Part shown: positions 1 to 64,000 of the stretch, in pieces
Numbering within the stretch: position 1 is the stretch's first letter
Layout of the letters: each line of letters starts with the position of its first letter
Source of the DNA: Candidatus Dadabacteria bacterium
GTDB taxonomy: Bacteria; Desulfobacterota_D; UBA1144; Nemesobacterales; Nemesobacteraceae
Reading direction: 5' to 3'
Assembly (NCBI GenBank): GCA_022822065.1
Contig: JAJECI010000008.1
Location: 181,254 to 245,253 of the forward strand
DNA length: 64,000 nt
Translations under genes and position numbers: made by a program
The notes under the pieces: model-generated
Told to the model about the DNA's origin: nothing
Database searches by the model: none
Seen by the model: the letters and a program-made list of their open reading frames with translations, nothing else

Positions 1-1147
1 AACTCTCCTCCGTGGGAATGCTGTGCGTCTGAAATTCATCCCAGAGCTGAATTGAATGCTCCACTTTTCTAAGAAAAAGATAGCAGTGCTCCATCTCTTC
101 CCTTACCTGTTCTGTTATGAAACCCGTCGTCGCCATGGCGGAAAGGCCGTCAAGAGTGTTCATGAGTCCCCTGAGCTTCTTCACCGCCCCGCCGCTCATA
201 AGCTGGGTCGCCTGCACGAAAAACTCGATATCCCTTATCCCTCCCCTGCCGAGCTTCACGTCGTTTTCCTTCCGGATGCCCTCGAGGCGAATCTTCATGT
301 CCTTGAGGTCCTCTATGGATTCGTAATCAAGCAGCTTGCGGTATATTATCGGCTCAAGTTCCCCGAGGAACTCGCGACCGAGTTCAAGATCCCCGGCAAC
401 CGGGTTCGCCTTGAGCAGAACCGCTCTCTCCCAAGTCTCGGCCCAGTGGTAATAATGATCAAGGGCCGCGTCAATTGACACCGCGACCGGACTCCTGCTG
501 CCCCCCGGACGCAGACCCAGATCGACTCTGTAGAGAAAACCGCCGGGGGTGACGGAGCTTATCGTTCTGGTAATTGACGAGGAAAGCGTGAATATCTGTT
601 CGGCGTAGTCCTCGCTTCTGTAGAGATAAACGAGGTCTATATCGGAACTGAGGTTAAGGAGTCTTCCGCCCAGTTTCCCCATGCCAAGCACCACGAACTC
701 AAACTGGTCTCCACTCTCGATTCGGGACCTGTAGAAATCAAGCACCACCCTCACCACGGAACCGGCTAGGTCGGAAATCTCCTCCATGGTCTGGCGAAAC
801 GTGCAGAGACCCAGAATTTCTCTGTAGATTATTCTCGAGAGTTCCGTGTACTTGTACTCCTTGAGTCTTTCCGAGAACCTCTCTGAGTCCTTCGAATTCC
901 TCGCAATCGAGGCAAGCGGAGCTCGGTGGGAAGAAAGCGTTTTTTTCCTTCTAAGAGCTTTTTCATTAGTAAGTACGTTTAGCGCACGTGGATTTCTTAT
1001 GATTGAATTCCCGAGGAATCTACTGTGCGAAGAGATGACGCGGAGGGGTTTTTCCTTTTCCGCGGAGAGTTTGCCGTTTATCTCCCGGAATCTCTCAACG
1101 GTTAAACGCGCGTTTTCCTCGTCGGGAAGAAGGGTTTTCTTTCTCAT
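1..1147 (-). CDS. glnE: Glutamine synthetase adenylyltransferase (GlnE), N-terminal part, runs off the window
   Basis: GlnE adenylylates and deadenylylates glutamine synthetase in the cytoplasm and so tunes nitrogen assimilation. The 382 visible codons start at ATG 1147 and continue past the left edge, so the second catalytic half is missing only because of the window. The N-terminal nucleotidyltransferase motif GMGKLGG...SSDIDL lies at residues 155-171, and a KLGRGGIRDIEFFVQ stretch, typical of the family, follows farther on. The start is 9 bases after the priA stop, so the two genes are probably cotranscribed. No PII or glutamine synthetase gene is visible. Confidence 0.93.
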   Translation of the reverse strand, partial: MRKKTLLPDEENARLTVERFREINGKLSAEKEKPLRVISSHSRFLGNSIIRNPRALNVLTNEKALRRKKTLSSHRAPLASIARNSKDSERFSERLKEYKYTELSRIIYREILGLCTFRQTMEEISDLAGSVVRVVLDFYRSRIESGDQFEFVVLGMGKLGGRLLNLSSDIDLVYLYRSEDYAEQIFTLSSSITRTISSVTPGGFLYRVDLGLRPGGSRSPVAVSIDAALDHYYHWAETWERAVLLKANPVAGDLELGREFLGELEPIIYRKLLDYESIEDLKDMKIRLEGIRKENDVKLGRGGIRDIEFFVQATQLMSGGAVKKLRGLMNTLDGLSAMATTGFITEQVREEMEHCYLFLRKVEHSIQLWDEFQTHSIPTEES

Positions 1148-1156
1148 CAAGCCGGG

Positions 1157-3580
1157 TCACATGAAATCATAGGGATCAACATCAACTACAAGCTTAATTC
1201 CCGAAGCGTGCTTTTTCAACGAATCGTAAAGTGCCGAGGCGTAGTTCCGAAGCAGCCCCAGATTCCCTGACGCAAGAATGATCTGCCATCTGAACCTGTT
1301 TCTAAGTTTGTATATGGGAGCCTCGGAGGGGCCGAGGACTCTGAGCGACCCGGGTGGAAGCCTGAGAAGGAATCTCTCGGCCGTGCGTTTCATTCTTTCG
1401 GCGAAATCTCGTGTTTTCTCCTCATCAAGCCCGTTTGCTCTTAAGGATATGAATCTTGAGAAAGGAGGCTGATCAAGAGACTTTCTAAGCTCCAGTTCTT
1501 CATCCAGGAACCCGGAACTGTTATGGGAAATGGCAAATGTTACCGAAGGATGTTCGGGGTTATATGTCTGCAGAATTGCCCCCCCGGGCTTCTCCCCCCT
1601 TCCTGTTCTTCCGGCTACCTGCGTGAGGACCTGGAAAGTCCTTTCCCCCGAGCGGAAATCGGGAATTCCCAGCATATGATCGGCCGAGAGAACACCGACA
1701 AGCGTGACTCCCGGCAGATCATGCCCCTTGGCTACCATCTGGGTCCCGATAAGAACGTCCACCTCCCCGGACTCAAGCTTTTTGTAAAGGTCAAGAAGCT
1801 TGGTTTTTCCGCGGGTGTAATCCCTGTCCATAACGAAAACCCTGGCATCGGGAAGCATGCTCTTTACCTGCTCCTCCACTTTCTGGGTCCCGAGGCCCTT
1901 GCCCATGTATTTGGCTCCGCAGCTTGAGCAGACATTCTCGAATTCCTGCATAATTCCGCAGTAATGGCACTTAATCGAATTATCCCTCTTGTGAAAGGTA
2001 AGGGTTATAGAGCAGTTGGGGCACCTGAAGATTTCCCCGCATTCCCCGCAGACCAGAAAGCTTGAAAAGCCTCTCCTGTTAATAAAAAGAATCGATTGCT
2101 CCCCGCGGCTGAAATTCTCCATCAGGGCGTCCTTCAGGCGCGGGGAGAAAACAGTTTCATTCACGTTTTTCATATCCACGAGTTCAACATCGGGGAGCCT
2201 GCTGGTTCCCACCCTTGCGGGAAGAGAAAGATATTCGTACTTGCCCCTGACCGCGTTCGCATAGGACTCAAGTGAAGGAGTCGCGGAACCCAGAAGCACC
2301 GGACAGCCGTATACGGTTCCAAGCATGACCGCGGCGTCGCGGGCGTTGTAACATGGCACCTCGTTCTGCTTGTAGGACGACTCGTGCTCTTCGTCAACCA
2401 CCACAAGGCCGAGGCGCTCAAGCGGAGCGAAAACCGCGGAGCGGGCGCCTATCACCACGCTAAGATCTCCGCTACGGGCCCTTCTCCAGACATCAAACCT
2501 CTCACCCTCGCTGAGAGCGCTGTGAATCACCGACACGGAGTCGGCGAAACGCGAACGGAATCTCTTCACCAGAAGCGGGGTGAGCGCTATTTCGGGGACG
2601 AGAACAATCGCCTGTTTCCCCCTGGCTATGACTTCGCTCACGGTCCTTAAGTAGACCTCGGTCTTTCCGCTTCCCGTAACACCGTGAAGAAGAAAGCAGC
2701 GATATTCTCCCCTCTTGACGTAAGGCAGGATTTTCCCCATCGCCATACGCTGATCCTGGGTAAGTTTCTTCGGGGGCTCTTCCTCCGCGTCAAGCACGCC
2801 GTAGGGATCCCTTCCGATCTCTTTTTGCTCCACGGAGACCAGAGCGTTATCCGCAAGCCATTTTACGTGAGGTGCGAAATTACCGAATATTTCCCTTAGT
2901 TCCGAGCGGGGGACGGAACCGCGGAGGCTTATGAACTCAAGTATGGCGCCCTTGGCCGGTTTTTTCCGCCTAACCTCAGAGACGGTGTCTGGATCGCAGG
3001 AGATTCCATAGACCTTCTCGTACTTTACCTTCTCATCCCTTATGACCCTGTAGTCAAATTCTATATGCCCCTTTCTCTTAAGAGAGTTGAGATTCTCAAG
3101 AGATGCCCCGCCGCTGAGTTCGATAAGCTTCTCCGAGGCGAGCTCTCCTTCTAGCAGAAGAGTTTCAAGGACTCTTTTCTCGAGACGGTTCAGGCCCGCT
3201 TTCTTAAGGCGGGTTTTCCCCTCCTCGGTGATCCGCACGGTCTTCCCGACGCTTTTACCAAGCCCGGAAGGATGGGCGAACTTGAGCACGATTCCGAGAG
3301 GCGCCATGTAGTACTCAGAAACCCAGCGGAAAAATTCCAAGCGCTGCTCGTCAAAAAGGGGCAATTCATCGAGGATGTCGATTATATCCTTTAGCTCGAA
3401 ATCGACTTTCCGTTTTCCCCCATCTCCCACCACATATCCTATGGCCTTGCGGTTTCCGAGGGGAACAAACACCCTCTTCCCCGTAGCGATCCCTTCCCGG
3501 AAACGGTTCGGAACCGAATATAGAAAAAGCCGTTCGGAATGAATCGGCAAAGCTACCTGAACGATTTTTCCTGAAGCCAT
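1157..3580 (-). CDS. priA: Primosomal protein N' (replication restart helicase PriA)
   Basis: PriA is the 3'-to-5' DNA helicase that reloads the replisome at stalled forks. The 807-residue protein has the family's order: an N-terminal DNA-binding region, a helicase core with Walker A (HGVTGSGKT, about residue 300) and a DEEH box (about residue 393), then a cysteine-rich zinc-binding insert (CGEC, CPNC, CHYC, CSSC, roughly residues 510-560) inside the C-terminal helicase lobe. Length is slightly above the usual 730 residues. It precedes glnE with a 9-base gap. The 227 bases upstream, up to the solute-binding protein gene, show no convincing gene. Confidence 0.95.
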   Translation of the reverse strand: MASGKIVQVALPIHSERLFLYSVPNRFREGIATGKRVFVPLGNRKAIGYVVGDGGKRKVDFELKDIIDILDELPLFDEQRLEFFRWVSEYYMAPLGIVLKFAHPSGLGKSVGKTVRITEEGKTRLKKAGLNRLEKRVLETLLLEGELASEKLIELSGGASLENLNSLKRKGHIEFDYRVIRDEKVKYEKVYGISCDPDTVSEVRRKKPAKGAILEFISLRGSVPRSELREIFGNFAPHVKWLADNALVSVEQKEIGRDPYGVLDAEEEPPKKLTQDQRMAMGKILPYVKRGEYRCFLLHGVTGSGKTEVYLRTVSEVIARGKQAIVLVPEIALTPLLVKRFRSRFADSVSVIHSALSEGERFDVWRRARSGDLSVVIGARSAVFAPLERLGLVVVDEEHESSYKQNEVPCYNARDAAVMLGTVYGCPVLLGSATPSLESYANAVRGKYEYLSLPARVGTSRLPDVELVDMKNVNETVFSPRLKDALMENFSRGEQSILFINRRGFSSFLVCGECGEIFRCPNCSITLTFHKRDNSIKCHYCGIMQEFENVCSSCGAKYMGKGLGTQKVEEQVKSMLPDARVFVMDRDYTRGKTKLLDLYKKLESGEVDVLIGTQMVAKGHDLPGVTLVGVLSADHMLGIPDFRSGERTFQVLTQVAGRTGRGEKPGGAILQTYNPEHPSVTFAISHNSSGFLDEELELRKSLDQPPFSRFISLRANGLDEEKTRDFAERMKRTAERFLLRLPPGSLRVLGPSEAPIYKLRNRFRWQIILASGNLGLLRNYASALYDSLKKHASGIKLVVDVDPYDFM

Positions 3581-3807
3581 AACGATATCGGAAGACCCGA
3601 AGAGCGGTCTTATGGGAAAGTATATCTAATTAGGCAGTACTCGGAATTTTCTCTGCCAGGGCCGTCCAACTTTCCCTTCCAATCCCCGTCCTCATATGGC
3701 AATCGGATTTGGTTCAACTTGCGACCCCGCATGTCCGCCAGCATCCACTGTCTCGTCGCAACCGCATATTCCGACCGGAAATACGGCCTCTGACAACTCA
3801 ACAGACC

Positions 3808-5073
3808 CTATCTGTTGTCCACCTTACACTCGCCTGCGGGATTCCCTTCCAAGTCAACGAGAACAGGGTCAGGCCTTCCACCCATGTCATCATAAGTGTG
3901 TACATAGTAAAAACCCTTTGTTACGTCGCCGTTAGCATCGAAATCAATCTCGCCTGAAAAACCGTGATAATCAATATCATCGTTGGTACTGTCGCCATCG
4001 GTGAGAAATCCGGCACATTCTGCATAAGTTCTGCATTTGGTCCCATCCCTGCTTATTCCTATCATTTCCCTGACATACACAGCGGGATCAGAAGATGCGC
4101 TTTTAATGGATGCAAGCTTCATCAGCGTAACAGCATCGTATATCCGCCTTGCATATCTCCCCGCTTCATCAAAAATTTCCTTCCTGTCTTCCAGTCTGCA
4201 GGGATCAGGACCCGCGATGGTGGTCACAAAGCCTTCCATGTCCTCAAGCGAAAGCACTTCGGGGTCAAGGGCGACAACTATTTCAGCAAAGCCCTCAATT
4301 GACAATGAATCCGCCCCGTAGTATTTCACCTTTCCATTCAGTTCCTTCCTCTTTAGCATGCTTGCCATAAAATTCGCTCCCCCTTCACGGAACAGCGCAA
4401 GAACCACGGAATCCACAGGATTATCCTCGGCATTTACCGCACTGACTATGGCATTTACCGCCGCCGCAGGACCTTCCCCATACTCAATAGGCTCAAGTGA
4501 GCTTACTCCCACTTGCTCAAGGGATTCGACAAGACCGTCCTTAAGGCTTCTTCCGTAACTGTCGTCACGAAACAATATGGCCGCGCGTTTCCCCCCAGCC
4601 TGCTTTACAAGTTTCGCAAGTATGGGTGCCTGGAATGCGTCCGATGGAATAACTCTGAAGAAGTAGCCGTCATCAGTGAAAGTGCTTATTTCAACCGAAC
4701 TGGCCGAAGGTGATATCGCTACCATCTTCGCTCTGGCAAGATCATCCACAAGACCCACAGAATCGGCAGAGGTAGTCGGACCTATTATTCCGTCGATCCC
4801 CCTATTTAGAACATCCCTTAGAGCATCAGAATCAAAAGAACGGTCAGTGTCGCGACCAAAAACAAGCTCTATATCACCGCCTGCGGCATTGATATCTTCT
4901 ACGGCCGAAATTACCGCCTGTCGTCGGCTGTCATAGCTGCCGTCAAATATCCTCTCGGGAATGAGCACCCCTATGCAGAGAGAAGCATCTGCACAGTCAT
5001 TGCTTCGGCAGCCTGAAGAGACCAGAATGCAGGTCAGGATGAAAACGTACAGAACTGAACAGATGTTTCTCAT
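3808..5073 (-). CDS. Periplasmic ligand-binding lipoprotein (branched-chain amino acid ABC transporter type)
   Basis: This 421-residue protein has a hydrophobic leader ending in VSSGC, a slightly unusual lipobox, so it is probably a lipoprotein anchored in the periplasm. The rest resembles the type I periplasmic binding fold of the LivJ/receptor ligand-binding family: a GVLIPERI strand near the N-terminus, AAILFRDDSYGRSLK in the middle, and the C-terminal DIDYHGFSGEIDFDANGD segment typical of this family. No ABC permease or ATPase lies next to it, so it either works with transporter parts encoded elsewhere or serves as a sensor. The ligand cannot be predicted. It is the last gene after ilvB, 131 bases downstream. 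Confidence 0.8.
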   Translation of the reverse strand: MRNICSVLYVFILTCILVSSGCRSNDCADASLCIGVLIPERIFDGSYDSRRQAVISAVEDINAAGGDIELVFGRDTDRSFDSDALRDVLNRGIDGIIGPTTSADSVGLVDDLARAKMVAISPSASSVEISTFTDDGYFFRVIPSDAFQAPILAKLVKQAGGKRAAILFRDDSYGRSLKDGLVESLEQVGVSSLEPIEYGEGPAAAVNAIVSAVNAEDNPVDSVVLALFREGGANFMASMLKRKELNGKVKYYGADSLSIEGFAEIVVALDPEVLSLEDMEGFVTTIAGPDPCRLEDRKEIFDEAGRYARRIYDAVTLMKLASIKSASSDPAVYVREMIGISRDGTKCRTYAECAGFLTDGDSTNDDIDYHGFSGEIDFDANGDVTKGFYYVHTYDDMGGRPDPVLVDLEGNPAGECKVDNR

Positions 5074-5204
5074 TTCAGGGTCTTAAAGAGACAGACTGTC
5101 TTTCTATTATGGCCCGCGAGAACAGTGAATGCTGCATTGACAGATCAAACTACATCAGTCCAACGGACACAGCGAAGTGGCCCCCTGTTACCAACAATAG
5201 AGGA

Positions 5205-6917
5205 TCAGGCAAGATCCGCGGGCATCATTATCATGTTATCCATCGATGCACCGGGGGCTATCATCGGATAAACCATTTCCGTACAATCGACTTCTATCTC
5301 CATGAGAACAACTCCCGGAGTGTTAAGGCCTTCCCTGAGAGTGGGCTCAAGCTCCTCGGGCTTCACCGCCCGAAGGCCGCGGGCTCCGAACGCTTCTGCG
5401 AGCTTCACGAAATCCGGCAGCACTTCAAACCTGGATGCCGAGTAATTACCCTCAAAAAACATCGTCTGCCACTGCCTTACCATTCCGTGGTGACGGTTGT
5501 TGAAAACGATAATCTTGAGATCCAGATTGTTTTCAACCGCGGTCGCAAGCTCCTGGAAATTCATCTGGAAGCTTCCGTCGCCGGCAACGCATATAACCTG
5601 CTCATCGGGTCTCGCGTATTTGGCTCCCATAGCCGCGGGGAAACTGAAACCCATGGTTCCCAGCCCCCCGGAGGTAAGATGGGTTCTCGGTCTTTCGAAC
5701 TTGTAGAACTGGGCTACCCACATCTGGTGCTGACCCACGTCGGAAACTATTATGGCGTCTCCCTTGGTGAGCTTGTAAAGCGTGTCTATGGCGTAGGTCG
5801 TTAGAATCTTCTCGCTTCCCTGGCAATAGGTGAGCGGATGCTTCTCGTTCCAGTCCCGTATCCGCCTGAGCCAGGATTCCCTTCCCTCAAGGTCAATCTC
5901 CCCGGGGAGGGCATCGAGTATCTGGCGCAGAACAACTTTGGCATCCCCTACTATCGGACACTGAACCGTTATGTTCTTGTCTATCGAGGAGGGGTCTATA
6001 TCTATATGGATAATCTCCGCGTTGGGGGCGAACTCATCAAAGTTCCCGCCCGTAGCCCTGTCATCAAACCGCCCGCCGATCGAGATAACCAGATCCGATT
6101 CGGTAACGGTCATATTGGCGGCGTAGGAACCGTGCATCCCGAGCATGCTTATGAAAAGCGGATCGCTCGCCGGATAACCCCCCAGGCCCATAAGGGTTGA
6201 AGCCACAGGTATCTGGAGGCGGTGGCAGAACTCAAGCAGTTCATCGGTAGCCCCGGACCAGATAACTCCTCCCCCGGAATAAATAACGGGCCGCTTTGAG
6301 GCAAGCAGCATCTCCACCGCTCTTTTTATCTGCGAAGGGTTTCCCCTCGTGGTGGGCTTGTAGCCTTTGATGTCTATCTCGTGATCCTCGGGGATTACAA
6401 GCTCGTCTTCTCCTATAAGGACGTCCTTGGGCATATCAACCAGAACCGGGCTGGGTCTTCCGGTGCCGGCTATGTGGAAAGCCTCTTTCATCGCTCTCGG
6501 AAGATCCCGGGTTTCCCGCACAAGGTAGTTATGCTTCGTGCAGGGCCTCGTTATGCCGATATGGTCGGCTTCCTGAAAAGCGTCGCTTCCAAGGTACTGC
6601 GTGGGAACCTGTCCCGTGAAGATAACTATGGGAGATGAGTCCATCTGCGCCGTCGCAATACCGGTAACGGTGTTGGTTGCCGCAGGACCCGAGGTACAAA
6701 GCACCACTCCCGGTTTTCCCGAGGCTCTTGCGTACCCATCAGCCATGTGCGTAGCTCCCTGCTCGTGCCTCACGAGAACATGGTTTATCCTGTCGGTATA
6801 GTCGGTCATCACGTCATAGACCTTGAGAACGTACCCTCCCGGCAGTCCGAAGACCACGTCAATACCTTGGTGAAGAAGCGTCTCAAAGAACATCTGTGCG
6901 CCGAGCATCTTGGCCAT
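5205..6917 (-). CDS. ilvB: Acetolactate synthase large (catalytic) subunit
   Basis: It condenses two pyruvates, or pyruvate with 2-oxobutyrate, in the first common step of valine, leucine and isoleucine synthesis, using thiamine diphosphate. The 570 residues show the N-terminal GLPGGYVLKVYD, the catalytic glutamate in RHEQGATHMADGYAR, and the C-terminal ThDP/Mg motif GDGSFQMNFQELATAVENN. The start at 6917 is supported by AAGGAG about 9 bases upstream. No small regulatory subunit (ilvN) follows, unlike the usual ilvBN(C) arrangement; the next gene on the strand encodes a solute-binding lipoprotein. ilvN may be elsewhere, or the enzyme may work alone. Confidence 0.93.
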   Translation of the reverse strand: MAKMLGAQMFFETLLHQGIDVVFGLPGGYVLKVYDVMTDYTDRINHVLVRHEQGATHMADGYARASGKPGVVLCTSGPAATNTVTGIATAQMDSSPIVIFTGQVPTQYLGSDAFQEADHIGITRPCTKHNYLVRETRDLPRAMKEAFHIAGTGRPSPVLVDMPKDVLIGEDELVIPEDHEIDIKGYKPTTRGNPSQIKRAVEMLLASKRPVIYSGGGVIWSGATDELLEFCHRLQIPVASTLMGLGGYPASDPLFISMLGMHGSYAANMTVTESDLVISIGGRFDDRATGGNFDEFAPNAEIIHIDIDPSSIDKNITVQCPIVGDAKVVLRQILDALPGEIDLEGRESWLRRIRDWNEKHPLTYCQGSEKILTTYAIDTLYKLTKGDAIIVSDVGQHQMWVAQFYKFERPRTHLTSGGLGTMGFSFPAAMGAKYARPDEQVICVAGDGSFQMNFQELATAVENNLDLKIIVFNNRHHGMVRQWQTMFFEGNYSASRFEVLPDFVKLAEAFGARGLRAVKPEELEPTLREGLNTPGVVLMEIEVDCTEMVYPMIAPGASMDNMIMMPADLA

Positions 6918-7047
6918 TTTACTATATCTCCTTGGTTGTGTTTAAAATGCGGAGTACCAACAACCCACCCGCTTAATCTATCACCGCGGGCGTACAACTT
7001 CAAGACCGGCAGGGAAAAAGATTCTGCACCGGTTTGAGCAACGCCGC

Positions 7048-7710
7048 TTAGCGCTCCGCCGCGGAGCGGCGAAGGTAGAAGGGGGTTAAGGTGAAGGGAT
7101 CGTCCTTTTGTCCCGAAAGAATTCTTTTTCTCCCCAGAAGCGCGCAGCCGGATGCCCTCGGGGTGTTCAGATTCGCGGACAAAAACACAGCGTTCTTCCC
7201 CAACGTTTCCCGTATAAGCTTTTCGTGGAGCACGGCTCCGCTACCCACAAAAACGGTTTTTTCTCTTATCCCGGCGCATACAAACTCCGGAGTGGCGATT
7301 TTAGCCTTCGTTATTTCTTCGCCCTCGGAAGCATAAAACGAAAAGAAAATCTCTCCTCTGCCCGCGTCCGTCATGACGCATACGTCGTTTCCCGACCAAA
7401 GCGCGTTTGAGGCCAGGATCTCAAGCGACGGAACTCCCGCAAGATCCGTCCTCAAGGAATAACAAAGCGCCTTTGCAGTGGATACTCCTATGCGAAGCGA
7501 GGTAAAGGACCCCGGTCCCGTTGACACGCAGACCGCGTCCAGATTTTCTTTCCCGAGCCCGCAGTCCGAAAGAAGCCGCTCGATCGTGGGTACAAGCACC
7601 TCGTTATGTCTCGGACCGGTATTGAAAACATATTCGCAAAGAAGCGTATCGTCGTCGGATATTGATACGCTTCCCGAAAAAGTAGAGGTTTCGATTCCCA
7701 GAATTTTCAT
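7048..7710 (-). CDS. tsaB: tRNA threonylcarbamoyladenosine biosynthesis protein TsaB
   Basis: TsaB is the inactive partner of TsaD in the complex that makes the t6A modification next to the anticodon of ANN-decoding tRNAs. The 220-residue protein begins MKILGIETSTFSGSVSI and carries RHNEVLVPTIERLL and the very typical STGPGSFTSLRIG loop of the ASKHA fold. Length fits the family. It lies 105 bases downstream of recA on the same strand and 130 bases upstream of ilvB. No rimI or tsaD is adjacent. Confidence 0.93.
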   Translation of the reverse strand: MKILGIETSTFSGSVSISDDDTLLCEYVFNTGPRHNEVLVPTIERLLSDCGLGKENLDAVCVSTGPGSFTSLRIGVSTAKALCYSLRTDLAGVPSLEILASNALWSGNDVCVMTDAGRGEIFFSFYASEGEEITKAKIATPEFVCAGIREKTVFVGSGAVLHEKLIRETLGKNAVFLSANLNTPRASGCALLGRKRILSGQKDDPFTLTPFYLRRSAAER

Positions 7711-7815
7711 GTGTATTTTTTAAATATGGCGGAAATGTACATTTAGGAGCGAAGGCTATGCGATCAGATTCAGCGAATCCGGAACACCGAAGACTGTTTT
7801 TCTCGGGGTTTCCCC

Positions 7816-8835
7816 TTACTCCTCTTCCTCAGAAGAACCCATCCCCGAGGCTTTTATGATCTCGTCTCTTATTTTTTCGCGAATTTCCGGATTTTCGTGG
7901 AGAAACTTCTTGGAATTTTCCCTGCCCTGTCCTATCCTCTCCCCTTCATAGGAATACCAGGTTCCGCTTTTCTTTATAACGTTGAACTTGGCCCCCAAGT
8001 CCACAAGCTCCCCGAGTTTTGAGATTCCCCTTCCGAAAATCACCTCGAATTCCGCTTCCCTAAAAGGCGGAGCAACCTTGTTCTTGACAAGCTTCGCCCT
8101 GACCCTGTTGCCAATTATCCGGTCGCCGTCCTTAAGCGACCCGATGCGCCTTATGTCAACTCTCACCGACGAATAGAACCGAAGCGCGTTACCCCCGGTG
8201 GTGGTCTCGGGATTCATGTATGCCGGAACCCCGATTTTCATGCGAAGCTGGTTAACGAAAATCACTATGGTCTTGGAGCGGCTGACGTTAGCCGTTATCT
8301 TGCGAAGCGCCTGCGACATCAGTCTTGCCTGAAGACCCACGTGAGTGTCCCCCATTTCCCCCTCGATTTCGGCGCGCGGGGTAAGAGCCGCGACCGAGTC
8401 GAGCACTATGAGGTCAACTGCGTTGCTTCTTATCAGGGTATCGACGATTTCAAGGGCCTGCTCTCCGAAATCAGGCTGGGAGATAAGAAGATCCTCCACC
8501 TTGATGCCGAGCGCCGCCGCGTAGCTTGTGGAAAGAGAGTGCTCAGCGTCGACAAAAGCCGTTATTCCGCCGGCTTTCTGGGCCTCCGCGATGGCGTGGA
8601 GCGCTATTGTGGTCTTACCCGAGGCCTCGGGACCATAAACTTCAACAATCCTCCCTCTTGGAAAACCCCCGACGCCAAGAGCTATGTCGAGCCCGAGGGA
8701 ACCCGAGGTAATAACCGGAATGTCGGAAAGAGAAGCATCCTCGCCAAGTCTCATTATGGAGCCTTTTCCAAACTGCTTCTCTATCGTGTCAATGGCTACG
8801 TTTATGCTTTTGTTTTTCTCGTCGGTATCGCTCAT
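7816..8835 (-). CDS. recA: Recombinase RecA
   Basis: RecA forms filaments on single-stranded DNA, drives strand exchange and triggers the SOS response. The 339-residue protein has Walker [10 protein letters not shown] (about residue 70), the LIVLDS Walker B, the MRKIGV-type loop segment (here [19 protein letters not shown]) and an acidic tail ending SSEEEE. There is no intein. GGAG lies just upstream of the ATG. It follows cinA with a 45-base gap, an arrangement seen in several phyla. No LexA-like operator could be recognised in that gap. Confidence 0.98.
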
Positions 8836-8880
8836 TTAGGTTTTAATCTCCATTCTGGTTTTTTTGGGTTCTAGAGACTA

Positions 8881-10125
8881 CTATCCTACATAATCAAGGC
8901 AGAACTTCCTAACCATATCGATCGCCGTCGCGGCGGCAAAGTTTTTTATCTCATCCCTCGTGCCCGTAAAATTCCGTCTCTCACATAAAGTCCCCGAAGA
9001 AGCTTGACTGAATCCAAACCATACCGTACCCACGGGCTTCTCTGGAGTCCCGCCTCCCGGACCCGCGATCCCGGATATGGAAAGCCCTATATCGCTTCCG
9101 AAAAGATCTCTCGCCCCGCGGGCCATCTCAGAAACCGTCTCCCCGCTCACCGCGCCGAACCGCTCCAGGGTCTCGGCACTTACCCCGAGAAGTTTTTCCT
9201 TGGAATCGTTGCTGTAAACCACCGCTCCGCCAAGAAAATAGGCTGAACTTCCCGCAATGTCCGTAAACCGGCTCGAGCAGAGCCCTCCCGTGCAGGACTC
9301 CGCAACAGAAAGGGTCAGGTCTTTTTCAAGCAACAAGGACGCGGTCACCTCCTCAAGGGATTCGTCCTCCAGGGAAAAGAGAAAATCCTCAAGCCTTTTC
9401 CCCGCTTCCGAGCAGGCGTCGCGAAGAAGCGAATCCAGCACCGCACCGTCACTGCCCGAGGCAGTAAGCCGAAGGTGAATCTCAGGCAGGCGGATCCTGT
9501 ATCCGACATCCACCCCTTCGGGGGAGAAACCCTCCAGTTTTTCCGCCACTTCGGATTCGCCGAGCCCGAAGGTCCTGAGCACTTTCACGCGCAAGATTTC
9601 CCCTTTTTCCGCAACGTTGCTTATGTCCGGGAAGACATGTTCTCTGAACATTCGCCTGAATTCCCTCGGAACACCGGGTAGAAAGTAGAATTTCGAGTTG
9701 CCGGAAACAAAACTGAAGCCGGCAGCCGTACCGACGGGGTTTTCTATAATCGTCGCTTCTTCAGGAAACATGGCCTGTTTTTCATGATGTATGTTGGGCT
9801 CTCTTCCCCTGCTCCTAAGCTTTCGGGCAATGTCTTCATAGACCGCCGGATTAAAAACAAGGGAAGTTCCAAGGAACTTCGAGGCGGCAAGCGAGCTCAG
9901 GTCATCCTCGGTGGGGCCGAGCCCTCCTGTGACTATTACAAATCTGGCTCTCTTTGAGGCCGTGGAAAAAGAAGCAAGAAGATCCTCGAGGTCATCGGCA
10001 ACCGCGCAGTGGTGCTTAACTTCAATACCGGATGAGGACAGTTCCGCGGCTACCCAGCTGAAATTGGTATCCCGGGTAAGACCGCTCATTATCTCGTTTC
10101 CGGTAGTGATTATTTCAACGCACAT
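8881..10125 (-). CDS. cinA: CinA: competence/damage-inducible protein with nicotinamide-nucleotide amidase domain
   Basis: The 414-residue protein is a two-domain CinA. The N-terminal MoCF/COG1058-like domain opens with EIITTGNEIMSGLTRDTN (an ADP-ribose pyrophosphatase fold). The C-terminal PncC-like deamidase is marked by SVAESCTGGLCSSRFTDI and SISGIAGPGGGTPEKPVGTVW. CinA proteins recycle pyridine nucleotides by converting NMN to nicotinic acid mononucleotide; the competence role is known only from naturally transformable species. It sits between pgpA (12-base gap) and recA (45-base gap), most likely in one transcript. Confidence 0.93.
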   Translation of the reverse strand: MCVEIITTGNEIMSGLTRDTNFSWVAAELSSSGIEVKHHCAVADDLEDLLASFSTASKRARFVIVTGGLGPTEDDLSSLAASKFLGTSLVFNPAVYEDIARKLRSRGREPNIHHEKQAMFPEEATIIENPVGTAAGFSFVSGNSKFYFLPGVPREFRRMFREHVFPDISNVAEKGEILRVKVLRTFGLGESEVAEKLEGFSPEGVDVGYRIRLPEIHLRLTASGSDGAVLDSLLRDACSEAGKRLEDFLFSLEDESLEEVTASLLLEKDLTLSVAESCTGGLCSSRFTDIAGSSAYFLGGAVVYSNDSKEKLLGVSAETLERFGAVSGETVSEMARGARDLFGSDIGLSISGIAGPGGGTPEKPVGTVWFGFSQASSGTLCERRNFTGTRDEIKNFAAATAIDMVRKFCLDYVG

Positions 10126-10137
10126 CGCCGGGTAATT

Positions 10138-10593
10138 TTAACCGGAAAGAAAGATGATCGCCTGAAGGCACAGGTTGCTGTATACCCCGGCCAAAATGTC
10201 ATCCATTACGATACCGTAGCCTCCCGGAAGCTTCTCAAATCTCCTTATCGGAAACGGTTTCGCTATATCGAAAAACCTGAACAGGAAAAAGCCGATCGCC
10301 AGGTTAAGGGGGTTCGGGGTGATGAAAAGCATGCACACCAAAAATCCGCACACCTCGTCAATCACAACCTCAGGCGGGTCTTCCCTTTTAAAAATCGACA
10401 CGCAACGGCCAGCTGCTATAAAAGAGAGGATAATCAGCCCCAAAGTGAATGCCGAATAAAAAACCGCACCGCCCGCGAGGCTTAGAAGGTATACGACCCC
10501 GACCGCCCCAAGAGTCCCGGCGGTTCCAGGGGCCCCGGGAACAAATCCCAGCCCGAAAAAAGTCGAGAAAACAACGCATATCCTGTTTATCAA
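10138..10593 (-). CDS. pgpA: Phosphatidylglycerophosphatase A
   Basis: PgpA removes phosphate from phosphatidylglycerol phosphate at the inner membrane, the last step of phosphatidylglycerol synthesis. The 151-residue protein has several hydrophobic segments and the family motifs FVPGAPGTAGTLGA, VIDEVCGFLV and RFFDIAKPFPIRRFEKLPGG followed by GIVMDDILAGVYSN. The start is a TTG at 10593 with GGAGAAG about 7 bases upstream. It heads the pgpA-cinA-recA run and is divergent from parA, with a 96-base shared upstream region. Confidence 0.93.
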   Translation of the reverse strand: MINRICVVFSTFFGLGFVPGAPGTAGTLGAVGVVYLLSLAGGAVFYSAFTLGLIILSFIAAGRCVSIFKREDPPEVVIDEVCGFLVCMLFITPNPLNLAIGFFLFRFFDIAKPFPIRRFEKLPGGYGIVMDDILAGVYSNLCLQAIIFLSG

Positions 10594-10646
10594 GGCTACT
10601 TCTCCGGTAGATGTCCGCGCGGGCTCGGGTCCTGAGCAAGACTTAT

Positions 10647-10675
10647 TTGACTGATAACACCTGCAAGTTTATCAT
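10647..10675 (+). promoter_or_regulatory. Predicted sigma-70 promoter of parAB
   Basis: TTGACT at 10647-10652 and TATCAT at 10670-10675 are separated by 17 bases, a near-consensus housekeeping promoter. The expected transcription start is about 10682, only some 8 bases before the parA ATG, and no Shine-Dalgarno sequence is visible, so the parA message may be almost leaderless. Confidence 0.6.
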
Positions 10676-10689
10676 TCTTTAATCACCAA

Positions 10690-11475
10690 ATGTCAAAAGT
10701 AATATGCGTGGTAAATCAGAAAGGGGGAGTCGGTAAAACCACAACCGCGGTAAACCTCTCGGCTTCTCTGGCGGTAGCAAACCGCCGCACGCTTTTAATA
10801 GATCTTGACTCGCAGGGAAACGCAACCGGAGGACTCGGAGTCGACAAGGAATCCGTCAACTCAAAAAACATCTGCAGCGTCATACTGGGAGAAACAAGCC
10901 TCGTGGACACCGTAATTGACGTCTACCCTGAGCTTCTAAACGGTCACCTGCACCTGTGTCCGGCAAATCACGAACTCACCGGGGCCGAGATACACCTTAT
11001 AGAGACGGAGAATAGAGAGTACCGGCTCAAAAAGGTCATTGACGAGATAAGGGCCGAATACGATTACATATTCATAGACGCTCCCCCATCACTAAGCCTG
11101 CTCACCATAAACGCCCTTGCCGCGGCCGACAGGGTGCTCATACCCGTTCAGTGCGAATACTACGCGCTTGAAGGAATAGTCCAGCTGCAGACGACCATAT
11201 CGCTCGCCAAGCAGAGACTGAACCCCTCGCTTGAGGTGGAAGGTTATCTTCTTACTATGTTCGATTCCCGAAACAACATATGTCACTCCGTGGCCGAGGA
11301 AGTAAGAAACCACTTCGGCGAGGAAACTTTCGAAACCGTGATAAGCAGAAACGTTAAGCTCGCCGAAGCGCCAAGCCACGGAAAACCCCTGCTGCTTTAT
11401 GAAATAAAATCGACCGGGGCGCAGAATTACATGAAACTCGCAAATGAAATAATAACGAAAGCGGAGGTTAACTGA
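10690..11475 (+). CDS. parA: Chromosome partitioning ATPase ParA (Soj)
   Basis: ParA binds the nucleoid as an ATP dimer and moves ParB-bound origin regions apart. The 261-residue protein starts MSKVICVVNQKGGVGKTTT, the deviant Walker A motif, followed by LLIDLDSQGNAT and DYIFIDAPPSLSLLTINAL (Walker B region). It lacks the N-terminal DNA-binding extension of plasmid ParA proteins, as expected for the chromosomal Soj type. parB follows with a single base between stop and start. The usual neighbours gidA/gidB are absent. Confidence 0.96.
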   Translation: MSKVICVVNQKGGVGKTTTAVNLSASLAVANRRTLLIDLDSQGNATGGLGVDKESVNSKNICSVILGETSLVDTVIDVYPELLNGHLHLCPANHELTGAEIHLIETENREYRLKKVIDEIRAEYDYIFIDAPPSLSLLTINALAAADRVLIPVQCEYYALEGIVQLQTTISLAKQRLNPSLEVEGYLLTMFDSRNNICHSVAEEVRNHFGEETFETVISRNVKLAEAPSHGKPLLLYEIKSTGAQNYMKLANEIITKAEVN

Positions 11476-11476
11476 C

Positions 11477-12334
11477 GTGAAGAGACGAGGTTTGGGAAGG
11501 GGGCTTGACTCGCTTATCCCAAAGAATCCGGAAACAGAATCCGAAGGGTACAGAATGGTAAGCACGGATCTGCTGAAGCCAAACCCATCGCAGCCGAGAA
11601 AGCACTTTGAACAGGACGCCCTTGAGGAACTCGCGGAATCCATAAGGGAAAACGGAGTCATACAGCCGCTTATCGTAAGGGAAAAAGACGGCGGCTTCGA
11701 GATAGTGGCCGGGGAACGCAGGTGGAGAGCGGCGAAAATAGCGAAACTGGAGCAACTGCCCGTCGTAGTAAGAACCGCTACCGACCAGGACGTGGCGGAA
11801 CTCACGTTAATAGAGAACATACAAAGAGAGGACCTAGACCCCATTGAAGAGGCGGAGGCCTATCAAAAGCTCGCAGAGCGTTTCGGGCTCACCCACGAGG
11901 AAATAGCAAGAAAAACGGGGAAAAACCGCTCGGTCATCACGAACCAGCTGAGGCTTCTTAAGCTTTCTGAAAACGCGAAAAAAGCCCTTGTTTCGGGCGC
12001 GATAACCGTGGGGCACGCAAGAGCGCTTCTCGCCGCTTCCTCCCTCGAGGAGATGGATTCCCTTCTTGGCGAAGTATTGAAAAAGGATCTTACGGTAAGG
12101 AGAGCAGAAGCGCTTGTAAAAAAGAGGAGCAGAAGCGCTCAGCCACCCCCGGAGTTCGCCTCGGGAGTAGTGGAGGAAGATATTTTCACCAAGGAACTTA
12201 TCGAAGAGCTTGCCGGGAAATTCTCGACCAAAGTAAAAATAAGCCGCAACAGGACAAGGGGAAAAATAGAAATAGAGTACTATTCTCCCGAAGAGCTTGA
12301 GAGAATTGTTGGCATACTCCTCTCACGCGGGTAA
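11477..12334 (+). CDS. parB: Chromosome partitioning protein ParB (Spo0J)
   Basis: ParB loads at parS sites as a CTP-dependent clamp and cooperates with ParA. The start is GTG at 11477, one base after the parA stop. The 285 residues begin with the typical RRGLGRGLDSLIP, then PNPSQPRKHF, the CTP-binding GERRWRAAKIA box, TLIENIQREDLDPIEEA, and a helix-turn-helix around THEEIARKTGKNRSVITNQL; a C-terminal dimerisation domain follows. I did not find a parS-like palindrome in the adjacent sequence. Confidence 0.96.
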   Translation: MKRRGLGRGLDSLIPKNPETESEGYRMVSTDLLKPNPSQPRKHFEQDALEELAESIRENGVIQPLIVREKDGGFEIVAGERRWRAAKIAKLEQLPVVVRTATDQDVAELTLIENIQREDLDPIEEAEAYQKLAERFGLTHEEIARKTGKNRSVITNQLRLLKLSENAKKALVSGAITVGHARALLAASSLEEMDSLLGEVLKKDLTVRRAEALVKKRSRSAQPPPEFASGVVEEDIFTKELIEELAGKFSTKVKISRNRTRGKIEIEYYSPEELERIVGILLSRG

Positions 12335-12372
12335 TATCCCGCAAAACTCACGCCGGAGCAAAAAAACCAGAA

Positions 12373-12636
12373 ATGAAGCTGTTTTCGGTCAAGATAGAGG
12401 TCAAGCTTAAGCCCGTGGTGCTTGATCCCCAGGGAAAAGCGGTGCTAAACGCACTCAGCGGTCTTGGATTCAGCGGGGTTTCCGACGCGAGGGTAGGAAA
12501 GGTCGTGGAACTCACCATGGAGGGAGAATCCGCCGAGGAGGTAAGCCGGAGGGCGGAGGAGATGTGCCGGAAACTTCTTTCCAATCCGGTAATTGAAGAC
12601 TCTTCTGTAGAGGTAGCGGAAAAACAAGATGCCTAA
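12373..12636 (+). CDS. purS: Phosphoribosylformylglycinamidine synthase subunit PurS
   Basis: PurS is the small bridging subunit of the three-part FGAM synthase (PurS-PurQ-PurL) in purine synthesis. The 87-residue protein fits the family in length and pattern: KIEVKLKPVVLDPQGKAVLNAL and SGVSDARVGKVVELTM. Separate PurS is typical of Gram-positives, cyanobacteria and deltaproteobacteria-like lineages, whereas gammaproteobacteria use one fused chain. Its end overlaps purQ by 8 bases, indicating translational coupling. purL is not in the window. Confidence 0.93.
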   Translation: MKLFSVKIEVKLKPVVLDPQGKAVLNALSGLGFSGVSDARVGKVVELTMEGESAEEVSRRAEEMCRKLLSNPVIEDSSVEVAEKQDA

Positions 12637-13342
12637 TTTCGGAGTTCTGTTCTTTCCGGGGTCCAACTGCGACCACGACTGCTACCACGCAATAAGGAAA
12701 ATTCTGGGCCAGCCCTGCGATCTTATATGGCACGAGGAAACTTCCCTTGCGGGAATTGACTGCGTCGTGATACCCGGGGGGTTTTCCTACGGAGACTATC
12801 TTCGCGCGGGAGCCATATCGCAGTTCTCCCCGGTGGTCGGCCCGCTCAGGGAACTTGCCGGGCTCGGAGTCCCGGTAATAGGAATATGCAACGGGTTTCA
12901 GATTCTGGTTGAATCCGGGCTTCTTCCCGGAGCTTTCATACACAACTCGTCCCTTAAATTCGTCTGCAGGTGGACAAACGTGAGGATTGAGGATACCGAT
13001 ACTCCTTTTACCTACCTTCTCCGCAAGGGAGAAATGCTGAAACTGCCGGTCGCAAACGCGCAAGGCAACTTTGTGCTGCCCCCGGGCAGGAACGACGTTG
13101 AGGAACAGAGAATAGTTTTGCGCTACTGCGGGAAGGATGGAGAACTCAGTGCCGAGGCTAATCCAAGCGGCGCCGAGGACAATATAGCCGGAATTGCAAA
13201 CAGCCAGGGCAACGTGCTCGGCATGATGCCTCACCCGGAACGCAGTTTCGAGAATCTGCTGGGTTCAGAAGATGGCAAGAGGATGTTCGAATCCGCGATA
13301 TCGTGGATAAAGGCCAAAGACACCGCCGGAGAAACGGTTTGA
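12629..13342 (+). CDS. purQ: Phosphoribosylformylglycinamidine synthase glutaminase subunit PurQ
   Basis: PurQ releases ammonia from glutamine for FGAM synthase. The 237-residue class I glutamine amidotransferase has the nucleophile elbow GICNGFQILVESGLLPG, an N-terminal FPGSNCDHDC segment, GGFSYGDYLRAGA, and the catalytic His-Glu in MPHPERSFE near the C-terminus. It overlaps purS by 8 bases. Downstream is a sulfur-carrier gene rather than purL, so the purine genes are split in this genome. Confidence 0.96.
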   Translation: MPNFGVLFFPGSNCDHDCYHAIRKILGQPCDLIWHEETSLAGIDCVVIPGGFSYGDYLRAGAISQFSPVVGPLRELAGLGVPVIGICNGFQILVESGLLPGAFIHNSSLKFVCRWTNVRIEDTDTPFTYLLRKGEMLKLPVANAQGNFVLPPGRNDVEEQRIVLRYCGKDGELSAEANPSGAEDNIAGIANSQGNVLGMMPHPERSFENLLGSEDGKRMFESAISWIKAKDTAGETV

Positions 13343-13397
13343 GTAAAACACAGACTGTGTTAGCCTTAACGGGAGATTGCACGCACGAGGTTTTAAA

Positions 13398-13637
13398 ATG
13401 GACGATACGCAGAGCAAGGAAAAAATAGACATAACGGACTACATCTGTCCGATGACCTTTGTCAAAACCAAGCTCAAGCTTGAGCAGATGGAGCGCGGGG
13501 AAGTCCTTGAAGTAAGGCTCTGCGAAGGAGAACCTCTTTCCAATCTCCCGAGAAGCGTGGAACAGGAAGGCCACAGGGTTCTCTCCATAGAGAAAGAAGA
13601 AGGCCGCTACCACAAGGTAATCATCGAGCGCTGCTAA
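13398..13637 (+). CDS. TusA-family sulfur carrier / sulfurtransferase
   Basis: TusA-like proteins carry sulfane sulfur as a persulfide on a conserved cysteine. The 79-residue protein has that cysteine in ITDYICPMTFVKTKL (a CPMT variant of the CPxP signature) and the later GEPLSNLPRSVEQEGHRV segment seen in stand-alone family members. A second cysteine is the last residue. The ATG at 13398 with GAGG about 8 bases upstream is preferred over an in-frame TTG at 13377. The stop overlaps the next gene (TAATG), so it forms a tight unit with the cysteine synthase and JAMM genes. Whether it donates sulfur to them is inference. Confidence 0.85.
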   Translation: MDDTQSKEKIDITDYICPMTFVKTKLKLEQMERGEVLEVRLCEGEPLSNLPRSVEQEGHRVLSIEKEEGRYHKVIIERC

Positions 13638-14578
13638 TGTATAGACCCGAAGCCGGAATCTCCGCCGCCGGAGGTTCAAGAGTCGAATCGGTGGTTGACC
13701 TTATAGGCAACACCCCTCTTTTGGAACTTTCCGAAACGGCAAAGGAATGCTCTCCCGGAGTCAGCATTTACGCAAAGGCCGAGTGGTTCAATCCCGGAGG
13801 TTCAATAAAAGACCGCCCCGCCCGCAGAATGATTCTGGAAGCCCTCCGCTCCGGCGAACTCACAAAAGACAAGGTCATTATGGACTCCTCTTCCGGAAAT
13901 ACGGCGATCGCGTACGCGATGCTTGGGGCCGCGCTCGGGTACGAGGTTGAAATCGTAACGCCCGAGAACGTAAACACCGAGAGAAAGAAAGCGATCGAAG
14001 CCTACGGGGCGAAAATAACCTTCTCAAACCCTCTTGAAGGTTCCGACGGAGCGATAAGAATGGCTCACAGGCTAAAAGCGGATAATCCCGAGAAATATTT
14101 CATGCCGGACCAGTACAACAACATCAACAACCTCCTGGCTCACTACGAGACCACCGCGCCCGAGATATGGGAACAGACAAAGGGCACCGTGACCCACTTT
14201 CTTGCGGGACTCGGCACATCGGGAACCTTCATGGGAACCGGGAAAAGGCTTAAAGAATACAATCCCGACATAAAGACAATCGCGATCCAGCCCGAAGAAA
14301 GTCTTCACGGCCTTGAGGGCATGAAACATATGCCCACTTCGATAGTTCCCGGCATATACAACGAAGAAGCGGCCGACGAAGTTGTCTTCATCTCGACTGA
14401 GAAAGCGTATGAAATGATGGAGCGCCTGATGGATACCGAGGGGATATTCGTGGGTCATTCGGGAGGAGCCGCGGTCTGCGTAACGCTTGAGTACGCGAAA
14501 AAACTGAAAGAGGGAGTGCTCGTAACGATTCTTCCCGACTCGGGCAGAAGGTACCTGAGCGAAGGACTCTGGTGGTAA
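13637..14578 (+). CDS. PLP-dependent cysteine synthase family protein (CysM-like)
   Basis: It is a fold-type II PLP enzyme that should replace the side group of an activated serine with sulfur to make cysteine. The 313 residues show IGNTPLLEL, the PLP lysine in NPGGSIKDRPA, the SSSGNTAIAYAM loop, and the phosphate-binding GLGTSGTFMGTG. The C-terminal EGMKHMPTSIVPGIYNEE and DTEGIFVGHSGGAAV resemble the CysM type that works with carrier-bound sulfur more than standard CysK. It overlaps the TusA-like gene by one base and the JAMM gene by 7 bases. Substrate (O-acetyl- or O-phosphoserine) and sulfur donor are not proven. Confidence 0.88.
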   Translation: MYRPEAGISAAGGSRVESVVDLIGNTPLLELSETAKECSPGVSIYAKAEWFNPGGSIKDRPARRMILEALRSGELTKDKVIMDSSSGNTAIAYAMLGAALGYEVEIVTPENVNTERKKAIEAYGAKITFSNPLEGSDGAIRMAHRLKADNPEKYFMPDQYNNINNLLAHYETTAPEIWEQTKGTVTHFLAGLGTSGTFMGTGKRLKEYNPDIKTIAIQPEESLHGLEGMKHMPTSIVPGIYNEEAADEVVFISTEKAYEMMERLMDTEGIFVGHSGGAAVCVTLEYAKKLKEGVLVTILPDSGRRYLSEGLWW

Positions 14579-15039
14579 GAATATACAGATCGGCCTATCT
14601 GGGCATGACGCGGGACGCGGAATCCGGTTATCCTTACGAGGTATGCGGAGTGATGATCGGGAAAGAAGATACCGTCACTCACTTCCGCAAATGCGCCAAT
14701 CTGGTCGCTGACGACGAATCCGAAACGGCATTTAAGGAAACAGCAAGCATTGACAGCAAGCGGTTAAGGGACCGTTACGAGCTTGATCCGCGTTCCTACA
14801 TAGAAGCGGATTCGTGGGCGAGGGAGAATGGTCTTGAGATTCTCGGCATATACCACTCGCATCCGGACCACCCTTCCGTGCCTTCGGAGACAGATAGACA
14901 GGTGGCATCACCCGGATGGGCGTATATAATTTTCTCTGTAAGCCGCGGGAAACTCGCCGACGCGAGAATATGGTACATTGACGAGCAAGATTTCCAGTTT
15001 CAAGAAAGAAAATTCGAAGTGGTTAAAGACCCCGACTGA
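14572..15039 (+). CDS. JAMM/MPN+ metalloprotease (Mec-like)
   Basis: The 155-residue protein has the complete JAMM zinc signature: an upstream glutamate in PYEVCGVMIG and the HSHPDHPSVPSETD motif (H-x-H...S...D) around residues 96-110. Bacterial Mec proteases release cysteine from the C-terminus of a ubiquitin-like sulfur carrier in mycobacteria. The start is GTG at 14572, inside the end of the cysteine synthase gene. The neighbours suggest a role in cysteine synthesis, but the carrier encoded here is TusA-like rather than ubiquitin-like, so its real substrate is uncertain. Confidence 0.88.
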   Translation: MVRIYRSAYLGMTRDAESGYPYEVCGVMIGKEDTVTHFRKCANLVADDESETAFKETASIDSKRLRDRYELDPRSYIEADSWARENGLEILGIYHSHPDHPSVPSETDRQVASPGWAYIIFSVSRGKLADARIWYIDEQDFQFQERKFEVVKDPD

Positions 15040-15090
15040 TGTAATGAAAAAGACAGTTGAGAAGCTGCACATGCCGGGAGAAACGCGACC

Positions 15091-16548
15091 ATGAACATGC
15101 AGGTTCTGTTTGAAAGTACGCTGGCCATCCTTCCCGAGTGCATACTCATACTCGCCGGCCTGCTCATACTCATCTGCACCCCGATTCTGAAAAAAAGATG
15201 GAGGGGATCACTTTTTCTCCTCGCAATCTCCGGCACCGTACTCTCCCTCGTCCTTAATTTCTCCAGGTTCTCCGGCGAAAGTTCCGCGTTTTCCGGCGCG
15301 ATAGTAATCGATTCCTTCTCCGCCTATTTCAACTCCCTTTTCCTCCTGGCGGCGCTTGCGACAATTCTTTTTTCAAAAGATCACCTCGAGAAACGAACGC
15401 AATGGCTTGAGGAATTCTACGCGCTTGTGCTTTTCTGCACGAGCGGGATGATGATTCTCGCATCCTCGGTCGAACTCATGACGCTTTTCGTGGGATTCGA
15501 GATCATGTCAATCGCCGTCTACATACTCTCGGGGTTCAGAAGCAGATCCCTCGACTCGACAGAATCAGGCGTAAAATACCTTGTTCTGGGGGGATTCTCT
15601 TCCGCGGTGCTGCTTTTTGGAATCGCCCTTCTCTACGGGGCTACCGGTTCCACTTTTCTGGAGGAAATTCTCGCAAATCCGGGGAATCTCCCGATGTATG
15701 TCTGCGGAGCCGCCTTCGTGGCAGTGGGAGTCATTTTCAAGATAGGAGCCGTGCCGCTTCACCAGTGGGTACCCGACATCTATGACGGAGCTCCCCTCAC
15801 CGTTACGGGATACATGTCCGTTGCGGTAAAAGCGGCGGCTTTCGTGCTGCTGCTGAGAATATTTCTAGGTTCCGCCCCGGGGTTTGAAAACTACATGACG
15901 GTCGCCGTACAGATCGCGGCGGTGCTCACCATGATAGTGGGAAACATAGCGGCCATATATCAAAAAAGTGTAAAGAGGATGCTTGCCTACTCAAGCGTTG
16001 CACACGCGGGATACGCCCTAGTCGGGGTGGCGGCGGTTCTCTCGGACCCTTCGGTTGGAAGCGGGAGCGTTCTTTACTATCTGTTTGCCTATACTTTCAT
16101 GAACCTCGGGGCTTTCGGAATCCTCGCCTACGCGAGCAGGGAGGGAAACGACTGCGACACTTTCGAGAGGATATCGGGCCTCTGGAGCAGAAAGCCGGCG
16201 GCATCGCTCGCACTTGGAGTATTTATGTTCTCGCTTGCGGGAATCCCGCCGACTATAGGATTTTTCGGAAAATACAGGGTGTTTTTAGCCGCGGTTGACG
16301 CCAATCTGACGCCGCTTGCGGTAATAGGAATAATAACAAGCGTAATCTCCGCGTACTACTACCTCAAGGTGCTCGTCTACGCGTTTATGAGGAAAGACAG
16401 CTACGGGGCAAGCGCAAACAAACCGCTTTCGGGGGCTACAATCGCGGTGCTTACGGCAGTCACGGTTTTTTTCGGTATATTTCCTTTCTTGTCATGGGAT
16501 CTGGCGGCTCAGGCCTCAAACACTCTTCTCGCCGCAATCGCCTTTTAG
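15091..16548 (+). CDS. nuoN: NADH-quinone oxidoreductase subunit N
   Basis: NuoN is one of the three antiporter-like membrane subunits of complex I and takes part in proton pumping. The 485-residue protein is almost entirely hydrophobic, consistent with 14 membrane helices, and has the family segments FVGFEIMSIAVYILSGFR, GAVPLHQWVPDIYDGAPLTV, KRMLAYSSVAHAGYALVG and LAGIPPTIGFFGKY. It stands apart from nuoABCD at 35-38 kb, and nuoL and nuoM are not adjacent, so the complex I genes are dispersed. ftsK follows after 33 bases. Confidence 0.95.
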   Translation: MNMQVLFESTLAILPECILILAGLLILICTPILKKRWRGSLFLLAISGTVLSLVLNFSRFSGESSAFSGAIVIDSFSAYFNSLFLLAALATILFSKDHLEKRTQWLEEFYALVLFCTSGMMILASSVELMTLFVGFEIMSIAVYILSGFRSRSLDSTESGVKYLVLGGFSSAVLLFGIALLYGATGSTFLEEILANPGNLPMYVCGAAFVAVGVIFKIGAVPLHQWVPDIYDGAPLTVTGYMSVAVKAAAFVLLLRIFLGSAPGFENYMTVAVQIAAVLTMIVGNIAAIYQKSVKRMLAYSSVAHAGYALVGVAAVLSDPSVGSGSVLYYLFAYTFMNLGAFGILAYASREGNDCDTFERISGLWSRKPAASLALGVFMFSLAGIPPTIGFFGKYRVFLAAVDANLTPLAVIGIITSVISAYYYLKVLVYAFMRKDSYGASANKPLSGATIAVLTAVTVFFGIFPFLSWDLAAQASNTLLAAIAF

Positions 16549-16581
16549 ACGGCAGGGGGTTTTTATTTCAGAATTTAGGAA

Positions 16582-18792
16582 ATGAAGAAAGGCAAGGACA
16601 CTCAAGGCGTATTCGTAGACGTGATGGCGATTTTTTTCTTCGCCCTCGGCGTATTCACCTTTATAAGCCTTCTGGTCTTCAGCAACCTTCTTGAAATCGA
16701 CGTAAAAGGCACAATGGGAGACGCGGGCCTTTACGTGTCGCACTCCCTTGGGAGTTCCTTCGGCACGCTTTCCTTCGTATTTCCCGTGCTGATGTTCTAC
16801 GCGTCATACGTGATTCTGAGAAAGCAGCCCGCCCGGAAGATATACTGGAAGCTTGGCTCCGCGATTATTTTCCTTCTCTCCTCGACCACCCTGCTCGGGC
16901 TCGTCTACGGAAAAAGTTCCCTTCTGGGCTACTCGCCGGCCGGGGGATGGCTGGGTCTTGCGATCTCTAGGGAATTCGCGCAGAACATCCTGGGAACCCT
17001 TGGAACATACATTGTCGCCATAATCGTCATATTCCTCTCCGTGATAGTAACGACGGAAACCAAGATCGCCAGCGTAGTGAAAATCATCCGCCTGCTCTTC
17101 TCAGGCGCTCTAAAAGGAGTTTCTGTGCCGATCGGCGCGCTGAGACGCGCCGCCGCACGAAGGGGCGCCCGAGGGAAAAAGAAGCAAGACGCCCCGAAGG
17201 CAACCCCCAGAGCGCCGAAAGCCCCGGCCGCGCCGAAGAATCAGGAACCCGGCGGAAAAGCCGAGACGGAACCGCAGATAGTCTTCACTCCTCCCGCACC
17301 CGACAAGAAAGACGAGCCGGCACCTCCCGCACCCGAGAGCAGATGGCTTGACTTCTCCCTCCCCGGAATTGACCTGCTTGACCCGAAAATCGGCACGTCC
17401 GTAGAGATAGACAAGGAAGCCATGTACCGGAAAGCCACCTTGATCGAGGAAAAGCTCGCGGACTTCGGAGTAACCGGAAAGGTCATGGAAATACGTCCCG
17501 GCCCGGTTATCACGATGTTCGAGTACAAGCCGGCTCCGGGAATAAAAATAAACAGGATATCGTCCCTTGAAGGCGATCTGGCGATGGGTCTTAAGGCGCT
17601 CAGCATAAGAATCATAGCCCCCATACCGGGAAAGGACGTGGTCGGAATAGAGGTGCCGAACGAAAGCAGGGAGACAGTGGTGCTGCGGGAACTTTTCGAG
17701 AGCAGCTCGTTTGTGGAGAAAAAATCGATGCTCACCATCGCGCTTGGAAAAGACATATCCGGAAAGCCGCGCTACATGGATCTTCAGACCGCCCCGCACC
17801 TTATGATCGCCGGAACGACCGGCTCGGGCAAAAGCGTGCTGCTGAACGCCGCGATCACAAGCCTGCTCTACAGGGCGACCCCCTATGAGCTCAAGATGAT
17901 AATGATAGACCCGAAGATGCTCGAGCTCTCCATATACGAAGACATTCCCCACCTGCTCCACCCGGTGGTAACCGAATCGAGAAAAGCCGTGGCCGCCCTC
18001 AAGTGGCTGGTCGGGGAAATGGATTCCAGATACAGCATGCTCTCCGAAGAAGGGGTAAGGGACATAGACAGCTACAACAGGAAGCTTGAAGCGCTTCAGA
18101 TCGAGGAAAAACAGCTCAGGTGGCTTCCCTACATAGTCGTTATCATAGACGAGCTTGCAGACCTGATGATGGTTTCCCCGAGCGACGTCAAGGACTCGAT
18201 AATAAGGCTCGCGCAGAAAGCCAGGGCGGCGGGAATCCATATAATAGTCTCCACCCAGCGCCCCTCGGCGGACGTGGTGGCGGGACTCATAAAGGCCAAC
18301 TTCCCGGCGCGCATATCCTTCCTCGTATCTTCAAAGGTGGATTCGAGAATCATACTTGACACAGGGGGAGCGGAGACCCTGCTCGGAAAGGGGGACATGC
18401 TTTTTCTCGCATCCGGGGGAAGCAATCTCCTGAGACTTCAGGGCGCGCTTATATCCGACGATGAAAGAAAACGGGTAACGGATTTCCTGAGATCCCAGGC
18501 AGAACCGGTCTACATAGAAGAAATAACCAAGGACGACTCGGACGATGAGAGCGCGGGAGTAAGCGAAGACGAAAAAGACGAACTTTACGAAACCGCGCTC
18601 GGGATAATAGCCGAAACGGGACAGGCATCCATCTCCATGATACAGAGAAGGCTCAAGATAGGATACAACCGCGCGGCCAGGATCGTCGAGACAATGGAAA
18701 AAGAAGGTCTCATAGGCCCTCAGGGAGCCGCCGGCAAACCGAGAGAAGTCTACGTGAACATGATTAAAGCGGACAGGGGAAACTCGGATTGA
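16582..18792 (+). CDS. ftsK: DNA translocase FtsK/SpoIIIE
   Basis: FtsK pumps chromosomal DNA through the division septum and coordinates dimer resolution. The 736-residue protein has four N-terminal membrane helices (about residues 10-165), a short Lys/Ala/Pro-rich linker (about 175-240), a RecA-like motor with Walker A GTTGSGKSVLLN (about 412) and VIIDELADLMM, the STQRPSADVV segment, and a C-terminal winged-helix gamma domain (about 665-730) for recognising orienting DNA sites. The short linker makes it SpoIIIE-sized. It overlaps lolA by 4 bases. Confidence 0.96.
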   Translation: MKKGKDTQGVFVDVMAIFFFALGVFTFISLLVFSNLLEIDVKGTMGDAGLYVSHSLGSSFGTLSFVFPVLMFYASYVILRKQPARKIYWKLGSAIIFLLSSTTLLGLVYGKSSLLGYSPAGGWLGLAISREFAQNILGTLGTYIVAIIVIFLSVIVTTETKIASVVKIIRLLFSGALKGVSVPIGALRRAAARRGARGKKKQDAPKATPRAPKAPAAPKNQEPGGKAETEPQIVFTPPAPDKKDEPAPPAPESRWLDFSLPGIDLLDPKIGTSVEIDKEAMYRKATLIEEKLADFGVTGKVMEIRPGPVITMFEYKPAPGIKINRISSLEGDLAMGLKALSIRIIAPIPGKDVVGIEVPNESRETVVLRELFESSSFVEKKSMLTIALGKDISGKPRYMDLQTAPHLMIAGTTGSGKSVLLNAAITSLLYRATPYELKMIMIDPKMLELSIYEDIPHLLHPVVTESRKAVAALKWLVGEMDSRYSMLSEEGVRDIDSYNRKLEALQIEEKQLRWLPYIVVIIDELADLMMVSPSDVKDSIIRLAQKARAAGIHIIVSTQRPSADVVAGLIKANFPARISFLVSSKVDSRIILDTGGAETLLGKGDMLFLASGGSNLLRLQGALISDDERKRVTDFLRSQAEPVYIEEITKDDSDDESAGVSEDEKDELYETALGIIAETGQASISMIQRRLKIGYNRAARIVETMEKEGLIGPQGAAGKPREVYVNMIKADRGNSD

Positions 18793-19448
18793 GGAAAATC
18801 GCGCTTGCGGCGGCGCTTTTTGCCACATCCCTTCTTTTTACCGCGCAGCCCGCGAGGACTCAGGACGCGGCCGCTGTTGTAAGCGGGATCCAGAAAAAAT
18901 ACGCTTCCATAACCGATCTTAAGTCGTCATTCACACAGGAAATCCGGACAAAGGACCGCGATGAAAAAATCTCTTCCTCGGGAAAGGTGTGGTTCAAGAA
19001 ACCGGCGATGATGAAATGGCAGTACGAAGAGCCGTGGAAAGACACGATAGTCTCTGACGGAAAAAAGGTCTGGCATTTTTACAGTCAGGAAAACCAGGTT
19101 GTCGAAACGGAATTCGACAGCGTCTGGGCAGGCTCCCTCGGCTCCTACACCGTTATTTCCATACTGGAGGATCTTGACCGTCTTTTCGATGTCCGCATAG
19201 GCGCCGGAAGCAAAGATGAACGGGGCAACATTCTCCTCAACTTAAGACAGAAAGAGCAGGAACAGGCAAAGCAGGTAACGATAGCAGTCGATCCCAAGAC
19301 CTATACGCTAAGGCGAATCATAATCGGCGATCTCTTCGGAAACACGACGATTATAGAACTGGGCGCGGCGGAAGTTAACCTGGGCACACCCGATTCGTTT
19401 TTCACGTTCAGAAAACCTGAGGGAACAGAAACAGTGACTTTTCCCTGA
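18789..19448 (+). CDS. lolA: Outer membrane lipoprotein carrier protein LolA
   Basis: LolA shuttles lipoproteins across the periplasm from the LolCDE exporter to the outer membrane. The 219-residue protein has a signal peptide ending about TAQPARTQ and the family pattern of an incomplete barrel: LKSSFTQEIRTKDRDEKISS, GKVWFKKPAMMKWQYEEP, SDGKKVWHFYSQENQV. The start is TTG at 18789, overlapping the ftsK stop (TTGA), which indicates coupled translation; ftsK-lolA linkage is common. It is the last backbone gene before the island. Confidence 0.92.
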   Translation: MRKIALAAALFATSLLFTAQPARTQDAAAVVSGIQKKYASITDLKSSFTQEIRTKDRDEKISSSGKVWFKKPAMMKWQYEEPWKDTIVSDGKKVWHFYSQENQVVETEFDSVWAGSLGSYTVISILEDLDRLFDVRIGAGSKDERGNILLNLRQKEQEQAKQVTIAVDPKTYTLRRIIIGDLFGNTTIIELGAAEVNLGTPDSFFTFRKPEGTETVTFP

Positions 19449-19566
19449 GGCGCTGAAATTCCTCGGCATTGCACCCGTCAACACGTCGAGCGAGCGCAGC
19501 CACCAAAACCCCGCTCTTTAGTTTCCACTGAATGTCTATTCTGCCCCCACACCCGCCGACAGATAC

Positions 19567-19595
19567 TTGCTGCAATAGGACGGACCGGTTATACT
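19567..19595 (+). promoter_or_regulatory. Predicted promoter of the PhyH-family gene
   Basis: TTGCTG (19567-19572) and TATACT (19590-19595) are 17 bases apart. The expected transcription start is about 19602, which is the GTG start codon itself, and there is no Shine-Dalgarno sequence. This would give a leaderless mRNA. The rest of the 153-base gap after lolA shows no other feature. Confidence 0.55.
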
Positions 19596-19601
19596 CAATA
19601 T

Positions 19602-20579
19602 GTGAGCCAACACCATCCCTTCGACAACGAGTTTCGCATCTCCGCTGAGCAGAAGATGAAGTTCCAGCGAGACGGATTCGTCAAGCTGGAGGGATTCCTG
19701 AACGCTGCCGTGGTCGAGACGCTGCTTGATCGTGTTGAAGTGGAGATGCGTCGGGATACCGTCGACACCCTCAAGGTGGATTCGCATTTCAATCGAGCGA
19801 AGTACGACTTCGAAAGCGACAAGACCGATGTCTTCGAACTGCTGGAGCAACCCTACTTCCAGGAGGCCCTTACCGGTCTGACGGAGCGCGATCTCTTTCT
19901 GACGTTCGAACTGTGCTTCGAGATCGAGAAGAACGTCAGCAAAGGATTCCCGTGGCATGTAGGCGTGCAGAGTTTCGGCTTCCAATTTGCGGAAGAGTTC
20001 GGATGCACGCTGTGGGCACCGCTCCATCCCGTGGACGTAGACGGGCAGCGGGGCGGAATGGCCTATGTGCCCCAGCATGTCGTATCGGGCGAACTCGTTT
20101 ATCAGGTCGAGTTGCCAATCGTCTCGACACTCAAGGCCAAGGAGCAGGCCGGAATCAGGACGAGCGTGGAAGAGTACTTCGCCATGCGCAACGGGATCCT
20201 CAATTCACCTGCCATGCTCGAGATACTCGAGAACCACCAGATCGAAGACAACTTTGAGCCTGGCGACGCGCTCCTGTTCAACAAGATGGTCCTCCATAAA
20301 AGCATCATGCTCGGGGAGGGGGACCTCCCTAGGCGGGCGGCCTATGTGATGCGATTTGTCGATGCGGGGTCGCACTACGACTTGGAGCGGGCGCAGAACC
20401 TCGAGTATCCCGTTAAACAGTACAGGTCTGGGTTCTTCGCATACAAGCCGCTCACGCGTCAGCATATCGAAATCGCAGAAGCCGGAGCGGCCAACGGCGA
20501 TGTTATCTCGAACTGCGCCTACTTCGACAACCGTGACCGCCGGATACTCCGCTGCCGGCAGTCTCCCCCTACCGGGTAG
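19602..20579 (+). CDS. PhyH-family Fe(II)/2-oxoglutarate enzyme with His-X-Gly motif (halogenase-like)
   Basis: The 325-residue protein has the phytanoyl-CoA dioxygenase pattern: FQRDGFVKLEGFL at the N-terminus, a FPWHVGVQSF segment (about residues 114-123), GCTLWAPLHPVDVDGQRGGM then YVPQHVVSG, and the distal iron ligand and 2-oxoglutarate arginine in PGDALLFNKMVLHKS...RRAAYVMRF. At the facial-triad position the family has His-X-Asp; here the codons CAT GTA GGC give His-Val-Gly. Loss of that Asp defines known Fe/2OG halogenases, where chloride takes its place, so a halogenase is plausible. It could also be a PhyH protein with altered chemistry or no activity. It lies upstream of the PKS on the same strand. 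Confidence 0.82.
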   Translation: MSQHHPFDNEFRISAEQKMKFQRDGFVKLEGFLNAAVVETLLDRVEVEMRRDTVDTLKVDSHFNRAKYDFESDKTDVFELLEQPYFQEALTGLTERDLFLTFELCFEIEKNVSKGFPWHVGVQSFGFQFAEEFGCTLWAPLHPVDVDGQRGGMAYVPQHVVSGELVYQVELPIVSTLKAKEQAGIRTSVEEYFAMRNGILNSPAMLEILENHQIEDNFEPGDALLFNKMVLHKSIMLGEGDLPRRAAYVMRFVDAGSHYDLERAQNLEYPVKQYRSGFFAYKPLTRQHIEIAEAGAANGDVISNCAYFDNRDRRILRCRQSPPTG

Positions 20580-20920
20580 GGTTCCCGGACGGATTTCGTC
20601 CCCAAAGTGTTGGAGGTGCGTCCTGCCCTGTGTTTAGTCAGGACACAGCTCCCTGTACCCCGAACCGTTTTCCGCTTTCAATTCTTCCAGCATTTCATCC
20701 CTGAGAGCCGCACCGTGAGATCATAATATCCCCGCCATATTGCCTTGGGACCGGAAGATCCGTCGTGCTTGCGATTGCGGCGCCTCTTCCACTTCCTTCC
20801 CTTTAAGATTGGACCATGATATCATTTTTTTCAGGGTTCCCATGCCGAAAATCGGTATTTATACAAACTCTTGAAAACCATACGCCTACTGGCGACAGGC
20901 CACGGCGGGAGAAGGACGCT
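20580..20920. other. Gap between the PhyH-family gene and the PKS; no intact gene
   Basis: The 341 bases hold no intact gene that I can support. The minus strand of the middle part looks like decayed coding sequence (separate entry). Just before the PKS start, GAGAAGGA lies 3-10 bases upstream of the ATG at 20921. An in-frame upstream ATG at 20818 would add 35 residues with no family resemblance and is not preferred. No convincing promoter or terminator was identified. Confidence 0.5.
20634..20803 (-). pseudogene. Possible remnant of the 3' end of an unidentified gene
   Basis: Read on the minus strand, one frame gives a basic stretch (KRRRNRKHDG, then IWRGYYDLTVRL), and after a frame change near 20700 a second frame continues RDEMLEELKAENGSGYRELC before TAA at 20634-20636. 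The composition looks protein-like, as if a C-terminal fragment had been broken by one frameshift. I do not recognise the parent family; a transposase or nuclease relic would be one guess. Chance is also possible. Confidence 0.28.
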
Positions 20921-23900
20921 ATGAGCAAAAAGCGGTCTGGTGATTATTCTCAAGCTACGGCGGCTGAGCCGGATATTCGGAATCGCTCGGGTTCACAATC
21001 CGAAGAGCCGATAGCAGTCGTCGGCATGGCGTGCCGATTCCCTGGCGCGAATGATGTCTCGGCGTTCTGGCGTCTTCTGGAAGCAGGTGAGAATGCGGTC
21101 AGCGAGGGCGTTCCGGGTTCCGGCGTTGGGCGTCTCGGCGAGCTTTTCCAAACCGCCACGCCTCAGGCAGAGGCATGTCGTTTCGTCGGTTTCATAGACG
21201 ATGTTGACCGGTTCGACGCCCCTTTTTTCCGCATTTCGCCGGTCGAGGCGCAGCACCTTGACCCGCAGCAGCGACTGATGCTGGAAACGAGCTGGCAGGC
21301 GCTCGAAAACGCGGGAATAGACCCTGACGGGCTGAAGAACAGCCGAACCGGAGTGTATGCCGGCATCAGCAATAACGACTACCGGGGGGTCATACTGGAA
21401 GCCAGCGACACTGCTGAGCCGGCTTCCAGCCTCTACACGGTCAGCGGCACTTCCTACAACACGGCCATCGGACGAGTCTCCTTCGCGCTTGGCTTACAAG
21501 GACCAGCGATTGCAGTGGACACTGCCTGCTCTTCATCACTCGTGGCCGTGCATCAGGCGGTGATCGGCTTGCAGCATGGCGAGGCCGACCTTGCGCTGGC
21601 GGGAGGGGTCAACTCCATCCTGTCGGGACGGCTCTTGGAACTGCGGGCTAATGCCGGAATGCTGGCGCCGGACGGACGCTGCAAGACTTTCGATGCCGCC
21701 GCCGATGGTTATGTGCGCGGCGAAGGCTGCGGGGTGCTGGTTCTTAAGCGACTGAGTGAGGCGGAAGCGGACGGCGACCGAATCTGGGGCATCATCCGCG
21801 GCTCCGCGGTGAACCAGGACGGTGCGAGCACAGGGCTTACCGTGCCGAACGCAAAGGCACAGGAACAAGTCATCAAGGCGGCATTGCTCAAGGCAGGCGT
21901 AACGCCGTCACAGGTGGACTATGTGGAAGCGCACGGCACGGGAACGCCGGTGGGCGACCCTATCGAGCTGCAGGCAGTGGCGGCCGCGTACTGCAAAGAC
22001 CGTCCGGCCAAACGACCGCTGCTCATTGGCTCAGTGAAGACGAACTTTGGACATCTGGAACCTGCGGCGGGCGCTGCCGGGATGATGAAGGTACTGCTGG
22101 CGATGAACCGGGGCATCATCCCGAAGCACCTGAATTTTCGCGATCCGACACCGGCAATCGATTGGCAGCAGCTTCCTTTGCGTGTCACTTCGACGGCAAC
22201 CGAGTGGCCTATGGTATCCGGCCGAGCTCCACTGGCTGGCGTGAGCGGTTTCGGCTGGTCCGGCACAAACGCACATATCGTGGTGGAGGGCTATGGCACG
22301 CCATCACGCGCCTCTAACGAATTGCACGACAGGAAATGGCCTGCGGGTTCTCCGAAGCATGTAGCCATCTCTTTGCCACAGGCAGCCTCGGAGGGGGCGG
22401 CGGAAGCGCCCGCTGCGCGTTCTACAAGGCTGCTGCCTCTCTCAGGCAAGACGGACAATGCCCTGCGAGAACTGGCGGAACGCTATCTTGCGTGGCTTGA
22501 CGAGAGTTCTATGGCTCTTGAACCCACAGACTCAGCCGCCTCCCCTTTCCTATCGGACATGGCGTGGACGGCAGGCGTCGGGCGCAGCCAATTCGCTCAC
22601 CGCGCGGGTATCGCTTTCAGGGACGCTGAGTCGCTGCGCGCCGGGTTGAAGACGGTTGCGGAGGGTGACAGGGGCGCAGAGGCAGAAGAGATAACGAAAG
22701 TGGCTTTCGTGTACACGGGGCAGGGCGGCCAGTGGATGGGCATGGGCAAGCTGCTTTACGAGCAGGAGCCGGTAGTGCGTGCCGTTCTCGACAGGTGCGA
22801 GCGGCTTATACTGGAGGAGCGAGGCACTTCGCTGCTGGACGTGATGTTCGGACGCGGCGAAGCAACGGGCGATTTGAATGATGCAACCTGGGCGCAGCCC
22901 GCCGTCTATAGCTTGGGGTGCGCTCTGACCGCATTGTGGCGCAGTATCGGAGTTTCTCCGAGCGTGGTAATCGGACACAGCCTCGGTGAATTCGCGGCGG
23001 CGCAGGCTGCCGGCGTGTTCGGGTTGGAAGAAGGTCTGAGGTTCGTTGCAAAACGCGGCACCCTGCTTTCGTCAGTTCCTGAGTTAGGCACAATGGCGGC
23101 GGTGTTCGCTTCAGAGGATGAAGTGGCGGCGGCGGTTGATGAGTACAATGCGTCATCCGACAGCCCGGACTTGAGCATCGCCGTTGACAACGGCATTCAC
23201 CAGGTCATTAGCGGCCCCACAGCGGCAGTTCAGGCGGTATCGGAGCGCTTCGAGGCAGAAGAGGTTACAGTAAGGCCGTTGAGCAGGAATCAGGCATTCC
23301 ACAGCGCTTTGGTGGAGCCTGCGCTGGATGCATTAGAAGAGGCGTATCAGGAGGATGTTGTGGCCTCGTCGCCGTCCGTGGCTCTGGTGAGCAATGTAAC
23401 GGGCAGGGTTGTGGGACCGGACGAGATTCTTGATGGCAAACACTGGCGGCGTCACGCGCGAGAGCCCGTGCAGTTTCGCAGAGGCATCGGAACTCTGGCG
23501 GAACTGGGCGTCGACTTGGTCATAGAAGTGGGTCCACACGCTGTGCTCGGCCCATTGGTATCCCTTGTCTGGTCCGGCGCGGCGGATGAGGCAAAAGACC
23601 CCATCGTCCTTGAGAGTATGCTGCGTCCATCAAAGGATGCCCTTCCGTCAGACCATGACGATAGCTTTATGGACGCCGTCGCGGGAGCATACGAGGCGGG
23701 GCTGACGCTTGCATTCGACGGACTGTTTGCGGGGGAGGAGCGGCGCAGGATTGAGCTGCCGGGCTATCCCTTCCAGCGTGCGCGGCACTGGGTCGATGCG
23801 CCAAGACGCAGACGCGCAGCCACTGGGCATCCCCTGCTGGGCACGAGGCATGAGTCGCCACGTGGCGAGGTGATGTTCGAAACGGAGATGTTTCCTTCCG

Positions 23901-26900
23901 ACCCGTCTTGGCTGAACGATCATCGCGTCTTCGGGCGGGTAGTAATGCCGGGCGCGGTGCATGGCGTTATGGCAGCGGCGGCGGCGCTATCCGAAGGAGC
24001 GCAATCGGTGGATGTGGAGGACATGCAGCTGCACAGCGCGCTGGTCTTTGCGGAGGAGAATGGCCCTGACGACACCGCGCAGGCCGGGCAAAAAATCCAG
24101 GCCGTGCTGAGCACATCCGAGAACGAAAACGCACGGCATATAGAGATATTCAGCAAGGGCGAGTCCGAAGAGGGTTGGACGCTTCATGCCGAGGGCGAGG
24201 TTTCGCTTGGAGGCGGGACGCGCGGGACTGCCAATCACGTCGATCTGGACGGATTGAAGTCGGGTATGGAGTCGCAGGATGTGGCGGCGTTCTATCGCGC
24301 GCGGGCGGAAGCTGGCATCCACCTCGGGCCATCGTTCCGCACGCTTCAGAGCCTGTGGACAGCGAATGGTGAGGCGATTGGTGAAGTGGCCCTGCCGGAA
24401 GCCGTTTCGAGCAGCGGCATCGACCTGCATCCGCTTCTGCTCGACGGCTGTTTCCAAGTCTTTTCGGCGGCGTACCATTCCACAGGAAGCGAAGACGAGA
24501 TAACCTACCTGCCCTTCGGATGGGAACGCCTGTGGCTTAAGCAGATGCTGCCGGAACGCCTCATCTGTCACGCCCGTTTGCGCAAGAACGTCCGCGACAA
24601 AGAGCGGGACGAGGAGCGAGACGAGACATCGGAAGTGCTGAGCGGCGACCTCCTGTTCTACACGCCGGACGGCACCGAGCTTGGCGGATTGAGCGGATAC
24701 ATTGTGAAGCGCGCCACTCGCGCGGCGTTGCTCTCGGAGACCGAAGGGCTGCACGACCTCTTGTACGAAATCGTCTGGCGCGACCGCGCCCTTGCGAATG
24801 GGATGCTCTCGGCCGACTTCCTTACGAGTCCGACAGGCGTTGCCGACCGCTCGATTCCGTTCACCGAGTATCTCGCACGTGAAGGCGTAGAAGCCGACGA
24901 GCGCGTTAATTTACTGAACGACCTTGAGCGATTGTCGTGGCTCTATGCGCTCATAGCACTGGAGCAGCTGGGGTGGGAACGCAAGGTCGGTGAATTCGTC
25001 GAGCCGGAAGCCGTGCGGGAAAGACTGGATGTCCCGCCAAAACACCAGCGTGTGTTCCGCCGTATGTTCGAACTGCTCGTCGAAGCGAAGGTGGTGGAAG
25101 AAGCGGACGATGGATTTGTCGTTAAGGTCGGGCAGGACGACCCGCTGCCAGATCATATGCCGCACAATCCCGATGAGTTTGCAGACCAGATGAATGCGCA
25201 ATACTGGCACGGGACGAATGAAATTGGACTATTCAGGCGGTGCGCTGCCGCTTTCGCTGATGCGCTCGTTGGTCAAGCGGATCCGCTGACGCTGCTGTTC
25301 GGCAGCGGAGAGCCAACCGCCGGCGACCTGTACTTGAAATCGCCGGCTGGACGTATGGCGAACCAAATGCTGGGAGATACGGTTGCGGCACTCCTAGACA
25401 CACTGCCGGAAGACCGAAGGCTGCGCGTACTGGAGGTCGGCGCCGGTACGGGAGCGGGGACGGCGGCGGTGATGCCTGAGTTGCCGGCCGGTCGCTATGA
25501 TTACACATATACTGACATATCGGCCGGCTTCTTCTCAGAAGCAGAAAAGCGTTTTGGCGGAAGCGACGAGTCAATCGAATACCGTGCCCTGGATATCGAA
25601 AAGGACCCTATCGAGCAGGGTTTTGATCTTCATGGCTATGACTTGGTCATTGCCTCCAATGTGCTGCACGGCACACGCTACCTGAACGAAACCCTGACTC
25701 ACTGCCGCATGCTGCTTGCGCCATCGGGCCAGTTGGTGGCGCTTGAGAACCTTTGTGGTCTTAGCTGGCAGGACATGACTTTTGGGCAGTTGGACGGCTG
25801 GTGGCGTTTTGACGACGACTACCGTACGCACCACGCAATGGTCGGCCCCGCGGTCTGGCGGCAGGCGCTCGTCGATTCGGGCTTCGGTGAAGTGGAGGTC
25901 TTGGGAGGAAGTAAATCTGACACGACCAGCACACCGGAGAAAGGTGTGATACTGGCGCAAGGACCTGCGGAGGTAAAGGAGACGGCAGGAGTATGGGTTC
26001 TCGCGGGTGATCAGTGCGGTGTGGCAGAGGAGCTGGCAGAGGAACTGGCAGCACGCAACCAGACCGTCGTGCTGGTGAGCGACCGCGCGCAGTCAGACGG
26101 GGAATCATCAGAAAAAGATCGGGCAGTGATCAAGGCGACCGTGGAGATGCAGAACCGCGAATCGTGGCGCTCGTTACTCGAAGGTCTGCCTGCGGAGGTA
26201 CCGCTCAGCGGCATTGTACATCTCGCGGCGCTTGACGGTCGCGGCGCGGACGCCACCACCGAAGAGTTGGGCGAAGATATAAGACAGACAGGCGGAAGCG
26301 CCCTGGCGCTCGTGCAGGGTATGGGCGATGCCGATGCTGCGCCCGCAAAGGGCATGTGGTTTATCACGCGCGGCGGGCAGGTTCTGGAGCGGGAGCATCT
26401 CGGACAACTGACCGGCTCACTGCTATGGGGCTTTGGCAAGGTAGCGGCACTGGAAGCGCCCCATCTGCAACCGAGGATGATCGACCTTGACCCCGAGAAT
26501 ACCGTGCCGCTGTCTGACCTCGTCAATGAGCTGATGTACCCGGACTCTGAGACTCACATCGCCTATCGTCTGGGATTCCGTCGGGCTGCGCGTCTCGTTC
26601 GTGCCAGTGCTGATACGGAACAGTTGACCCTGCCGGAAGGGTCGCGCTGGTTCCTGGAGCCGGACGCGAGCGGCGCACTCGAAGAACTGCAAGTGCTGGA
26701 CTCGCCGGAGCGTTCACTCGAACCGAGAGAAGTTCGCGTGGCTGTGGAGGCTTCCGGATTGAACTTCTGGGATGTGTTCCGTTCTCTTGGCCTTATCGAT
26801 GAGGGTGTCCTGGGTGGCGAGACGTGCGGACATGTCCTTGAAGTCGGTTCCGATGTAACGAGTGTGTCCGTGGGTGACCGCGTAGTTGCGCTGGCATTCG

Positions 26901-29900
26901 GTACTTTCGGTTCAGATGCGGTCATGCGGGAGGAGATGGTTGCGCTTGCGCCGCCGGGTGTCCCGATTTCGCAGCTTGCCACTATACCGACCGTGTTCGT
27001 TTGTGCCGCATTGTCGTACGATCTGGCAAAATTGAAAGCGGGCGAGCGGGTGCTTATTCACGCAGGCGCCGGCGGCGTAGGATCGGCAGCTATCCAGCTT
27101 GCGCACGCCGCGGGCGCAGAAGTGTTCGCCACGGCCAGCGTACCGAAACAGGCGTATGTGCGCTCGCTAGATGTGAAGCATGTCTTCGACAGCAGACAGA
27201 CCCGGTTCGGGCAGGAAATCCTCGAAGCCACCGGCGGCGAAGGTGTTCATGTGGTGCTGAACAGCCTGACTGGCGAGGGCTTTATCGAGGCGAGCCTGTC
27301 CTGCCTCGCGCATGGCGGCAGATTCATCGAGTTGGCCGGAGTGAACATCTACACCGAGGAAGAAATGGCCGCCGCGCGCCCGGATGTGGACTACCACATC
27401 TATGAACAGGATACCCTGAAAGAGCAAAACCCGGAGCAGCCGGGAGCGGCTCTTAAGACCGTGATGAAACAGTTTGAGGCAGGAGAACTGACGCCGCTTG
27501 TCCACAGCAGGTGGTCTATGGCGGAAACGGTCTCCGCAATGCAGTTCATGCGCGCGGCGCGGCACATCGGCAAGATCGTTCTTACAAATTCGCCGCTGGA
27601 GACGGGACGGCTGCGGGGGGACAGAACCTACCTAGTGACCGGCGGACTGGGCGGTATTGGCTGCGCTCTGGCCGATTGGCTGGCAGACCGGGGCGCGGGC
27701 GCAGTCGTGCTGAACGGCCGACGCGACCCCGACCCCGAGGCCAGAGAAGCTATCGACACGTTACGCGGACGTGGCGCGACGGTGCAGGTGGAAATTGCGG
27801 ATGTGACGGACACGGCAGCGGTGGACGCTATGCTGGAGCGCATCGATGCGACTCTCCCGCCTCTCGCTGGTGTTATACACAGCGTGGGAGTGCTGTCGGA
27901 CGCCGTACTGGCAAACCAGAGTTGGGACAGTTTCCAGCAGGTGCTCTGGCCAAAGATGCTTGGCGCATGGCATCTGCACCGCGCGACCATGCACAGGGAT
28001 TTGGACATGTTCGTCCTGTTCTCCAGTGTGGCGGGCGTGCTGGGCAACGCAGGTCAGGCAAACCATGCAGCGGCTAACGCATTTCTGGATCAACTCGCAG
28101 CCCATCGGCGCGCGTTCGGACTGCCCGGGCAGACGATCGCGTGGGGAGCCTGGTCGGGGCTTGGCGAAGCAGAGGAGCAGCGAGAGCGCATCGAAAGCCA
28201 GTTGGAGGCGACGGGCACGGGCTGGATTACACCGCAGCAGGGACTAAGAGCGCTAGAAACGCTGGTGCGGCAGGATGCTCCGGCCGGTATGGTCGCGTCA
28301 GTGGACTGGCCGACATTCGCGACGGCTCACGATGATCTTCCACCATTCCTAGAGGAGCTGTCATCCGCAAACGATATGGACGAAACATCGGAATCTTCGG
28401 AAGACGTGTTGTCGCAGTTGCGCGTCTCGTCGCAAACCGAGTCGGAGAGTATTCTGGTGTCGTTCCTGCAAAAGGAACTCCAGGCGGTGATGAGGCTGTC
28501 TAGCCCACCTTCAACCTCGATCGGCTTCTTCGATCTGGGAATGGACTCATTGATGGCAGTAGAACTGAGAAACCGGCTTAACCGCGCATTCGCGGGCGAG
28601 TACGTCGTCTCCAACACGGCTGTCTTCGATTACCCCGACATCTCGACCTTAGCCCGCTATCTGGTGGACGAACTCGGTCAGCTGAGCGAGGACGGTGAGA
28701 CGGCTCCAACGCCCGAGACAGCCGCACCCACACCGCGCCCGCCCGTCGCTACTGAGGACGACGACATAGCGATAGTCGGCATGGCGTGCCGCTTCCCAGG
28801 CGCGAAAAACCTTTCGGAATACTGGCACCTAATGGAATCGGGCATTGACGCAGTGACCGACGGACGCCAGGCTGGCGACTCGCGAAGGGACGCCGCCGAA
28901 AACCCAAACTCCGAGAACACCTCCCACCTGCGCGGTGCGTTTGTTGAGGGGATCGAGTGGTTTGACTCACGCTTCTTCCACATTGCGCCGATAGAAGCGC
29001 GGATGATGGACCCTCAACAGAGAATGATGTTGGAAACGAGTTGGGAAGCTGTCGAAGACGCCGGAATCGCTCCCGACAGTCTACGGGGCAGCCGCACCGG
29101 AGTGTATGCCGGAGTCACCGCCAGCGAATACCGACATCTAATTGAAGCCAGCGGTAAGTATAGCGGTCAACTCGGCACAGCGGCCAGCATCACCGTCGGG
29201 AGGGTCGCGTCGGCACTGGGTCTGGAGGGCCCGGCAATGGCCATCGATATGGCCTGCGCTTCTGCATTGGCTGCGGTGCATCAAGCCGTTGCTGGGTTAC
29301 TGCGGGGCGAGCTGGACCTGGCTCTCGCCGGAGGCGCGCATGCGGCGCTGTCACGCGACGTTTCCAGATTCATGCTGGATGTGGGGATGCTCTCGCCGAG
29401 TGGACAGTCCTGCCCCTTCGATGCGTCTGCAGACGGCCATGTGCGCGGCGAGGGTTGCGGAATACTCGTTTTGAAACGGCTGAGCGAGGCGGAGGTTGAC
29501 GGCGACCGAATATGGGGCGTCATCAAGGGTTCTGCCATCAACCAGAACTGGACAAGTGCGGGATTGACCGTCCCGAACGGCCCGGCGCAGGAGCGTGTTA
29601 TGGAGGCGGCGCTTGTTCAGGCGGGCCTCACCGGGACGGACATTGACTATCTCGAAGCGCACGCGGCAGGTTCCCAATTGGGCGACGCGATTGAGGTACA
29701 CGCAGTCGGCTCGGTGTACGGAAGAGGGCGCACTGATGACCGCCCGCTGCTGATGGGCACTGTAAAGTCAAACATCGGACATCTGGAGACGGCGGCGGGC
29801 GTTGCCGGTCTGATAAAGGCTGTGCTGGCGATGAAGCAAGGTGTCATTCCGGGACATCTGCACTTCAAGGAACCGAATCCACAAATCGACTGGGACCGAC

Positions 29901-31309
29901 TGCCCGTGCAGGTGACTTCTGAAAAAACCGACTGGCCGCTCCATCCTGACAGGCCGCCACGCGCGGCAGTAAGCGCTTTCAGCATGTCAGGCGCAAACGC
30001 GCATATGTTGGTGGAAGGCTACGGAATCGTGACAGAAGATGACAGCGCAAGTGCTGGAGTGCAGTCGCTTAGGGGTGCCGCGCTGCAGGTGCCCGTTTCT
30101 CTGCCGGAGCCAGTTGCTAGTCTGCCGCTGGCCACGGACGGACTAACGGAGCGCACGGTGCGGTTCCTGCCGCTATCAGGCAAGTCGGAGGGCGCCCTGC
30201 GGGACATGGCAGGACAGTACCTGTCGTGGCTCGACGAGCACATTGCCGAGTCATCCCCTGAAGCACCTGCACTTGCTGACATAGCGTGGACGGCGAGTGT
30301 CGGACGCAGCCATTTTGATCATCGCGCCGCCGTGGTGTTTGGAGATACGCAATCTCTGCGTGCAAGACTGACGAAACTTGCGGAGACCGGCGCCACGCCT
30401 GGTAAGCCAGATCCGCAGCCTGTAACAAGGGTGGCATTCGTGTACACGGGCGAGGGCAGCCAGTGGGTTGGTATGGGCCAAGCTCTGTATGATAGCGAGC
30501 CGGTCGTGCGCGCTGTTCTGGACCACTGTGACACCGTGGTGCGCGCAGAGAGAGGAGCATCACTGCTCGATGTGATGTTCGGGCGCGCCGAAGCAGCGGG
30601 CAATTTGAATGATGCGGCCTGGGCGCAGCCGGCTCTCTACGCATTGGAGTGCGCGCTGACGGCGCTTTGGGCAAGCGTTGGAATTCGCCCGAACGTCGCA
30701 CTGGGGCACGGCACCGGCGAGGTCACCGCGGCGTGGGCTGCGGGAGTTTTCACCTTAGAGGACGGATTGCGCTTTGCCTTGACTCGCGGCACGCTGATGG
30801 CGGCGCTGCCGGGAGTGGACCCGAATCAATCTCTTAAAGGTCTGGAAGCGGCATTTGCAGAAAGTACGGCCTCGCCTCCATCCCTGACTCTGGTGAGCGG
30901 CGTTACGGGGCTGGTTATGGATTCGGACAGTCCACTCGACGGGGCTTACTGGCGTACGCAGGCGTGCGAGACTGCGGCGTTTGGCGCAGGTATCTCCACT
31001 CTTGCTAACTTGGGAGTGGATGCAGTGGTAGAGATTGGTCCCGGCGCGGTACTGGGGCCGCAGGTGGGTCTAGAGTGGCCGGACTCGTCGGACGGAGAGG
31101 AAGCTACCGCCTCGCCACTCGTGCTTGCGAGCCTGATACGACCATCCGACGAAGATTCAGAGAAGAGCAGCACTGGTTTTGTGGAGGCGGTTGCAGGGGC
31201 ATACGAGGCGGGACTGGCGCTTTCCTTTGAGGGCATGTTCGCCGGGGAGTCGCGCCGCCGCATCTCGCTGCCGAGCTATCCGTTCCAGCGCAGGCGTCAC
31301 TGGGTGTAA
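20921..31309 (+). CDS. Iterative-type reducing type I polyketide/fatty acid synthase, KS-AT-DH-cMT-psiKR-ER-KR-ACP-KS-AT(degenerate)
   Basis: The 3462-residue enzyme (start ATG 20921, good Shine-Dalgarno) has an animal-FAS-like order. KS1 (about 30-460; Cys203 in DTACSSSL, EAHGTGT, KTNFGHLE). AT1 (595-885; Ser687 in GHSLGE; QAFH suggests malonyl-CoA). DH (969-1265; His1001 in HxxxGxxxxP, Asp1175). C-methyltransferase (about 1340-1660; VLEVGAGTGAGT). Structural KR half (1690-1895). ER (1908-2225; HAGAGGVG). KR (2232-2480; TGGLGGIG, but His2382 replaces the catalytic Tyr). ACP (Ser2543 in GMDSLMAVEL). KS2 (2615-3037; Cys2779 in a variant DMACASAL). AT2 (3172-3382) has Gly3264 instead of Ser and lacks about 75 residues including the His region. 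It ends at the post-AT linker with no second ACP or thioesterase. The likely product is a reduced, methyl-branched acyl chain. Confidence 0.93.
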   Translation: MSKKRSGDYSQATAAEPDIRNRSGSQSEEPIAVVGMACRFPGANDVSAFWRLLEAGENAVSEGVPGSGVGRLGELFQTATPQAEACRFVGFIDDVDRFDAPFFRISPVEAQHLDPQQRLMLETSWQALENAGIDPDGLKNSRTGVYAGISNNDYRGVILEASDTAEPASSLYTVSGTSYNTAIGRVSFALGLQGPAIAVDTACSSSLVAVHQAVIGLQHGEADLALAGGVNSILSGRLLELRANAGMLAPDGRCKTFDAAADGYVRGEGCGVLVLKRLSEAEADGDRIWGIIRGSAVNQDGASTGLTVPNAKAQEQVIKAALLKAGVTPSQVDYVEAHGTGTPVGDPIELQAVAAAYCKDRPAKRPLLIGSVKTNFGHLEPAAGAAGMMKVLLAMNRGIIPKHLNFRDPTPAIDWQQLPLRVTSTATEWPMVSGRAPLAGVSGFGWSGTNAHIVVEGYGTPSRASNELHDRKWPAGSPKHVAISLPQAASEGAAEAPAARSTRLLPLSGKTDNALRELAERYLAWLDESSMALEPTDSAASPFLSDMAWTAGVGRSQFAHRAGIAFRDAESLRAGLKTVAEGDRGAEAEEITKVAFVYTGQGGQWMGMGKLLYEQEPVVRAVLDRCERLILEERGTSLLDVMFGRGEATGDLNDATWAQPAVYSLGCALTALWRSIGVSPSVVIGHSLGEFAAAQAAGVFGLEEGLRFVAKRGTLLSSVPELGTMAAVFASEDEVAAAVDEYNASSDSPDLSIAVDNGIHQVISGPTAAVQAVSERFEAEEVTVRPLSRNQAFHSALVEPALDALEEAYQEDVVASSPSVALVSNVTGRVVGPDEILDGKHWRRHAREPVQFRRGIGTLAELGVDLVIEVGPHAVLGPLVSLVWSGAADEAKDPIVLESMLRPSKDALPSDHDDSFMDAVAGAYEAGLTLAFDGLFAGEERRRIELPGYPFQRARHWVDAPRRRRAATGHPLLGTRHESPRGEVMFETEMFPSDPSWLNDHRVFGRVVMPGAVHGVMAAAAALSEGAQSVDVEDMQLHSALVFAEENGPDDTAQAGQKIQAVLSTSENENARHIEIFSKGESEEGWTLHAEGEVSLGGGTRGTANHVDLDGLKSGMESQDVAAFYRARAEAGIHLGPSFRTLQSLWTANGEAIGEVALPEAVSSSGIDLHPLLLDGCFQVFSAAYHSTGSEDEITYLPFGWERLWLKQMLPERLICHARLRKNVRDKERDEERDETSEVLSGDLLFYTPDGTELGGLSGYIVKRATRAALLSETEGLHDLLYEIVWRDRALANGMLSADFLTSPTGVADRSIPFTEYLAREGVEADERVNLLNDLERLSWLYALIALEQLGWERKVGEFVEPEAVRERLDVPPKHQRVFRRMFELLVEAKVVEEADDGFVVKVGQDDPLPDHMPHNPDEFADQMNAQYWHGTNEIGLFRRCAAAFADALVGQADPLTLLFGSGEPTAGDLYLKSPAGRMANQMLGDTVAALLDTLPEDRRLRVLEVGAGTGAGTAAVMPELPAGRYDYTYTDISAGFFSEAEKRFGGSDESIEYRALDIEKDPIEQGFDLHGYDLVIASNVLHGTRYLNETLTHCRMLLAPSGQLVALENLCGLSWQDMTFGQLDGWWRFDDDYRTHHAMVGPAVWRQALVDSGFGEVEVLGGSKSDTTSTPEKGVILAQGPAEVKETAGVWVLAGDQCGVAEELAEELAARNQTVVLVSDRAQSDGESSEKDRAVIKATVEMQNRESWRSLLEGLPAEVPLSGIVHLAALDGRGADATTEELGEDIRQTGGSALALVQGMGDADAAPAKGMWFITRGGQVLEREHLGQLTGSLLWGFGKVAALEAPHLQPRMIDLDPENTVPLSDLVNELMYPDSETHIAYRLGFRRAARLVRASADTEQLTLPEGSRWFLEPDASGALEELQVLDSPERSLEPREVRVAVEASGLNFWDVFRSLGLIDEGVLGGETCGHVLEVGSDVTSVSVGDRVVALAFGTFGSDAVMREEMVALAPPGVPISQLATIPTVFVCAALSYDLAKLKAGERVLIHAGAGGVGSAAIQLAHAAGAEVFATASVPKQAYVRSLDVKHVFDSRQTRFGQEILEATGGEGVHVVLNSLTGEGFIEASLSCLAHGGRFIELAGVNIYTEEEMAAARPDVDYHIYEQDTLKEQNPEQPGAALKTVMKQFEAGELTPLVHSRWSMAETVSAMQFMRAARHIGKIVLTNSPLETGRLRGDRTYLVTGGLGGIGCALADWLADRGAGAVVLNGRRDPDPEAREAIDTLRGRGATVQVEIADVTDTAAVDAMLERIDATLPPLAGVIHSVGVLSDAVLANQSWDSFQQVLWPKMLGAWHLHRATMHRDLDMFVLFSSVAGVLGNAGQANHAAANAFLDQLAAHRRAFGLPGQTIAWGAWSGLGEAEEQRERIESQLEATGTGWITPQQGLRALETLVRQDAPAGMVASVDWPTFATAHDDLPPFLEELSSANDMDETSESSEDVLSQLRVSSQTESESILVSFLQKELQAVMRLSSPPSTSIGFFDLGMDSLMAVELRNRLNRAFAGEYVVSNTAVFDYPDISTLARYLVDELGQLSEDGETAPTPETAAPTPRPPVATEDDDIAIVGMACRFPGAKNLSEYWHLMESGIDAVTDGRQAGDSRRDAAENPNSENTSHLRGAFVEGIEWFDSRFFHIAPIEARMMDPQQRMMLETSWEAVEDAGIAPDSLRGSRTGVYAGVTASEYRHLIEASGKYSGQLGTAASITVGRVASALGLEGPAMAIDMACASALAAVHQAVAGLLRGELDLALAGGAHAALSRDVSRFMLDVGMLSPSGQSCPFDASADGHVRGEGCGILVLKRLSEAEVDGDRIWGVIKGSAINQNWTSAGLTVPNGPAQERVMEAALVQAGLTGTDIDYLEAHAAGSQLGDAIEVHAVGSVYGRGRTDDRPLLMGTVKSNIGHLETAAGVAGLIKAVLAMKQGVIPGHLHFKEPNPQIDWDRLPVQVTSEKTDWPLHPDRPPRAAVSAFSMSGANAHMLVEGYGIVTEDDSASAGVQSLRGAALQVPVSLPEPVASLPLATDGLTERTVRFLPLSGKSEGALRDMAGQYLSWLDEHIAESSPEAPALADIAWTASVGRSHFDHRAAVVFGDTQSLRARLTKLAETGATPGKPDPQPVTRVAFVYTGEGSQWVGMGQALYDSEPVVRAVLDHCDTVVRAERGASLLDVMFGRAEAAGNLNDAAWAQPALYALECALTALWASVGIRPNVALGHGTGEVTAAWAAGVFTLEDGLRFALTRGTLMAALPGVDPNQSLKGLEAAFAESTASPPSLTLVSGVTGLVMDSDSPLDGAYWRTQACETAAFGAGISTLANLGVDAVVEIGPGAVLGPQVGLEWPDSSDGEEATASPLVLASLIRPSDEDSEKSSTGFVEAVAGAYEAGLALSFEGMFAGESRRRISLPSYPFQRRRHWV
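28760..31309 (+). repeat. Partial tandem duplication of the KS-AT part of the synthase
   Basis: KS2-AT2 matches KS1-AT1 of the same gene, including non-family linker stretches: LLDVMFGR...NLNDA.WAQPA in both ATs and AVAGAYEAGL followed by an ER.RRI.LP.YPFQR-type end in both linkers. The similarity extends to DNA (for example around 22840 versus 30570). This points to duplication within this gene family followed by decay of AT2, rather than capture of an unrelated module. Confidence 0.75.
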
Positions 31310-31367
31310 TCGGGGTGATTTGTTAGGACCAAACATTCCGAGCCCCCCTGAAATGACTTATCTTTAC

Positions 31368-31397
31368 TTGACAAACAGTTAAGCAAGTGAATAAAAT
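31368..31397 (+). promoter_or_regulatory. Predicted promoter of the ACP-PPTase-hydrolase genes
   Basis: TTGACA (31368-31373), an 18-base spacer and TAAAAT (31392-31397) form a strong sigma-70-like promoter in an AT-rich 160-base gap after the PKS. The predicted start near 31404 leaves a leader of about 66 bases before the ACP start codon. It suggests that the ACP can be made independently of the PKS. Confidence 0.6.
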
Positions 31398-31469
31398 CCT
31401 TATGAATCAAGTGACTGGTTATAGAAGTAATTACCTTATTTAAAATTCCTAAAAGGAGGAGTGTATATT

Positions 31470-31715
31470 ATGGCATCAGTTGAAGATCGATTGAGACAAC
31501 TTGCGGACGAAAACTTGGAGGTAGACGGACAGCCGATAGGCAAGTTGCTGGATCCGGATAAGAGCATTGCTGACCTGGGTGTTTCCTCTGTGGACGCAGT
31601 GGCATTCGCCAAAGTACTCGAACAGGAGTTCAATGTCTCCCTCCTTCCCGAAAAGATCGGGGAGATATCCTCTATTGGAGACTTGATAGCGTACCTAGAG
31701 GCCAACGCTTCTTAA
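31470..31715 (+). CDS. Discrete acyl carrier protein
   Basis: This 81-residue protein has the ACP four-helix pattern with the phosphopantetheine-attachment serine in IADLGVSSVDAVAF (second Ser of the pair), followed by LEQEFNVSLLPEKIGEISSIGDLI. AAAGGAGGAG 8-9 bases upstream selects ATG 31470 over the in-frame GTG at 31461. The KS2-AT2 end of the neighbouring synthase has no ACP of its own, so this protein may serve KS2, or act as acceptor of the finished chain. It differs from the embedded ACP (GMDSL) and is not a recent copy of it. The PPTase follows after 32 bases. Confidence 0.88.
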   Translation: MASVEDRLRQLADENLEVDGQPIGKLLDPDKSIADLGVSSVDAVAFAKVLEQEFNVSLLPEKIGEISSIGDLIAYLEANAS

Positions 31716-31747
31716 CCCCTCACTCCTTTAGAGGTAACCGACATCTG

Positions 31748-32521
31748 ATGTCCGCTTCTGCTGCAAGGTGCTGGTGGAGTTCTTTCCGTAAAGCCGGTTC
31801 CGCTACCGTCACGCATGTGGATCTGACGCCTAACGCCAGCTGTGAGGCATCATCTTTGTTATGGCTGAGCGAGGAAGAGCGGGTGCGCTGTCGCCAATAT
31901 CCGCTCCCGGGTCCTCGTCGGAGGTTCGCTTTGTGTCGCGCCGCGCTTCGGGCTATCCTCTGTCGCCAACTCGGTTGCGGCAATGAACGCCTAAGCTTCG
32001 GCTCATCCCACTATGGAAAACTGTTCGCGCTAGTAGACGATGCACCGGCAGCCATCAGCTTCAACCTCAGTCACAGTGGAGAGCATGGTTTGATAGCTCT
32101 TGTTCCCCATGGACGGCTGGGCGTGGATGTGGAAGAGCGCGTCTCCAGAAAGGATTTCGACGAACTGAGCGAAGCCGTGTTTGGTCCTCATGAACAGTCC
32201 GCCCTTGCCCGCGTACGTGGACGCGACAGGGTTCAGCTGTTCTTCAGACTCTGGACCATCAAGGAAGCCCTGATCAAGGCTCTTGGCCTAGGTTTCACCT
32301 TTGATGTGTCTCAGTTTGAAGTGCCGCCAGCCTTGCATCAGGGGAGAATGGGCATGTTTCGCTTCCCGCAGCTGCCGGAAGTACACTGGCGCGTCGAATA
32401 CATAGGCAACGAGAGTTTTTCAGCCGCCATCGCACACGAGCTTCTCCCGTTCCAATTAAGCGACCAGTCATCACGGCGGCAAAACGGTGACGCGCCAGAA
32501 AAACGAGGAGTCTGCCAGTGA
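31748..32521 (+). CDS. Sfp-type 4'-phosphopantetheinyl transferase
   Basis: It transfers phosphopantetheine from coenzyme A to carrier-protein serines, and is probably the activator of the synthase ACP and the discrete ACP. The 257-residue protein shows the Sfp signatures: FNLSHSGEHGLIALV, LGVDVEERVSRKDF (Mg-binding GVDVE) and FFRLWTIKEALIKALGLGF (WxxKEA). A basic RFALCRAALRAIL segment precedes them, as in other Sfp enzymes. The start ATG 31748 is plausible but has a weak ribosome site. The stop overlaps the next gene's GTG (GTGA), so the two are translationally coupled. Confidence 0.92.
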   Translation: MSASAARCWWSSFRKAGSATVTHVDLTPNASCEASSLLWLSEEERVRCRQYPLPGPRRRFALCRAALRAILCRQLGCGNERLSFGSSHYGKLFALVDDAPAAISFNLSHSGEHGLIALVPHGRLGVDVEERVSRKDFDELSEAVFGPHEQSALARVRGRDRVQLFFRLWTIKEALIKALGLGFTFDVSQFEVPPALHQGRMGMFRFPQLPEVHWRVEYIGNESFSAAIAHELLPFQLSDQSSRRQNGDAPEKRGVCQ

Positions 32522-33423
32522 GTTCAGAAATCGTATGGGAGCTGCCTGAGCCGCTTTCCACTCACGATGTCCGCATGGACGACGGCACCATCATTACGCT
32601 GCGCCAACATGGAAACCCGTCGGGACCGCGACTCGTCATGAGCCACGGCAACGGTCTCGCAGTCGACCTGTATTATCCGTTCTGGTCGCTCCTGACCGAC
32701 GACTTCGACCTGATAATCTACGATCTCAGAAACCATGGCTGGAATCCGGCAGGCAATCTTCAAAACCATAGTCTTCCAACATTGGTTCAGGACAACGACA
32801 CCATTCTTGAGGCTATCGACCGCCACTATGGAACAAAGCCCAGAATAGGCGTGTTCCACTCAGTTTCAGCTCTGGCGACTCTGCTATCACCCAAAAAGGG
32901 CGGCGACTTTGCAGCGCGGGTTCTGTTCGACCCGCCTCTCTGCAAGCCTGGCCGGAGCTTTAAGGATTATGAAGATATCGCAAAACGTATGGCTAAAAGG
33001 ATCCGTCAAAGCACTAATCGATTTGAAACCACGCAACAACTTGCGGATATTCTTCCTTACATTCCAGACTTCCAGCACGTGGTGCCGGGAGTATTTGATC
33101 TTTTTGCAAGAACAACCCTGCGTGAGCGTGCGGACGGAGAGGGGTATGAACTTTGCTGTCCTCCTGAGTACCAGGCGCAGATGATAGAGTACGCCAGCGC
33201 CTTTGCCGTACTCGTGGACTTTCAGTCGCTGCTGTGCCCGACAAAGGTCATCGGGGCTGACCCGACCTTGCCATACTCATACCTGCCGACACTCGACCTG
33301 AGTGATATGTCCACCGTAAATTACGACTTCCTGCCCGATGCTACGCACTTTCTTCTTCTGGAAAAGCCACAGGAATGCGTAAAGTCCATGCTTGAGTTCA
33401 TCGAGCCGATTATCACTGCGTAA
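32518..33423 (+). CDS. Alpha/beta-fold hydrolase, possible offloading thioesterase
   Basis: The 301-residue protein has the oxyanion-hole segment MSHGNGLAVDLYYPFW, a nucleophile elbow GVFHSVSALATLL (Ser in H-S-x-S rather than the usual GxSxG), and a late histidine in LPDATHFLLLEKP, so a Ser-His-acid triad is likely. The DLRNHGWNP strand is typical of the fold. The start is GTG 32518, overlapping the PPTase stop, with GAGGAG upstream. The synthase has no thioesterase domain, so release of the product is a reasonable role, but the sequence does not prove it. Confidence 0.82.
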   Translation: MSSEIVWELPEPLSTHDVRMDDGTIITLRQHGNPSGPRLVMSHGNGLAVDLYYPFWSLLTDDFDLIIYDLRNHGWNPAGNLQNHSLPTLVQDNDTILEAIDRHYGTKPRIGVFHSVSALATLLSPKKGGDFAARVLFDPPLCKPGRSFKDYEDIAKRMAKRIRQSTNRFETTQQLADILPYIPDFQHVVPGVFDLFARTTLRERADGEGYELCCPPEYQAQMIEYASAFAVLVDFQSLLCPTKVIGADPTLPYSYLPTLDLSDMSTVNYDFLPDATHFLLLEKPQECVKSMLEFIEPIITA

Positions 33424-33466
33424 ACTCGACCTTCCCCTTGCGTCGGTTCGCCAATCCAAGCCGTCG

Positions 33467-35215
33467 TTACGCCTCGACCCGCACCGTAACGATATCCATC
33501 CCCTGATATTTCCGGTGGCGCACCGATGAGGCGTAATGACGCAGCAGGCGGAACGATATCTCCCTCTCATACATGCTTTCTTCCTCTTCGTTCAGATACG
33601 CGAGACGGTCCTCCAGATTCCCCTCGTCCTCAAGCGTCGAGACGAATTCCATCTCCACCGCTCTGCCTTCGGGACGCACGGCTATGATCAGGCGCGGTGT
33701 CTTGTCCGTCTCACTATCCGCGGGATATTCGCTGTCCGGCTGCAGCAGGCTCGACAGCGTCTCCTCGCCAGCCGAACGCAGCCGCTGGGTCGCCTCCTCA
33801 CCCCAGTCCATATCGGCGGCAACTTCCTGCATGAAGGCGTCAATTCGCGGCAGGTCGGAAAAGTCCAGTCGAAGCTCCAGCTGCTTAGAACGCGCGCTGG
33901 TCATATTCAGGAATACGTTGAGCGCAATCGCCGTTGCCGCGCCCACCGTGATGCCGTTGCCAAGCAGTGTGCCCCACGGGTGCACAAGCAAGTTCTCAAG
34001 AATGTTTTGTTGCTCGAACCCGGCACCAAGCGCGAACGACACGCCTACCACAAGGGACTTTTGAAAGTCGAGTCCGTCCCGCACGATAGTCTGTACTCCC
34101 TCGACAAAAAATATTCCCACGGCCATTAAGAGAAACGCTCCCATCACCGGACTGGGTATGGTGAGCAGCGCGCCCGTGAACTTTGGCAGCAATGCCAGTC
34201 CCACAAGTATGATCGCTATGGCGTATCCCACATTGCGGGCGGCGACCCCCGTCATGTTCACGACCGACGCCGTGAATGACGAATATGGCGATGCGGGAGG
34301 CGTTCCGGCAAGACCCGACAGCAAAATACCCACCCCGTTTGCGTGGAGCGAGCCCTGCAGCAGCCGAAAATCGGTCGTCCTCGGCCTGCGCCGCGACACC
34401 CGTTGAATCACCATGTTATCTCCAATGCCTTTAATCGCCTGCACCAGAGTGACAATCAGGAACATCGGCAGCAGCGCCCAGAATCCGGCAGACGGTATAA
34501 GGTCCAGCCCCTGGAAACCGACTTGGGGAATGCCGACCCACGGTGCCGTGTACAGTCGCTCCAAGTCATACACTCCCAGCAGGGCGGCGACCATGCACCC
34601 GGACGCAAATCCGATCAGCATGGACCACGGACGCCAGCGCCGCGGGGCGCGCAGTATCAGCGCCGTGGATACCACCAGCGTTACCAAAGCCACGCACAGC
34701 CCGGCAAATGCCGGCTCACCCTCCGGCACTTCCCCGAATCGATCCAAACAGATGGGCAGCACCATCACGGCTATCAGCATAAGCACTGTGCCTGACACAG
34801 TCGGCGTTATCACCCGCCGCAGCTGCGGAAGCCTTGTCGCTATCGCGAAGAAAAAGAGCGCAGACACGACCATCAGGCTGGCCAGCATCGCCGGCCCTCC
34901 CTCATCCAGGGCTAGCACCGTCAGCGGGATGTAGTTGGGCGTCACTCCCACGACGACCAGATGCCCCGCACCCAATCGACCTATCCTGGAGGCCTGCAGC
35001 GCGGTGACTATCCCGACGATTATCAGCGCCGAGAATACGGCCCAAGTCAGATATGCCTCGTCCTGGCTGGCCGCCAGAACATTGATAACCACTATCGAAA
35101 CTGCGGGCGGCAGCACGAGTATGATGCCCTGTATGGCGACGACGAAGGAGGAGAGCGGCGTGCACTTCTCGTCCGGCTCGTAGCGGATGTGGTCGTTTAT
35201 AGGGGTTGAAGCCAA
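33467..35215 (-). CDS. NCS2-family nucleobase permease-like protein with extra C-terminal domain
   Basis: About 455 N-terminal residues are strongly hydrophobic with the uracil/xanthine permease pattern, including GSLHANGVGILLSGLAGTPP and NMTGVAARNVGYAIAI, so it is probably an inner-membrane symporter with 12-14 helices. About 127 soluble residues follow: AGEETLSSLLQ and a terminal ISFRLLRHYASSVRHRKYQG then VTVRVEA weakly recall a GHKL/anti-sigma-type ATPase module, though the usual Asn of the N-box is not evident. Standard family members are about 430-460 residues, so the tail is unusual. It faces the hydrolase gene convergently, 43 bases away, and shares the island's codon style. The substrate is unknown. 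Confidence 0.78.
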   Translation of the reverse strand: MASTPINDHIRYEPDEKCTPLSSFVVAIQGIILVLPPAVSIVVINVLAASQDEAYLTWAVFSALIIVGIVTALQASRIGRLGAGHLVVVGVTPNYIPLTVLALDEGGPAMLASLMVVSALFFFAIATRLPQLRRVITPTVSGTVLMLIAVMVLPICLDRFGEVPEGEPAFAGLCVALVTLVVSTALILRAPRRWRPWSMLIGFASGCMVAALLGVYDLERLYTAPWVGIPQVGFQGLDLIPSAGFWALLPMFLIVTLVQAIKGIGDNMVIQRVSRRRPRTTDFRLLQGSLHANGVGILLSGLAGTPPASPYSSFTASVVNMTGVAARNVGYAIAIILVGLALLPKFTGALLTIPSPVMGAFLLMAVGIFFVEGVQTIVRDGLDFQKSLVVGVSFALGAGFEQQNILENLLVHPWGTLLGNGITVGAATAIALNVFLNMTSARSKQLELRLDFSDLPRIDAFMQEVAADMDWGEEATQRLRSAGEETLSSLLQPDSEYPADSETDKTPRLIIAVRPEGRAVEMEFVSTLEDEGNLEDRLAYLNEEEESMYEREISFRLLRHYASSVRHRKYQGMDIVTVRVEA

Positions 35216-35276
35216 GCCAGACCTCCCAATCAGGTTTTACCGCTGGCGTAAAGAGCGGCAGCCTTCCCTAATCTAA

Positions 35277-36506
35277 TCAGCGGTCAACTTCCCCGAGCAC
35301 TATGTCGATACTGCCTATTGCGGCAACGACATCGGAGACGAATCCCCCTTTCACCATACCCGGAAGAGCCTGCAGGTTCACAAACGACGGCCCGCGAACC
35401 CGCATCCTGTAGGGCTTTCCCGTACCGTCACTTACTATGTAGTAGCCAAGCTCCCCCTTGGGGTTCTCCACGGAGTGGTATATCTCCCCCGGAGGAGTCT
35501 CAAAACCGTTGTAGACAAGCACGAAATGCCTGATCAGGGATTCCATTTTAGTGTAGACAAGCTCTTTTTCGGGCAAAACGATGTCGGGAAGGTCGGCTAT
35601 GTAGGGACCGTCGGGAAGATTGTCGAGGCCCTGCTCGATTATGCGAAGGCTCTGTCTCATCTCCTCCATCCTGCAGAGGTACCTGGCGTAGGCGTCTCCC
35701 TCGTTGGCAATCGGTATGTCGAACTCGTAGTTTTCGTAATCAAGGTAGGGAACGGCCTTTCTCACGTCATAGGGAACGCCGCTTCCTCGCAGTATGGGAC
35801 CGGTAATCCCGAGATCAACAGCCTGCTCCTTGCTTATAACCGCCACTCCCTTGGTGCGACCGATCCATATCTTGTTTCTCGTAAGAAGCCTGTCTATCTC
35901 GCTCAAGGTCTCGGGAAATATCTTAAGGAAGTTCCTTACCGTGTCTGAGAAATCTTCGGGAAGGTCCATGGGAAGGCCCCCCACCCTGGGGTATGAAGTC
36001 GTAAGTCTCGCTCCGCACACCATCTCGAGAATCTCGTAGATTCTCTCGCGCTCCTTGAAGCAGAAAAGAAAAGCGGTCATCGCGCCGAGATCCATGGCGT
36101 TTGCGCCTATGCCTATGAGGTGGGACTCGATTCTTCCGAGCTCAAACATTATCACTTCGGCGACCTTGGCTCTTTCGGGAATTTCATCCTCAATTCCGAG
36201 GAGCTTCTCAACGGCCAGTATGAAGCCTATGTTGTTGCATATCGAGGCCAGGTAATCCATCCTGTCGGTGTACGGAAGACATTTCTGGTAGGTGATGTCC
36301 TCGCAGAGCTTCTCTATCCCCCTGTGCAGGTAGCCGATGTGGGGAACGGCTTCCTTGACTATCTCCCCGTCAAGATAAAGAACCACCCGCAGGACCCCGT
36401 GGGTTGACGGATGCTGCGGCCCCATGTTAAGCATCATGGTCTGCTTTCTCGTGCCGTCGGCCTCGGTGCCGAGCTCTTCTGTAACGATCTCTACTCTTTC
36501 CATCAC
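35277..36506 (-). CDS. nuoD: NADH-quinone oxidoreductase subunit D
   Basis: NuoD lines the quinone pocket of complex I in the peripheral arm. The 409-residue protein has the hallmark NMGPQHPSTHGVLRV near the N-terminus, PHIGYLHRGIEKL, and the C-terminal YYIVSDGTGKPYRMRVRGPS, ending DIVLGEVDR. It overlaps nuoC by 4 bases. The operon does not continue to nuoE-N: the next gene on this strand is the island permease, 61 bases downstream. Confidence 0.97.
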   Translation of the reverse strand: MMERVEIVTEELGTEADGTRKQTMMLNMGPQHPSTHGVLRVVLYLDGEIVKEAVPHIGYLHRGIEKLCEDITYQKCLPYTDRMDYLASICNNIGFILAVEKLLGIEDEIPERAKVAEVIMFELGRIESHLIGIGANAMDLGAMTAFLFCFKERERIYEILEMVCGARLTTSYPRVGGLPMDLPEDFSDTVRNFLKIFPETLSEIDRLLTRNKIWIGRTKGVAVISKEQAVDLGITGPILRGSGVPYDVRKAVPYLDYENYEFDIPIANEGDAYARYLCRMEEMRQSLRIIEQGLDNLPDGPYIADLPDIVLPEKELVYTKMESLIRHFVLVYNGFETPPGEIYHSVENPKGELGYYIVSDGTGKPYRMRVRGPSFVNLQALPGMVKGGFVSDVVAAIGSIDIVLGEVDR

Positions 36507-37021
36507 TCAAGCCCTTCATCAAGAGCCCGCTCGAAACATCTCTTCGAAGATTCCCTGTCCCTCACGTCGAAATCCTTTCTCAGCGGAAACTCATCGTAAT
36601 CATCGGGCATCAGTATTCTTCTCGGGTCGGGATGTCCCCTGAAAGTTATCCCGAACATGTCGTAGGCCTCCCTCTCGAGCCAGTTCGCCCCGGACCACAC
36701 CGACGTTACGGAATCAATTGCGGGGTTATCCTGCTCAAGAGCGGCCTTGAGCCTTATTTTCAGGTTCTCTTCGTAGTTCTCGCCAAAGCGGTGAAGGAGG
36801 TAGACAACCTCGTACCTCGGAAACTTGACGGTCAGGTAGTCGACAACGGTGACGTCCGCAAGGTAAGTAAAACCGAGAGTGTTTTTCAGAAGCGAACAGC
36901 ACTCGACTATGGATTCTGCCTTTACGGTAAAGGTGGTCTCCCCGCGAAATTCGCTCTCCGAGAGTGTGTACGCGCCTATTTTTTCCCTTATTTGATCGAC
37001 AGGGGCAGGTGGGGAGGTCAT
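36503..37021 (-). CDS. nuoC: NADH-quinone oxidoreductase subunit C
   Basis: NuoC (30 kDa subunit) is part of the hydrophilic connecting module of complex I. The 172-residue protein has the family's C-terminal signature [20 protein letters not shown] and [15 protein letters not shown]. It overlaps nuoD and nuoB by 4 bases each, so the four genes are translated as a coupled unit. It is not fused to nuoD, unlike in enterobacteria. Confidence 0.96.
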
Positions 37022-37503
37022 ACGATCGGGGGTCCCTCGTTATCTATCTTCTTCTGAATTTTCATGACGGCGTCAATAAGGGCCTCGGGTCTCGGGGGAC
37101 AGCCGCCAACGTAAACATCCACCGGAAGAAACTCGTCTATTCCCTGAACAACGGCGTAACTGTCAAAAGGTCCGCCGCCGCATGTACACGACCCCATCGC
37201 TATCACCCACTTGGGCTCGGGCATCTGCTCGTAGATCCTTCTGCAGACCGACGCCATCTTGTAGGTTATGGTCCCGGAAACTATCATCAGGTCCGCCTGT
37301 CTCGGCGAGAACCTCACGGTTTCGGCCCCGAACCTAGCGATATCGAACCTCGAGGAGAAAGTCCCCATCATCTCGATAGCGCAACAGGCAGTGCCGAAAG
37401 CCATGGGCCACAGGCTGTGTTTCCTTCCCCAGTTGGCAACCGCGGAGATCTTGGTCGTGAGAAAACCGTCTCCGCCGAGAAGTGATCCGCTGCTTACTCC
37501 CAT
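37018..37503 (-). CDS. nuoB: NADH-quinone oxidoreductase subunit B
   Basis: NuoB carries the terminal N2 [4Fe-4S] cluster that hands electrons to quinone. The 161-residue protein has the cluster cysteines in [26 protein letters not shown] and [14 protein letters not shown], plus [15 protein letters not shown]. All expected ligands are present. Its start lies inside the end of nuoA (10-base overlap). Confidence 0.97.
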
Positions 37504-37916
37504 TCCAAAGCTCCCTTTTTGAGAACGTAAAAGTATCCGCCGATTACAACAACAAGAAACGCCAGCACCTCAACAAGCGCCACCATCCCAAGCTCCCTGA
37601 ACACAACCGCCCAGGCCACAAGGAACACGATTTCTATGTCAAACAGTATGAAAAGAGCTCCTATGAGGTAATACTTGAGCGAAACCTTCTCCCTCGCGTC
37701 TCCCCTGGGAACCATCCCCGATTCATACGGAAGATGCTTGCGCCAGCTTCCGTATCTTTTCGGACCGAGCAGATAGGAAACGGACAGAAGCGCCGCGGCC
37801 AGGACGATCGCTATCACTATTATCAAAAGGACGGGAACATACTGCTCTAACACAACACAGACAAGGTTAGTATCAGGGGATGAATTGTCAAGAGAATCTC
37901 CCGCCTCCGCAGCCAT
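37494..37916 (-). CDS. nuoA: NADH-quinone oxidoreductase subunit A
   Basis: NuoA is a small membrane subunit at the quinone end of complex I. The 140-residue protein has three hydrophobic helices and the conserved [20 protein letters not shown] loop segment and [15 protein letters not shown]. It is the first gene of nuoABCD. A 64-base region separates it from the divergent sirtuin gene and presumably holds both promoters, though I could not assign them firmly. Confidence 0.95.
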
Positions 37917-37980
37917 GTTTTTAGGGCCGGCAATGGGAAAAAACCCGTAAAACAGTTAACATATCCCGGGTTGTCCGACC

Positions 37981-38736
37981 ATGGAAAAAGAGATCGCAAA
38001 AGCGTACGAACTTATAAACAGTTCCAACGAGATCGTCGTCATCACAGGGGCGGGAATCTCGGCTGAAAGCGGCATTCCCACATACAGGGGGGAAGAAGGA
38101 CTCTGGAGGAATTACGATCCCCACGAGCTTGCGACACCCGAAGCCTTTTTCAAAAATCCCAAGCTCGTATGGGAGTGGTATGACTCAAGAAGAGCCATAA
38201 TGAAAAACGCCAAACCCAATCCCGGCCACTTCGCGATAACAGCGCTTGAAAAAGAAAAAAGGGATTTCACACTCATAACGCAAAACGTGGACGGCCTTCA
38301 CTCCGTAGCCGGGACCCGAAACGTAATAGAGATCCACGGAAGTCTCTGGGAAATTAAATGCACGGAAACGGAATGCGAAAAGCTGGAAAAAAACTACCAG
38401 GTGCCTATTCCGGAACTCCCCCCCAAGTGCGACGCCTGCGGCGCGGTAATGAGACCGAACACCGTGTGGTTCGGAGAAATCATCCCGATGGAGAGAATAG
38501 ACAGGTGCCTGTTCGCAATAGAACAATGCGATCTCCTGCTGATAGTTGGAACCTCGGGAGTGGTTGAACCGGTGGCCTCAATGGGGCTTATAGCGAAGAA
38601 AAGTGAAAAACCCGTAGTCGAAATCAACACTGACGTGACTCCCGGCACGGGTCTTTACGACGCGAGCGTAACTGGTAAGTCGGGAGAAATACTTCCCCTG
38701 CTGGTAGAATCCGAGACTTCCCGAAACCGCATGTAA
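37981..38736 (+). CDS. NAD-dependent protein deacylase, class III sirtuin (CobB/SIRT5-like)
   Basis: Sirtuins remove acyl groups from lysines using NAD. The 251-residue protein has VITGAGISAESGIPTYRG, the catalytic histidine in TQNVDGLHSVAG...VIEIHGSLWE, four zinc cysteines (KCTETEC, PKCDACG) and VWFGEIIP. The WEWYDSRRA stretch places Tyr and Arg three residues apart, as in the acidic-acyl pocket of SIRT5/CobB, so desuccinylase or demalonylase activity is likely. It stands alone, divergent from nuoA. Confidence 0.93.
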   Translation: MEKEIAKAYELINSSNEIVVITGAGISAESGIPTYRGEEGLWRNYDPHELATPEAFFKNPKLVWEWYDSRRAIMKNAKPNPGHFAITALEKEKRDFTLITQNVDGLHSVAGTRNVIEIHGSLWEIKCTETECEKLEKNYQVPIPELPPKCDACGAVMRPNTVWFGEIIPMERIDRCLFAIEQCDLLLIVGTSGVVEPVASMGLIAKKSEKPVVEINTDVTPGTGLYDASVTGKSGEILPLLVESETSRNRM

Positions 38737-38912
38737 CGGAAAATCAGTCCGGGTCTCCATATCCCGGACCAAAGAATCCATCCAAAAAGAATTCGCCCTC
38801 CGTCACATCGCACCATCCAGTCGCAACCGCCATTAGGAAGTAGTGGTCAGGTTTGATAGACCGCCCGCATTGAGTACTTTTTACTGCTAGGCTAACACGG
38901 AGAAAGCTCGTC

Positions 38913-40547
38913 TTGAACAAAGAAAAAAGCGGCTGTTTTACAAGTGAACTAACATCGCGATGCCTCTGGGTATTTATGGCGCTAATCGCGGTGCTGGGTT
39001 CTACGGGCTGCGGCGGCGAGAGTTCATCTTCCGCAAGCCCCAACGGGGCCTCGCCACCGGAATCGGTCGAAACAGCACCGCCGGAACCGGTTGAACCACC
39101 ACCATCGTCTACTCCCTCAACGCCCTGCAGTACAAAGGATGAACCATGGCAAGAAGACATGTTTTGTCCCAGCGAGAATTTTCATCAATACTGCGCGGAC
39201 CTGGGTAAGGCCTTCAGCGCGGATGCCAAACAAGGCACGTACGTGGATGAAAACAACTGGCTTCGGTCCTGGAGTCACGAAACCTATCTTTGGTACGATG
39301 AAATCGAGGATGTGGATCCGGCCTGCTGCGCTACGCCGGAGTACTTTGGGCTAATGAAGACAAAAGAGACGACATCTTCCGGAAAGCCGAAGGACAGGTT
39401 CCATTCCTCACAGCCCACCAGAGAATACCGGCAGCTTTCCAATGAGGGCATTACGGCTGGATATGGCGCCAGATTCAATGCTTTGAGACGTTCGCCTCCG
39501 CGAAATGTGGTAGTGGCTTACACCGAACCCGGCTCGCCCGCGACCGCAGCCGGCGTCAATCTCGTGCGCGGCACGCAGATCCTCGGCGTTGACGGCATTG
39601 ATATCGTAAACTCAAGCGACGAGGACGAGATAGACAAGATAAACGCCGCTTTTAATCCATCTGTCGGCGATACGCACATATTCACCGTTAAAGACCCCGG
39701 TTTATCTTCACAGGAGCGCTCCGTGACAATGACCGCCAAGGAAATAACAGTGCATCCGGTACAAAACGTAAAAGTCATAACCACATCCGAAGGCGACCGG
39801 GTGGGTTACATGCTGTTTAACAGGCACAACGACCCGGCAGCGCAGCCGCTAATAAGCGCCGGCTACACGTTTCTGGGAGGAGGCGGCATCGATGATCTGG
39901 TGCTTGATCTTCGTTATAATGCCGGCGGATTCGTCTACGTCGCGCAGATTATAGCGTCGATAATAGCCGGGTCGGCAGGAGACGGGAAAAACTTCGCAAC
40001 AGTCGAATATAGCGACAAAAGAGACGACATATCCAGTCCCTTCGCCGACGCGTTCAGAGATGAAGACGGCACCGTGTATCGACTGCCGGATCTTAATCTT
40101 CCGCGCCTGTTCGTTCTTACCAGCTCCGGCACCTGTTCTGCAAGCGAACTGATCATTAACAGCCTGCGCGGCATCGATATAGAGGTAATATTGGTAGGTT
40201 CAACCACATGCGGCAAGTACTACGGCTCTGTTGCGACAGACAATTGCGGCACGACTTATTCCACCATCCAGCTAAGGGTGGTTAATAACAAGGGAGTTGC
40301 CGACTATGATGACGGTTTCTCGCCTACCTGTTCCGTTGCGGATAATGATTATGACCACCAGCTCGGCGACCCGGAGGAAAGCCTTCTTAAAACGGCCCTC
40401 GCTTACCAGGCCGACGGCGCGTGTCCTTCCTCAAGCTCGGCTCGAGTCCGGGCGGCCACGGCGAAAAGTTCCCAGGAAGGGTCGTTATCAATCGATCCTG
40501 TTCCCTCGCCATATTCCGGTTTCCCCGGGCTGGTTCTCAATCGGTAA
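38913..40547 (+). CDS. Secreted S41-family (C-terminal processing type) protease, lipoprotein
   Basis: The 544-residue protein has a leader ending LGSTGC, a lipobox, followed by a Ser/Pro/Glu-rich linker (about residues 34-75). A PDZ-like domain (about 195-275; TEPGSPATAAGVNLVRGTQI) precedes the S41 core: DDLVLDLRYNAGGFVYVAQ, the nucleophile in TSSGTCSASE (about residue 409) and the base lysine in TTCGKYYGS (about 434). The Ser-Lys dyad is intact. The start is TTG 38913 with GGAG about 10 bases upstream. Many cysteines suggest extracytoplasmic disulfides. It stands alone, and its substrate is unknown. Confidence 0.85.
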   Translation: MNKEKSGCFTSELTSRCLWVFMALIAVLGSTGCGGESSSSASPNGASPPESVETAPPEPVEPPPSSTPSTPCSTKDEPWQEDMFCPSENFHQYCADLGKAFSADAKQGTYVDENNWLRSWSHETYLWYDEIEDVDPACCATPEYFGLMKTKETTSSGKPKDRFHSSQPTREYRQLSNEGITAGYGARFNALRRSPPRNVVVAYTEPGSPATAAGVNLVRGTQILGVDGIDIVNSSDEDEIDKINAAFNPSVGDTHIFTVKDPGLSSQERSVTMTAKEITVHPVQNVKVITTSEGDRVGYMLFNRHNDPAAQPLISAGYTFLGGGGIDDLVLDLRYNAGGFVYVAQIIASIIAGSAGDGKNFATVEYSDKRDDISSPFADAFRDEDGTVYRLPDLNLPRLFVLTSSGTCSASELIINSLRGIDIEVILVGSTTCGKYYGSVATDNCGTTYSTIQLRVVNNKGVADYDDGFSPTCSVADNDYDHQLGDPEESLLKTALAYQADGACPSSSSARVRAATAKSSQEGSLSIDPVPSPYSGFPGLVLNR

Positions 40548-40588
40548 GCTTTTAGACAGGGTATTGATACTGCCGCTGATCCGCTTTA

Positions 40589-41539
40589 CTACCTTACGTC
40601 GCATATCTCCATGGCTACTTTTATCGCCTGGATCATGCTCTCGGGGCGCGCCGCGCCCTTCCACGCTATGTCAAAAGCGGTTCCGTGGTCAGGAGAAGTC
40701 CGCAGTATAGGCAGTCCCAGAGTGACGTTAACCCCGGTATCGAAAGAAAGCATCTTGAAGGGCACGAAACCCTGATCGTGGTACATGGCGACCACAAGAT
40801 CCCACTTGCCGCGAAGAGCGTCGTAGAAAAGAGTGTCCGCGGGAAGAGGGCCCTCGACCGATATTCCTTCGGCTCTCGCCCTCTCAAGGGCCGGAATGAT
40901 ATGCTCCTGCTCCTCGTTTCCGAAAGATCCCGACTCTCCGGCGTGGGGGTTGAGCCCGCAGACAACTATCTTGGGGTCCTCGACGCCGAATCTTTTTTTG
41001 AGTTCCCGGGCCGATATGGAGACGGTAACATAAACGCTTTCTTCCGTAATCATGTCCGGAACTTCGCGAAGGGGAACGTGTATCGTCACGGGCGCGACGC
41101 GGAACCTAGTTCCTTCAAAAAGCATTACCACGTTTTCAGAACCCGTAAGGTCCATAAGCATCTCCGTGTGCCCGGGATACGTAGAGCCGGCCATATGGAT
41201 GGATCTTTTGCTTATGGGAGCCGTAACTATAGCGTCAACTTCTCCCGCAAGGGCCATGGCCACGGACTTCTCTATGCAGGCAACAGACGCCCTCCCCGCT
41301 TTTTCAGACCTCACCCCTTCCTCAACATCCCCGAGTGCAAAATCCGTGGGGTCTATAATAGACAGGGGACCGCCCTTTCCGAACTCGCCGTTGGCCCTCT
41401 CGAGCACCGGTTCGCTTCCGACAAACACGATATCGTATATATCCTCGAAGAAACCGTCGTAAAAAGCCCTTATGCAGACCTCGGGACCTATCCCGTTCGG
41501 GTCTCCCATCGTTACGGCTATTTTTGATTTTCCGCTCAC
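40589..41539 (-). CDS. pdxA: 4-hydroxythreonine-4-phosphate dehydrogenase
   Basis: PdxA oxidises 4-phosphohydroxy-threonine in pyridoxal phosphate synthesis (DXP-dependent route). The 316-residue protein starts SKIAVTMGDPNGIGPEV and has the metal-binding histidines in YPGHTEMLMDL and VVAMYHDQGFVPFK, and the C-terminal LRTSPDHGTAFDIAW. It is the last gene of glyA-nrdR-tatD-pdxA, 26 bases after tatD. Pairing with glyA, a PLP enzyme, may be metabolic convenience. Confidence 0.95.
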   Translation of the reverse strand: MSGKSKIAVTMGDPNGIGPEVCIRAFYDGFFEDIYDIVFVGSEPVLERANGEFGKGGPLSIIDPTDFALGDVEEGVRSEKAGRASVACIEKSVAMALAGEVDAIVTAPISKRSIHMAGSTYPGHTEMLMDLTGSENVVMLFEGTRFRVAPVTIHVPLREVPDMITEESVYVTVSISARELKKRFGVEDPKIVVCGLNPHAGESGSFGNEEQEHIIPALERARAEGISVEGPLPADTLFYDALRGKWDLVVAMYHDQGFVPFKMLSFDTGVNVTLGLPILRTSPDHGTAFDIAWKGAARPESMIQAIKVAMEICDVR

Positions 41540-41565
41540 GAAAACACCTCTTGATTTCTTTTCAA

Positions 41566-42348
41566 CTAGATAAGACCGTCTTTGTCCTTTGATACTTTTG
41601 GGAAAAGCTCCGTCACGTTCTCAAAGACAACCTCAGTAAATTCCTCAAGAGACAATCCCCTGAGTTCTGAAATAAGCCTGGCCACGTAAACTACATTGCA
41701 CGGCTCGTTCGGCTTTCCCCTCCGGGGCACCGGCGCCAGGTAAGGAGAGTCCGTTTCGTAAAGAAGCCTTTCAATGGGTATTCTGGCCGCCGCGTCCCTT
41801 ACCTCCTCGGCCCTCTTGAAAGTCACTATGCCCGAGAAGGAAATGAAAAAACCGAGGTCCAGATACTTCTTCGCCGTTTCGTAGTCCCCTGAAAAACAAT
41901 GAATAACTCCGGGCCTTGGACCGAGGTCGGCCCCCTGGAGCATCGAAAGCAGTTCCTCCTCCGCATCCCTTACGTGAACCACGAAAGGAAGGTCGCGTCT
42001 CCTCGCAAGCTCCATGTGCGCCTCAAACGACCTTATCTGATCTTCCCTGGGGGAATTCATGTAGTGATAATCAAGCCCCGTTTCCCCAATCGCCACTACC
42101 TTCGGGTCTTCGGCCATTCCCTCAAACTCACGCATCGTCTCTTCACTGAAACTGGAGGCGGAGTGCGGGTGGATTCCGACCGAGACGTAAACTCCCCTGT
42201 ATCTCCTCGAAAGCTCTATGGTCGCAAGCGAGGACTCAGTTCCCGTTCCGATCGATATGATCTTCCCGACTCCCTCGGCCGAGGCCCTTGACACGGCGTC
42301 CACGGGGTCTTCAATGCTGAGCAGATGGGCGTGGGAATCAACCAGCAT
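41566..42348 (-). CDS. tatD: TatD-family metal-dependent DNase/hydrolase
   Basis: The 260-residue amidohydrolase-fold protein has all the expected metal ligands: DSHAHL at the N-terminus, GETGLDYH, the HVRD strand, IHCFSGD and YETDSPYLAP. TatD enzymes act as 3'-to-5' exonucleases or deacylases with a possible role in DNA repair and quality control; the exact substrate is not clear from sequence. It lies 5 bases after nrdR and 26 before pdxA. Confidence 0.93.
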   Translation of the reverse strand: MLVDSHAHLLSIEDPVDAVSRASAEGVGKIISIGTGTESSLATIELSRRYRGVYVSVGIHPHSASSFSEETMREFEGMAEDPKVVAIGETGLDYHYMNSPREDQIRSFEAHMELARRRDLPFVVHVRDAEEELLSMLQGADLGPRPGVIHCFSGDYETAKKYLDLGFFISFSGIVTFKRAEEVRDAAARIPIERLLYETDSPYLAPVPRRGKPNEPCNVVYVARLISELRGLSLEEFTEVVFENVTELFPKVSKDKDGLI

Positions 42349-42353
42349 GCGAC

Positions 42354-42812
42354 TTATTTCTTCTCCTTAAGAAGACCCGTTACCTCGTTGAGAAACTCGT
42401 TTACGTCCTTAAATGACCTGTAGACCGAAGCGAACCTTACGTACGCGACCTGATCGATATCATAAAGCTTCTCTATCAGCTTCTCCCCTATCTCTTCGCT
42501 TGATATCTCCCGCTCTCCCCTCTCAAGAAGCTCCTTTTCGAGACCGGAAACAAAGTCCTCTATGATCTCTGTGCTTACCGGCCTTTTCTCACACGCCTTG
42601 CGCATCCCCGCTATTATCTTGTTGCGGTCAAACTCTTCCCTGCGCCCGTCCTTCTTAACCACCATGATTTCAGCGTGATGGATCCTCTCGTAAGTGGTGA
42701 ACCTCTCCTGGCAGTCGTTGCACTCCCGCCGTCTCCTGACGGAAAAACCGTCTTTTCCCTCTCTCGAATCAACTACCCTGGTGTCATCAGATTTGCAGAA
42801 AGGACACTTCAT
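42354..42812 (-). CDS. nrdR: Transcriptional repressor NrdR
   Basis: NrdR represses ribonucleotide reductase genes when bound to dATP/ATP. The 152-residue protein has the N-terminal zinc ribbon (CPFC...CNDC in the first 35 residues, with TRVVDSREGKDG) and an ATP-cone domain (VVKKDGRREEFDRNKIIAGM). The length is standard. Only 3 bases separate it from glyA, a linkage found in many bacteria. No nrd gene or NrdR box pair was noticed in the window. Confidence 0.96.
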   Translation of the reverse strand: MKCPFCKSDDTRVVDSREGKDGFSVRRRRECNDCQERFTTYERIHHAEIMVVKKDGRREEFDRNKIIAGMRKACEKRPVSTEIIEDFVSGLEKELLERGEREISSEEIGEKLIEKLYDIDQVAYVRFASVYRSFKDVNEFLNEVTGLLKEKK

Positions 42813-42815
42813 TTC

Positions 42816-44066
42816 TCATCCGCCGAGCCTGTGGCCGTAGACGGGAAAACGCAGGCACAGTTCCTTTACGTCTTCCTTTATTCTGTCGAGGACTTTTTCG
42901 TTCTCATGATTGTTAAAAGCTTCCATTATGAAGCCCGATATCGCGTCGATTTCCGGTTCCTTCATCCCCCTTGTGGTAATCGCGGGAGTTCCGATCCTTA
43001 TGCCGCTTGTGACCATGGGAGGACGGGGGTCAAAAGGAATCGCGTTCTTGTTGACCGTTATTCCCGCCCGCTCAAGGGTCTGTTCGACAACCTGCCCCGT
43101 AAATTCCGTTTCCCTGAGGTCAACCAGAACCAGGTGGTTATCGGTTCCGCCCGAGACAAGCTTGAGACCCGCGTTCAGGAGATTCTCCCCGAGGCGCTGC
43201 GCGTTTTTCACTATCTGGTGCTGGTATTCCAAGAACTCGGGCGCAAGAGCCTCCTTGAACGCAACGGCCTTGGCCGCTATCACATGCATAAGCGGACCGC
43301 CCTGAGTTCCCGGGAAAACCCTGCTGTTTACGGTCTTCGCGTGCTGCTCCTTCATCATCACCATCCCGCCCCGCGGTCCACGAAGGGTCTTATGGGTGGT
43401 GGTCGTTACGAAATCGCAGTGGGGTACGGGGTCCGAGTGAAGTCCGGCGACCACAAGTCCCGCCGGATGCGCTATGTCCGCCAGCAAAAGCGCCCCGCAT
43501 TCATCCGCTATGTTTCTGAATTCAGCGTAGTCCACATCCCTCGGGTAAGCGCTCCATCCGGCGATTATGAGTCCGGGAGAGTGCTTGAGGGCAAGCTCCC
43601 TCACCTCATCGTAGTCAATCGTTCCCGTTTCTTCTGAAACCCCGTAGGCAACGACGTTGTAGAGCCGTCCCGAAAAATTAACGGGGTGTCCGTGGGTAAG
43701 ATGTCCCCCGTGGTCAAGCCTCATTCCCAAAACCGTCTCTCCAGGCTTAAGGGCGGCGAAAAACACGGCCATGTTCGCCTGAGCCCCGGAGTGCGGCTGC
43801 ACGTTAACGGCGTCCGCCCCGAAAAGCTCAAGCGCCCGCGCGCGCGCCAGATCCTCGGCCACGTCAACGAATTCACATCCCCCGTAATAACGCTTTCCGG
43901 GAAGACCCTCGGCGTACTTGTTGGTAAGCACAGACCCCATGGCCTCCATGACGGCGTCGCTCACGTAGTTCTCAGACGCTATCATCTCGAGTTTCCATTC
44001 CTGGCGCTGCGTTTCCATGCGGATAACTTCCGCTATCTGCTCATCAACACCCATTAGATGACTCAT
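42816..44066 (-). CDS. glyA: Serine hydroxymethyltransferase
   Basis: GlyA interconverts serine and glycine and supplies one-carbon units on tetrahydrofolate. The 416-residue PLP enzyme has [38 protein letters not shown], the PLP lysine in [13 protein letters not shown] and the C-terminal PAITTRGM. The start at ATG 44066 has GAGGTGA about 6 bases upstream. It leads glyA-nrdR-tatD-pdxA. The 263-base region upstream, shared with the divergent UvrA-family gene, has no feature I can name. Confidence 0.97.
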
Positions 44067-44329
44067 CTATTCACCTCGAAACGAGAAAGTATTTAGAAGA
44101 CGGCCCCTCTGGACCAAGCACGGTCCGGCGCGGCGAACCGTCGATAATCCAGTGTTCCGGAAAAAAGTCGCACGATAATTGTGTAAATTTAAAGTGAGAA
44201 GCCGCGGGATATTCATCTTTCCCGAGGAAAAGAATACCGAATGCCCCGGAAACCTCAATTTCGTTATAAACGCCGCCCGGGGAAACGGAAAATCCCTCGG
44301 GAACGCGTAAGCCGGGGCAGGGAAATCAC

Positions 44330-47077
44330 ATGGCGAAGACCGCGAAACGAAACGGATACATAGAGATAAAAGGCGCCAGGGAAAACAACCTGAAGAACAT
44401 AGACGTCCTGATCCCTCAAAACAGGTTCACGGTGGTGACCGGTCTCAGCGGTTCGGGCAAGTCATCCCTCGTGCTTGACACCGTTTACAAGGAAGGACTA
44501 AGAAGGTACATCGACTGCCTTTCAACCTACGCAAGACAGTTCATAGAAAAAGTCGAGCGCCCAGCGATGGACGACATAGAAGGTCTTCCAACCCCGATAG
44601 CTATCGAAAGCCGAAACAGCGTCATAAATTCCCGTTCCACAGTAGGCACCACGACTGAAATATACGACTACATGAGGCTTCTGTTCGCAAAAATCGGAAA
44701 AACCCTCTGCCCGGGATGCGAAGAGGAAGTGGTTGAGCACTCTCCCCAGTCCCTCACTCGGCTGCTGCTCGAAAAATTCCCGGAGAAAAGAGCCGTCATC
44801 TGCTTTGAGACCGAAGAGGGCGCGGATCTCTCGCAATACATGAAAAAAGGCTACTCACGCACCTACCGGGACGGAAAGACCCGGGACATGGAGAAAAGCG
44901 CGGGAGGCTCAGACGGAAAAACCGAGATAGTCACCGCGAGAACGGTTATCGGCGAGCGGTCGAAATCGAGGATCACAGAAGCGCTCGAGGCCGCTTTTTC
45001 CGAGAGCGACCGGGCGCTTGTGCACATCGTCTCAGGGCAAAACCTCCGTTTCTCAAGAGAACTTCGCTGCGATCTTTGCGACATTGCATTTGAAAAACCC
45101 ACCCCGAACATGTTTTCCTTTAACAGTCCCTACGGGGCCTGCGAGCGATGCAGCGGATTCGGAAGAAACCTCGAAATCGATCCCGAACTCCTCGTTCCGG
45201 ACCCCGGTCTCAGTCTCGCCGAAGGGGTGATAGAACCCTTCACGAAAACTTCCTACAGAAGGCAGATGAGAAAGCTGCTTGCCTTCGCCGAGGACGCGGG
45301 AATAGATACGGAAAAGCCATTCTTGGAACTTTCGGCAAGGGAGAAAGACCTCATCTTAAGCGGAAACGAGGACTATCACGGCGTGAAGGGATACTTCAAG
45401 AGGCTTGAGCGGAAAAACTACAAAACCCACATAAGGGTTTTCCTCTCGAGGTACCGCTCCGCCTTCACATGCGAGGACTGCGAGGGAAGCAGGCTCAAGG
45501 AAAAAGCCCTTAACGTGCGGATAGAGGGAAAAAACATATTCCATCTCTCCCGGATGTCCGTAAAGGATATAAAATCCTGGTTTGACCGCTTGACCCTGTC
45601 CGCTCATGAACTTGAGATCGCCTCCGACATAATGGAGGAAATAAATTCGCGTCTGGATTTCCTTATCCACGTGGGACTTGACTACCTGACCCTCTCGAGG
45701 CTTACCCGCACCCTCTCGGGAGGGGAGGCGCAGAGGATAAACCTCGCCTGCCAGATGAGCTCGCGGCTTACCGAGACCCTTTACATTCTGGACGAGCCCT
45801 CGGTCGGCCTGCACGCGAGGGACATGAGCCGTCTTAATTCGCTGATAAGGGAACTCCGGGGAAGAAACAACACCATCATACTCATAGAGCACGATCTTGA
45901 CACCGTAAAGTCCGCCGACTACATAGTGGAACTCGGCCCCCGGGCGGGAGACGGCGGGGGAGAGGTCGTGTATCAGGGGACCCTGAAGAGTTTTCTGCGT
46001 TCGGCGAAAAACTCGACCACGAAAAAATACCTCGCAAACGAAAAGAAAATAGAGGTTCCCGGTTCCCGCAGAAAGATCACCGGAAATTCAATAAACGTAA
46101 TCGGCGCGAGCGAAAACAACCTTAAGAACATTGACGTCCGCTTTCCCCTCGGAACTCTCACGTGCGTAACCGGGGTATCGGGTTCGGGGAAAAGCTCGCT
46201 TGTAAACGACATCCTGTATAACGCCCTTCTGAGAAAATTCAGAAGGAAAACTGAAAGAGTCGGAAAACACGAACGCATAGAAGGCACAGGCAATATAGAC
46301 GACGTTATAATCCTTGATCAGGGAAGCATAGGAAGAACCTCGAGATCAAATCCCGTCACTTACATAAAGGTTTACGACGACATACGCAAAATCCTCGCCG
46401 GACATTACCAAGCGAAGCTCCGCAAGCTTACCCCGTCGCATTTTTCCTTCAACGTAAGGGGAGGACGCTGCGAGAAATGCATGGGAGAGGGAAGCCACAG
46501 GGTGGAGATGCACTTTCTCGCCGACGTCATGGTGACGTGCGAGGAATGCGGAGGCAAAAGGTTCGGAAAAGAGGTTCTCGGCTACAGGTACAAGGGGAAG
46601 AACATAGACGACATACTTAACCTCACCGTCGATCAGGCCATGGATTTCTTCTCGGGAAGCGTGGCCGTTACCAGAAAACTCAAGGTTCTAAGGGACGTCG
46701 GATGCGGTTATCTGAGGCTCGGCCAGCCCGCAACAACGCTGTCGGGCGGAGAGGCGCAGAGGATAAAGATAGCCAGGGAACTCTCGAAAAAAGAAAAGAA
46801 CAACATCCTCTACATACTTGACGAACCGTCGGTCGGGCTTCACGTCGACGACATAGTAAAACTCCTTGACGTTCTTAACAGGCTTGTCGACGCCGGAAAC
46901 AGCGTAATAGTCATAGAGCATAACCTTGAGATGATAAAATGCGCGGATTACGTAATTGACCTGGGACCTGAGGGAGGAGACGAAGGAGGCCGGATAGTGG
47001 TTTCCGGTACTCCGGAACAGGTAGCTTCGACAGAAAACTCCCACACGGGAGAACACCTGAGGCCGATTCTCGGCTAA
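44330..47077 (+). CDS. UvrA-family excinuclease ATPase, possibly a paralogue
   Basis: UvrA recognises DNA lesions in nucleotide excision repair. The 915-residue protein has two ABC ATPase halves: GLSGSGKSS near residue 40, LSGGEAQRINLA and LDEPSVGLHARD, then GVSGSGKSS, LSGGEAQRIKIA and LDEPSVGLHVDD. The three cysteine motifs (CDLC...CERC, CEDC, CEKC...CEEC) are present. The UvrB-binding region around KKGYSRTYRDGK looks shortened. The insertion region reads YHGVKGYFKRLERKNYKTH and FLSRYRSAFTC instead of the usual RRYRETES-type sequence. This pattern is familiar from UvrA paralogues, so it may not be the cell's only UvrA. Confidence 0.88.
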   Translation: MAKTAKRNGYIEIKGARENNLKNIDVLIPQNRFTVVTGLSGSGKSSLVLDTVYKEGLRRYIDCLSTYARQFIEKVERPAMDDIEGLPTPIAIESRNSVINSRSTVGTTTEIYDYMRLLFAKIGKTLCPGCEEEVVEHSPQSLTRLLLEKFPEKRAVICFETEEGADLSQYMKKGYSRTYRDGKTRDMEKSAGGSDGKTEIVTARTVIGERSKSRITEALEAAFSESDRALVHIVSGQNLRFSRELRCDLCDIAFEKPTPNMFSFNSPYGACERCSGFGRNLEIDPELLVPDPGLSLAEGVIEPFTKTSYRRQMRKLLAFAEDAGIDTEKPFLELSAREKDLILSGNEDYHGVKGYFKRLERKNYKTHIRVFLSRYRSAFTCEDCEGSRLKEKALNVRIEGKNIFHLSRMSVKDIKSWFDRLTLSAHELEIASDIMEEINSRLDFLIHVGLDYLTLSRLTRTLSGGEAQRINLACQMSSRLTETLYILDEPSVGLHARDMSRLNSLIRELRGRNNTIILIEHDLDTVKSADYIVELGPRAGDGGGEVVYQGTLKSFLRSAKNSTTKKYLANEKKIEVPGSRRKITGNSINVIGASENNLKNIDVRFPLGTLTCVTGVSGSGKSSLVNDILYNALLRKFRRKTERVGKHERIEGTGNIDDVIILDQGSIGRTSRSNPVTYIKVYDDIRKILAGHYQAKLRKLTPSHFSFNVRGGRCEKCMGEGSHRVEMHFLADVMVTCEECGGKRFGKEVLGYRYKGKNIDDILNLTVDQAMDFFSGSVAVTRKLKVLRDVGCGYLRLGQPATTLSGGEAQRIKIARELSKKEKNNILYILDEPSVGLHVDDIVKLLDVLNRLVDAGNSVIVIEHNLEMIKCADYVIDLGPEGGDEGGRIVVSGTPEQVASTENSHTGEHLRPILG

Positions 47078-47145
47078 CCGGATTATATATTTTTTCGACA
47101 TGGGGTAGAATAGAACCTTAAAAACAATCTTGTCGGAGAGAGAAA

Positions 47146-47493
47146 ATGCTTGCAGACAGAAAAATACCTTTCAGCGAATCCAAGGAAGAAGAGTGGGAAA
47201 TTCTTAGACAGAAAGCCGAAGGCGGCATAGAACTTATGCTTGAAGACTCCCAGCGATGGTTCTTGGCCACTACAGAAGACGACGGAATCAGGATAACTTC
47301 CGCCGAGAAAAACGTGAGGCCGCTTGCCGTCCGCGAACCACCGCTTATCAAGTTCGATGAGTTCAAAAGAGTGGCGGAAGTCTATAACGACTCATTTTTC
47401 GGTGGAATAGGGGATCTCTCGGCGAGGCTCGAGACTCATAACTCAAGCCCGAACATGCGGTATCTCTTCATGCTGATTTACTATCTGATCTAG
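47146..47493 (+). CDS. Hypothetical protein, unrecognised
   Basis: I do not recognise this 115-residue protein. It begins MLADRKIPFSESKEEEWEIL, is charged and probably cytoplasmic, with a predicted helix rich in Glu/Lys, a central QRWFLATTEDDGIRITSAEK strand region and a hydrophobic end FMLIYYLI. GGAGAG lies about 8 bases upstream of the ATG. Codon use resembles the backbone genes. It stands between the UvrA-family gene and tRNA-Asn with no operon partners. Confidence 0.6.
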   Translation: MLADRKIPFSESKEEEWEILRQKAEGGIELMLEDSQRWFLATTEDDGIRITSAEKNVRPLAVREPPLIKFDEFKRVAEVYNDSFFGGIGDLSARLETHNSSPNMRYLFMLIYYLI

Positions 47494-47589
47494 ATGGCCC
47501 CAGCAGGTAAGTACATAAAGATCGCTCGCATTCGAGGAAACTACCCGTGTCAGACATCTTTCTGAACAGGAAACAGCTCAAGAACTCTC

Positions 47590-47628
47590 TTAAGGCTAAT
47601 TCAAAAAAGCAATTTGAATTAGCCTTAA
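47590..47628. repeat. Perfect 16-bp inverted repeat, possible terminator or operator
   Basis: The arms 47590-47605 and 47613-47628 are exact reverse complements around a 7-base loop. The stem is AT-rich and no clear T-run follows on either side, so a classical intrinsic terminator is doubtful. It sits between the 115-residue gene (plus strand) and tRNA-Asn (minus strand), where a bidirectional transcription stop would be useful. Confidence 0.6.
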
Positions 47629-47735
47629 TTGTCCGTAGCTTCTCATACAACAATTAATAGTAATTTGTCCGCAGGACTTATAAAAAAACACTAAAACCGT
47701 TCTCTCAGGTCACTTAAGTCGGGTAGGCGGGAATT

Positions 47736-47811
47736 TGGCTCCGGCGGCAGGACTCGAACCTGCGACCCGATGATTAACAGTCATCTGCTCTGCCAACTGA
47801 GCTACACCGGA
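47736..47811 (-). tRNA. tRNA-Asn (GTT anticodon)
   Basis: The minus strand folds into a complete 76-base tRNA with encoded CCA: acceptor TCCGGTG pairs with CGCCGGA with one G-T wobble, discriminator G, D arm with AGCTCAGTTGGCAGAGC, anticodon loop CTGTTAA giving GTT (Asn), and T arm with GGTTCGAGTCC. No intron. It is divergent from rpoH. Confidence 0.96.
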
Positions 47812-47846
47812 ACTGTAGAAAATAGAAAAAAGCCAAGGAGTAGTTA

Positions 47847-47874
47847 ATTTTATATAGATAAGAAAAACAGTCAA
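47847..47874 (-). promoter_or_regulatory. Predicted promoter of tRNA-Asn
   Basis: On the minus strand TTGACT (47869-47874) and TAAAAT (47847-47852) are separated by 16 bases. The expected start near 47840 leaves about 29 bases before the mature tRNA. The rpoH promoter must overlap this 84-base intergenic region but was not resolved. Confidence 0.5.
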
Positions 47875-47895
47875 CAAACCTAATACCGAGTAAAA

Positions 47896-48783
47896 ATGGC
47901 CAAAAAAGAAGAAAAGAAGCCGGAGAAAATGAGTTCATCTCTTCCCGCACTTTCAAACTCCCTGCAAAGTTATCTGGCACAGATCAGGGACTACCCTGTT
48001 CTGAGCAGGGAAGAAGAGTACGAACTCGCGATGAGGCACAGGGAAACGGGTGATCTTGAGGCCGCCAGGAAACTGATCGTATCAAACCTGAAATTCGTCG
48101 TACGTATTGCAAACGAATACAAAAACTACAACGTAAACACCTTGGATCTTATCCAGGAAGGCAACATAGGGCTCATGAAGGCAGTAAGGGGCTTTGATCC
48201 TACCAAGGGATACAGGCTCATCTCGTACGCGGTCTGGTGGATAAGAGCGTACATACAGAACCACATAATGAAGTCCTGGAGTCTGGTAAAAGTCGGAACG
48301 AACCAGTCGCAAAGAAAGCTTTTCTACAAACTTAGGTCAACGAAAAACAGAATCGAAGCCACAGGGGCCGAGATGGAGGAGGATATCTACTCCGAGATAG
48401 CCAAGGAACTTGACGTGCCGGACAGCCAGGTAATCGAGATGGACCGGATAATGTCCGGAAAAGACCTGTCTCTTGACGCAACCATAGAAGGCAGCACGGA
48501 ACGCACCTACCTTGACATGCTGGGGGACACGTTTGATCAGGAACAGTTCCTCGAAGATTCCCAGGCCCGCCCGCTTGTGGCCAGGAAGATAAAAGAAGCC
48601 CTGGCGAACCTAAAAGACAGGGAAAGATACATTATCGAAAGACGGGTTCTCACTGATTCTCCAGAAACTCTTGAAAAGCTTTCCCGCAAATTCGGCATCT
48701 CAAGAGAACGTGTAAGACAGATAGAAAAAAACGCTCTTAACAAGATCAGGAAGGAATTCCAAAAAGAGCATTTTCACGTATAG
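47896..48783 (+). CDS. rpoH: RNA polymerase sigma factor RpoH (sigma-32 type)
   Basis: RpoH directs transcription of heat-shock genes. The 295-residue sigma-70-family protein lacks region 1.1 and has region 2 (SNLKFVVRIANEYKNYNVNT, then DLIQEGNIGLMKAVRGFDP, SYAVWWIRAYIQNHIM), the RpoH box QRKLFYKLRSTKNRI that distinguishes RpoH from other sigma factors, and a region 4 helix-turn-helix ending in SRERVRQIEKNALNKIR. Its own promoter was not identified. Confidence 0.92.
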   Translation: MAKKEEKKPEKMSSSLPALSNSLQSYLAQIRDYPVLSREEEYELAMRHRETGDLEAARKLIVSNLKFVVRIANEYKNYNVNTLDLIQEGNIGLMKAVRGFDPTKGYRLISYAVWWIRAYIQNHIMKSWSLVKVGTNQSQRKLFYKLRSTKNRIEATGAEMEEDIYSEIAKELDVPDSQVIEMDRIMSGKDLSLDATIEGSTERTYLDMLGDTFDQEQFLEDSQARPLVARKIKEALANLKDRERYIIERRVLTDSPETLEKLSRKFGISRERVRQIEKNALNKIRKEFQKEHFHV

Positions 48784-48974
48784 AATTCCAGAGACAAACG
48801 TAAGCCCGAAAGGATTCTTCCCCATAACTCCCTGAAATCTCTAACTATTTATGAGCCTCTCATTTTTTAATTACAACTGCAAATTTTAATTGAATTAGTG
48901 CCCGAATTATAATATATTCCATAGTAGGTGGTTTGATTTCCCATTCGCAATAGCAACTGAACAGAAAGTATAAA

Positions 48975-49919
48975 ATGAGTAGATTTATAACCCTTACCTC
49001 TTTTTTGCTTGTCCTGATACTGATTCCTTTTTCATCAAATGCCCAGCAGTTGTATATAAGCACTGAACTGGGACTTGGTATCGGAAATTCCATAGATACT
49101 GATGCCAGTGACACTGATTTTCCGACCTTGTGCGACAAGCATCTTGATCCCGACAATCTTTTCTCTGCACCAGGAGTCACGGAGCCTGAGGGATGCTCTT
49201 CCGCGGCGTCAACCTGGAGTAACAGCTTTGATGGCGCAACCGGGGTAATCGCCGGCGTCGCTCTGGGTTTGAAAACAAATTTCGGCGCAAGAATTGAAGC
49301 CGAATATCTTAACTTCGGCGCGCAATACGATGCGACTTCCGCGGTCGGTGGAGGTGGCGGGGATGTTGTGGATAAATCGACTCAGGAACTTGTCCGTTCT
49401 GATGAGCGCATAGGAGCGGTAAATATAAACAGTCTGTTCGCCAACGTTTATTATGACCTTCCGGTCTCCGGACAACTCCGTCCTTATATCGGAGGCGGTG
49501 TGGGGTTCGGAATGGCCGAAGTGGAATTTGACGCCGTTTGGACCCGGAATCTGGATCCGGATGCCATCAAAACGGCGGATGGGGCAACTTATAACGGCAG
49601 CGGGGATGAAAACGCTGACCGCGAGGCCCTGCATGGGAGAATCGCGGGTGCCGCGACCACGGAAAGCCACACTCTCGAAGACACGGTGTTTGGTTATCAG
49701 GCGGTGGTCGGAGTGGACTACATGCTCACCGGTAACGCTTCAATCGGAGTCAAGGGACGCTGGGTCAGGTACGCCAAGTTCAGCGATGGAGATGAATGGG
49801 ACCAGTTGCGCGGTCATGAATCAAACAACGGCCCAGGAACAAATACGGTTGTGTATACGATTGAAACCGACGACTTAAGTGCGTTCGGGGTCAGTCTGGT
49901 AATGAAATATGTGTTTTGA
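48975..49919 (+). CDS. Outer-membrane beta-barrel protein (surface-antigen type)
   Basis: The 314-residue protein has a signal peptide ending FSSNAQ and alternating hydrophobic strands typical of an 8-12-stranded barrel: VIAGVALGLKTNFGARIEAEY, LRPYIGGGVGFGMAEVEF, YQAVVGVDYMLTGNASIGVK. It ends in Phe (LVMKYVF), the outer-membrane insertion signature. Two cysteines near the N-terminus may form a disulfide loop. It resembles the broad P44/Msp2/OmpA-like barrel group, so its role is unknown. A perfect TATAAT at 48908-48913 may be its -10 box, but the -35 is poor. Confidence 0.8.
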   Translation: MSRFITLTSFLLVLILIPFSSNAQQLYISTELGLGIGNSIDTDASDTDFPTLCDKHLDPDNLFSAPGVTEPEGCSSAASTWSNSFDGATGVIAGVALGLKTNFGARIEAEYLNFGAQYDATSAVGGGGGDVVDKSTQELVRSDERIGAVNINSLFANVYYDLPVSGQLRPYIGGGVGFGMAEVEFDAVWTRNLDPDAIKTADGATYNGSGDENADREALHGRIAGAATTESHTLEDTVFGYQAVVGVDYMLTGNASIGVKGRWVRYAKFSDGDEWDQLRGHESNNGPGTNTVVYTIETDDLSAFGVSLVMKYVF

Positions 49920-50249
49920 TTTCCGTTTTTTCCAAGTGAAGCGGAAAAAGATTTAGCGGATCGAGGTCCCTTATGTTTTCTGGTACATGGCGGTGACTTC
50001 ATGTAGAAATGGAGGCATAGGGCCGGTCACCGTGAATTCATAGGGGGCCTTCGATTCCGCTTCAGCAAAAAATCTGAGTTCCGTTCTTACAATCACCTTT
50101 TCTAGAGTTCCTAGATACCCCATATTCCTCCCCTTCCATAAATTTTCTGAACAGGAAGTTTCTTCGCCCAGACAGCCTGAACATTGCAAAGAGCAGCTCT
50201 TCAAAGGTTGCTTGAGATTCGCAAAAGCCAACCTGATGAATTGTTGAAC
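49920..50249. other. Gap between the two outer-membrane protein genes; no supported gene
   Basis: These 330 bases separate two convergent barrel genes. A minus-strand open frame of 86 codons (49971-50231) follows the second barrel gene by 18 bases. It has no signal, family resemblance or visible ribosome site, and its cysteine-rich start looks accidental, so I do not call it. No clear terminator hairpin with a T-run was found. Confidence 0.45.
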
Positions 50250-51050
50250 TCAGAACCGGCGAATTATTGCCAAACGGGCAGTGGAAATCCTGTTTTCAAC
50301 TTCGTAGGATGCGGCCCTTCTGGGAGTTTCGGGGCCGCAGCAGCGGTTGTTTGCGGAGCGGTTAACAAGATGAGTACTCTCTCCGAAGTCCAGATACAAA
50401 CCCTCGAGCCTCAAAGCCCAAGCATCGGACAACTCAGCTTCCGCACCAGCTCCGATCACCCAGCCCATTTCCGTTGAATCCTTACTGAAAGAATCGTCAG
50501 GATCCTCCATGGAACCCGAATCGCCGGAATCAATATCGGTCACCGAGTTGCTGATGTCGGCAAAAGCCAGTCCGGTGGTAAGAAAGACTGTCACGCGACC
50601 AACCTCTAGTTCAACTCCCCCGCGCGCAGAAATGATCCAAGAGAATTCCGATTCGGCAGTTTCATCCAAACCTTCAGGATCAAGTTTGTCGGTTGATGCC
50701 GACACGTTGGTCAACGTACCGTCAAGCTCCACTCTCAGAGCCAAGCCGCTAACATCGAATTTTCTCCCTACAAGAACGCCGCCGACAAAACCCGTATCGT
50801 CATACTTGGAAACCGAACCGGGATTGCCCCAGTCGGCAAAGCCGTCAACATCTATTATCTGGTTTCTCATGAAACCGGGGCCGATAAAGACCCCAGCGTA
50901 ATTGTCAAAACTTATAGGTTCTACTTCTCTCCGCGGGGGATCCTCCAGCACGGTACCTGCAAAACCGACATTCGGAATGATAAAAAGAGCCAGCAGAAAA
51001 ACTGCTAAACTGCCCGCCAGAAGTTTTACTCTACAGTTTGCTATCAGCAC
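50250..51050 (-). CDS. Outer-membrane beta-barrel protein
   Basis: The 266-residue protein has a long signal peptide (cleavage likely after NVGFAG) and amphipathic strands such as YAGVFIGPGFMRNQI, GFVGGVLVGRKFDVSGLALRVEL, VTVFLTTGLAFADI and AWALRLEGLYLDFG. It ends RLAIIRRF with the C-terminal Phe of barrel proteins. It fits the Opa/OmpA-like 8-stranded porin-fold superfamily. Function is unknown. It is convergent with the other barrel gene 330 bases away and transcribed away from alaS-side genes on the same strand. Confidence 0.75.
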   Translation of the reverse strand: MLIANCRVKLLAGSLAVFLLALFIIPNVGFAGTVLEDPPRREVEPISFDNYAGVFIGPGFMRNQIIDVDGFADWGNPGSVSKYDDTGFVGGVLVGRKFDVSGLALRVELDGTLTNVSASTDKLDPEGLDETAESEFSWIISARGGVELEVGRVTVFLTTGLAFADISNSVTDIDSGDSGSMEDPDDSFSKDSTEMGWVIGAGAEAELSDAWALRLEGLYLDFGESTHLVNRSANNRCCGPETPRRAASYEVENRISTARLAIIRRF

Positions 51051-51073
51051 GAGATCTACAAGGAAATTAACAA

Positions 51074-53692
51074 TTATATGAGATTTCCCAAGTGGCCAAG
51101 CATCTTCGGTATGCTGCCGGGCACATTTCCGCCCGCCTGCGCCATCTCGGCACCCCCGCCCCCTTTTCCGCCCACAATCCCGGCAAGCTCCTTTACGATT
51201 TTTCCAGCGTGATACCTGCCGACAAGATCCTTGGTAATACCCACAAGAATAAAAACCCGGCCTCCGTTCTCAGCGACAAGCACGGCGATCCCGTTACTCA
51301 TCTTCCCCTTCAGGTAATCCCAAAGAGAACGCAGTTCCGCAGGTTTTGAAACAGAAACTTTGACCCGAAGAAGATTGACTCCCCCTACATCCTCAACTTT
51401 GTCAATCAGCCCTGCGGCCGTTTCTACAAGAGTCCTCGCCCTGAAAGATTCGATTTCCGTCTGAAGCCGGGCATTTTCGTCAATCACTCCGGCAAGCCTG
51501 GAAAGAAGTTCGGAGCGGGGGGCGTTAAGAGTGGTGGAGAATTCGTTCAGGATATTCTCCTGCCCTCTAATGTAATCCCATGCCGCCTGGCCGCTTACGG
51601 CCTCGATCCTCCTTACCCCAGCAGAAGACGCGCTCTCGGACACTATCTTCACCATTCCTATCTCGCCCGAGGCCCTGACATGGGTGCCGCCGCAAAGCTC
51701 CTTGCTGTAGTCCCCTATCATCACCACCCTCACCCTGTCGCCGTATTTCTCTTCGAATATAGCGGTGGCCCCGTCCTTTATGGCCTCGTCGTACGAAACA
51801 TCCTCTTTTGTCACGACCTCGTCGTCACGCCTTATTCTCTCGTTAATGGCCTGTTCTATGGAATCGAGCTGCTGTCTCTCGATCGAGGAATAGTGGCTGA
51901 AGTCAAACCTTAGTCTGTCGGGCCCGACAAACGACCCCGCCTGGTTGACGTGAGTACCGAGGACTTCCTTTAGGACGGCGTGAAGCACGTGTGTTGAGGT
52001 ATGGTGAGCCATAACCCCCTGCCTGAACACGGGGTCAACCTCCATGTGTACCTGGTCGCCGACCTGCGCATTTCCCTTCTCGATAACGACATTGTGAATG
52101 AAAAACGTGGGGGTGAGCTTTTGCGTATCGAGGACTTTCGCCTGAAATCCCGGCCCGGAAATTTCACCCCTGTCTCCAATCTGTCCGCCCGACTCCCCGT
52201 AAAAAGGGGTGATGTCGGTAATTATCTGGGCTTCCTGGCCCTCCCAGGCAGTGTCGGAAACCTCTCCCTGGCTTATTATTCCAGTAACCGCGCCTTCGCA
52301 AGAGATAGTCTTGTAGCCAACAAATTCCGTTGTCATATCTCCGGCAAGCTCAAGCAAAACAGACGCAAGGCCGTCTTCTCCGCCGCCACGGGCTTTTCTT
52401 GACTTGGCTCTCTGTCTCTCCATTTCCTTCTCAAAACCCTGGAGGTCAATATCTATACCCTCGGTTCTAGTTATGTCCTCGGTCAGGTCGACCGGGAACC
52501 CGTATGTATCGTAGAGACTGAAAACCACCTTGCCGGGAAGCTTTTTCTTTTTCCCGAGCTTCGCGATTTCCTGGTTGAGAAGTTCAAGTCCTCTGTCCAC
52601 CGTCTCGAGAAACCTCTCCTCCTCGCTTTTTACGACCTGGGATACAAAATCCCCTTTTTCCCTGATCTCAGGATAGGCATCCGCCATTATCTCCTCAACC
52701 GCGGGCAGGACCTTGTAAAGGAAGGGTTCGTCTATCCCCAGAAACTTGGAGTGGCGGACGGCTCTTCTGAGTATTCTTCTAAGAACGTATCCCCTGCCCT
52801 CGTTTGACGGGAATACTCCGTCCGAGATGAGAAAGGCGAGCGCTCTTGAGTGATCCGCCATAACCCTCATGGCAATCTCGGTCGAGCGGTCGGTGGAATA
52901 ATCCTTTCCGGAAAGCTCCTCTATCCTGCTTATTATCCCTCTTAGAAGGTCGGTCTCATAGTTGCTCTGAACTCCCTGGAGAACCGCTGCAAGCCTTTCA
53001 AGTCCAAGCCCCGTGTCGATGCTGGGACGAGGAAGAGGCGTCATCTCTCCACTCTGGTTTCTCTCAAACTGCATGAACACGAGATTCCAGAGCTCAAGGT
53101 AACGATCGCACTCGCATCCGACGGCGCACCCCGCCTTCCCGCAGTCAAGCGATTCCCCCTGATCTATCAGTATCTCGGAACACGGACCGCACGGACCCGT
53201 ATCCCCCATTGACCAGAAATTGTCTTTCTCGTCCATCCTCACGATTCTTTTCTTGGCAACACCGATATTTTTGTTCCAGATCTCAAAAGCCTCGTCGTCG
53301 TCTTTATAAACGGTGACCCAGAGTTTCTCCTTGGGAAGCCCGTAAACATTGGTGATAAGATCCCATCCATAATTGATGGCTCCTTCCTTGAAGTAGTCGC
53401 CAAAGGAAAAATTCCCGAGCATTTCAAAAAAAGTGTGATGTCTCGCCGTATACCCGACGTTGTCAAGATCGTTGTGTTTTCCCCCGGCCCTGAGGCACTT
53501 CTGGGAAGAAACAGCTCTTTTGAAATCCCTGGTCTCGTTCCCGGTGAAAACATTTTTGAACTGAACCATCCCGGCGTTGGTAAAAAGGAGGGTCGGATCG
53601 TTCTCCGGTATGAGGATGGAACTGCGCACCGGTTCGTGTCCCCTTTCGGAGAAATACTCGATAAATTTTCTTCTAACCTCGGATCCTTTCAT
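51074..53692 (-). CDS. alaS: Alanyl-tRNA synthetase
   Basis: AlaS charges tRNA-Ala and edits mischarged serine and glycine. The 872-residue protein has a class II core (HEPVRSSILIPENDPTLLFT, NVGYTARHHTFFEMLGNFSFG), the editing domain with the HxxxH zinc site in AHHTSTHVLHAVL and ELCGGTHVRASGEIGM, and the C-terminal C-Ala domain with the Gly-rich GIVGGKGGGGAEMAQAGG end. Length is standard. Upstream (53733-53755) there is a 9-bp hairpin with one G-T pair but no T-run; its role in alaS control is uncertain. Confidence 0.97.
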   Translation of the reverse strand: MKGSEVRRKFIEYFSERGHEPVRSSILIPENDPTLLFTNAGMVQFKNVFTGNETRDFKRAVSSQKCLRAGGKHNDLDNVGYTARHHTFFEMLGNFSFGDYFKEGAINYGWDLITNVYGLPKEKLWVTVYKDDDEAFEIWNKNIGVAKKRIVRMDEKDNFWSMGDTGPCGPCSEILIDQGESLDCGKAGCAVGCECDRYLELWNLVFMQFERNQSGEMTPLPRPSIDTGLGLERLAAVLQGVQSNYETDLLRGIISRIEELSGKDYSTDRSTEIAMRVMADHSRALAFLISDGVFPSNEGRGYVLRRILRRAVRHSKFLGIDEPFLYKVLPAVEEIMADAYPEIREKGDFVSQVVKSEEERFLETVDRGLELLNQEIAKLGKKKKLPGKVVFSLYDTYGFPVDLTEDITRTEGIDIDLQGFEKEMERQRAKSRKARGGGEDGLASVLLELAGDMTTEFVGYKTISCEGAVTGIISQGEVSDTAWEGQEAQIITDITPFYGESGGQIGDRGEISGPGFQAKVLDTQKLTPTFFIHNVVIEKGNAQVGDQVHMEVDPVFRQGVMAHHTSTHVLHAVLKEVLGTHVNQAGSFVGPDRLRFDFSHYSSIERQQLDSIEQAINERIRRDDEVVTKEDVSYDEAIKDGATAIFEEKYGDRVRVVMIGDYSKELCGGTHVRASGEIGMVKIVSESASSAGVRRIEAVSGQAAWDYIRGQENILNEFSTTLNAPRSELLSRLAGVIDENARLQTEIESFRARTLVETAAGLIDKVEDVGGVNLLRVKVSVSKPAELRSLWDYLKGKMSNGIAVLVAENGGRVFILVGITKDLVGRYHAGKIVKELAGIVGGKGGGGAEMAQAGGNVPGSIPKMLGHLGNLI

Positions 53693-53825
53693 CTAACAAA
53701 CCCCCGGGCACACAGTACGGTGAACCGCTATTGGCCGAGAAGCCGGTTTTCGGCCCGGATGAGAAAATATAACAGGAATGGTAGAAAACTGAATTGAAGG
53801 AGCGGAGCGAAGTAAGGAAAGAGCG

Positions 53826-55274
53826 CTATTTTCCGGTCCGCTGCAACGCTTCTTCCTCAACCCCGGTAACGGCGTAACAGAGATTCCCATCGACCTTTTC
53901 ACGTCTCACTTCGAGATAATCGCTCGCGCCCTCGCGGAAACCGGTCGTAACAAAGACGCTCCAAGGCTTCGCCCCGTCGCAAAGAGCCTTGGCCTCGTCC
54001 ACAAAGGCTTTCGCGAGCGCGAAGACGTCCGATTCCTCAGATACCGACAAATCAGCCGAGGAAATGCCCATCTTAAGCTTTATATCCGACCGGGCAGAGA
54101 CTTTCTCTCCATCGACCACCCCGGCGAAAAGTTGCATCATCTCAACCGCACAGCATACGCAACTGAGCTTCGCGGCGGGTCCGAGATCGGCATCGGGGTT
54201 GGTGAAGAAAGCCACAACCTCATCGCGAAGTATGGCCTCTACGGTTCCTCCGAAGGAAGCTATAGTAGTTGAAACAAATTTTCTGTAATCGGCCGTAAGA
54301 GAATTGACGCTGGATGGCGAAACATCCTCAATCAGGCTTTCGAAATCCGCGATCTTTACCACGAGTATGCTGACATCTACCTTCTCTCCCTCGGAATCCG
54401 CAATTTCAGTAACGGCAGATGGAGCCTCCTCTTCAGCTTTGGCATGCTCTTCTTCAGGTTCGGCATCCTCTTCATCAGAAACATGCACAACTTCCACCAG
54501 GCCCTCATCAAAGAAATCTTCGGGGGCTTCAAATGGAGAAACCTCAGACGGTTGCTCCTGGCTTAAGACTATCTGCGGACGGAAATCCGGTTGCAGTTCT
54601 TCAGAACGGTCAAAGTCCGCATCCCCTGAATCCTCCGCGTCGTCCCGCTCGGCCGGTCCGTCTTCAAGCGAAGAGGCCATTTCGTTGAAATCACGGCAGA
54701 GCCACTGAACCCCCGCCCCCGCGATGAGCGAAGACCTCCCATCCAGACGAACCGAGTAATCTCCGCCGGCGACGGAGCCCACAGCTTCAGAAAATTCTTG
54801 CAGAAACCGGAATGCCCGATCACTTATAAAACGTATTAGGGAGGTAAAGACAACCGCCATCAGGGAAGCGAAAATGAGGCTCCAGAGCAGAGCGTCAAAG
54901 TAGAACTTCTTGGCCACGGAGCTTTTCAGCCCCAATAGGACGGTCTTTCCATCAGGTCCCTTGAGCGTGAGCTTCTCAAAACCCTTGTCATCCTGAAAAC
55001 CGAAGCTCTTCTCAAGCACCCCGTTATGATCAAGCAGCCTTACGTACCCAACATCGTTTCTCGTATCAAGAACGCTTCTGGCGCGGTCGGCGAAAAACTG
55101 CTCCTCGCCGAACACTTCTTCCATCTCCGCGACTCTGAGGTCGGCGTATCTCTCCGGGAAATAAAAATACTGGAACGCGAAAACCGCTAAAAACGAAAGC
55201 AAAAGACAGAAAATAAATACGGGAAGGAACGGTACTAGATTGAAAGATTTTTTCCGGTTCTTCAAAGGACTCAA
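53826..55274 (-). CDS. Membrane sensor-like protein with HAMP-like region and degenerate nucleotide-cyclase domain
   Basis: The 482-residue protein has two membrane helices (about residues 14-33 and 128-148) flanking a periplasmic region, then a HAMP-like stretch (FSEAVGSVAGGDYSVRL), an acidic linker (about 215-290) and a class III cyclase-like domain (about 295-475). In the last, VSILVVKIADFESL aligns with the usual LFxDIxGFT, but the first metal Asp is Lys. The second metal Asp may be retained in EAILRDEVVAFF. It is therefore probably a non-catalytic binding or sensing domain. It follows rpmA on the same strand after 102 bases. Confidence 0.7.
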   Translation of the reverse strand: MSPLKNRKKSFNLVPFLPVFIFCLLLSFLAVFAFQYFYFPERYADLRVAEMEEVFGEEQFFADRARSVLDTRNDVGYVRLLDHNGVLEKSFGFQDDKGFEKLTLKGPDGKTVLLGLKSSVAKKFYFDALLWSLIFASLMAVVFTSLIRFISDRAFRFLQEFSEAVGSVAGGDYSVRLDGRSSLIAGAGVQWLCRDFNEMASSLEDGPAERDDAEDSGDADFDRSEELQPDFRPQIVLSQEQPSEVSPFEAPEDFFDEGLVEVVHVSDEEDAEPEEEHAKAEEEAPSAVTEIADSEGEKVDVSILVVKIADFESLIEDVSPSSVNSLTADYRKFVSTTIASFGGTVEAILRDEVVAFFTNPDADLGPAAKLSCVCCAVEMMQLFAGVVDGEKVSARSDIKLKMGISSADLSVSEESDVFALAKAFVDEAKALCDGAKPWSVFVTTGFREGASDYLEVRREKVDGNLCYAVTGVEEEALQRTGK

Positions 55275-55376
55275 GGTAAATTTCCGTCTAACCTATCCAG
55301 AAGGACAACATACCGGTAAAGGTATTCAGTAATTATAATAGGAGAAAAACAAAAAACTAGTTTTACGGGGAACCGC

Positions 55377-55631
55377 TCAGGCGGGAACTACGGAAACCTT
55401 TGTTCTGCCCTTTCCGGATTTCTGAAATTTCACGACCCCGTCGGACATTGCGAATATCGTGTAATCCTTTCCAAGCCCCACGTTCAGACCAGGCTTGATG
55501 CTGGTACCGCGCTGCCTTACTATTATGTTCCCCTTGACAACCGACTGGCCTCCGAATTTCTTTACGCCAAGCCTTCTGCCTATTGAATCCCTTCCGTTTT
55601 TGGAACTGCCGCCGCCTTTTTTAGTTGCCAT
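55377..55631 (-). CDS. rpmA: 50S ribosomal protein L27
   Basis: L27 reaches the peptidyl-transferase centre of the large ribosomal subunit. The 84-residue protein has the typical start [16 protein letters not shown], then [10 protein letters not shown] and NIIVRQRGT. No Staphylococcus-type N-terminal extension is present. It follows rplU after 19 bases; the frequent third partner obg is not downstream. Confidence 0.97.
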
Positions 55632-55650
55632 GCTTATCGGCCTCCGCGAA

Positions 55651-55965
55651 TCAAGAGCTTATGCTCGTAATCTCAACGCTGGTCAGGTTCTGGCGATGGC
55701 CCGCCTTTTTCCTGTACCCTTTCCTTCTTTTGAACTTGAAGACTACTATCTTCTCGCCCTTTTTCTGCTTTACTATTCTACCCTCAACTCTGGCACTTTC
55801 AACAACAGGGCTGCCCACCTTAACGTCCTCCCCGTCAGCAGATACGAGCAGAACTTCCTCAAAGTTCACCTCTTCGCCGGGTTCGCCGGAGATTTTCTCT
55901 ATATCGATAATGTCACCGGGCTTGACTATATACTGTTTTCCGCCGGTCTTTATAACAGCGTGCAT
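55651..55965 (-). CDS. rplU: 50S ribosomal protein L21
   Basis: L21 binds 23S rRNA in the large subunit. The 104-residue protein shows [35 protein letters not shown] and the basic [15 protein letters not shown] end, all typical. GGAGG lies about 5 bases upstream of the ATG. It is the first gene of rplU-rpmA. Confidence 0.97.
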
Positions 55966-55993
55966 AACATCCTCCGCACTTTATGGAAGCACT

Positions 55994-56023
55994 ATTTTGC
56001 CTGTTAGAAAATTCCTTTGTCAA
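55994..56023 (-). promoter_or_regulatory. Predicted promoter of rplU-rpmA
   Basis: On the minus strand TTGACA (56018-56023) and CAAAAT (55994-55999) are 18 bases apart. The start would be near 55987, giving a leader of about 22 bases that contains the rplU ribosome site. The -35 box overlaps the thpR stop codon. Confidence 0.5.
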
Positions 56024-56565
56024 ATGCCGCCCCCAAGATCCCATTCCCCGAGGCAGGTGTAGCGGGACCCCCGGGGTCCAAGTTCGCTTTGCACAAGACC
56101 GATCCTGGTAATATGGAACTCCGCCCTGTCCGGTCGAGGAACTTTTCTGATCCCCTCAAAACTTCCTCTGATCCTGCCCAGAGTCACATGCGGGATGAAC
56201 TTTCTTTTCTCCTTCTCAAACCCGTTCCGCAGGACCGCTTCCTGCACTTTGTCAAAAACAGACTGAAACTGCTCGGTTTTCAAAAGACCCAGAGCCAGCA
56301 CCCTGGGATTTCTCGGGCCCGGAAACAGGCAAAAATCGTCAAACGCGGAATCAATGCGCCCCGAACCGCGAACCGCGGAACCTACATCGGCTGATATGTT
56401 CTCAAGGCGCGATTCATCAACATCTCCAAGAAACCTGAGCGTGACGTGGAGTTTCTCCCTCGGCTCCCACCTTACGCCCCGAAGAGAGCTCCTAAGCGAC
56501 TGGACGTAGCGAAAAAGCGCGTCTTTCGTTTCCTCGGGAAGAAAGGCCGCGATAAAAAGTCTCAA
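56020..56565 (-). CDS. thpR: RNA 2',3'-cyclic phosphodiesterase (2H family)
   Basis: ThpR opens 2',3'-cyclic phosphates on RNA ends. The protein has the two HxTx motifs of the 2H superfamily, HVTLRFLGD and HVTLGRIRG, about 80 residues apart. I prefer the TTG start at 56565 (181 residues): GGGGAGG lies 8 bases upstream and the product begins (M)RLFIAAFLPEE like the family. An ATG at 56598 would add 11 residues and overlap tolB by 13 bases. It follows tolB and precedes rplU on the same strand. Confidence 0.9.
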   Translation of the reverse strand: MRLFIAAFLPEETKDALFRYVQSLRSSLRGVRWEPREKLHVTLRFLGDVDESRLENISADVGSAVRGSGRIDSAFDDFCLFPGPRNPRVLALGLLKTEQFQSVFDKVQEAVLRNGFEKEKRKFIPHVTLGRIRGSFEGIRKVPRPDRAEFHITRIGLVQSELGPRGSRYTCLGEWDLGGGI

Positions 56566-56585
56566 GAGCAAGGCCTCCCCGTCCG

Positions 56586-57851
56586 CTACTTCACGCACCA
56601 GGTGGAAAACGAATCATTTTTGCCCCGGGAGAGCGGAACCTTGTTCTCACCGTTTAAATACATGATATATATCTGCCTTTTCCCCCGTTTCTTTGAAGAG
56701 AAAGTGATGTAGTGACCATCGGGAGACCACGAAGGATGCTCGTTTTTTCCCGAAGAGGTAAGCTTCTGCTGTCCCCGGCCGTCAGGTCCCACGGCGTAGA
56801 TGTCGGCCTCGGATCTTCTTACTTTCACAAACGCTATACGGTTAACCAGGGGGCTTGGAGACCAGACCGGGTCGGTATTGTAACCCTCCGAGGTAATTCT
56901 TGCCGCCCGGCCCCCCTCGGAACTTACGACGTATATGTTCGGCGCCCCCGCCCGATCCGACACAAAGGCGATTTTTCCGCCGTCGGGAGACCAGGTGGGG
57001 GAGATATCTATGGCGGGAGACTTGGTAAGCCGCTTGAGTATTTCCCCTGAGGGCGAAGCTATGTATATGTCTCCGTTGCGGCTAAACGCCACACGCCTGC
57101 CGTCCGGGGACCAGCTCGGAGAACTGTCGAGGTGAATGCCCCGGGTTATTCTCCTGCCCTCGGCGGGAAGGCGGGTGGCCTTGAAGTTGAGCAAATAGAC
57201 GTCATGGTCCCAGCTTCTGTCGGAAGTGAAAACCACCTGGCTTCCGTCAGACGAACAGTCAGGAGAGAGGACCGAAGATCCGTGATTGGTAAGCTTTTTT
57301 GCGTTGTGCCCGTCGTAATCCATGATAAAGAGATCACTTCCAGGACCGTCCTTGCTGACAAACACGATCTCGGAGTCAAAAAACCCGTCAAGGCCGGTAA
57401 TCTCCTTCATAAGTTCGCCCGCGAACTTGTGCACCACGTTCCTTATGTGGCGCGGAGACGTCACGTATCTCCTTCTCATGCGCTCCTGCCTGCCGGGCAC
57501 ATCGTAAACTACGAGATCGTAAGAGACCTCCTGGGGCGAGACATCGAAATTTCCGCTCACCAGATATCTGGTTTTCTGAGCATGCAGATATTCGAAATCT
57601 ATATCTTCAAAGGAGGATGAAAACAGGATGTTCACCTGGCGGACATCAAAAAGGGCCGCGTTGGTAAGATCCTTCTTCAGGATATCAGTGAAATTCTTCC
57701 CGTATACGCTTAAATCCCCCCTGGCCTTAAGCACCGCGACGGCAATCGGTATTTTTTTTATCGAAGAGGCGACCGGGGGAAGCTGTATCTGCGCGCTCGC
57801 CAAGCAGGGAATAAACAGAAGCGTAAAGAAAACCGCAAGAACTGATCTCAT
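56586..57851 (-). CDS. tolB: Tol-Pal system beta-propeller protein TolB
   Basis: TolB is the periplasmic propeller of the Tol-Pal system that supports outer-membrane integrity and constriction. Starting at ATG 57851 (GGAAAG upstream), the 421-residue protein opens with a clean signal peptide ending LASAQ. An earlier in-frame ATG at 57914 would add 21 basic residues and spoil the signal. The N-terminal domain (about 30-165) is followed by repeated propeller blades with WSPDG.RVAFSR, WSPDGGKIAFVSDR and WSPDGHYITFSSKK. tolQRA and pal are not adjacent. Confidence 0.92.
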   Translation of the reverse strand: MRSVLAVFFTLLFIPCLASAQIQLPPVASSIKKIPIAVAVLKARGDLSVYGKNFTDILKKDLTNAALFDVRQVNILFSSSFEDIDFEYLHAQKTRYLVSGNFDVSPQEVSYDLVVYDVPGRQERMRRRYVTSPRHIRNVVHKFAGELMKEITGLDGFFDSEIVFVSKDGPGSDLFIMDYDGHNAKKLTNHGSSVLSPDCSSDGSQVVFTSDRSWDHDVYLLNFKATRLPAEGRRITRGIHLDSSPSWSPDGRRVAFSRNGDIYIASPSGEILKRLTKSPAIDISPTWSPDGGKIAFVSDRAGAPNIYVVSSEGGRAARITSEGYNTDPVWSPSPLVNRIAFVKVRRSEADIYAVGPDGRGQQKLTSSGKNEHPSWSPDGHYITFSSKKRGKRQIYIMYLNGENKVPLSRGKNDSFSTWCVK

Positions 57852-57928
57852 CTTTATTTTTCTTTCCAAGCGCCGAGGCCGCGGACGGACAATGATCTCG
57901 CGGCGAAAACACATCCTGAGATAAAACT

Positions 57929-58525
57929 TCAGTCAGTCAGTTCAACGTTCCAGTAAGACACATCGACAAAGCTCAGAAAAGGCTCCCACTCCTCATACCT
58001 GACGGTTCTGAAGTGGAGGTTGGAAAAAATACTGGCAGCGGGCTTCACAGGTTTGGCGAGCAGTTTCATGTTCGCCTGCTCGGGAGTCTTTCCTCCCTTC
58101 TTCCTGTTGCACTTAACGCAACAGCACACTATGTTATCCCAAGTACTTCTTCCGCCCATTGACCGCGGAATCACATGGTCAAGGGTAAGATCTCTTTTCG
58201 GAAAAGCCTTCGCGCAGTACTGGCATGTGTCCGCGTCCCTTCTGAAGATGTTTATCCTGTTGAACTTAGGCTGCTTTCTGTGATACCCATCATACCTGAC
58301 GAGAATTATCACCCGGGGAGCCTTTATGACGTTGGTGACGGTCCTCACGCAGTCTTCGGCGTCGACCGAACGGATATCTTTCCACGAATCGAAGTCGAAG
58401 GTCTCATACTCCCTGTTTACGGCCCTCGCGGCACCGCCATAAAGAAGGATAAAAGCCCTCTTCAGGCTCGTTACCGAGACAGGGACGAAAAATCTGTTCA
58501 AAACCAGTACCGGTGACTGAAGCAT
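57929..58525 (-). CDS. HNH endonuclease
   Basis: The 198-residue protein has an HNH nuclease domain (about residues 95-150): paired cysteines CQYC and CVKC binding zinc and the ββα-metal core LTLDHVIPRSMGGRSTWDN. The N-terminal VLVLNRFFVPVSVTSLKRAFILL is common to a large group of bacterial stand-alone HNH proteins, many beside housekeeping genes and of unknown role. No methyltransferase or phage gene is near, so restriction or phage packaging is not indicated. No Shine-Dalgarno sequence precedes the ATG. Confidence 0.88.
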   Translation of the reverse strand: MLQSPVLVLNRFFVPVSVTSLKRAFILLYGGAARAVNREYETFDFDSWKDIRSVDAEDCVRTVTNVIKAPRVIILVRYDGYHRKQPKFNRINIFRRDADTCQYCAKAFPKRDLTLDHVIPRSMGGRSTWDNIVCCCVKCNRKKGGKTPEQANMKLLAKPVKPAASIFSNLHFRTVRYEEWEPFLSFVDVSYWNVELTD

Positions 58526-58536
58526 ATTAGCCGACT

Positions 58537-58564
58537 AATTTACCGGCTTGTAGGGGTTATTCAA
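58537..58564 (-). promoter_or_regulatory. Predicted promoter of the HNH gene
   Basis: Minus-strand TTGAAT (58559-58564) and TAAATT (58537-58542) are 16 bases apart. The predicted start is only about 4-5 bases before the ATG at 58525, and no Shine-Dalgarno is visible, again suggesting a nearly leaderless message. Confidence 0.4.
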
Positions 58565-58707
58565 GCACGCAACGGCACTTTTATTTTCCTTAGCTGTTGG
58601 TTAAAATTCCCATCGCTCAGCCAAAATGCAATCACGACAGCATCCCGTTCGTCTTTACTAAGTAAGTGCACACTTTAAGGAGGATGCTCAAGAGGAAGTC
58701 CCTTAAC

Positions 58708-58836
58708 ATGGAAATGAAAACCAACCTGCTGATTCAGATAATCCTCTGTGTAGCGCTTTTTCTGTCCATATTCCTCCTCATAAGGTCAAACTCCGAAGCG
58801 GAAAAACAACTTCAGTCCGGAGAAGAGAAGAAATAA
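58708..58836 (+). CDS. Small single-helix membrane protein, unrecognised
   Basis: The 42-residue protein starts MEMKTNLLIQ, has one hydrophobic helix (IILCVALFLSIFLLI) and ends in a charged EAEKQLQSGEEKK tail, so it is probably an inner-membrane peptide with its C-terminus in one compartment. GAGGAAG lies about 9 bases before this ATG; an in-frame ATG at 58684 would add 8 residues but sits directly on AAGGAGG. Its stop is immediately followed by the lgt ATG (TAAATG), so it is probably cotranslated with lgt. Function is unknown. Confidence 0.6.
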   Translation: MEMKTNLLIQIILCVALFLSIFLLIRSNSEAEKQLQSGEEKK

Positions 58837-59595
58837 ATGTTCCCTGAACTTCTCAGCATAGGTGATTTTCACATTACAACCTTCGGGGCGATGGTCGCCG
58901 TCTCTTTTCTTGTCGCTTTCTGGATCTCAGGAATGGAGTTTGAGAGAAAAGGAATGTCCAGGCGACTTCACGAACACATTTTTATCGCCGCTCTCGTTGG
59001 AGGCATACTGGGCGCCAAGCTCCTTTTCCTGCTCGAGAACGTCCCCCTAAGCGATATTCTTTCCCACCCCAAGCATTATCTGCTTCTAAGGGGCGGTCTT
59101 ACTTTCTACGGAGGGCTTTTTCTGGCTCTCTTTGCCTCTTTAGTAATAACAAAAAAGTACAAGGAAAGCTTCTGGAAGGTTCTTGACGCCTCCGCCCCGG
59201 CTCTCGCAATAGCCTACGCGCTTGGAAGGGTCGGCTGCTTTCTGGTCGGAGACGATTACGGAATCGCCTCCACACTTCCCTGGGCAATGCCGTTTCCTAA
59301 GGGCTCCCCCCCGACACTCGAGGCGGTTCATCCGACTCAGGTTTATGAAACGATCACAATGTTGCTTGTGTTCCTAGTACTGTGGAAGCTAAGGAAGAAG
59401 GACAGGCCTGTCGGCTGGCTCGCCTGCATATATCTGGGACTCGCGGGTCTTGAAAGATTCTTTGTCGAGTTCATAAGAAACACCACCGAAAGCCCGATAT
59501 CCGGCCTTTCGGTAGCCCAAGTAATGGCGATCGCGCTGATTCTCATCGGAGCGCTTAAATACATATCCTTACGCAAACACAAAGAAGCGTCTTGA
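58837..59595 (+). CDS. lgt: Prolipoprotein diacylglyceryl transferase
   Basis: Lgt attaches diacylglycerol to the lipobox cysteine, the first step of lipoprotein maturation at the inner membrane. The 252-residue multi-spanning protein has the Lgt signature ALGRVGCFLVGDDYG, GGLTFYGGLF, HPTQVYE and the late RFFVEFIRN. It directly follows the small membrane peptide and precedes lnt by 22 bases, so two lipoprotein-processing enzymes sit together; lspA is not here. Confidence 0.95.
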   Translation: MFPELLSIGDFHITTFGAMVAVSFLVAFWISGMEFERKGMSRRLHEHIFIAALVGGILGAKLLFLLENVPLSDILSHPKHYLLLRGGLTFYGGLFLALFASLVITKKYKESFWKVLDASAPALAIAYALGRVGCFLVGDDYGIASTLPWAMPFPKGSPPTLEAVHPTQVYETITMLLVFLVLWKLRKKDRPVGWLACIYLGLAGLERFFVEFIRNTTESPISGLSVAQVMAIALILIGALKYISLRKHKEAS

Positions 59596-59617
59596 ACCCG
59601 CAATTTCTCCGCCACGC

Positions 59618-61201
59618 ATGAAAACGAGCCGGATAACCAGACCGACCGGAAACGAAATCCTGGCCGCGGGATCCGGAGTGCTTTTTTCCGCATCCCTTTT
59701 TTCAAGCGCTCTCGGCGTACTGGGCTGGGTATGCTTTGCCCCGATGCTTCTGGCGCTTCGGGGGAAAAGCGCCTCGCAGTCGCTTCGACTGGGCATGATA
59801 TCCGGGACATCCATGAATCTCGTCTCGCTTTACTGGCTCGTCGGAACTCTCAACAGGTTCGGTGAAATCCCCCTGATCCCAAGCATGGCGGCCGTGTTTG
59901 TGTTCTGCGTGTACTCATCGCTTCAGTTCGGAATTTTCACCTGGTACATATCGAGGTTTGGACTCTGCCGGGGAAAAAGTGTCGCAAACGCGCTCATGAT
60001 TTCCCTTGCCTGGGTGGTCACGGAGTTTTTCTTCCCGGTTCTCTTTCCCTATGGAATAGGAGTCTCCCAAGGCTACTACCCGAAGGTGATACAGGTGGTT
60101 GACACGCTCGGGGTGAACTTCTTGGGATTCCTGATGTTTTTTGCAAACGTATCGGTCTTCTACCTCGTCGACGACTTGCGGAGGAGAAAAAAACCCGCGC
60201 TTGCCGCACCCGCAATCTCGATTGCCGCGATCGCAATCGTGCTCGGCTACGGATCCTTCAGGATAAACGAAATCGAGGATTTCCTTAAGACAGAACCCCG
60301 GGTGAAAATCGGGATGGTTCAGGCGAATTTTGACTACGCGGAAAAAAACCTGGATAACGAACCGGTCATAACGGAAAAGCACAGGGAGATGTCGCGAAGG
60401 CTTCCCGAGGCAGACCTCGTGATCTGGCCGGAGACATCGGTCCAGTACTGGTTTCCCAAAGACAACCCGGCGTACAGAATCGAAGACCAAATAGACGTGG
60501 TGCCGACGGGGCACGCAGCGCACTTTCTCATCGGGGGACTCTCCTTCACCCAGGATCCCAACCTGCTTGAGGACGGCTGGGACGAAGAGGACCACGGAAA
60601 ATACAACACGACCTTCCTGGTCGACCCCCGAAGCAATATCCTCGGCCACTACAGCAAGACCCGGCTTTTCCTTATGGGAGAATACTTCCCCTGGATAAAC
60701 GAGGAGCTTAAGTTCCTGAAAAGGGTTTTCCCCATGATGGGAGACCTAACCCCGGGAGAAAGCCTCATAGTGCTTGAGGTTCCGGAAAAGAACATGAGAA
60801 TAGGACCCCTTATATGCTATGAGGACATAGTGGCAAGGATTTCGAGCGACTACGTGAAAATGGGAGCCAACCTGCTCGTTAACCTCACAAACGACGCGTG
60901 GTTCGGAAGAAGCATCGCTCCCTACCAGCATCTGCTCCTCTCAATTCCTAGGGCGGTCGAGACGCGCCGTTACCTGGTAAGATCGACAAACAGCGGAGTA
61001 AGCGCAATCATATCTCCCACCGGAAAGATCGAGGCCCGCACGGGCATATTCACTACGGAAAATCTGGAGGGAGAGGTAGTTCTGATCGATTCGCTCGGAA
61101 CTCTCTACTCGAGGGTGGGAGACATCTTCGCGTGGATAGCCCTCGCGGCGACAATTCTCTTCGTCGCGAAAAGCTACCTAGGAAGAAAATATGCCGACTA
61201 G
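59618..61201 (+). CDS. lnt: Apolipoprotein N-acyltransferase
   Basis: Lnt adds the third acyl chain to lipoproteins, enabling LolCDE/LolA transport to the outer membrane. The 527-residue protein has about six to eight N-terminal membrane helices and a periplasmic nitrilase domain with the catalytic triad: Glu in LVIWPETSVQ, Lys in YSKTRLFLMGEYFPW and Cys in IGPLICYEDIV, plus LTNDAWFG. A final membrane helix precedes the end. Its 3' end overlaps hisC convergently by 24 bases. Confidence 0.95.
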   Translation: MKTSRITRPTGNEILAAGSGVLFSASLFSSALGVLGWVCFAPMLLALRGKSASQSLRLGMISGTSMNLVSLYWLVGTLNRFGEIPLIPSMAAVFVFCVYSSLQFGIFTWYISRFGLCRGKSVANALMISLAWVVTEFFFPVLFPYGIGVSQGYYPKVIQVVDTLGVNFLGFLMFFANVSVFYLVDDLRRRKKPALAAPAISIAAIAIVLGYGSFRINEIEDFLKTEPRVKIGMVQANFDYAEKNLDNEPVITEKHREMSRRLPEADLVIWPETSVQYWFPKDNPAYRIEDQIDVVPTGHAAHFLIGGLSFTQDPNLLEDGWDEEDHGKYNTTFLVDPRSNILGHYSKTRLFLMGEYFPWINEELKFLKRVFPMMGDLTPGESLIVLEVPEKNMRIGPLICYEDIVARISSDYVKMGANLLVNLTNDAWFGRSIAPYQHLLLSIPRAVETRRYLVRSTNSGVSAIISPTGKIEARTGIFTTENLEGEVVLIDSLGTLYSRVGDIFAWIALAATILFVAKSYLGRKYAD

Positions 61202-62251
61202 GGCCTGGGTGAGCCGATCGTTTTCCTCTCTGGTTCCAACCGTGATCCTGAGACAGTTCGCAAGGCGTCCCTCTCCCTTGAAGCGGCGGACCAGGATATC
61301 GTTTTTGACCAGCTCTTCGAAAAGAAAATCCGCATCCGGAACCCGTACCAAGAAAAAATTCGCGTCCGTCGGATAAACGTGGATATCCTCAATCCGCTCA
61401 AGCGACGCGCGGACTCTTTCTCTCTCGCTCAATATAAGGCTTATCTTCCGTTCAATAACCTCCGGGCTCTCAAGAGCGAAAGACATCACGTCCTGACTAA
61501 AGGAATTTATGTTATAGGGAAGACGCGCCTTGTTAACTTCGCCTGCGACCTGCGGTTGTGCGAAGAACATTCCAAGTCTCGCACCCGCGAACCCTATCTT
61601 GGACATTGTTCTCAGCACCAGCAGGTTTTCGTATTTGTCTATATGGGGAATATAGCTTTTTTTCGAAAAATCGCAGTAGGCCTCGTCGACAACCACCGCG
61701 CCCCCGCTTGCCTCAAGGATCTCAAGCACTTTTTCTTCCGAAAAGGAGTTCCCTGTAGGATTGTTAGGAGTCGCGAGAAAAACGATATCAGGGTCCTGCG
61801 CGCGAATCGCCTCTAGGGTCTGTTCGAGATCTATGTCAAAATTCTCATCAAGCTCAACTTCCGTCACCTGTTTTCCCAAAATAAGCGACGTGATCCTGTA
61901 CATTGAGAAAGTCGGGGACGGCACGAGCACGCGGCCGCTTTTTCCCCCGAACACCTCGACGATCATCTGTATGATCTCGTCTGAGCCGTTGCCAAGCAGT
62001 ATGCCGTCCACGGGGAAGCCTACGGCGCGGGAAAGAGAGGTTCTTACTCCCAGGGCCTCGGGATCCGGATAACGGTTTACGGGAAGCTTCGCCAGCCGTT
62101 CGGAAAGCGCAGCCTTCTCTTCTCCCTCAAGATCGTAAGGGCTCTCGTTTCCATCAAGCCTCACCGAGCACTCTATCCTCGGCACCGAGTAAGCGGATAT
62201 TGACCTTACGCTCCCAGAAATCCTGCTTTTGATCGAACCTACGTCAGACAC
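61178..62251 (-). CDS. hisC: Histidinol-phosphate aminotransferase
   Basis: HisC converts imidazole acetol phosphate to histidinol phosphate with PLP. The 357-residue class II aminotransferase has VRLDGNESPYDLEG, LGNGSDEIIQM, FLATPNNPTGNSF and the PLP lysine in LRTMSKIGFAGARLGM. It follows hisD by 37 bases. Its end runs 24 bases into the convergent lnt gene. Confidence 0.95.
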   Translation of the reverse strand: MSDVGSIKSRISGSVRSISAYSVPRIECSVRLDGNESPYDLEGEEKAALSERLAKLPVNRYPDPEALGVRTSLSRAVGFPVDGILLGNGSDEIIQMIVEVFGGKSGRVLVPSPTFSMYRITSLILGKQVTEVELDENFDIDLEQTLEAIRAQDPDIVFLATPNNPTGNSFSEEKVLEILEASGGAVVVDEAYCDFSKKSYIPHIDKYENLLVLRTMSKIGFAGARLGMFFAQPQVAGEVNKARLPYNINSFSQDVMSFALESPEVIERKISLILSERERVRASLERIEDIHVYPTDANFFLVRVPDADFLFEELVKNDILVRRFKGEGRLANCLRITVGTREENDRLTQALVGIFSS

Positions 62252-62288
62252 TGGCGTCTCCCGCTCTAAAAAGTAGCGTTAACATTAC

Positions 62289-63581
62289 TCAGGAATCCTC
62301 AATCCGTCTTTTTACCGAAAACGCGTGACCCGAAAGTCCCTCGGCGTGGGCAAGGTTCATAACGGTCCCGCCGAGAGACGAAAAGCCTTTTTTCGACATC
62401 GATATGGTGCTCGGCATCCTCAGGAAGTCATAAACGCTAAGGGGAGAGGAAAATCTCGCCGCTCCTCCCGTCGGAAGAACGTGACTCGGCCCCGAGACGT
62501 AATCGCCGAAAGGCTCGGTCGAGAAAGACCCCAGAAATATCGCTCCCGCGTGTTTTATGCCTTTGAGAAGGGATTTGGGGGAGCGCACGCAGAGTTCAAG
62601 GTGCTCGGGAGCGACCGCGTTTGAAAGCGCCACGGCCTGCTCCATGCTCTCGGTCACGTAGATTTTTCCGTTGTTTGAGACCGCGGCGCCCGCGATTTCC
62701 TCCCTCGGAAGCTCCCTCAGCTGCGAGAGCACTTCCCTTTTCACCTCTTTTGCGTAATCGTAGCTGGTGGTGGCGAGAATCGGGATTGACATCTCGTCAT
62801 GCTCGGCCTGGGCGAGCAGATCCGCGGCCACCCATCCCGGCGGACACGAACCGTCGGCGATAATCAGAACCTCGGTCGGCCCCGCCAGCATGTCAATGTC
62901 GCAGAAACCGTAAACCAGTTTCTTGGCTATCGTAACGTAGATGTTCCCCGGGCCCACTATCTTGTCCACTTTCGGTATGCTCCTGGTTCCAAAGGCCATG
63001 GCCGCTATGGCGTGGGCCCCGCCTATTTTGTAGACGTTGCTCACCCCTGCGATCTCGCACGCCAGAAGAATCTCGGGATTCACCCGTTTCCCGGAACACG
63101 GGGTGACGACGCTTATCTCGACTGCCCCGGCGACCCGCGCCGGCACTACGGTCATAAGCACGGTCGAGGGGTAAGAAGCCTTGCCTCCCGGAACATACAC
63201 TCCCACCTTCTCAATAGGCCTTATCAGCCAGCCAAGTTCGTTTCCGAGCGCATCCTTGTAGGCCCCGGCCCTCGGAAGCTTCTTTTTCTGGTAGGAGCGG
63301 ATCCGCGAAGCGGCCTTCTTGAGGTCTCTCGCAATGCCGGGCGCGACGGCAGCTCTGGCCTCCCTGAACTCGCGATTGGTGACCTTTACGTTCTTCGCGG
63401 TTACGTGCGGTCCGTCAAACTTCTTCGCGTAGCGGAAAAGCGCCGAGTCTCCCCGCTTCCTTACGTCCTCCACGATCCTTTCTGTCTGCGAAACGAGCTC
63501 CGGGTCGAAATGCGAGGCCGATTTCTCTATTTCTCTCGACCTTCTTTCCAGATTCTTCGAATTTATCCTTACAATCTTCAT
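62289..63581 (-). CDS. hisD: Histidinol dehydrogenase
   Basis: HisD oxidises histidinol to histidine in two NAD-dependent steps. The 430-residue zinc enzyme has VYVPGGKASYPSTVLM, KIVGPGNIYVTIAKK, the signature DMLAGPTEVLIIADG, AQAEHDE and the zinc-site VAPEHLEL, then FLGSFSTEPFGDYVSGPSHVLPT (broken here from a longer motif). hisG, often just upstream, is absent; an HPr gene is there instead (40-base gap). Confidence 0.96.
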   Translation of the reverse strand: MKIVRINSKNLERRSREIEKSASHFDPELVSQTERIVEDVRKRGDSALFRYAKKFDGPHVTAKNVKVTNREFREARAAVAPGIARDLKKAASRIRSYQKKKLPRAGAYKDALGNELGWLIRPIEKVGVYVPGGKASYPSTVLMTVVPARVAGAVEISVVTPCSGKRVNPEILLACEIAGVSNVYKIGGAHAIAAMAFGTRSIPKVDKIVGPGNIYVTIAKKLVYGFCDIDMLAGPTEVLIIADGSCPPGWVAADLLAQAEHDEMSIPILATTSYDYAKEVKREVLSQLRELPREEIAGAAVSNNGKIYVTESMEQAVALSNAVAPEHLELCVRSPKSLLKGIKHAGAIFLGSFSTEPFGDYVSGPSHVLPTGGAARFSSPLSVYDFLRMPSTISMSKKGFSSLGGTVMNLAHAEGLSGHAFSVKRRIEDS

Positions 63582-63621
63582 GGTTCTAACGGCGTTTTTT
63601 CCTTAAAAACCGAGATTCAGT

Positions 63622-63912
63622 TTATCCCGGATCGATCCCTTCTCCGAAGCCGCTTTCAATCAGACGGGAGACTTCCTCCATCGCAAGCTCCGAGTCTTCC
63701 CCCTCTATCGTGATGGCAACTTCAGTGCCGCAGATTGCCGCAAGGGACAGAACACCCAGTATGCTTTTTCCGTCTATCTCGAAACTGTCTTTCCTTATCA
63801 TTATACTGGAACTGAACCTGCTGGTCAGGGCGACCAGAACCGCGGCCGCTCTGGCGTGAAGACCCAGACGGTTCCTTATTACGAAGTTTCTTACAAGGGG
63901 TTTCTGTGACAA
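63622..63912 (-). CDS. HPr-family phosphocarrier protein
   Basis: HPr relays phosphate in the PTS and its regulatory branches. The 96-residue protein has the active-site histidine in NRLGLHARAAAVLV and the regulatory serine in DGKSILGVLSLA, so both the His and the Ser phosphorylation sites are present. It is a little longer than classic HPr (about 88) by its C-terminal tail. No EI or EII genes are visible. In deltaproteobacteria-like genomes HPr often serves regulation rather than sugar import. It lies 40 bases before hisD on the same strand. Confidence 0.92.
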   Translation of the reverse strand: MSQKPLVRNFVIRNRLGLHARAAAVLVALTSRFSSSIMIRKDSFEIDGKSILGVLSLAAICGTEVAITIEGEDSELAMEEVSRLIESGFGEGIDPG

Positions 63913-64000
63913 TTACCGTTCCTCCGCGGACCGGAAAAAAGAAATATCCGCCTTTGAGTTTACCCGTAAATTCTCGTCATAATTCACGCTGAGACTGTAA

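Follow-up and report, generated by a model that had tools for sequence, protein, structure and literature searches.

A BtnX-type Fe(II)/2-oxoglutarate halogenase gene beside a type I polyketide synthase in a marine Dadabacterium

Genes and features of the locus

The window analyzed here is a stretch of 64,000 nucleotides from Candidatus Dadabacteria bacterium (contig JAJECI010000008.1), a little-known marine Dadabacterium whose genome assembly measures 1.63 Mb and is 96.5% complete. On its forward strand, positions 19602 to 20579 encode a 325-residue protein with a GTG start, which we describe as a BtnX-type Fe(II)/2-oxoglutarate (2OG) halogenase from its match in the Protein Data Bank (PDB) and from its sole Pfam match, to PhyH (PF05721; 28.4 bits, cut-off 22); an NCBIfam search returned no model for it. 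An earlier note, made from the letters of the DNA, had pointed to an altered iron-binding motif, a distal histidine, and a 2OG-binding arginine, and all three are present. The iron-binding histidine is followed by valine and by a glycine in place of the usual Asp/Glu ligand (His119-Val120-Gly121, CAT GTA GGC, 19956 to 19964), within GFPWHVGVQSFG (residues 115-126). The distal iron-binding histidine, His232, lies in the segment VLHKS (20295 to 20297), and Arg245 (20334 to 20336), presumed from its role in the superfamily to bind 2OG, stands 13 residues past it, which matches the superfamily spacing for this arginine. An AlphaFold model of the protein, computed from a four-sequence alignment, reached a pLDDT of 37 and was discarded, and nothing below makes use of it.

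The gene is followed after 236 bp by a type I polyketide synthase (PKS) in the same orientation, in agreement with the PKS linkage described in the earlier note. As called, the PKS is 3497 residues long (20816 to 31309), although its start is more likely the methionine at 20921, as in a second genome of the genus, G001; its domains are ordered KS-AT-DH-MT-ER-KR-ACP and then KS-AT. Also on the forward strand lie a free-standing acyl carrier protein of 84 residues (31461 to 31715; PF00550), a 4'-phosphopantetheinyl transferase (31748 to 32521; PF01648), and an alpha/beta hydrolase (32518 to 33423; PF12697) that may be the releasing enzyme. The left flank, conserved across the genus, is lolA (18789 to 19448, forward strand), and the conserved right flank is a xanthine/uracil-type permease (33467 to 35215, reverse strand). 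Eight of 14 genomes from the genus have a PKS cluster 3' of lolA, and in those whose retrieved sequence reaches past the cluster the permease stands at its other end; in one genome, G006, the permease directly follows lolA, giving the site without the cluster. A promoter consensus search bearing on co-transcription of halogenase and PKS found none; the only terminator-like site lies on the opposite strand and is no more than expected by chance.

The second acyltransferase of the PKS reads GHGTGE instead of GHSxGE (30704 to 30724; PKS residues 3297-3303) and so lacks its catalytic serine; all seven PKSs of the genus that are complete share the GHG form. The second ketosynthase keeps its cysteine and has an altered first histidine motif. 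In two halogenase-free genomes of the genus, an ion-channel-like ORF and a 447-residue ORF occupy the interval between lolA and the PKS (L051:4094-6354 and L053:10986-13246), which makes this gap a spot of gene turnover.

Halogenase chemistry and closest known enzymes

Whether the glycine is fixed among homologues was a point that the earlier note had left to an alignment. Among 17 aligned homologues, ranging from nearly identical sequences down to ~24% identity, glycine occupies the motif column in every one, the distal histidine and the arginine are kept in all 17, and His-X-Asp is absent throughout, which rules out Gly121 as a chance substitution or sequencing error. A sequence search of the whole PDB gave as best match 9pv1/9q04 (E=4.4e-133), deposited under the name 'Biotin halogenase BtnX', to which the window protein is ~65% identical over its full length; the halogenase of CurA came next (3nnf, E=4.7e-28), and nothing further was convincing. 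A profile built from eight family members brought in nothing more than weak hits on EctD, MysH, and CytC3 (E=0.0074 for CytC3). The protein thus has the PhyH-type double-stranded beta-helix homology of the Fe(II)/2OG halogenases (PF05721; relatives 9pv1 and 3nnf), and its two best solved relatives are both halogenases of this type. The match to BtnX strengthens the halogenase chemistry proposed in the earlier note and at the same time undoes its suggestion of a new halogenase lineage, because an enzyme of solved structure shares ~65% identity with the window protein from end to end. The window enzyme instead joins a recently solved kind of halogenase, in a new phylum and a new setting.

The closest known enzymes differ from it as follows. 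BtnX (9pv1, 9q04; Dshi_3684 / WP_012187119.1) has the HVG motif, the distal histidine, and the arginine in common with it, but comes from another phylum, and the two differ by a short insertion near the C-terminus; the window enzyme adjoins a PKS and has no biotin importer beside it. The halogenase of CurA is a domain within a PKS and modifies an acyl group carried by an ACP. This domain (PDB 3nnf and others) shares the PWHVGV motif, the fold family, and the PKS context, whereas the window ORF is free-standing and only ~30% identical to it; the position of the CurA domain in our tree is a long-branch effect and was not used. Halogenases of the SyrB2/CytC3 type are likewise PhyH-like, with a small residue replacing the carboxylate ligand, but they are barely detected by the family profile, and the window cluster has no NRPS carrier, a Pfam search having found no NRPS genes in it. 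A further set of uncharacterized proteins with an HIG motif, linked to LysE genes on plasmids of Pantoea, Klebsiella, and Acinetobacter, shares the catalytic residues at 38-42% identity but forms a separate subfamily by its diagnostic positions (see below), and its substrates are likely to differ.

We regard halogenase chemistry as almost certain for the window enzyme. As judged from sequence, it very probably chlorinates or brominates a small molecule, and biotin is the likeliest candidate. By the mechanism that these residues suggest, iron would be coordinated by His119 and His232, and Gly121, standing in place of the third (carboxylate) ligand, would free a site for chloride or bromide on the metal. 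Oxygen and 2OG would then yield a halo-oxo-iron(IV) species that abstracts a hydrogen from a C-H bond, and the halogen would rebound onto the substrate carbon. We infer the activity, the halogen, the substrate, and the biological role of the enzyme. Glycine at this column is not sufficient by itself as proof of halogenation, and the protein could in practice be a hydroxylase or inactive, a reading with which the dN/dS of ~0.40 for the Dadabacterial pair might also agree. Against this, the gene is intact in two lineages (the copy in the second genome is 84% identical), all catalytic residues are kept, and both close solved relatives are halogenases, so that we consider the absence of halogenation very improbable. 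By comparison, dN/dS is 0.16-0.25 for Dadabacterial ftsK, lolA, the transferase, and PKS module 1, and ~0.05 for a pair of roseobacter BtnX genes; the window gene is constrained, yet is evolving faster than its neighbors.

A block of halogenase and PKS module 1

A search of 58 Dadabacteria genomes found the halogenase in the window genome and G001 and in none of the remaining 56; among named records, the closest that carries the gene is Candidatus Dadabacteria bacterium APA_bin_8, at 84% identity. The same two genomes are set apart by their PKS. Between the window and G001 the PKS is ~86% identical throughout, whereas identity to the five remaining complete PKSs of the genus is ~60% up to about residue 2580 and ~85% beyond it, so that a distinct module 1 is confined to the two halogenase-bearing genomes among the eight with a PKS (of 14). 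The block exclusive to these two genomes spans ~9 kb (19449 to 28553, forward strand), with its 5' edge in the interval that separates lolA from the halogenase gene and its 3' edge within the first acyl carrier protein domain (ACP1), just after GMDSLM. Recent insertion of the halogenase alone next to an unchanged PKS is ruled out, since module 1 differs too.

The two carriers of the block are not sister lineages. In a species tree of the genus built on two genes that flank the block (ftsK and lolA), G001 groups with G008, G011, G012, and G013, apart from the window genome (support 97/97), whereas the module 1 tree joins the window and G001 in a deep clade of their own (100/100). For this reason the halogenase and module 1 appear to have been exchanged together as a block, and they behave as a ~9 kb unit that was either exchanged between lineages or retained as an old alternative. 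This co-segregation across the genus strengthens the link between halogenase and PKS that the earlier note had drawn from their adjacency. It supports joint function but does not prove it, because it is a single association, in two lineages, of genes that are adjacent on the DNA.

Candidate substrates and the origin of BtnX

The BtnX chain is identical over 307 residues (100%) to a protein of pDSHI01, the 'killer plasmid' of Dinoroseobacter shibae (89186-90118; WP_012187119.1), whose gene is followed by those for BioY, an ABC ATPase (EcfA), and EcfT, together a biotin importer. The same order recurs on plasmids of Pseudosulfitobacter and Roseovarius and in Alexandriicola, the sequence retrieved for Roseovarius reaching as far as the ATPase gene. 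Operon order, length (310 aa), and insertion site (89405) identify the D. shibae plasmid gene as Dshi_3684 of a published study, in which it is named a 2OG-Fe(II) oxygenase superfamily protein (PMC8831719). In that work, transposon mutants of Dshi_3684, Dshi_3685 (BioY), and Dshi_3686 (the ATPase) kept the helpful phase of the interaction with the dinoflagellate Prorocentrum minimum and lost the ability to kill it; the alga needs biotin, and biotin depletion was the authors' proposal for the killing (PMC8831719). We infer from sequence identity that this killer gene encodes the protein of the BtnX structure. The killing may then stem from halogenated biotin, instead of or besides biotin depletion, and this can now be tested. 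A literature search on BtnX, 'biotin halogenase', and 'chlorobiotin' found no paper, although one may exist beyond the literature searched.

The match to BtnX, the importer operon beside btnX, and the loss of killing in the Dshi_3684, BioY, and ATPase mutants make biotin or a close analogue our best guess for what the window enzyme halogenates. We compared 94 diagnostic positions, each invariant within roseobacter BtnX and within the LysE-linked subfamily but occupied by a different residue in the two. Both Dadabacterial proteins have the BtnX state at 53 of these, the other state at 7, and neither or a mixed state at 34; moreover, residues 97-128, before and across the motif, are nearly identical to BtnX, whereas the LysE-linked proteins diverge there. 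The host carries bioB, bioA, and bioF contiguously and bioD elsewhere, and biotin should therefore be present; since BioY was not found in the window genome or in five other genomes of the genus, any biotin used would be home-made. The most probable substrate would be biotin from the cell's own synthesis, or else a close analogue, dethiobiotin for example, and the halogenated vitamin could be released to neighbors as an antivitamin or a signal. We favor this assignment by a modest degree, for several observations weigh against it. The operon context of BtnX (BioY/EcfA/EcfT), a feature that is not strictly defining, is replaced at the window gene by the PKS cluster, and no biotin gene is adjacent; the conserved neighbor is a PKS whose module 1 travels with the halogenase; an identity of 65% does not guarantee the same substrate; the function of BtnX itself is taken from its PDB molecule name; and the purifying selection is laxer in the Dadabacterial pair than in the roseobacter pair.

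The main competitor is the product of the PKS, halogenated as an acyl group on ACP1 or on the free-standing carrier protein, or as a released methyl-branched acid, by a BtnX scaffold re-purposed in Dadabacteria. The gene order speaks for it, with the halogenase just upstream of the PKS on the same strand in both genomes that have it, as do the co-segregation with module 1 in two non-sister lineages up to a block edge inside ACP1 and the precedent of the CurA enzyme, the second-best solved relative, which works on a carrier-bound group. The far greater identity to BtnX than to the CurA domain and the nearly identical surroundings of the motif count against it, and the linkage itself could be explained solely by physical neighborhood, one exchange having carried both genes. 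On this evidence a carrier-bound or released PKS product appears less likely than biotin as the substrate, and in absolute terms rather unlikely. The BtnX-like sequence and the co-exchange of module 1 could be reconciled if halogenated biotin or a related compound were joined to, or extended by, a PKS-made chain. The cluster shows no ligase, adenylation domain, or loading module, and to our knowledge nothing of the kind is known, so that such a joint pathway is improbable. We place at the same low level the halogenation of a free small molecule other than biotin or the PKS product: the wider family probably uses several substrates, because relatives at 36-44% identity adjoin LysE (amino-acid-type) exporters or an acetyltransferase/TauD gene, but the window protein clusters with BtnX and not with these relatives. 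Taken more broadly, integration of a BtnX-type halogenase in a PKS pathway, with the halogenase-module 1 cassette leading to a halogenated lipid or polyketide or to a biotin conjugate, is a tentative minority reading. It is very unusual for a vitamin to be halogenated, and an orthologue of BtnX in an unrelated phylum, in a host that makes biotin and next to a PKS, opens the question of how general biotin halogenation is: it could be a general tool of marine symbionts, or the scaffold could change its substrate with its neighbors.

The BtnX type is rare: it occurs in 2 of 397 genomes sampled from the roseobacter family, in 2 of 58 Dadabacteria genomes, and in five plasmid records at 61-63% identity. 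Distant relatives (36-44%) are found on plasmids of Pantoea, Klebsiella, Acinetobacter, and Streptomyces, with other neighbor genes, and a scan of IMG/VR for distant relatives found none. On Klebsiella variicola plasmid NZ_CP044049.1 (L058:2858-5598), a 39%-identical HIG relative lies between a LysE exporter and a heme-oxygenase-like protein that weakly resembles BesC (NF042919, E=1.4e-6, far under the cut-off); by analogy with BesD/BesC, the locus seems a candidate for the synthesis of a chlorinated or alkenyl amino acid. Plasmids of Pantoea agglomerans (L060:2791-10598) and Klebsiella pneumoniae (L061:1541-9442) share a conserved cluster in which a 24-26%-identical DWHIG protein accompanies an opine-type dehydrogenase, a DapH-like acyltransferase, an SDR, an ATP-grasp protein, and MFS and LysE transporters; this is an uncharacterized small-molecule pathway that includes a candidate halogenase. 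In a plasmid of Streptomyces sp. NBC_01207 (L011:10016-13734), a 37%-identical HVG relative is immediately followed by a protein in which an acetyltransferase and TauD are fused, and by an ArgE-like gene. The relative on Acinetobacter soli pGFJ2 (L009:10001-10900) is probably broken, since the region of the match is interrupted by two in-frame stops and the gene is annotated as shortened. A 29%-identical match (H18) lies at 992-1726 of MT838212.1, an unannotated, phage-labelled record of 6.3 kb from human feces.
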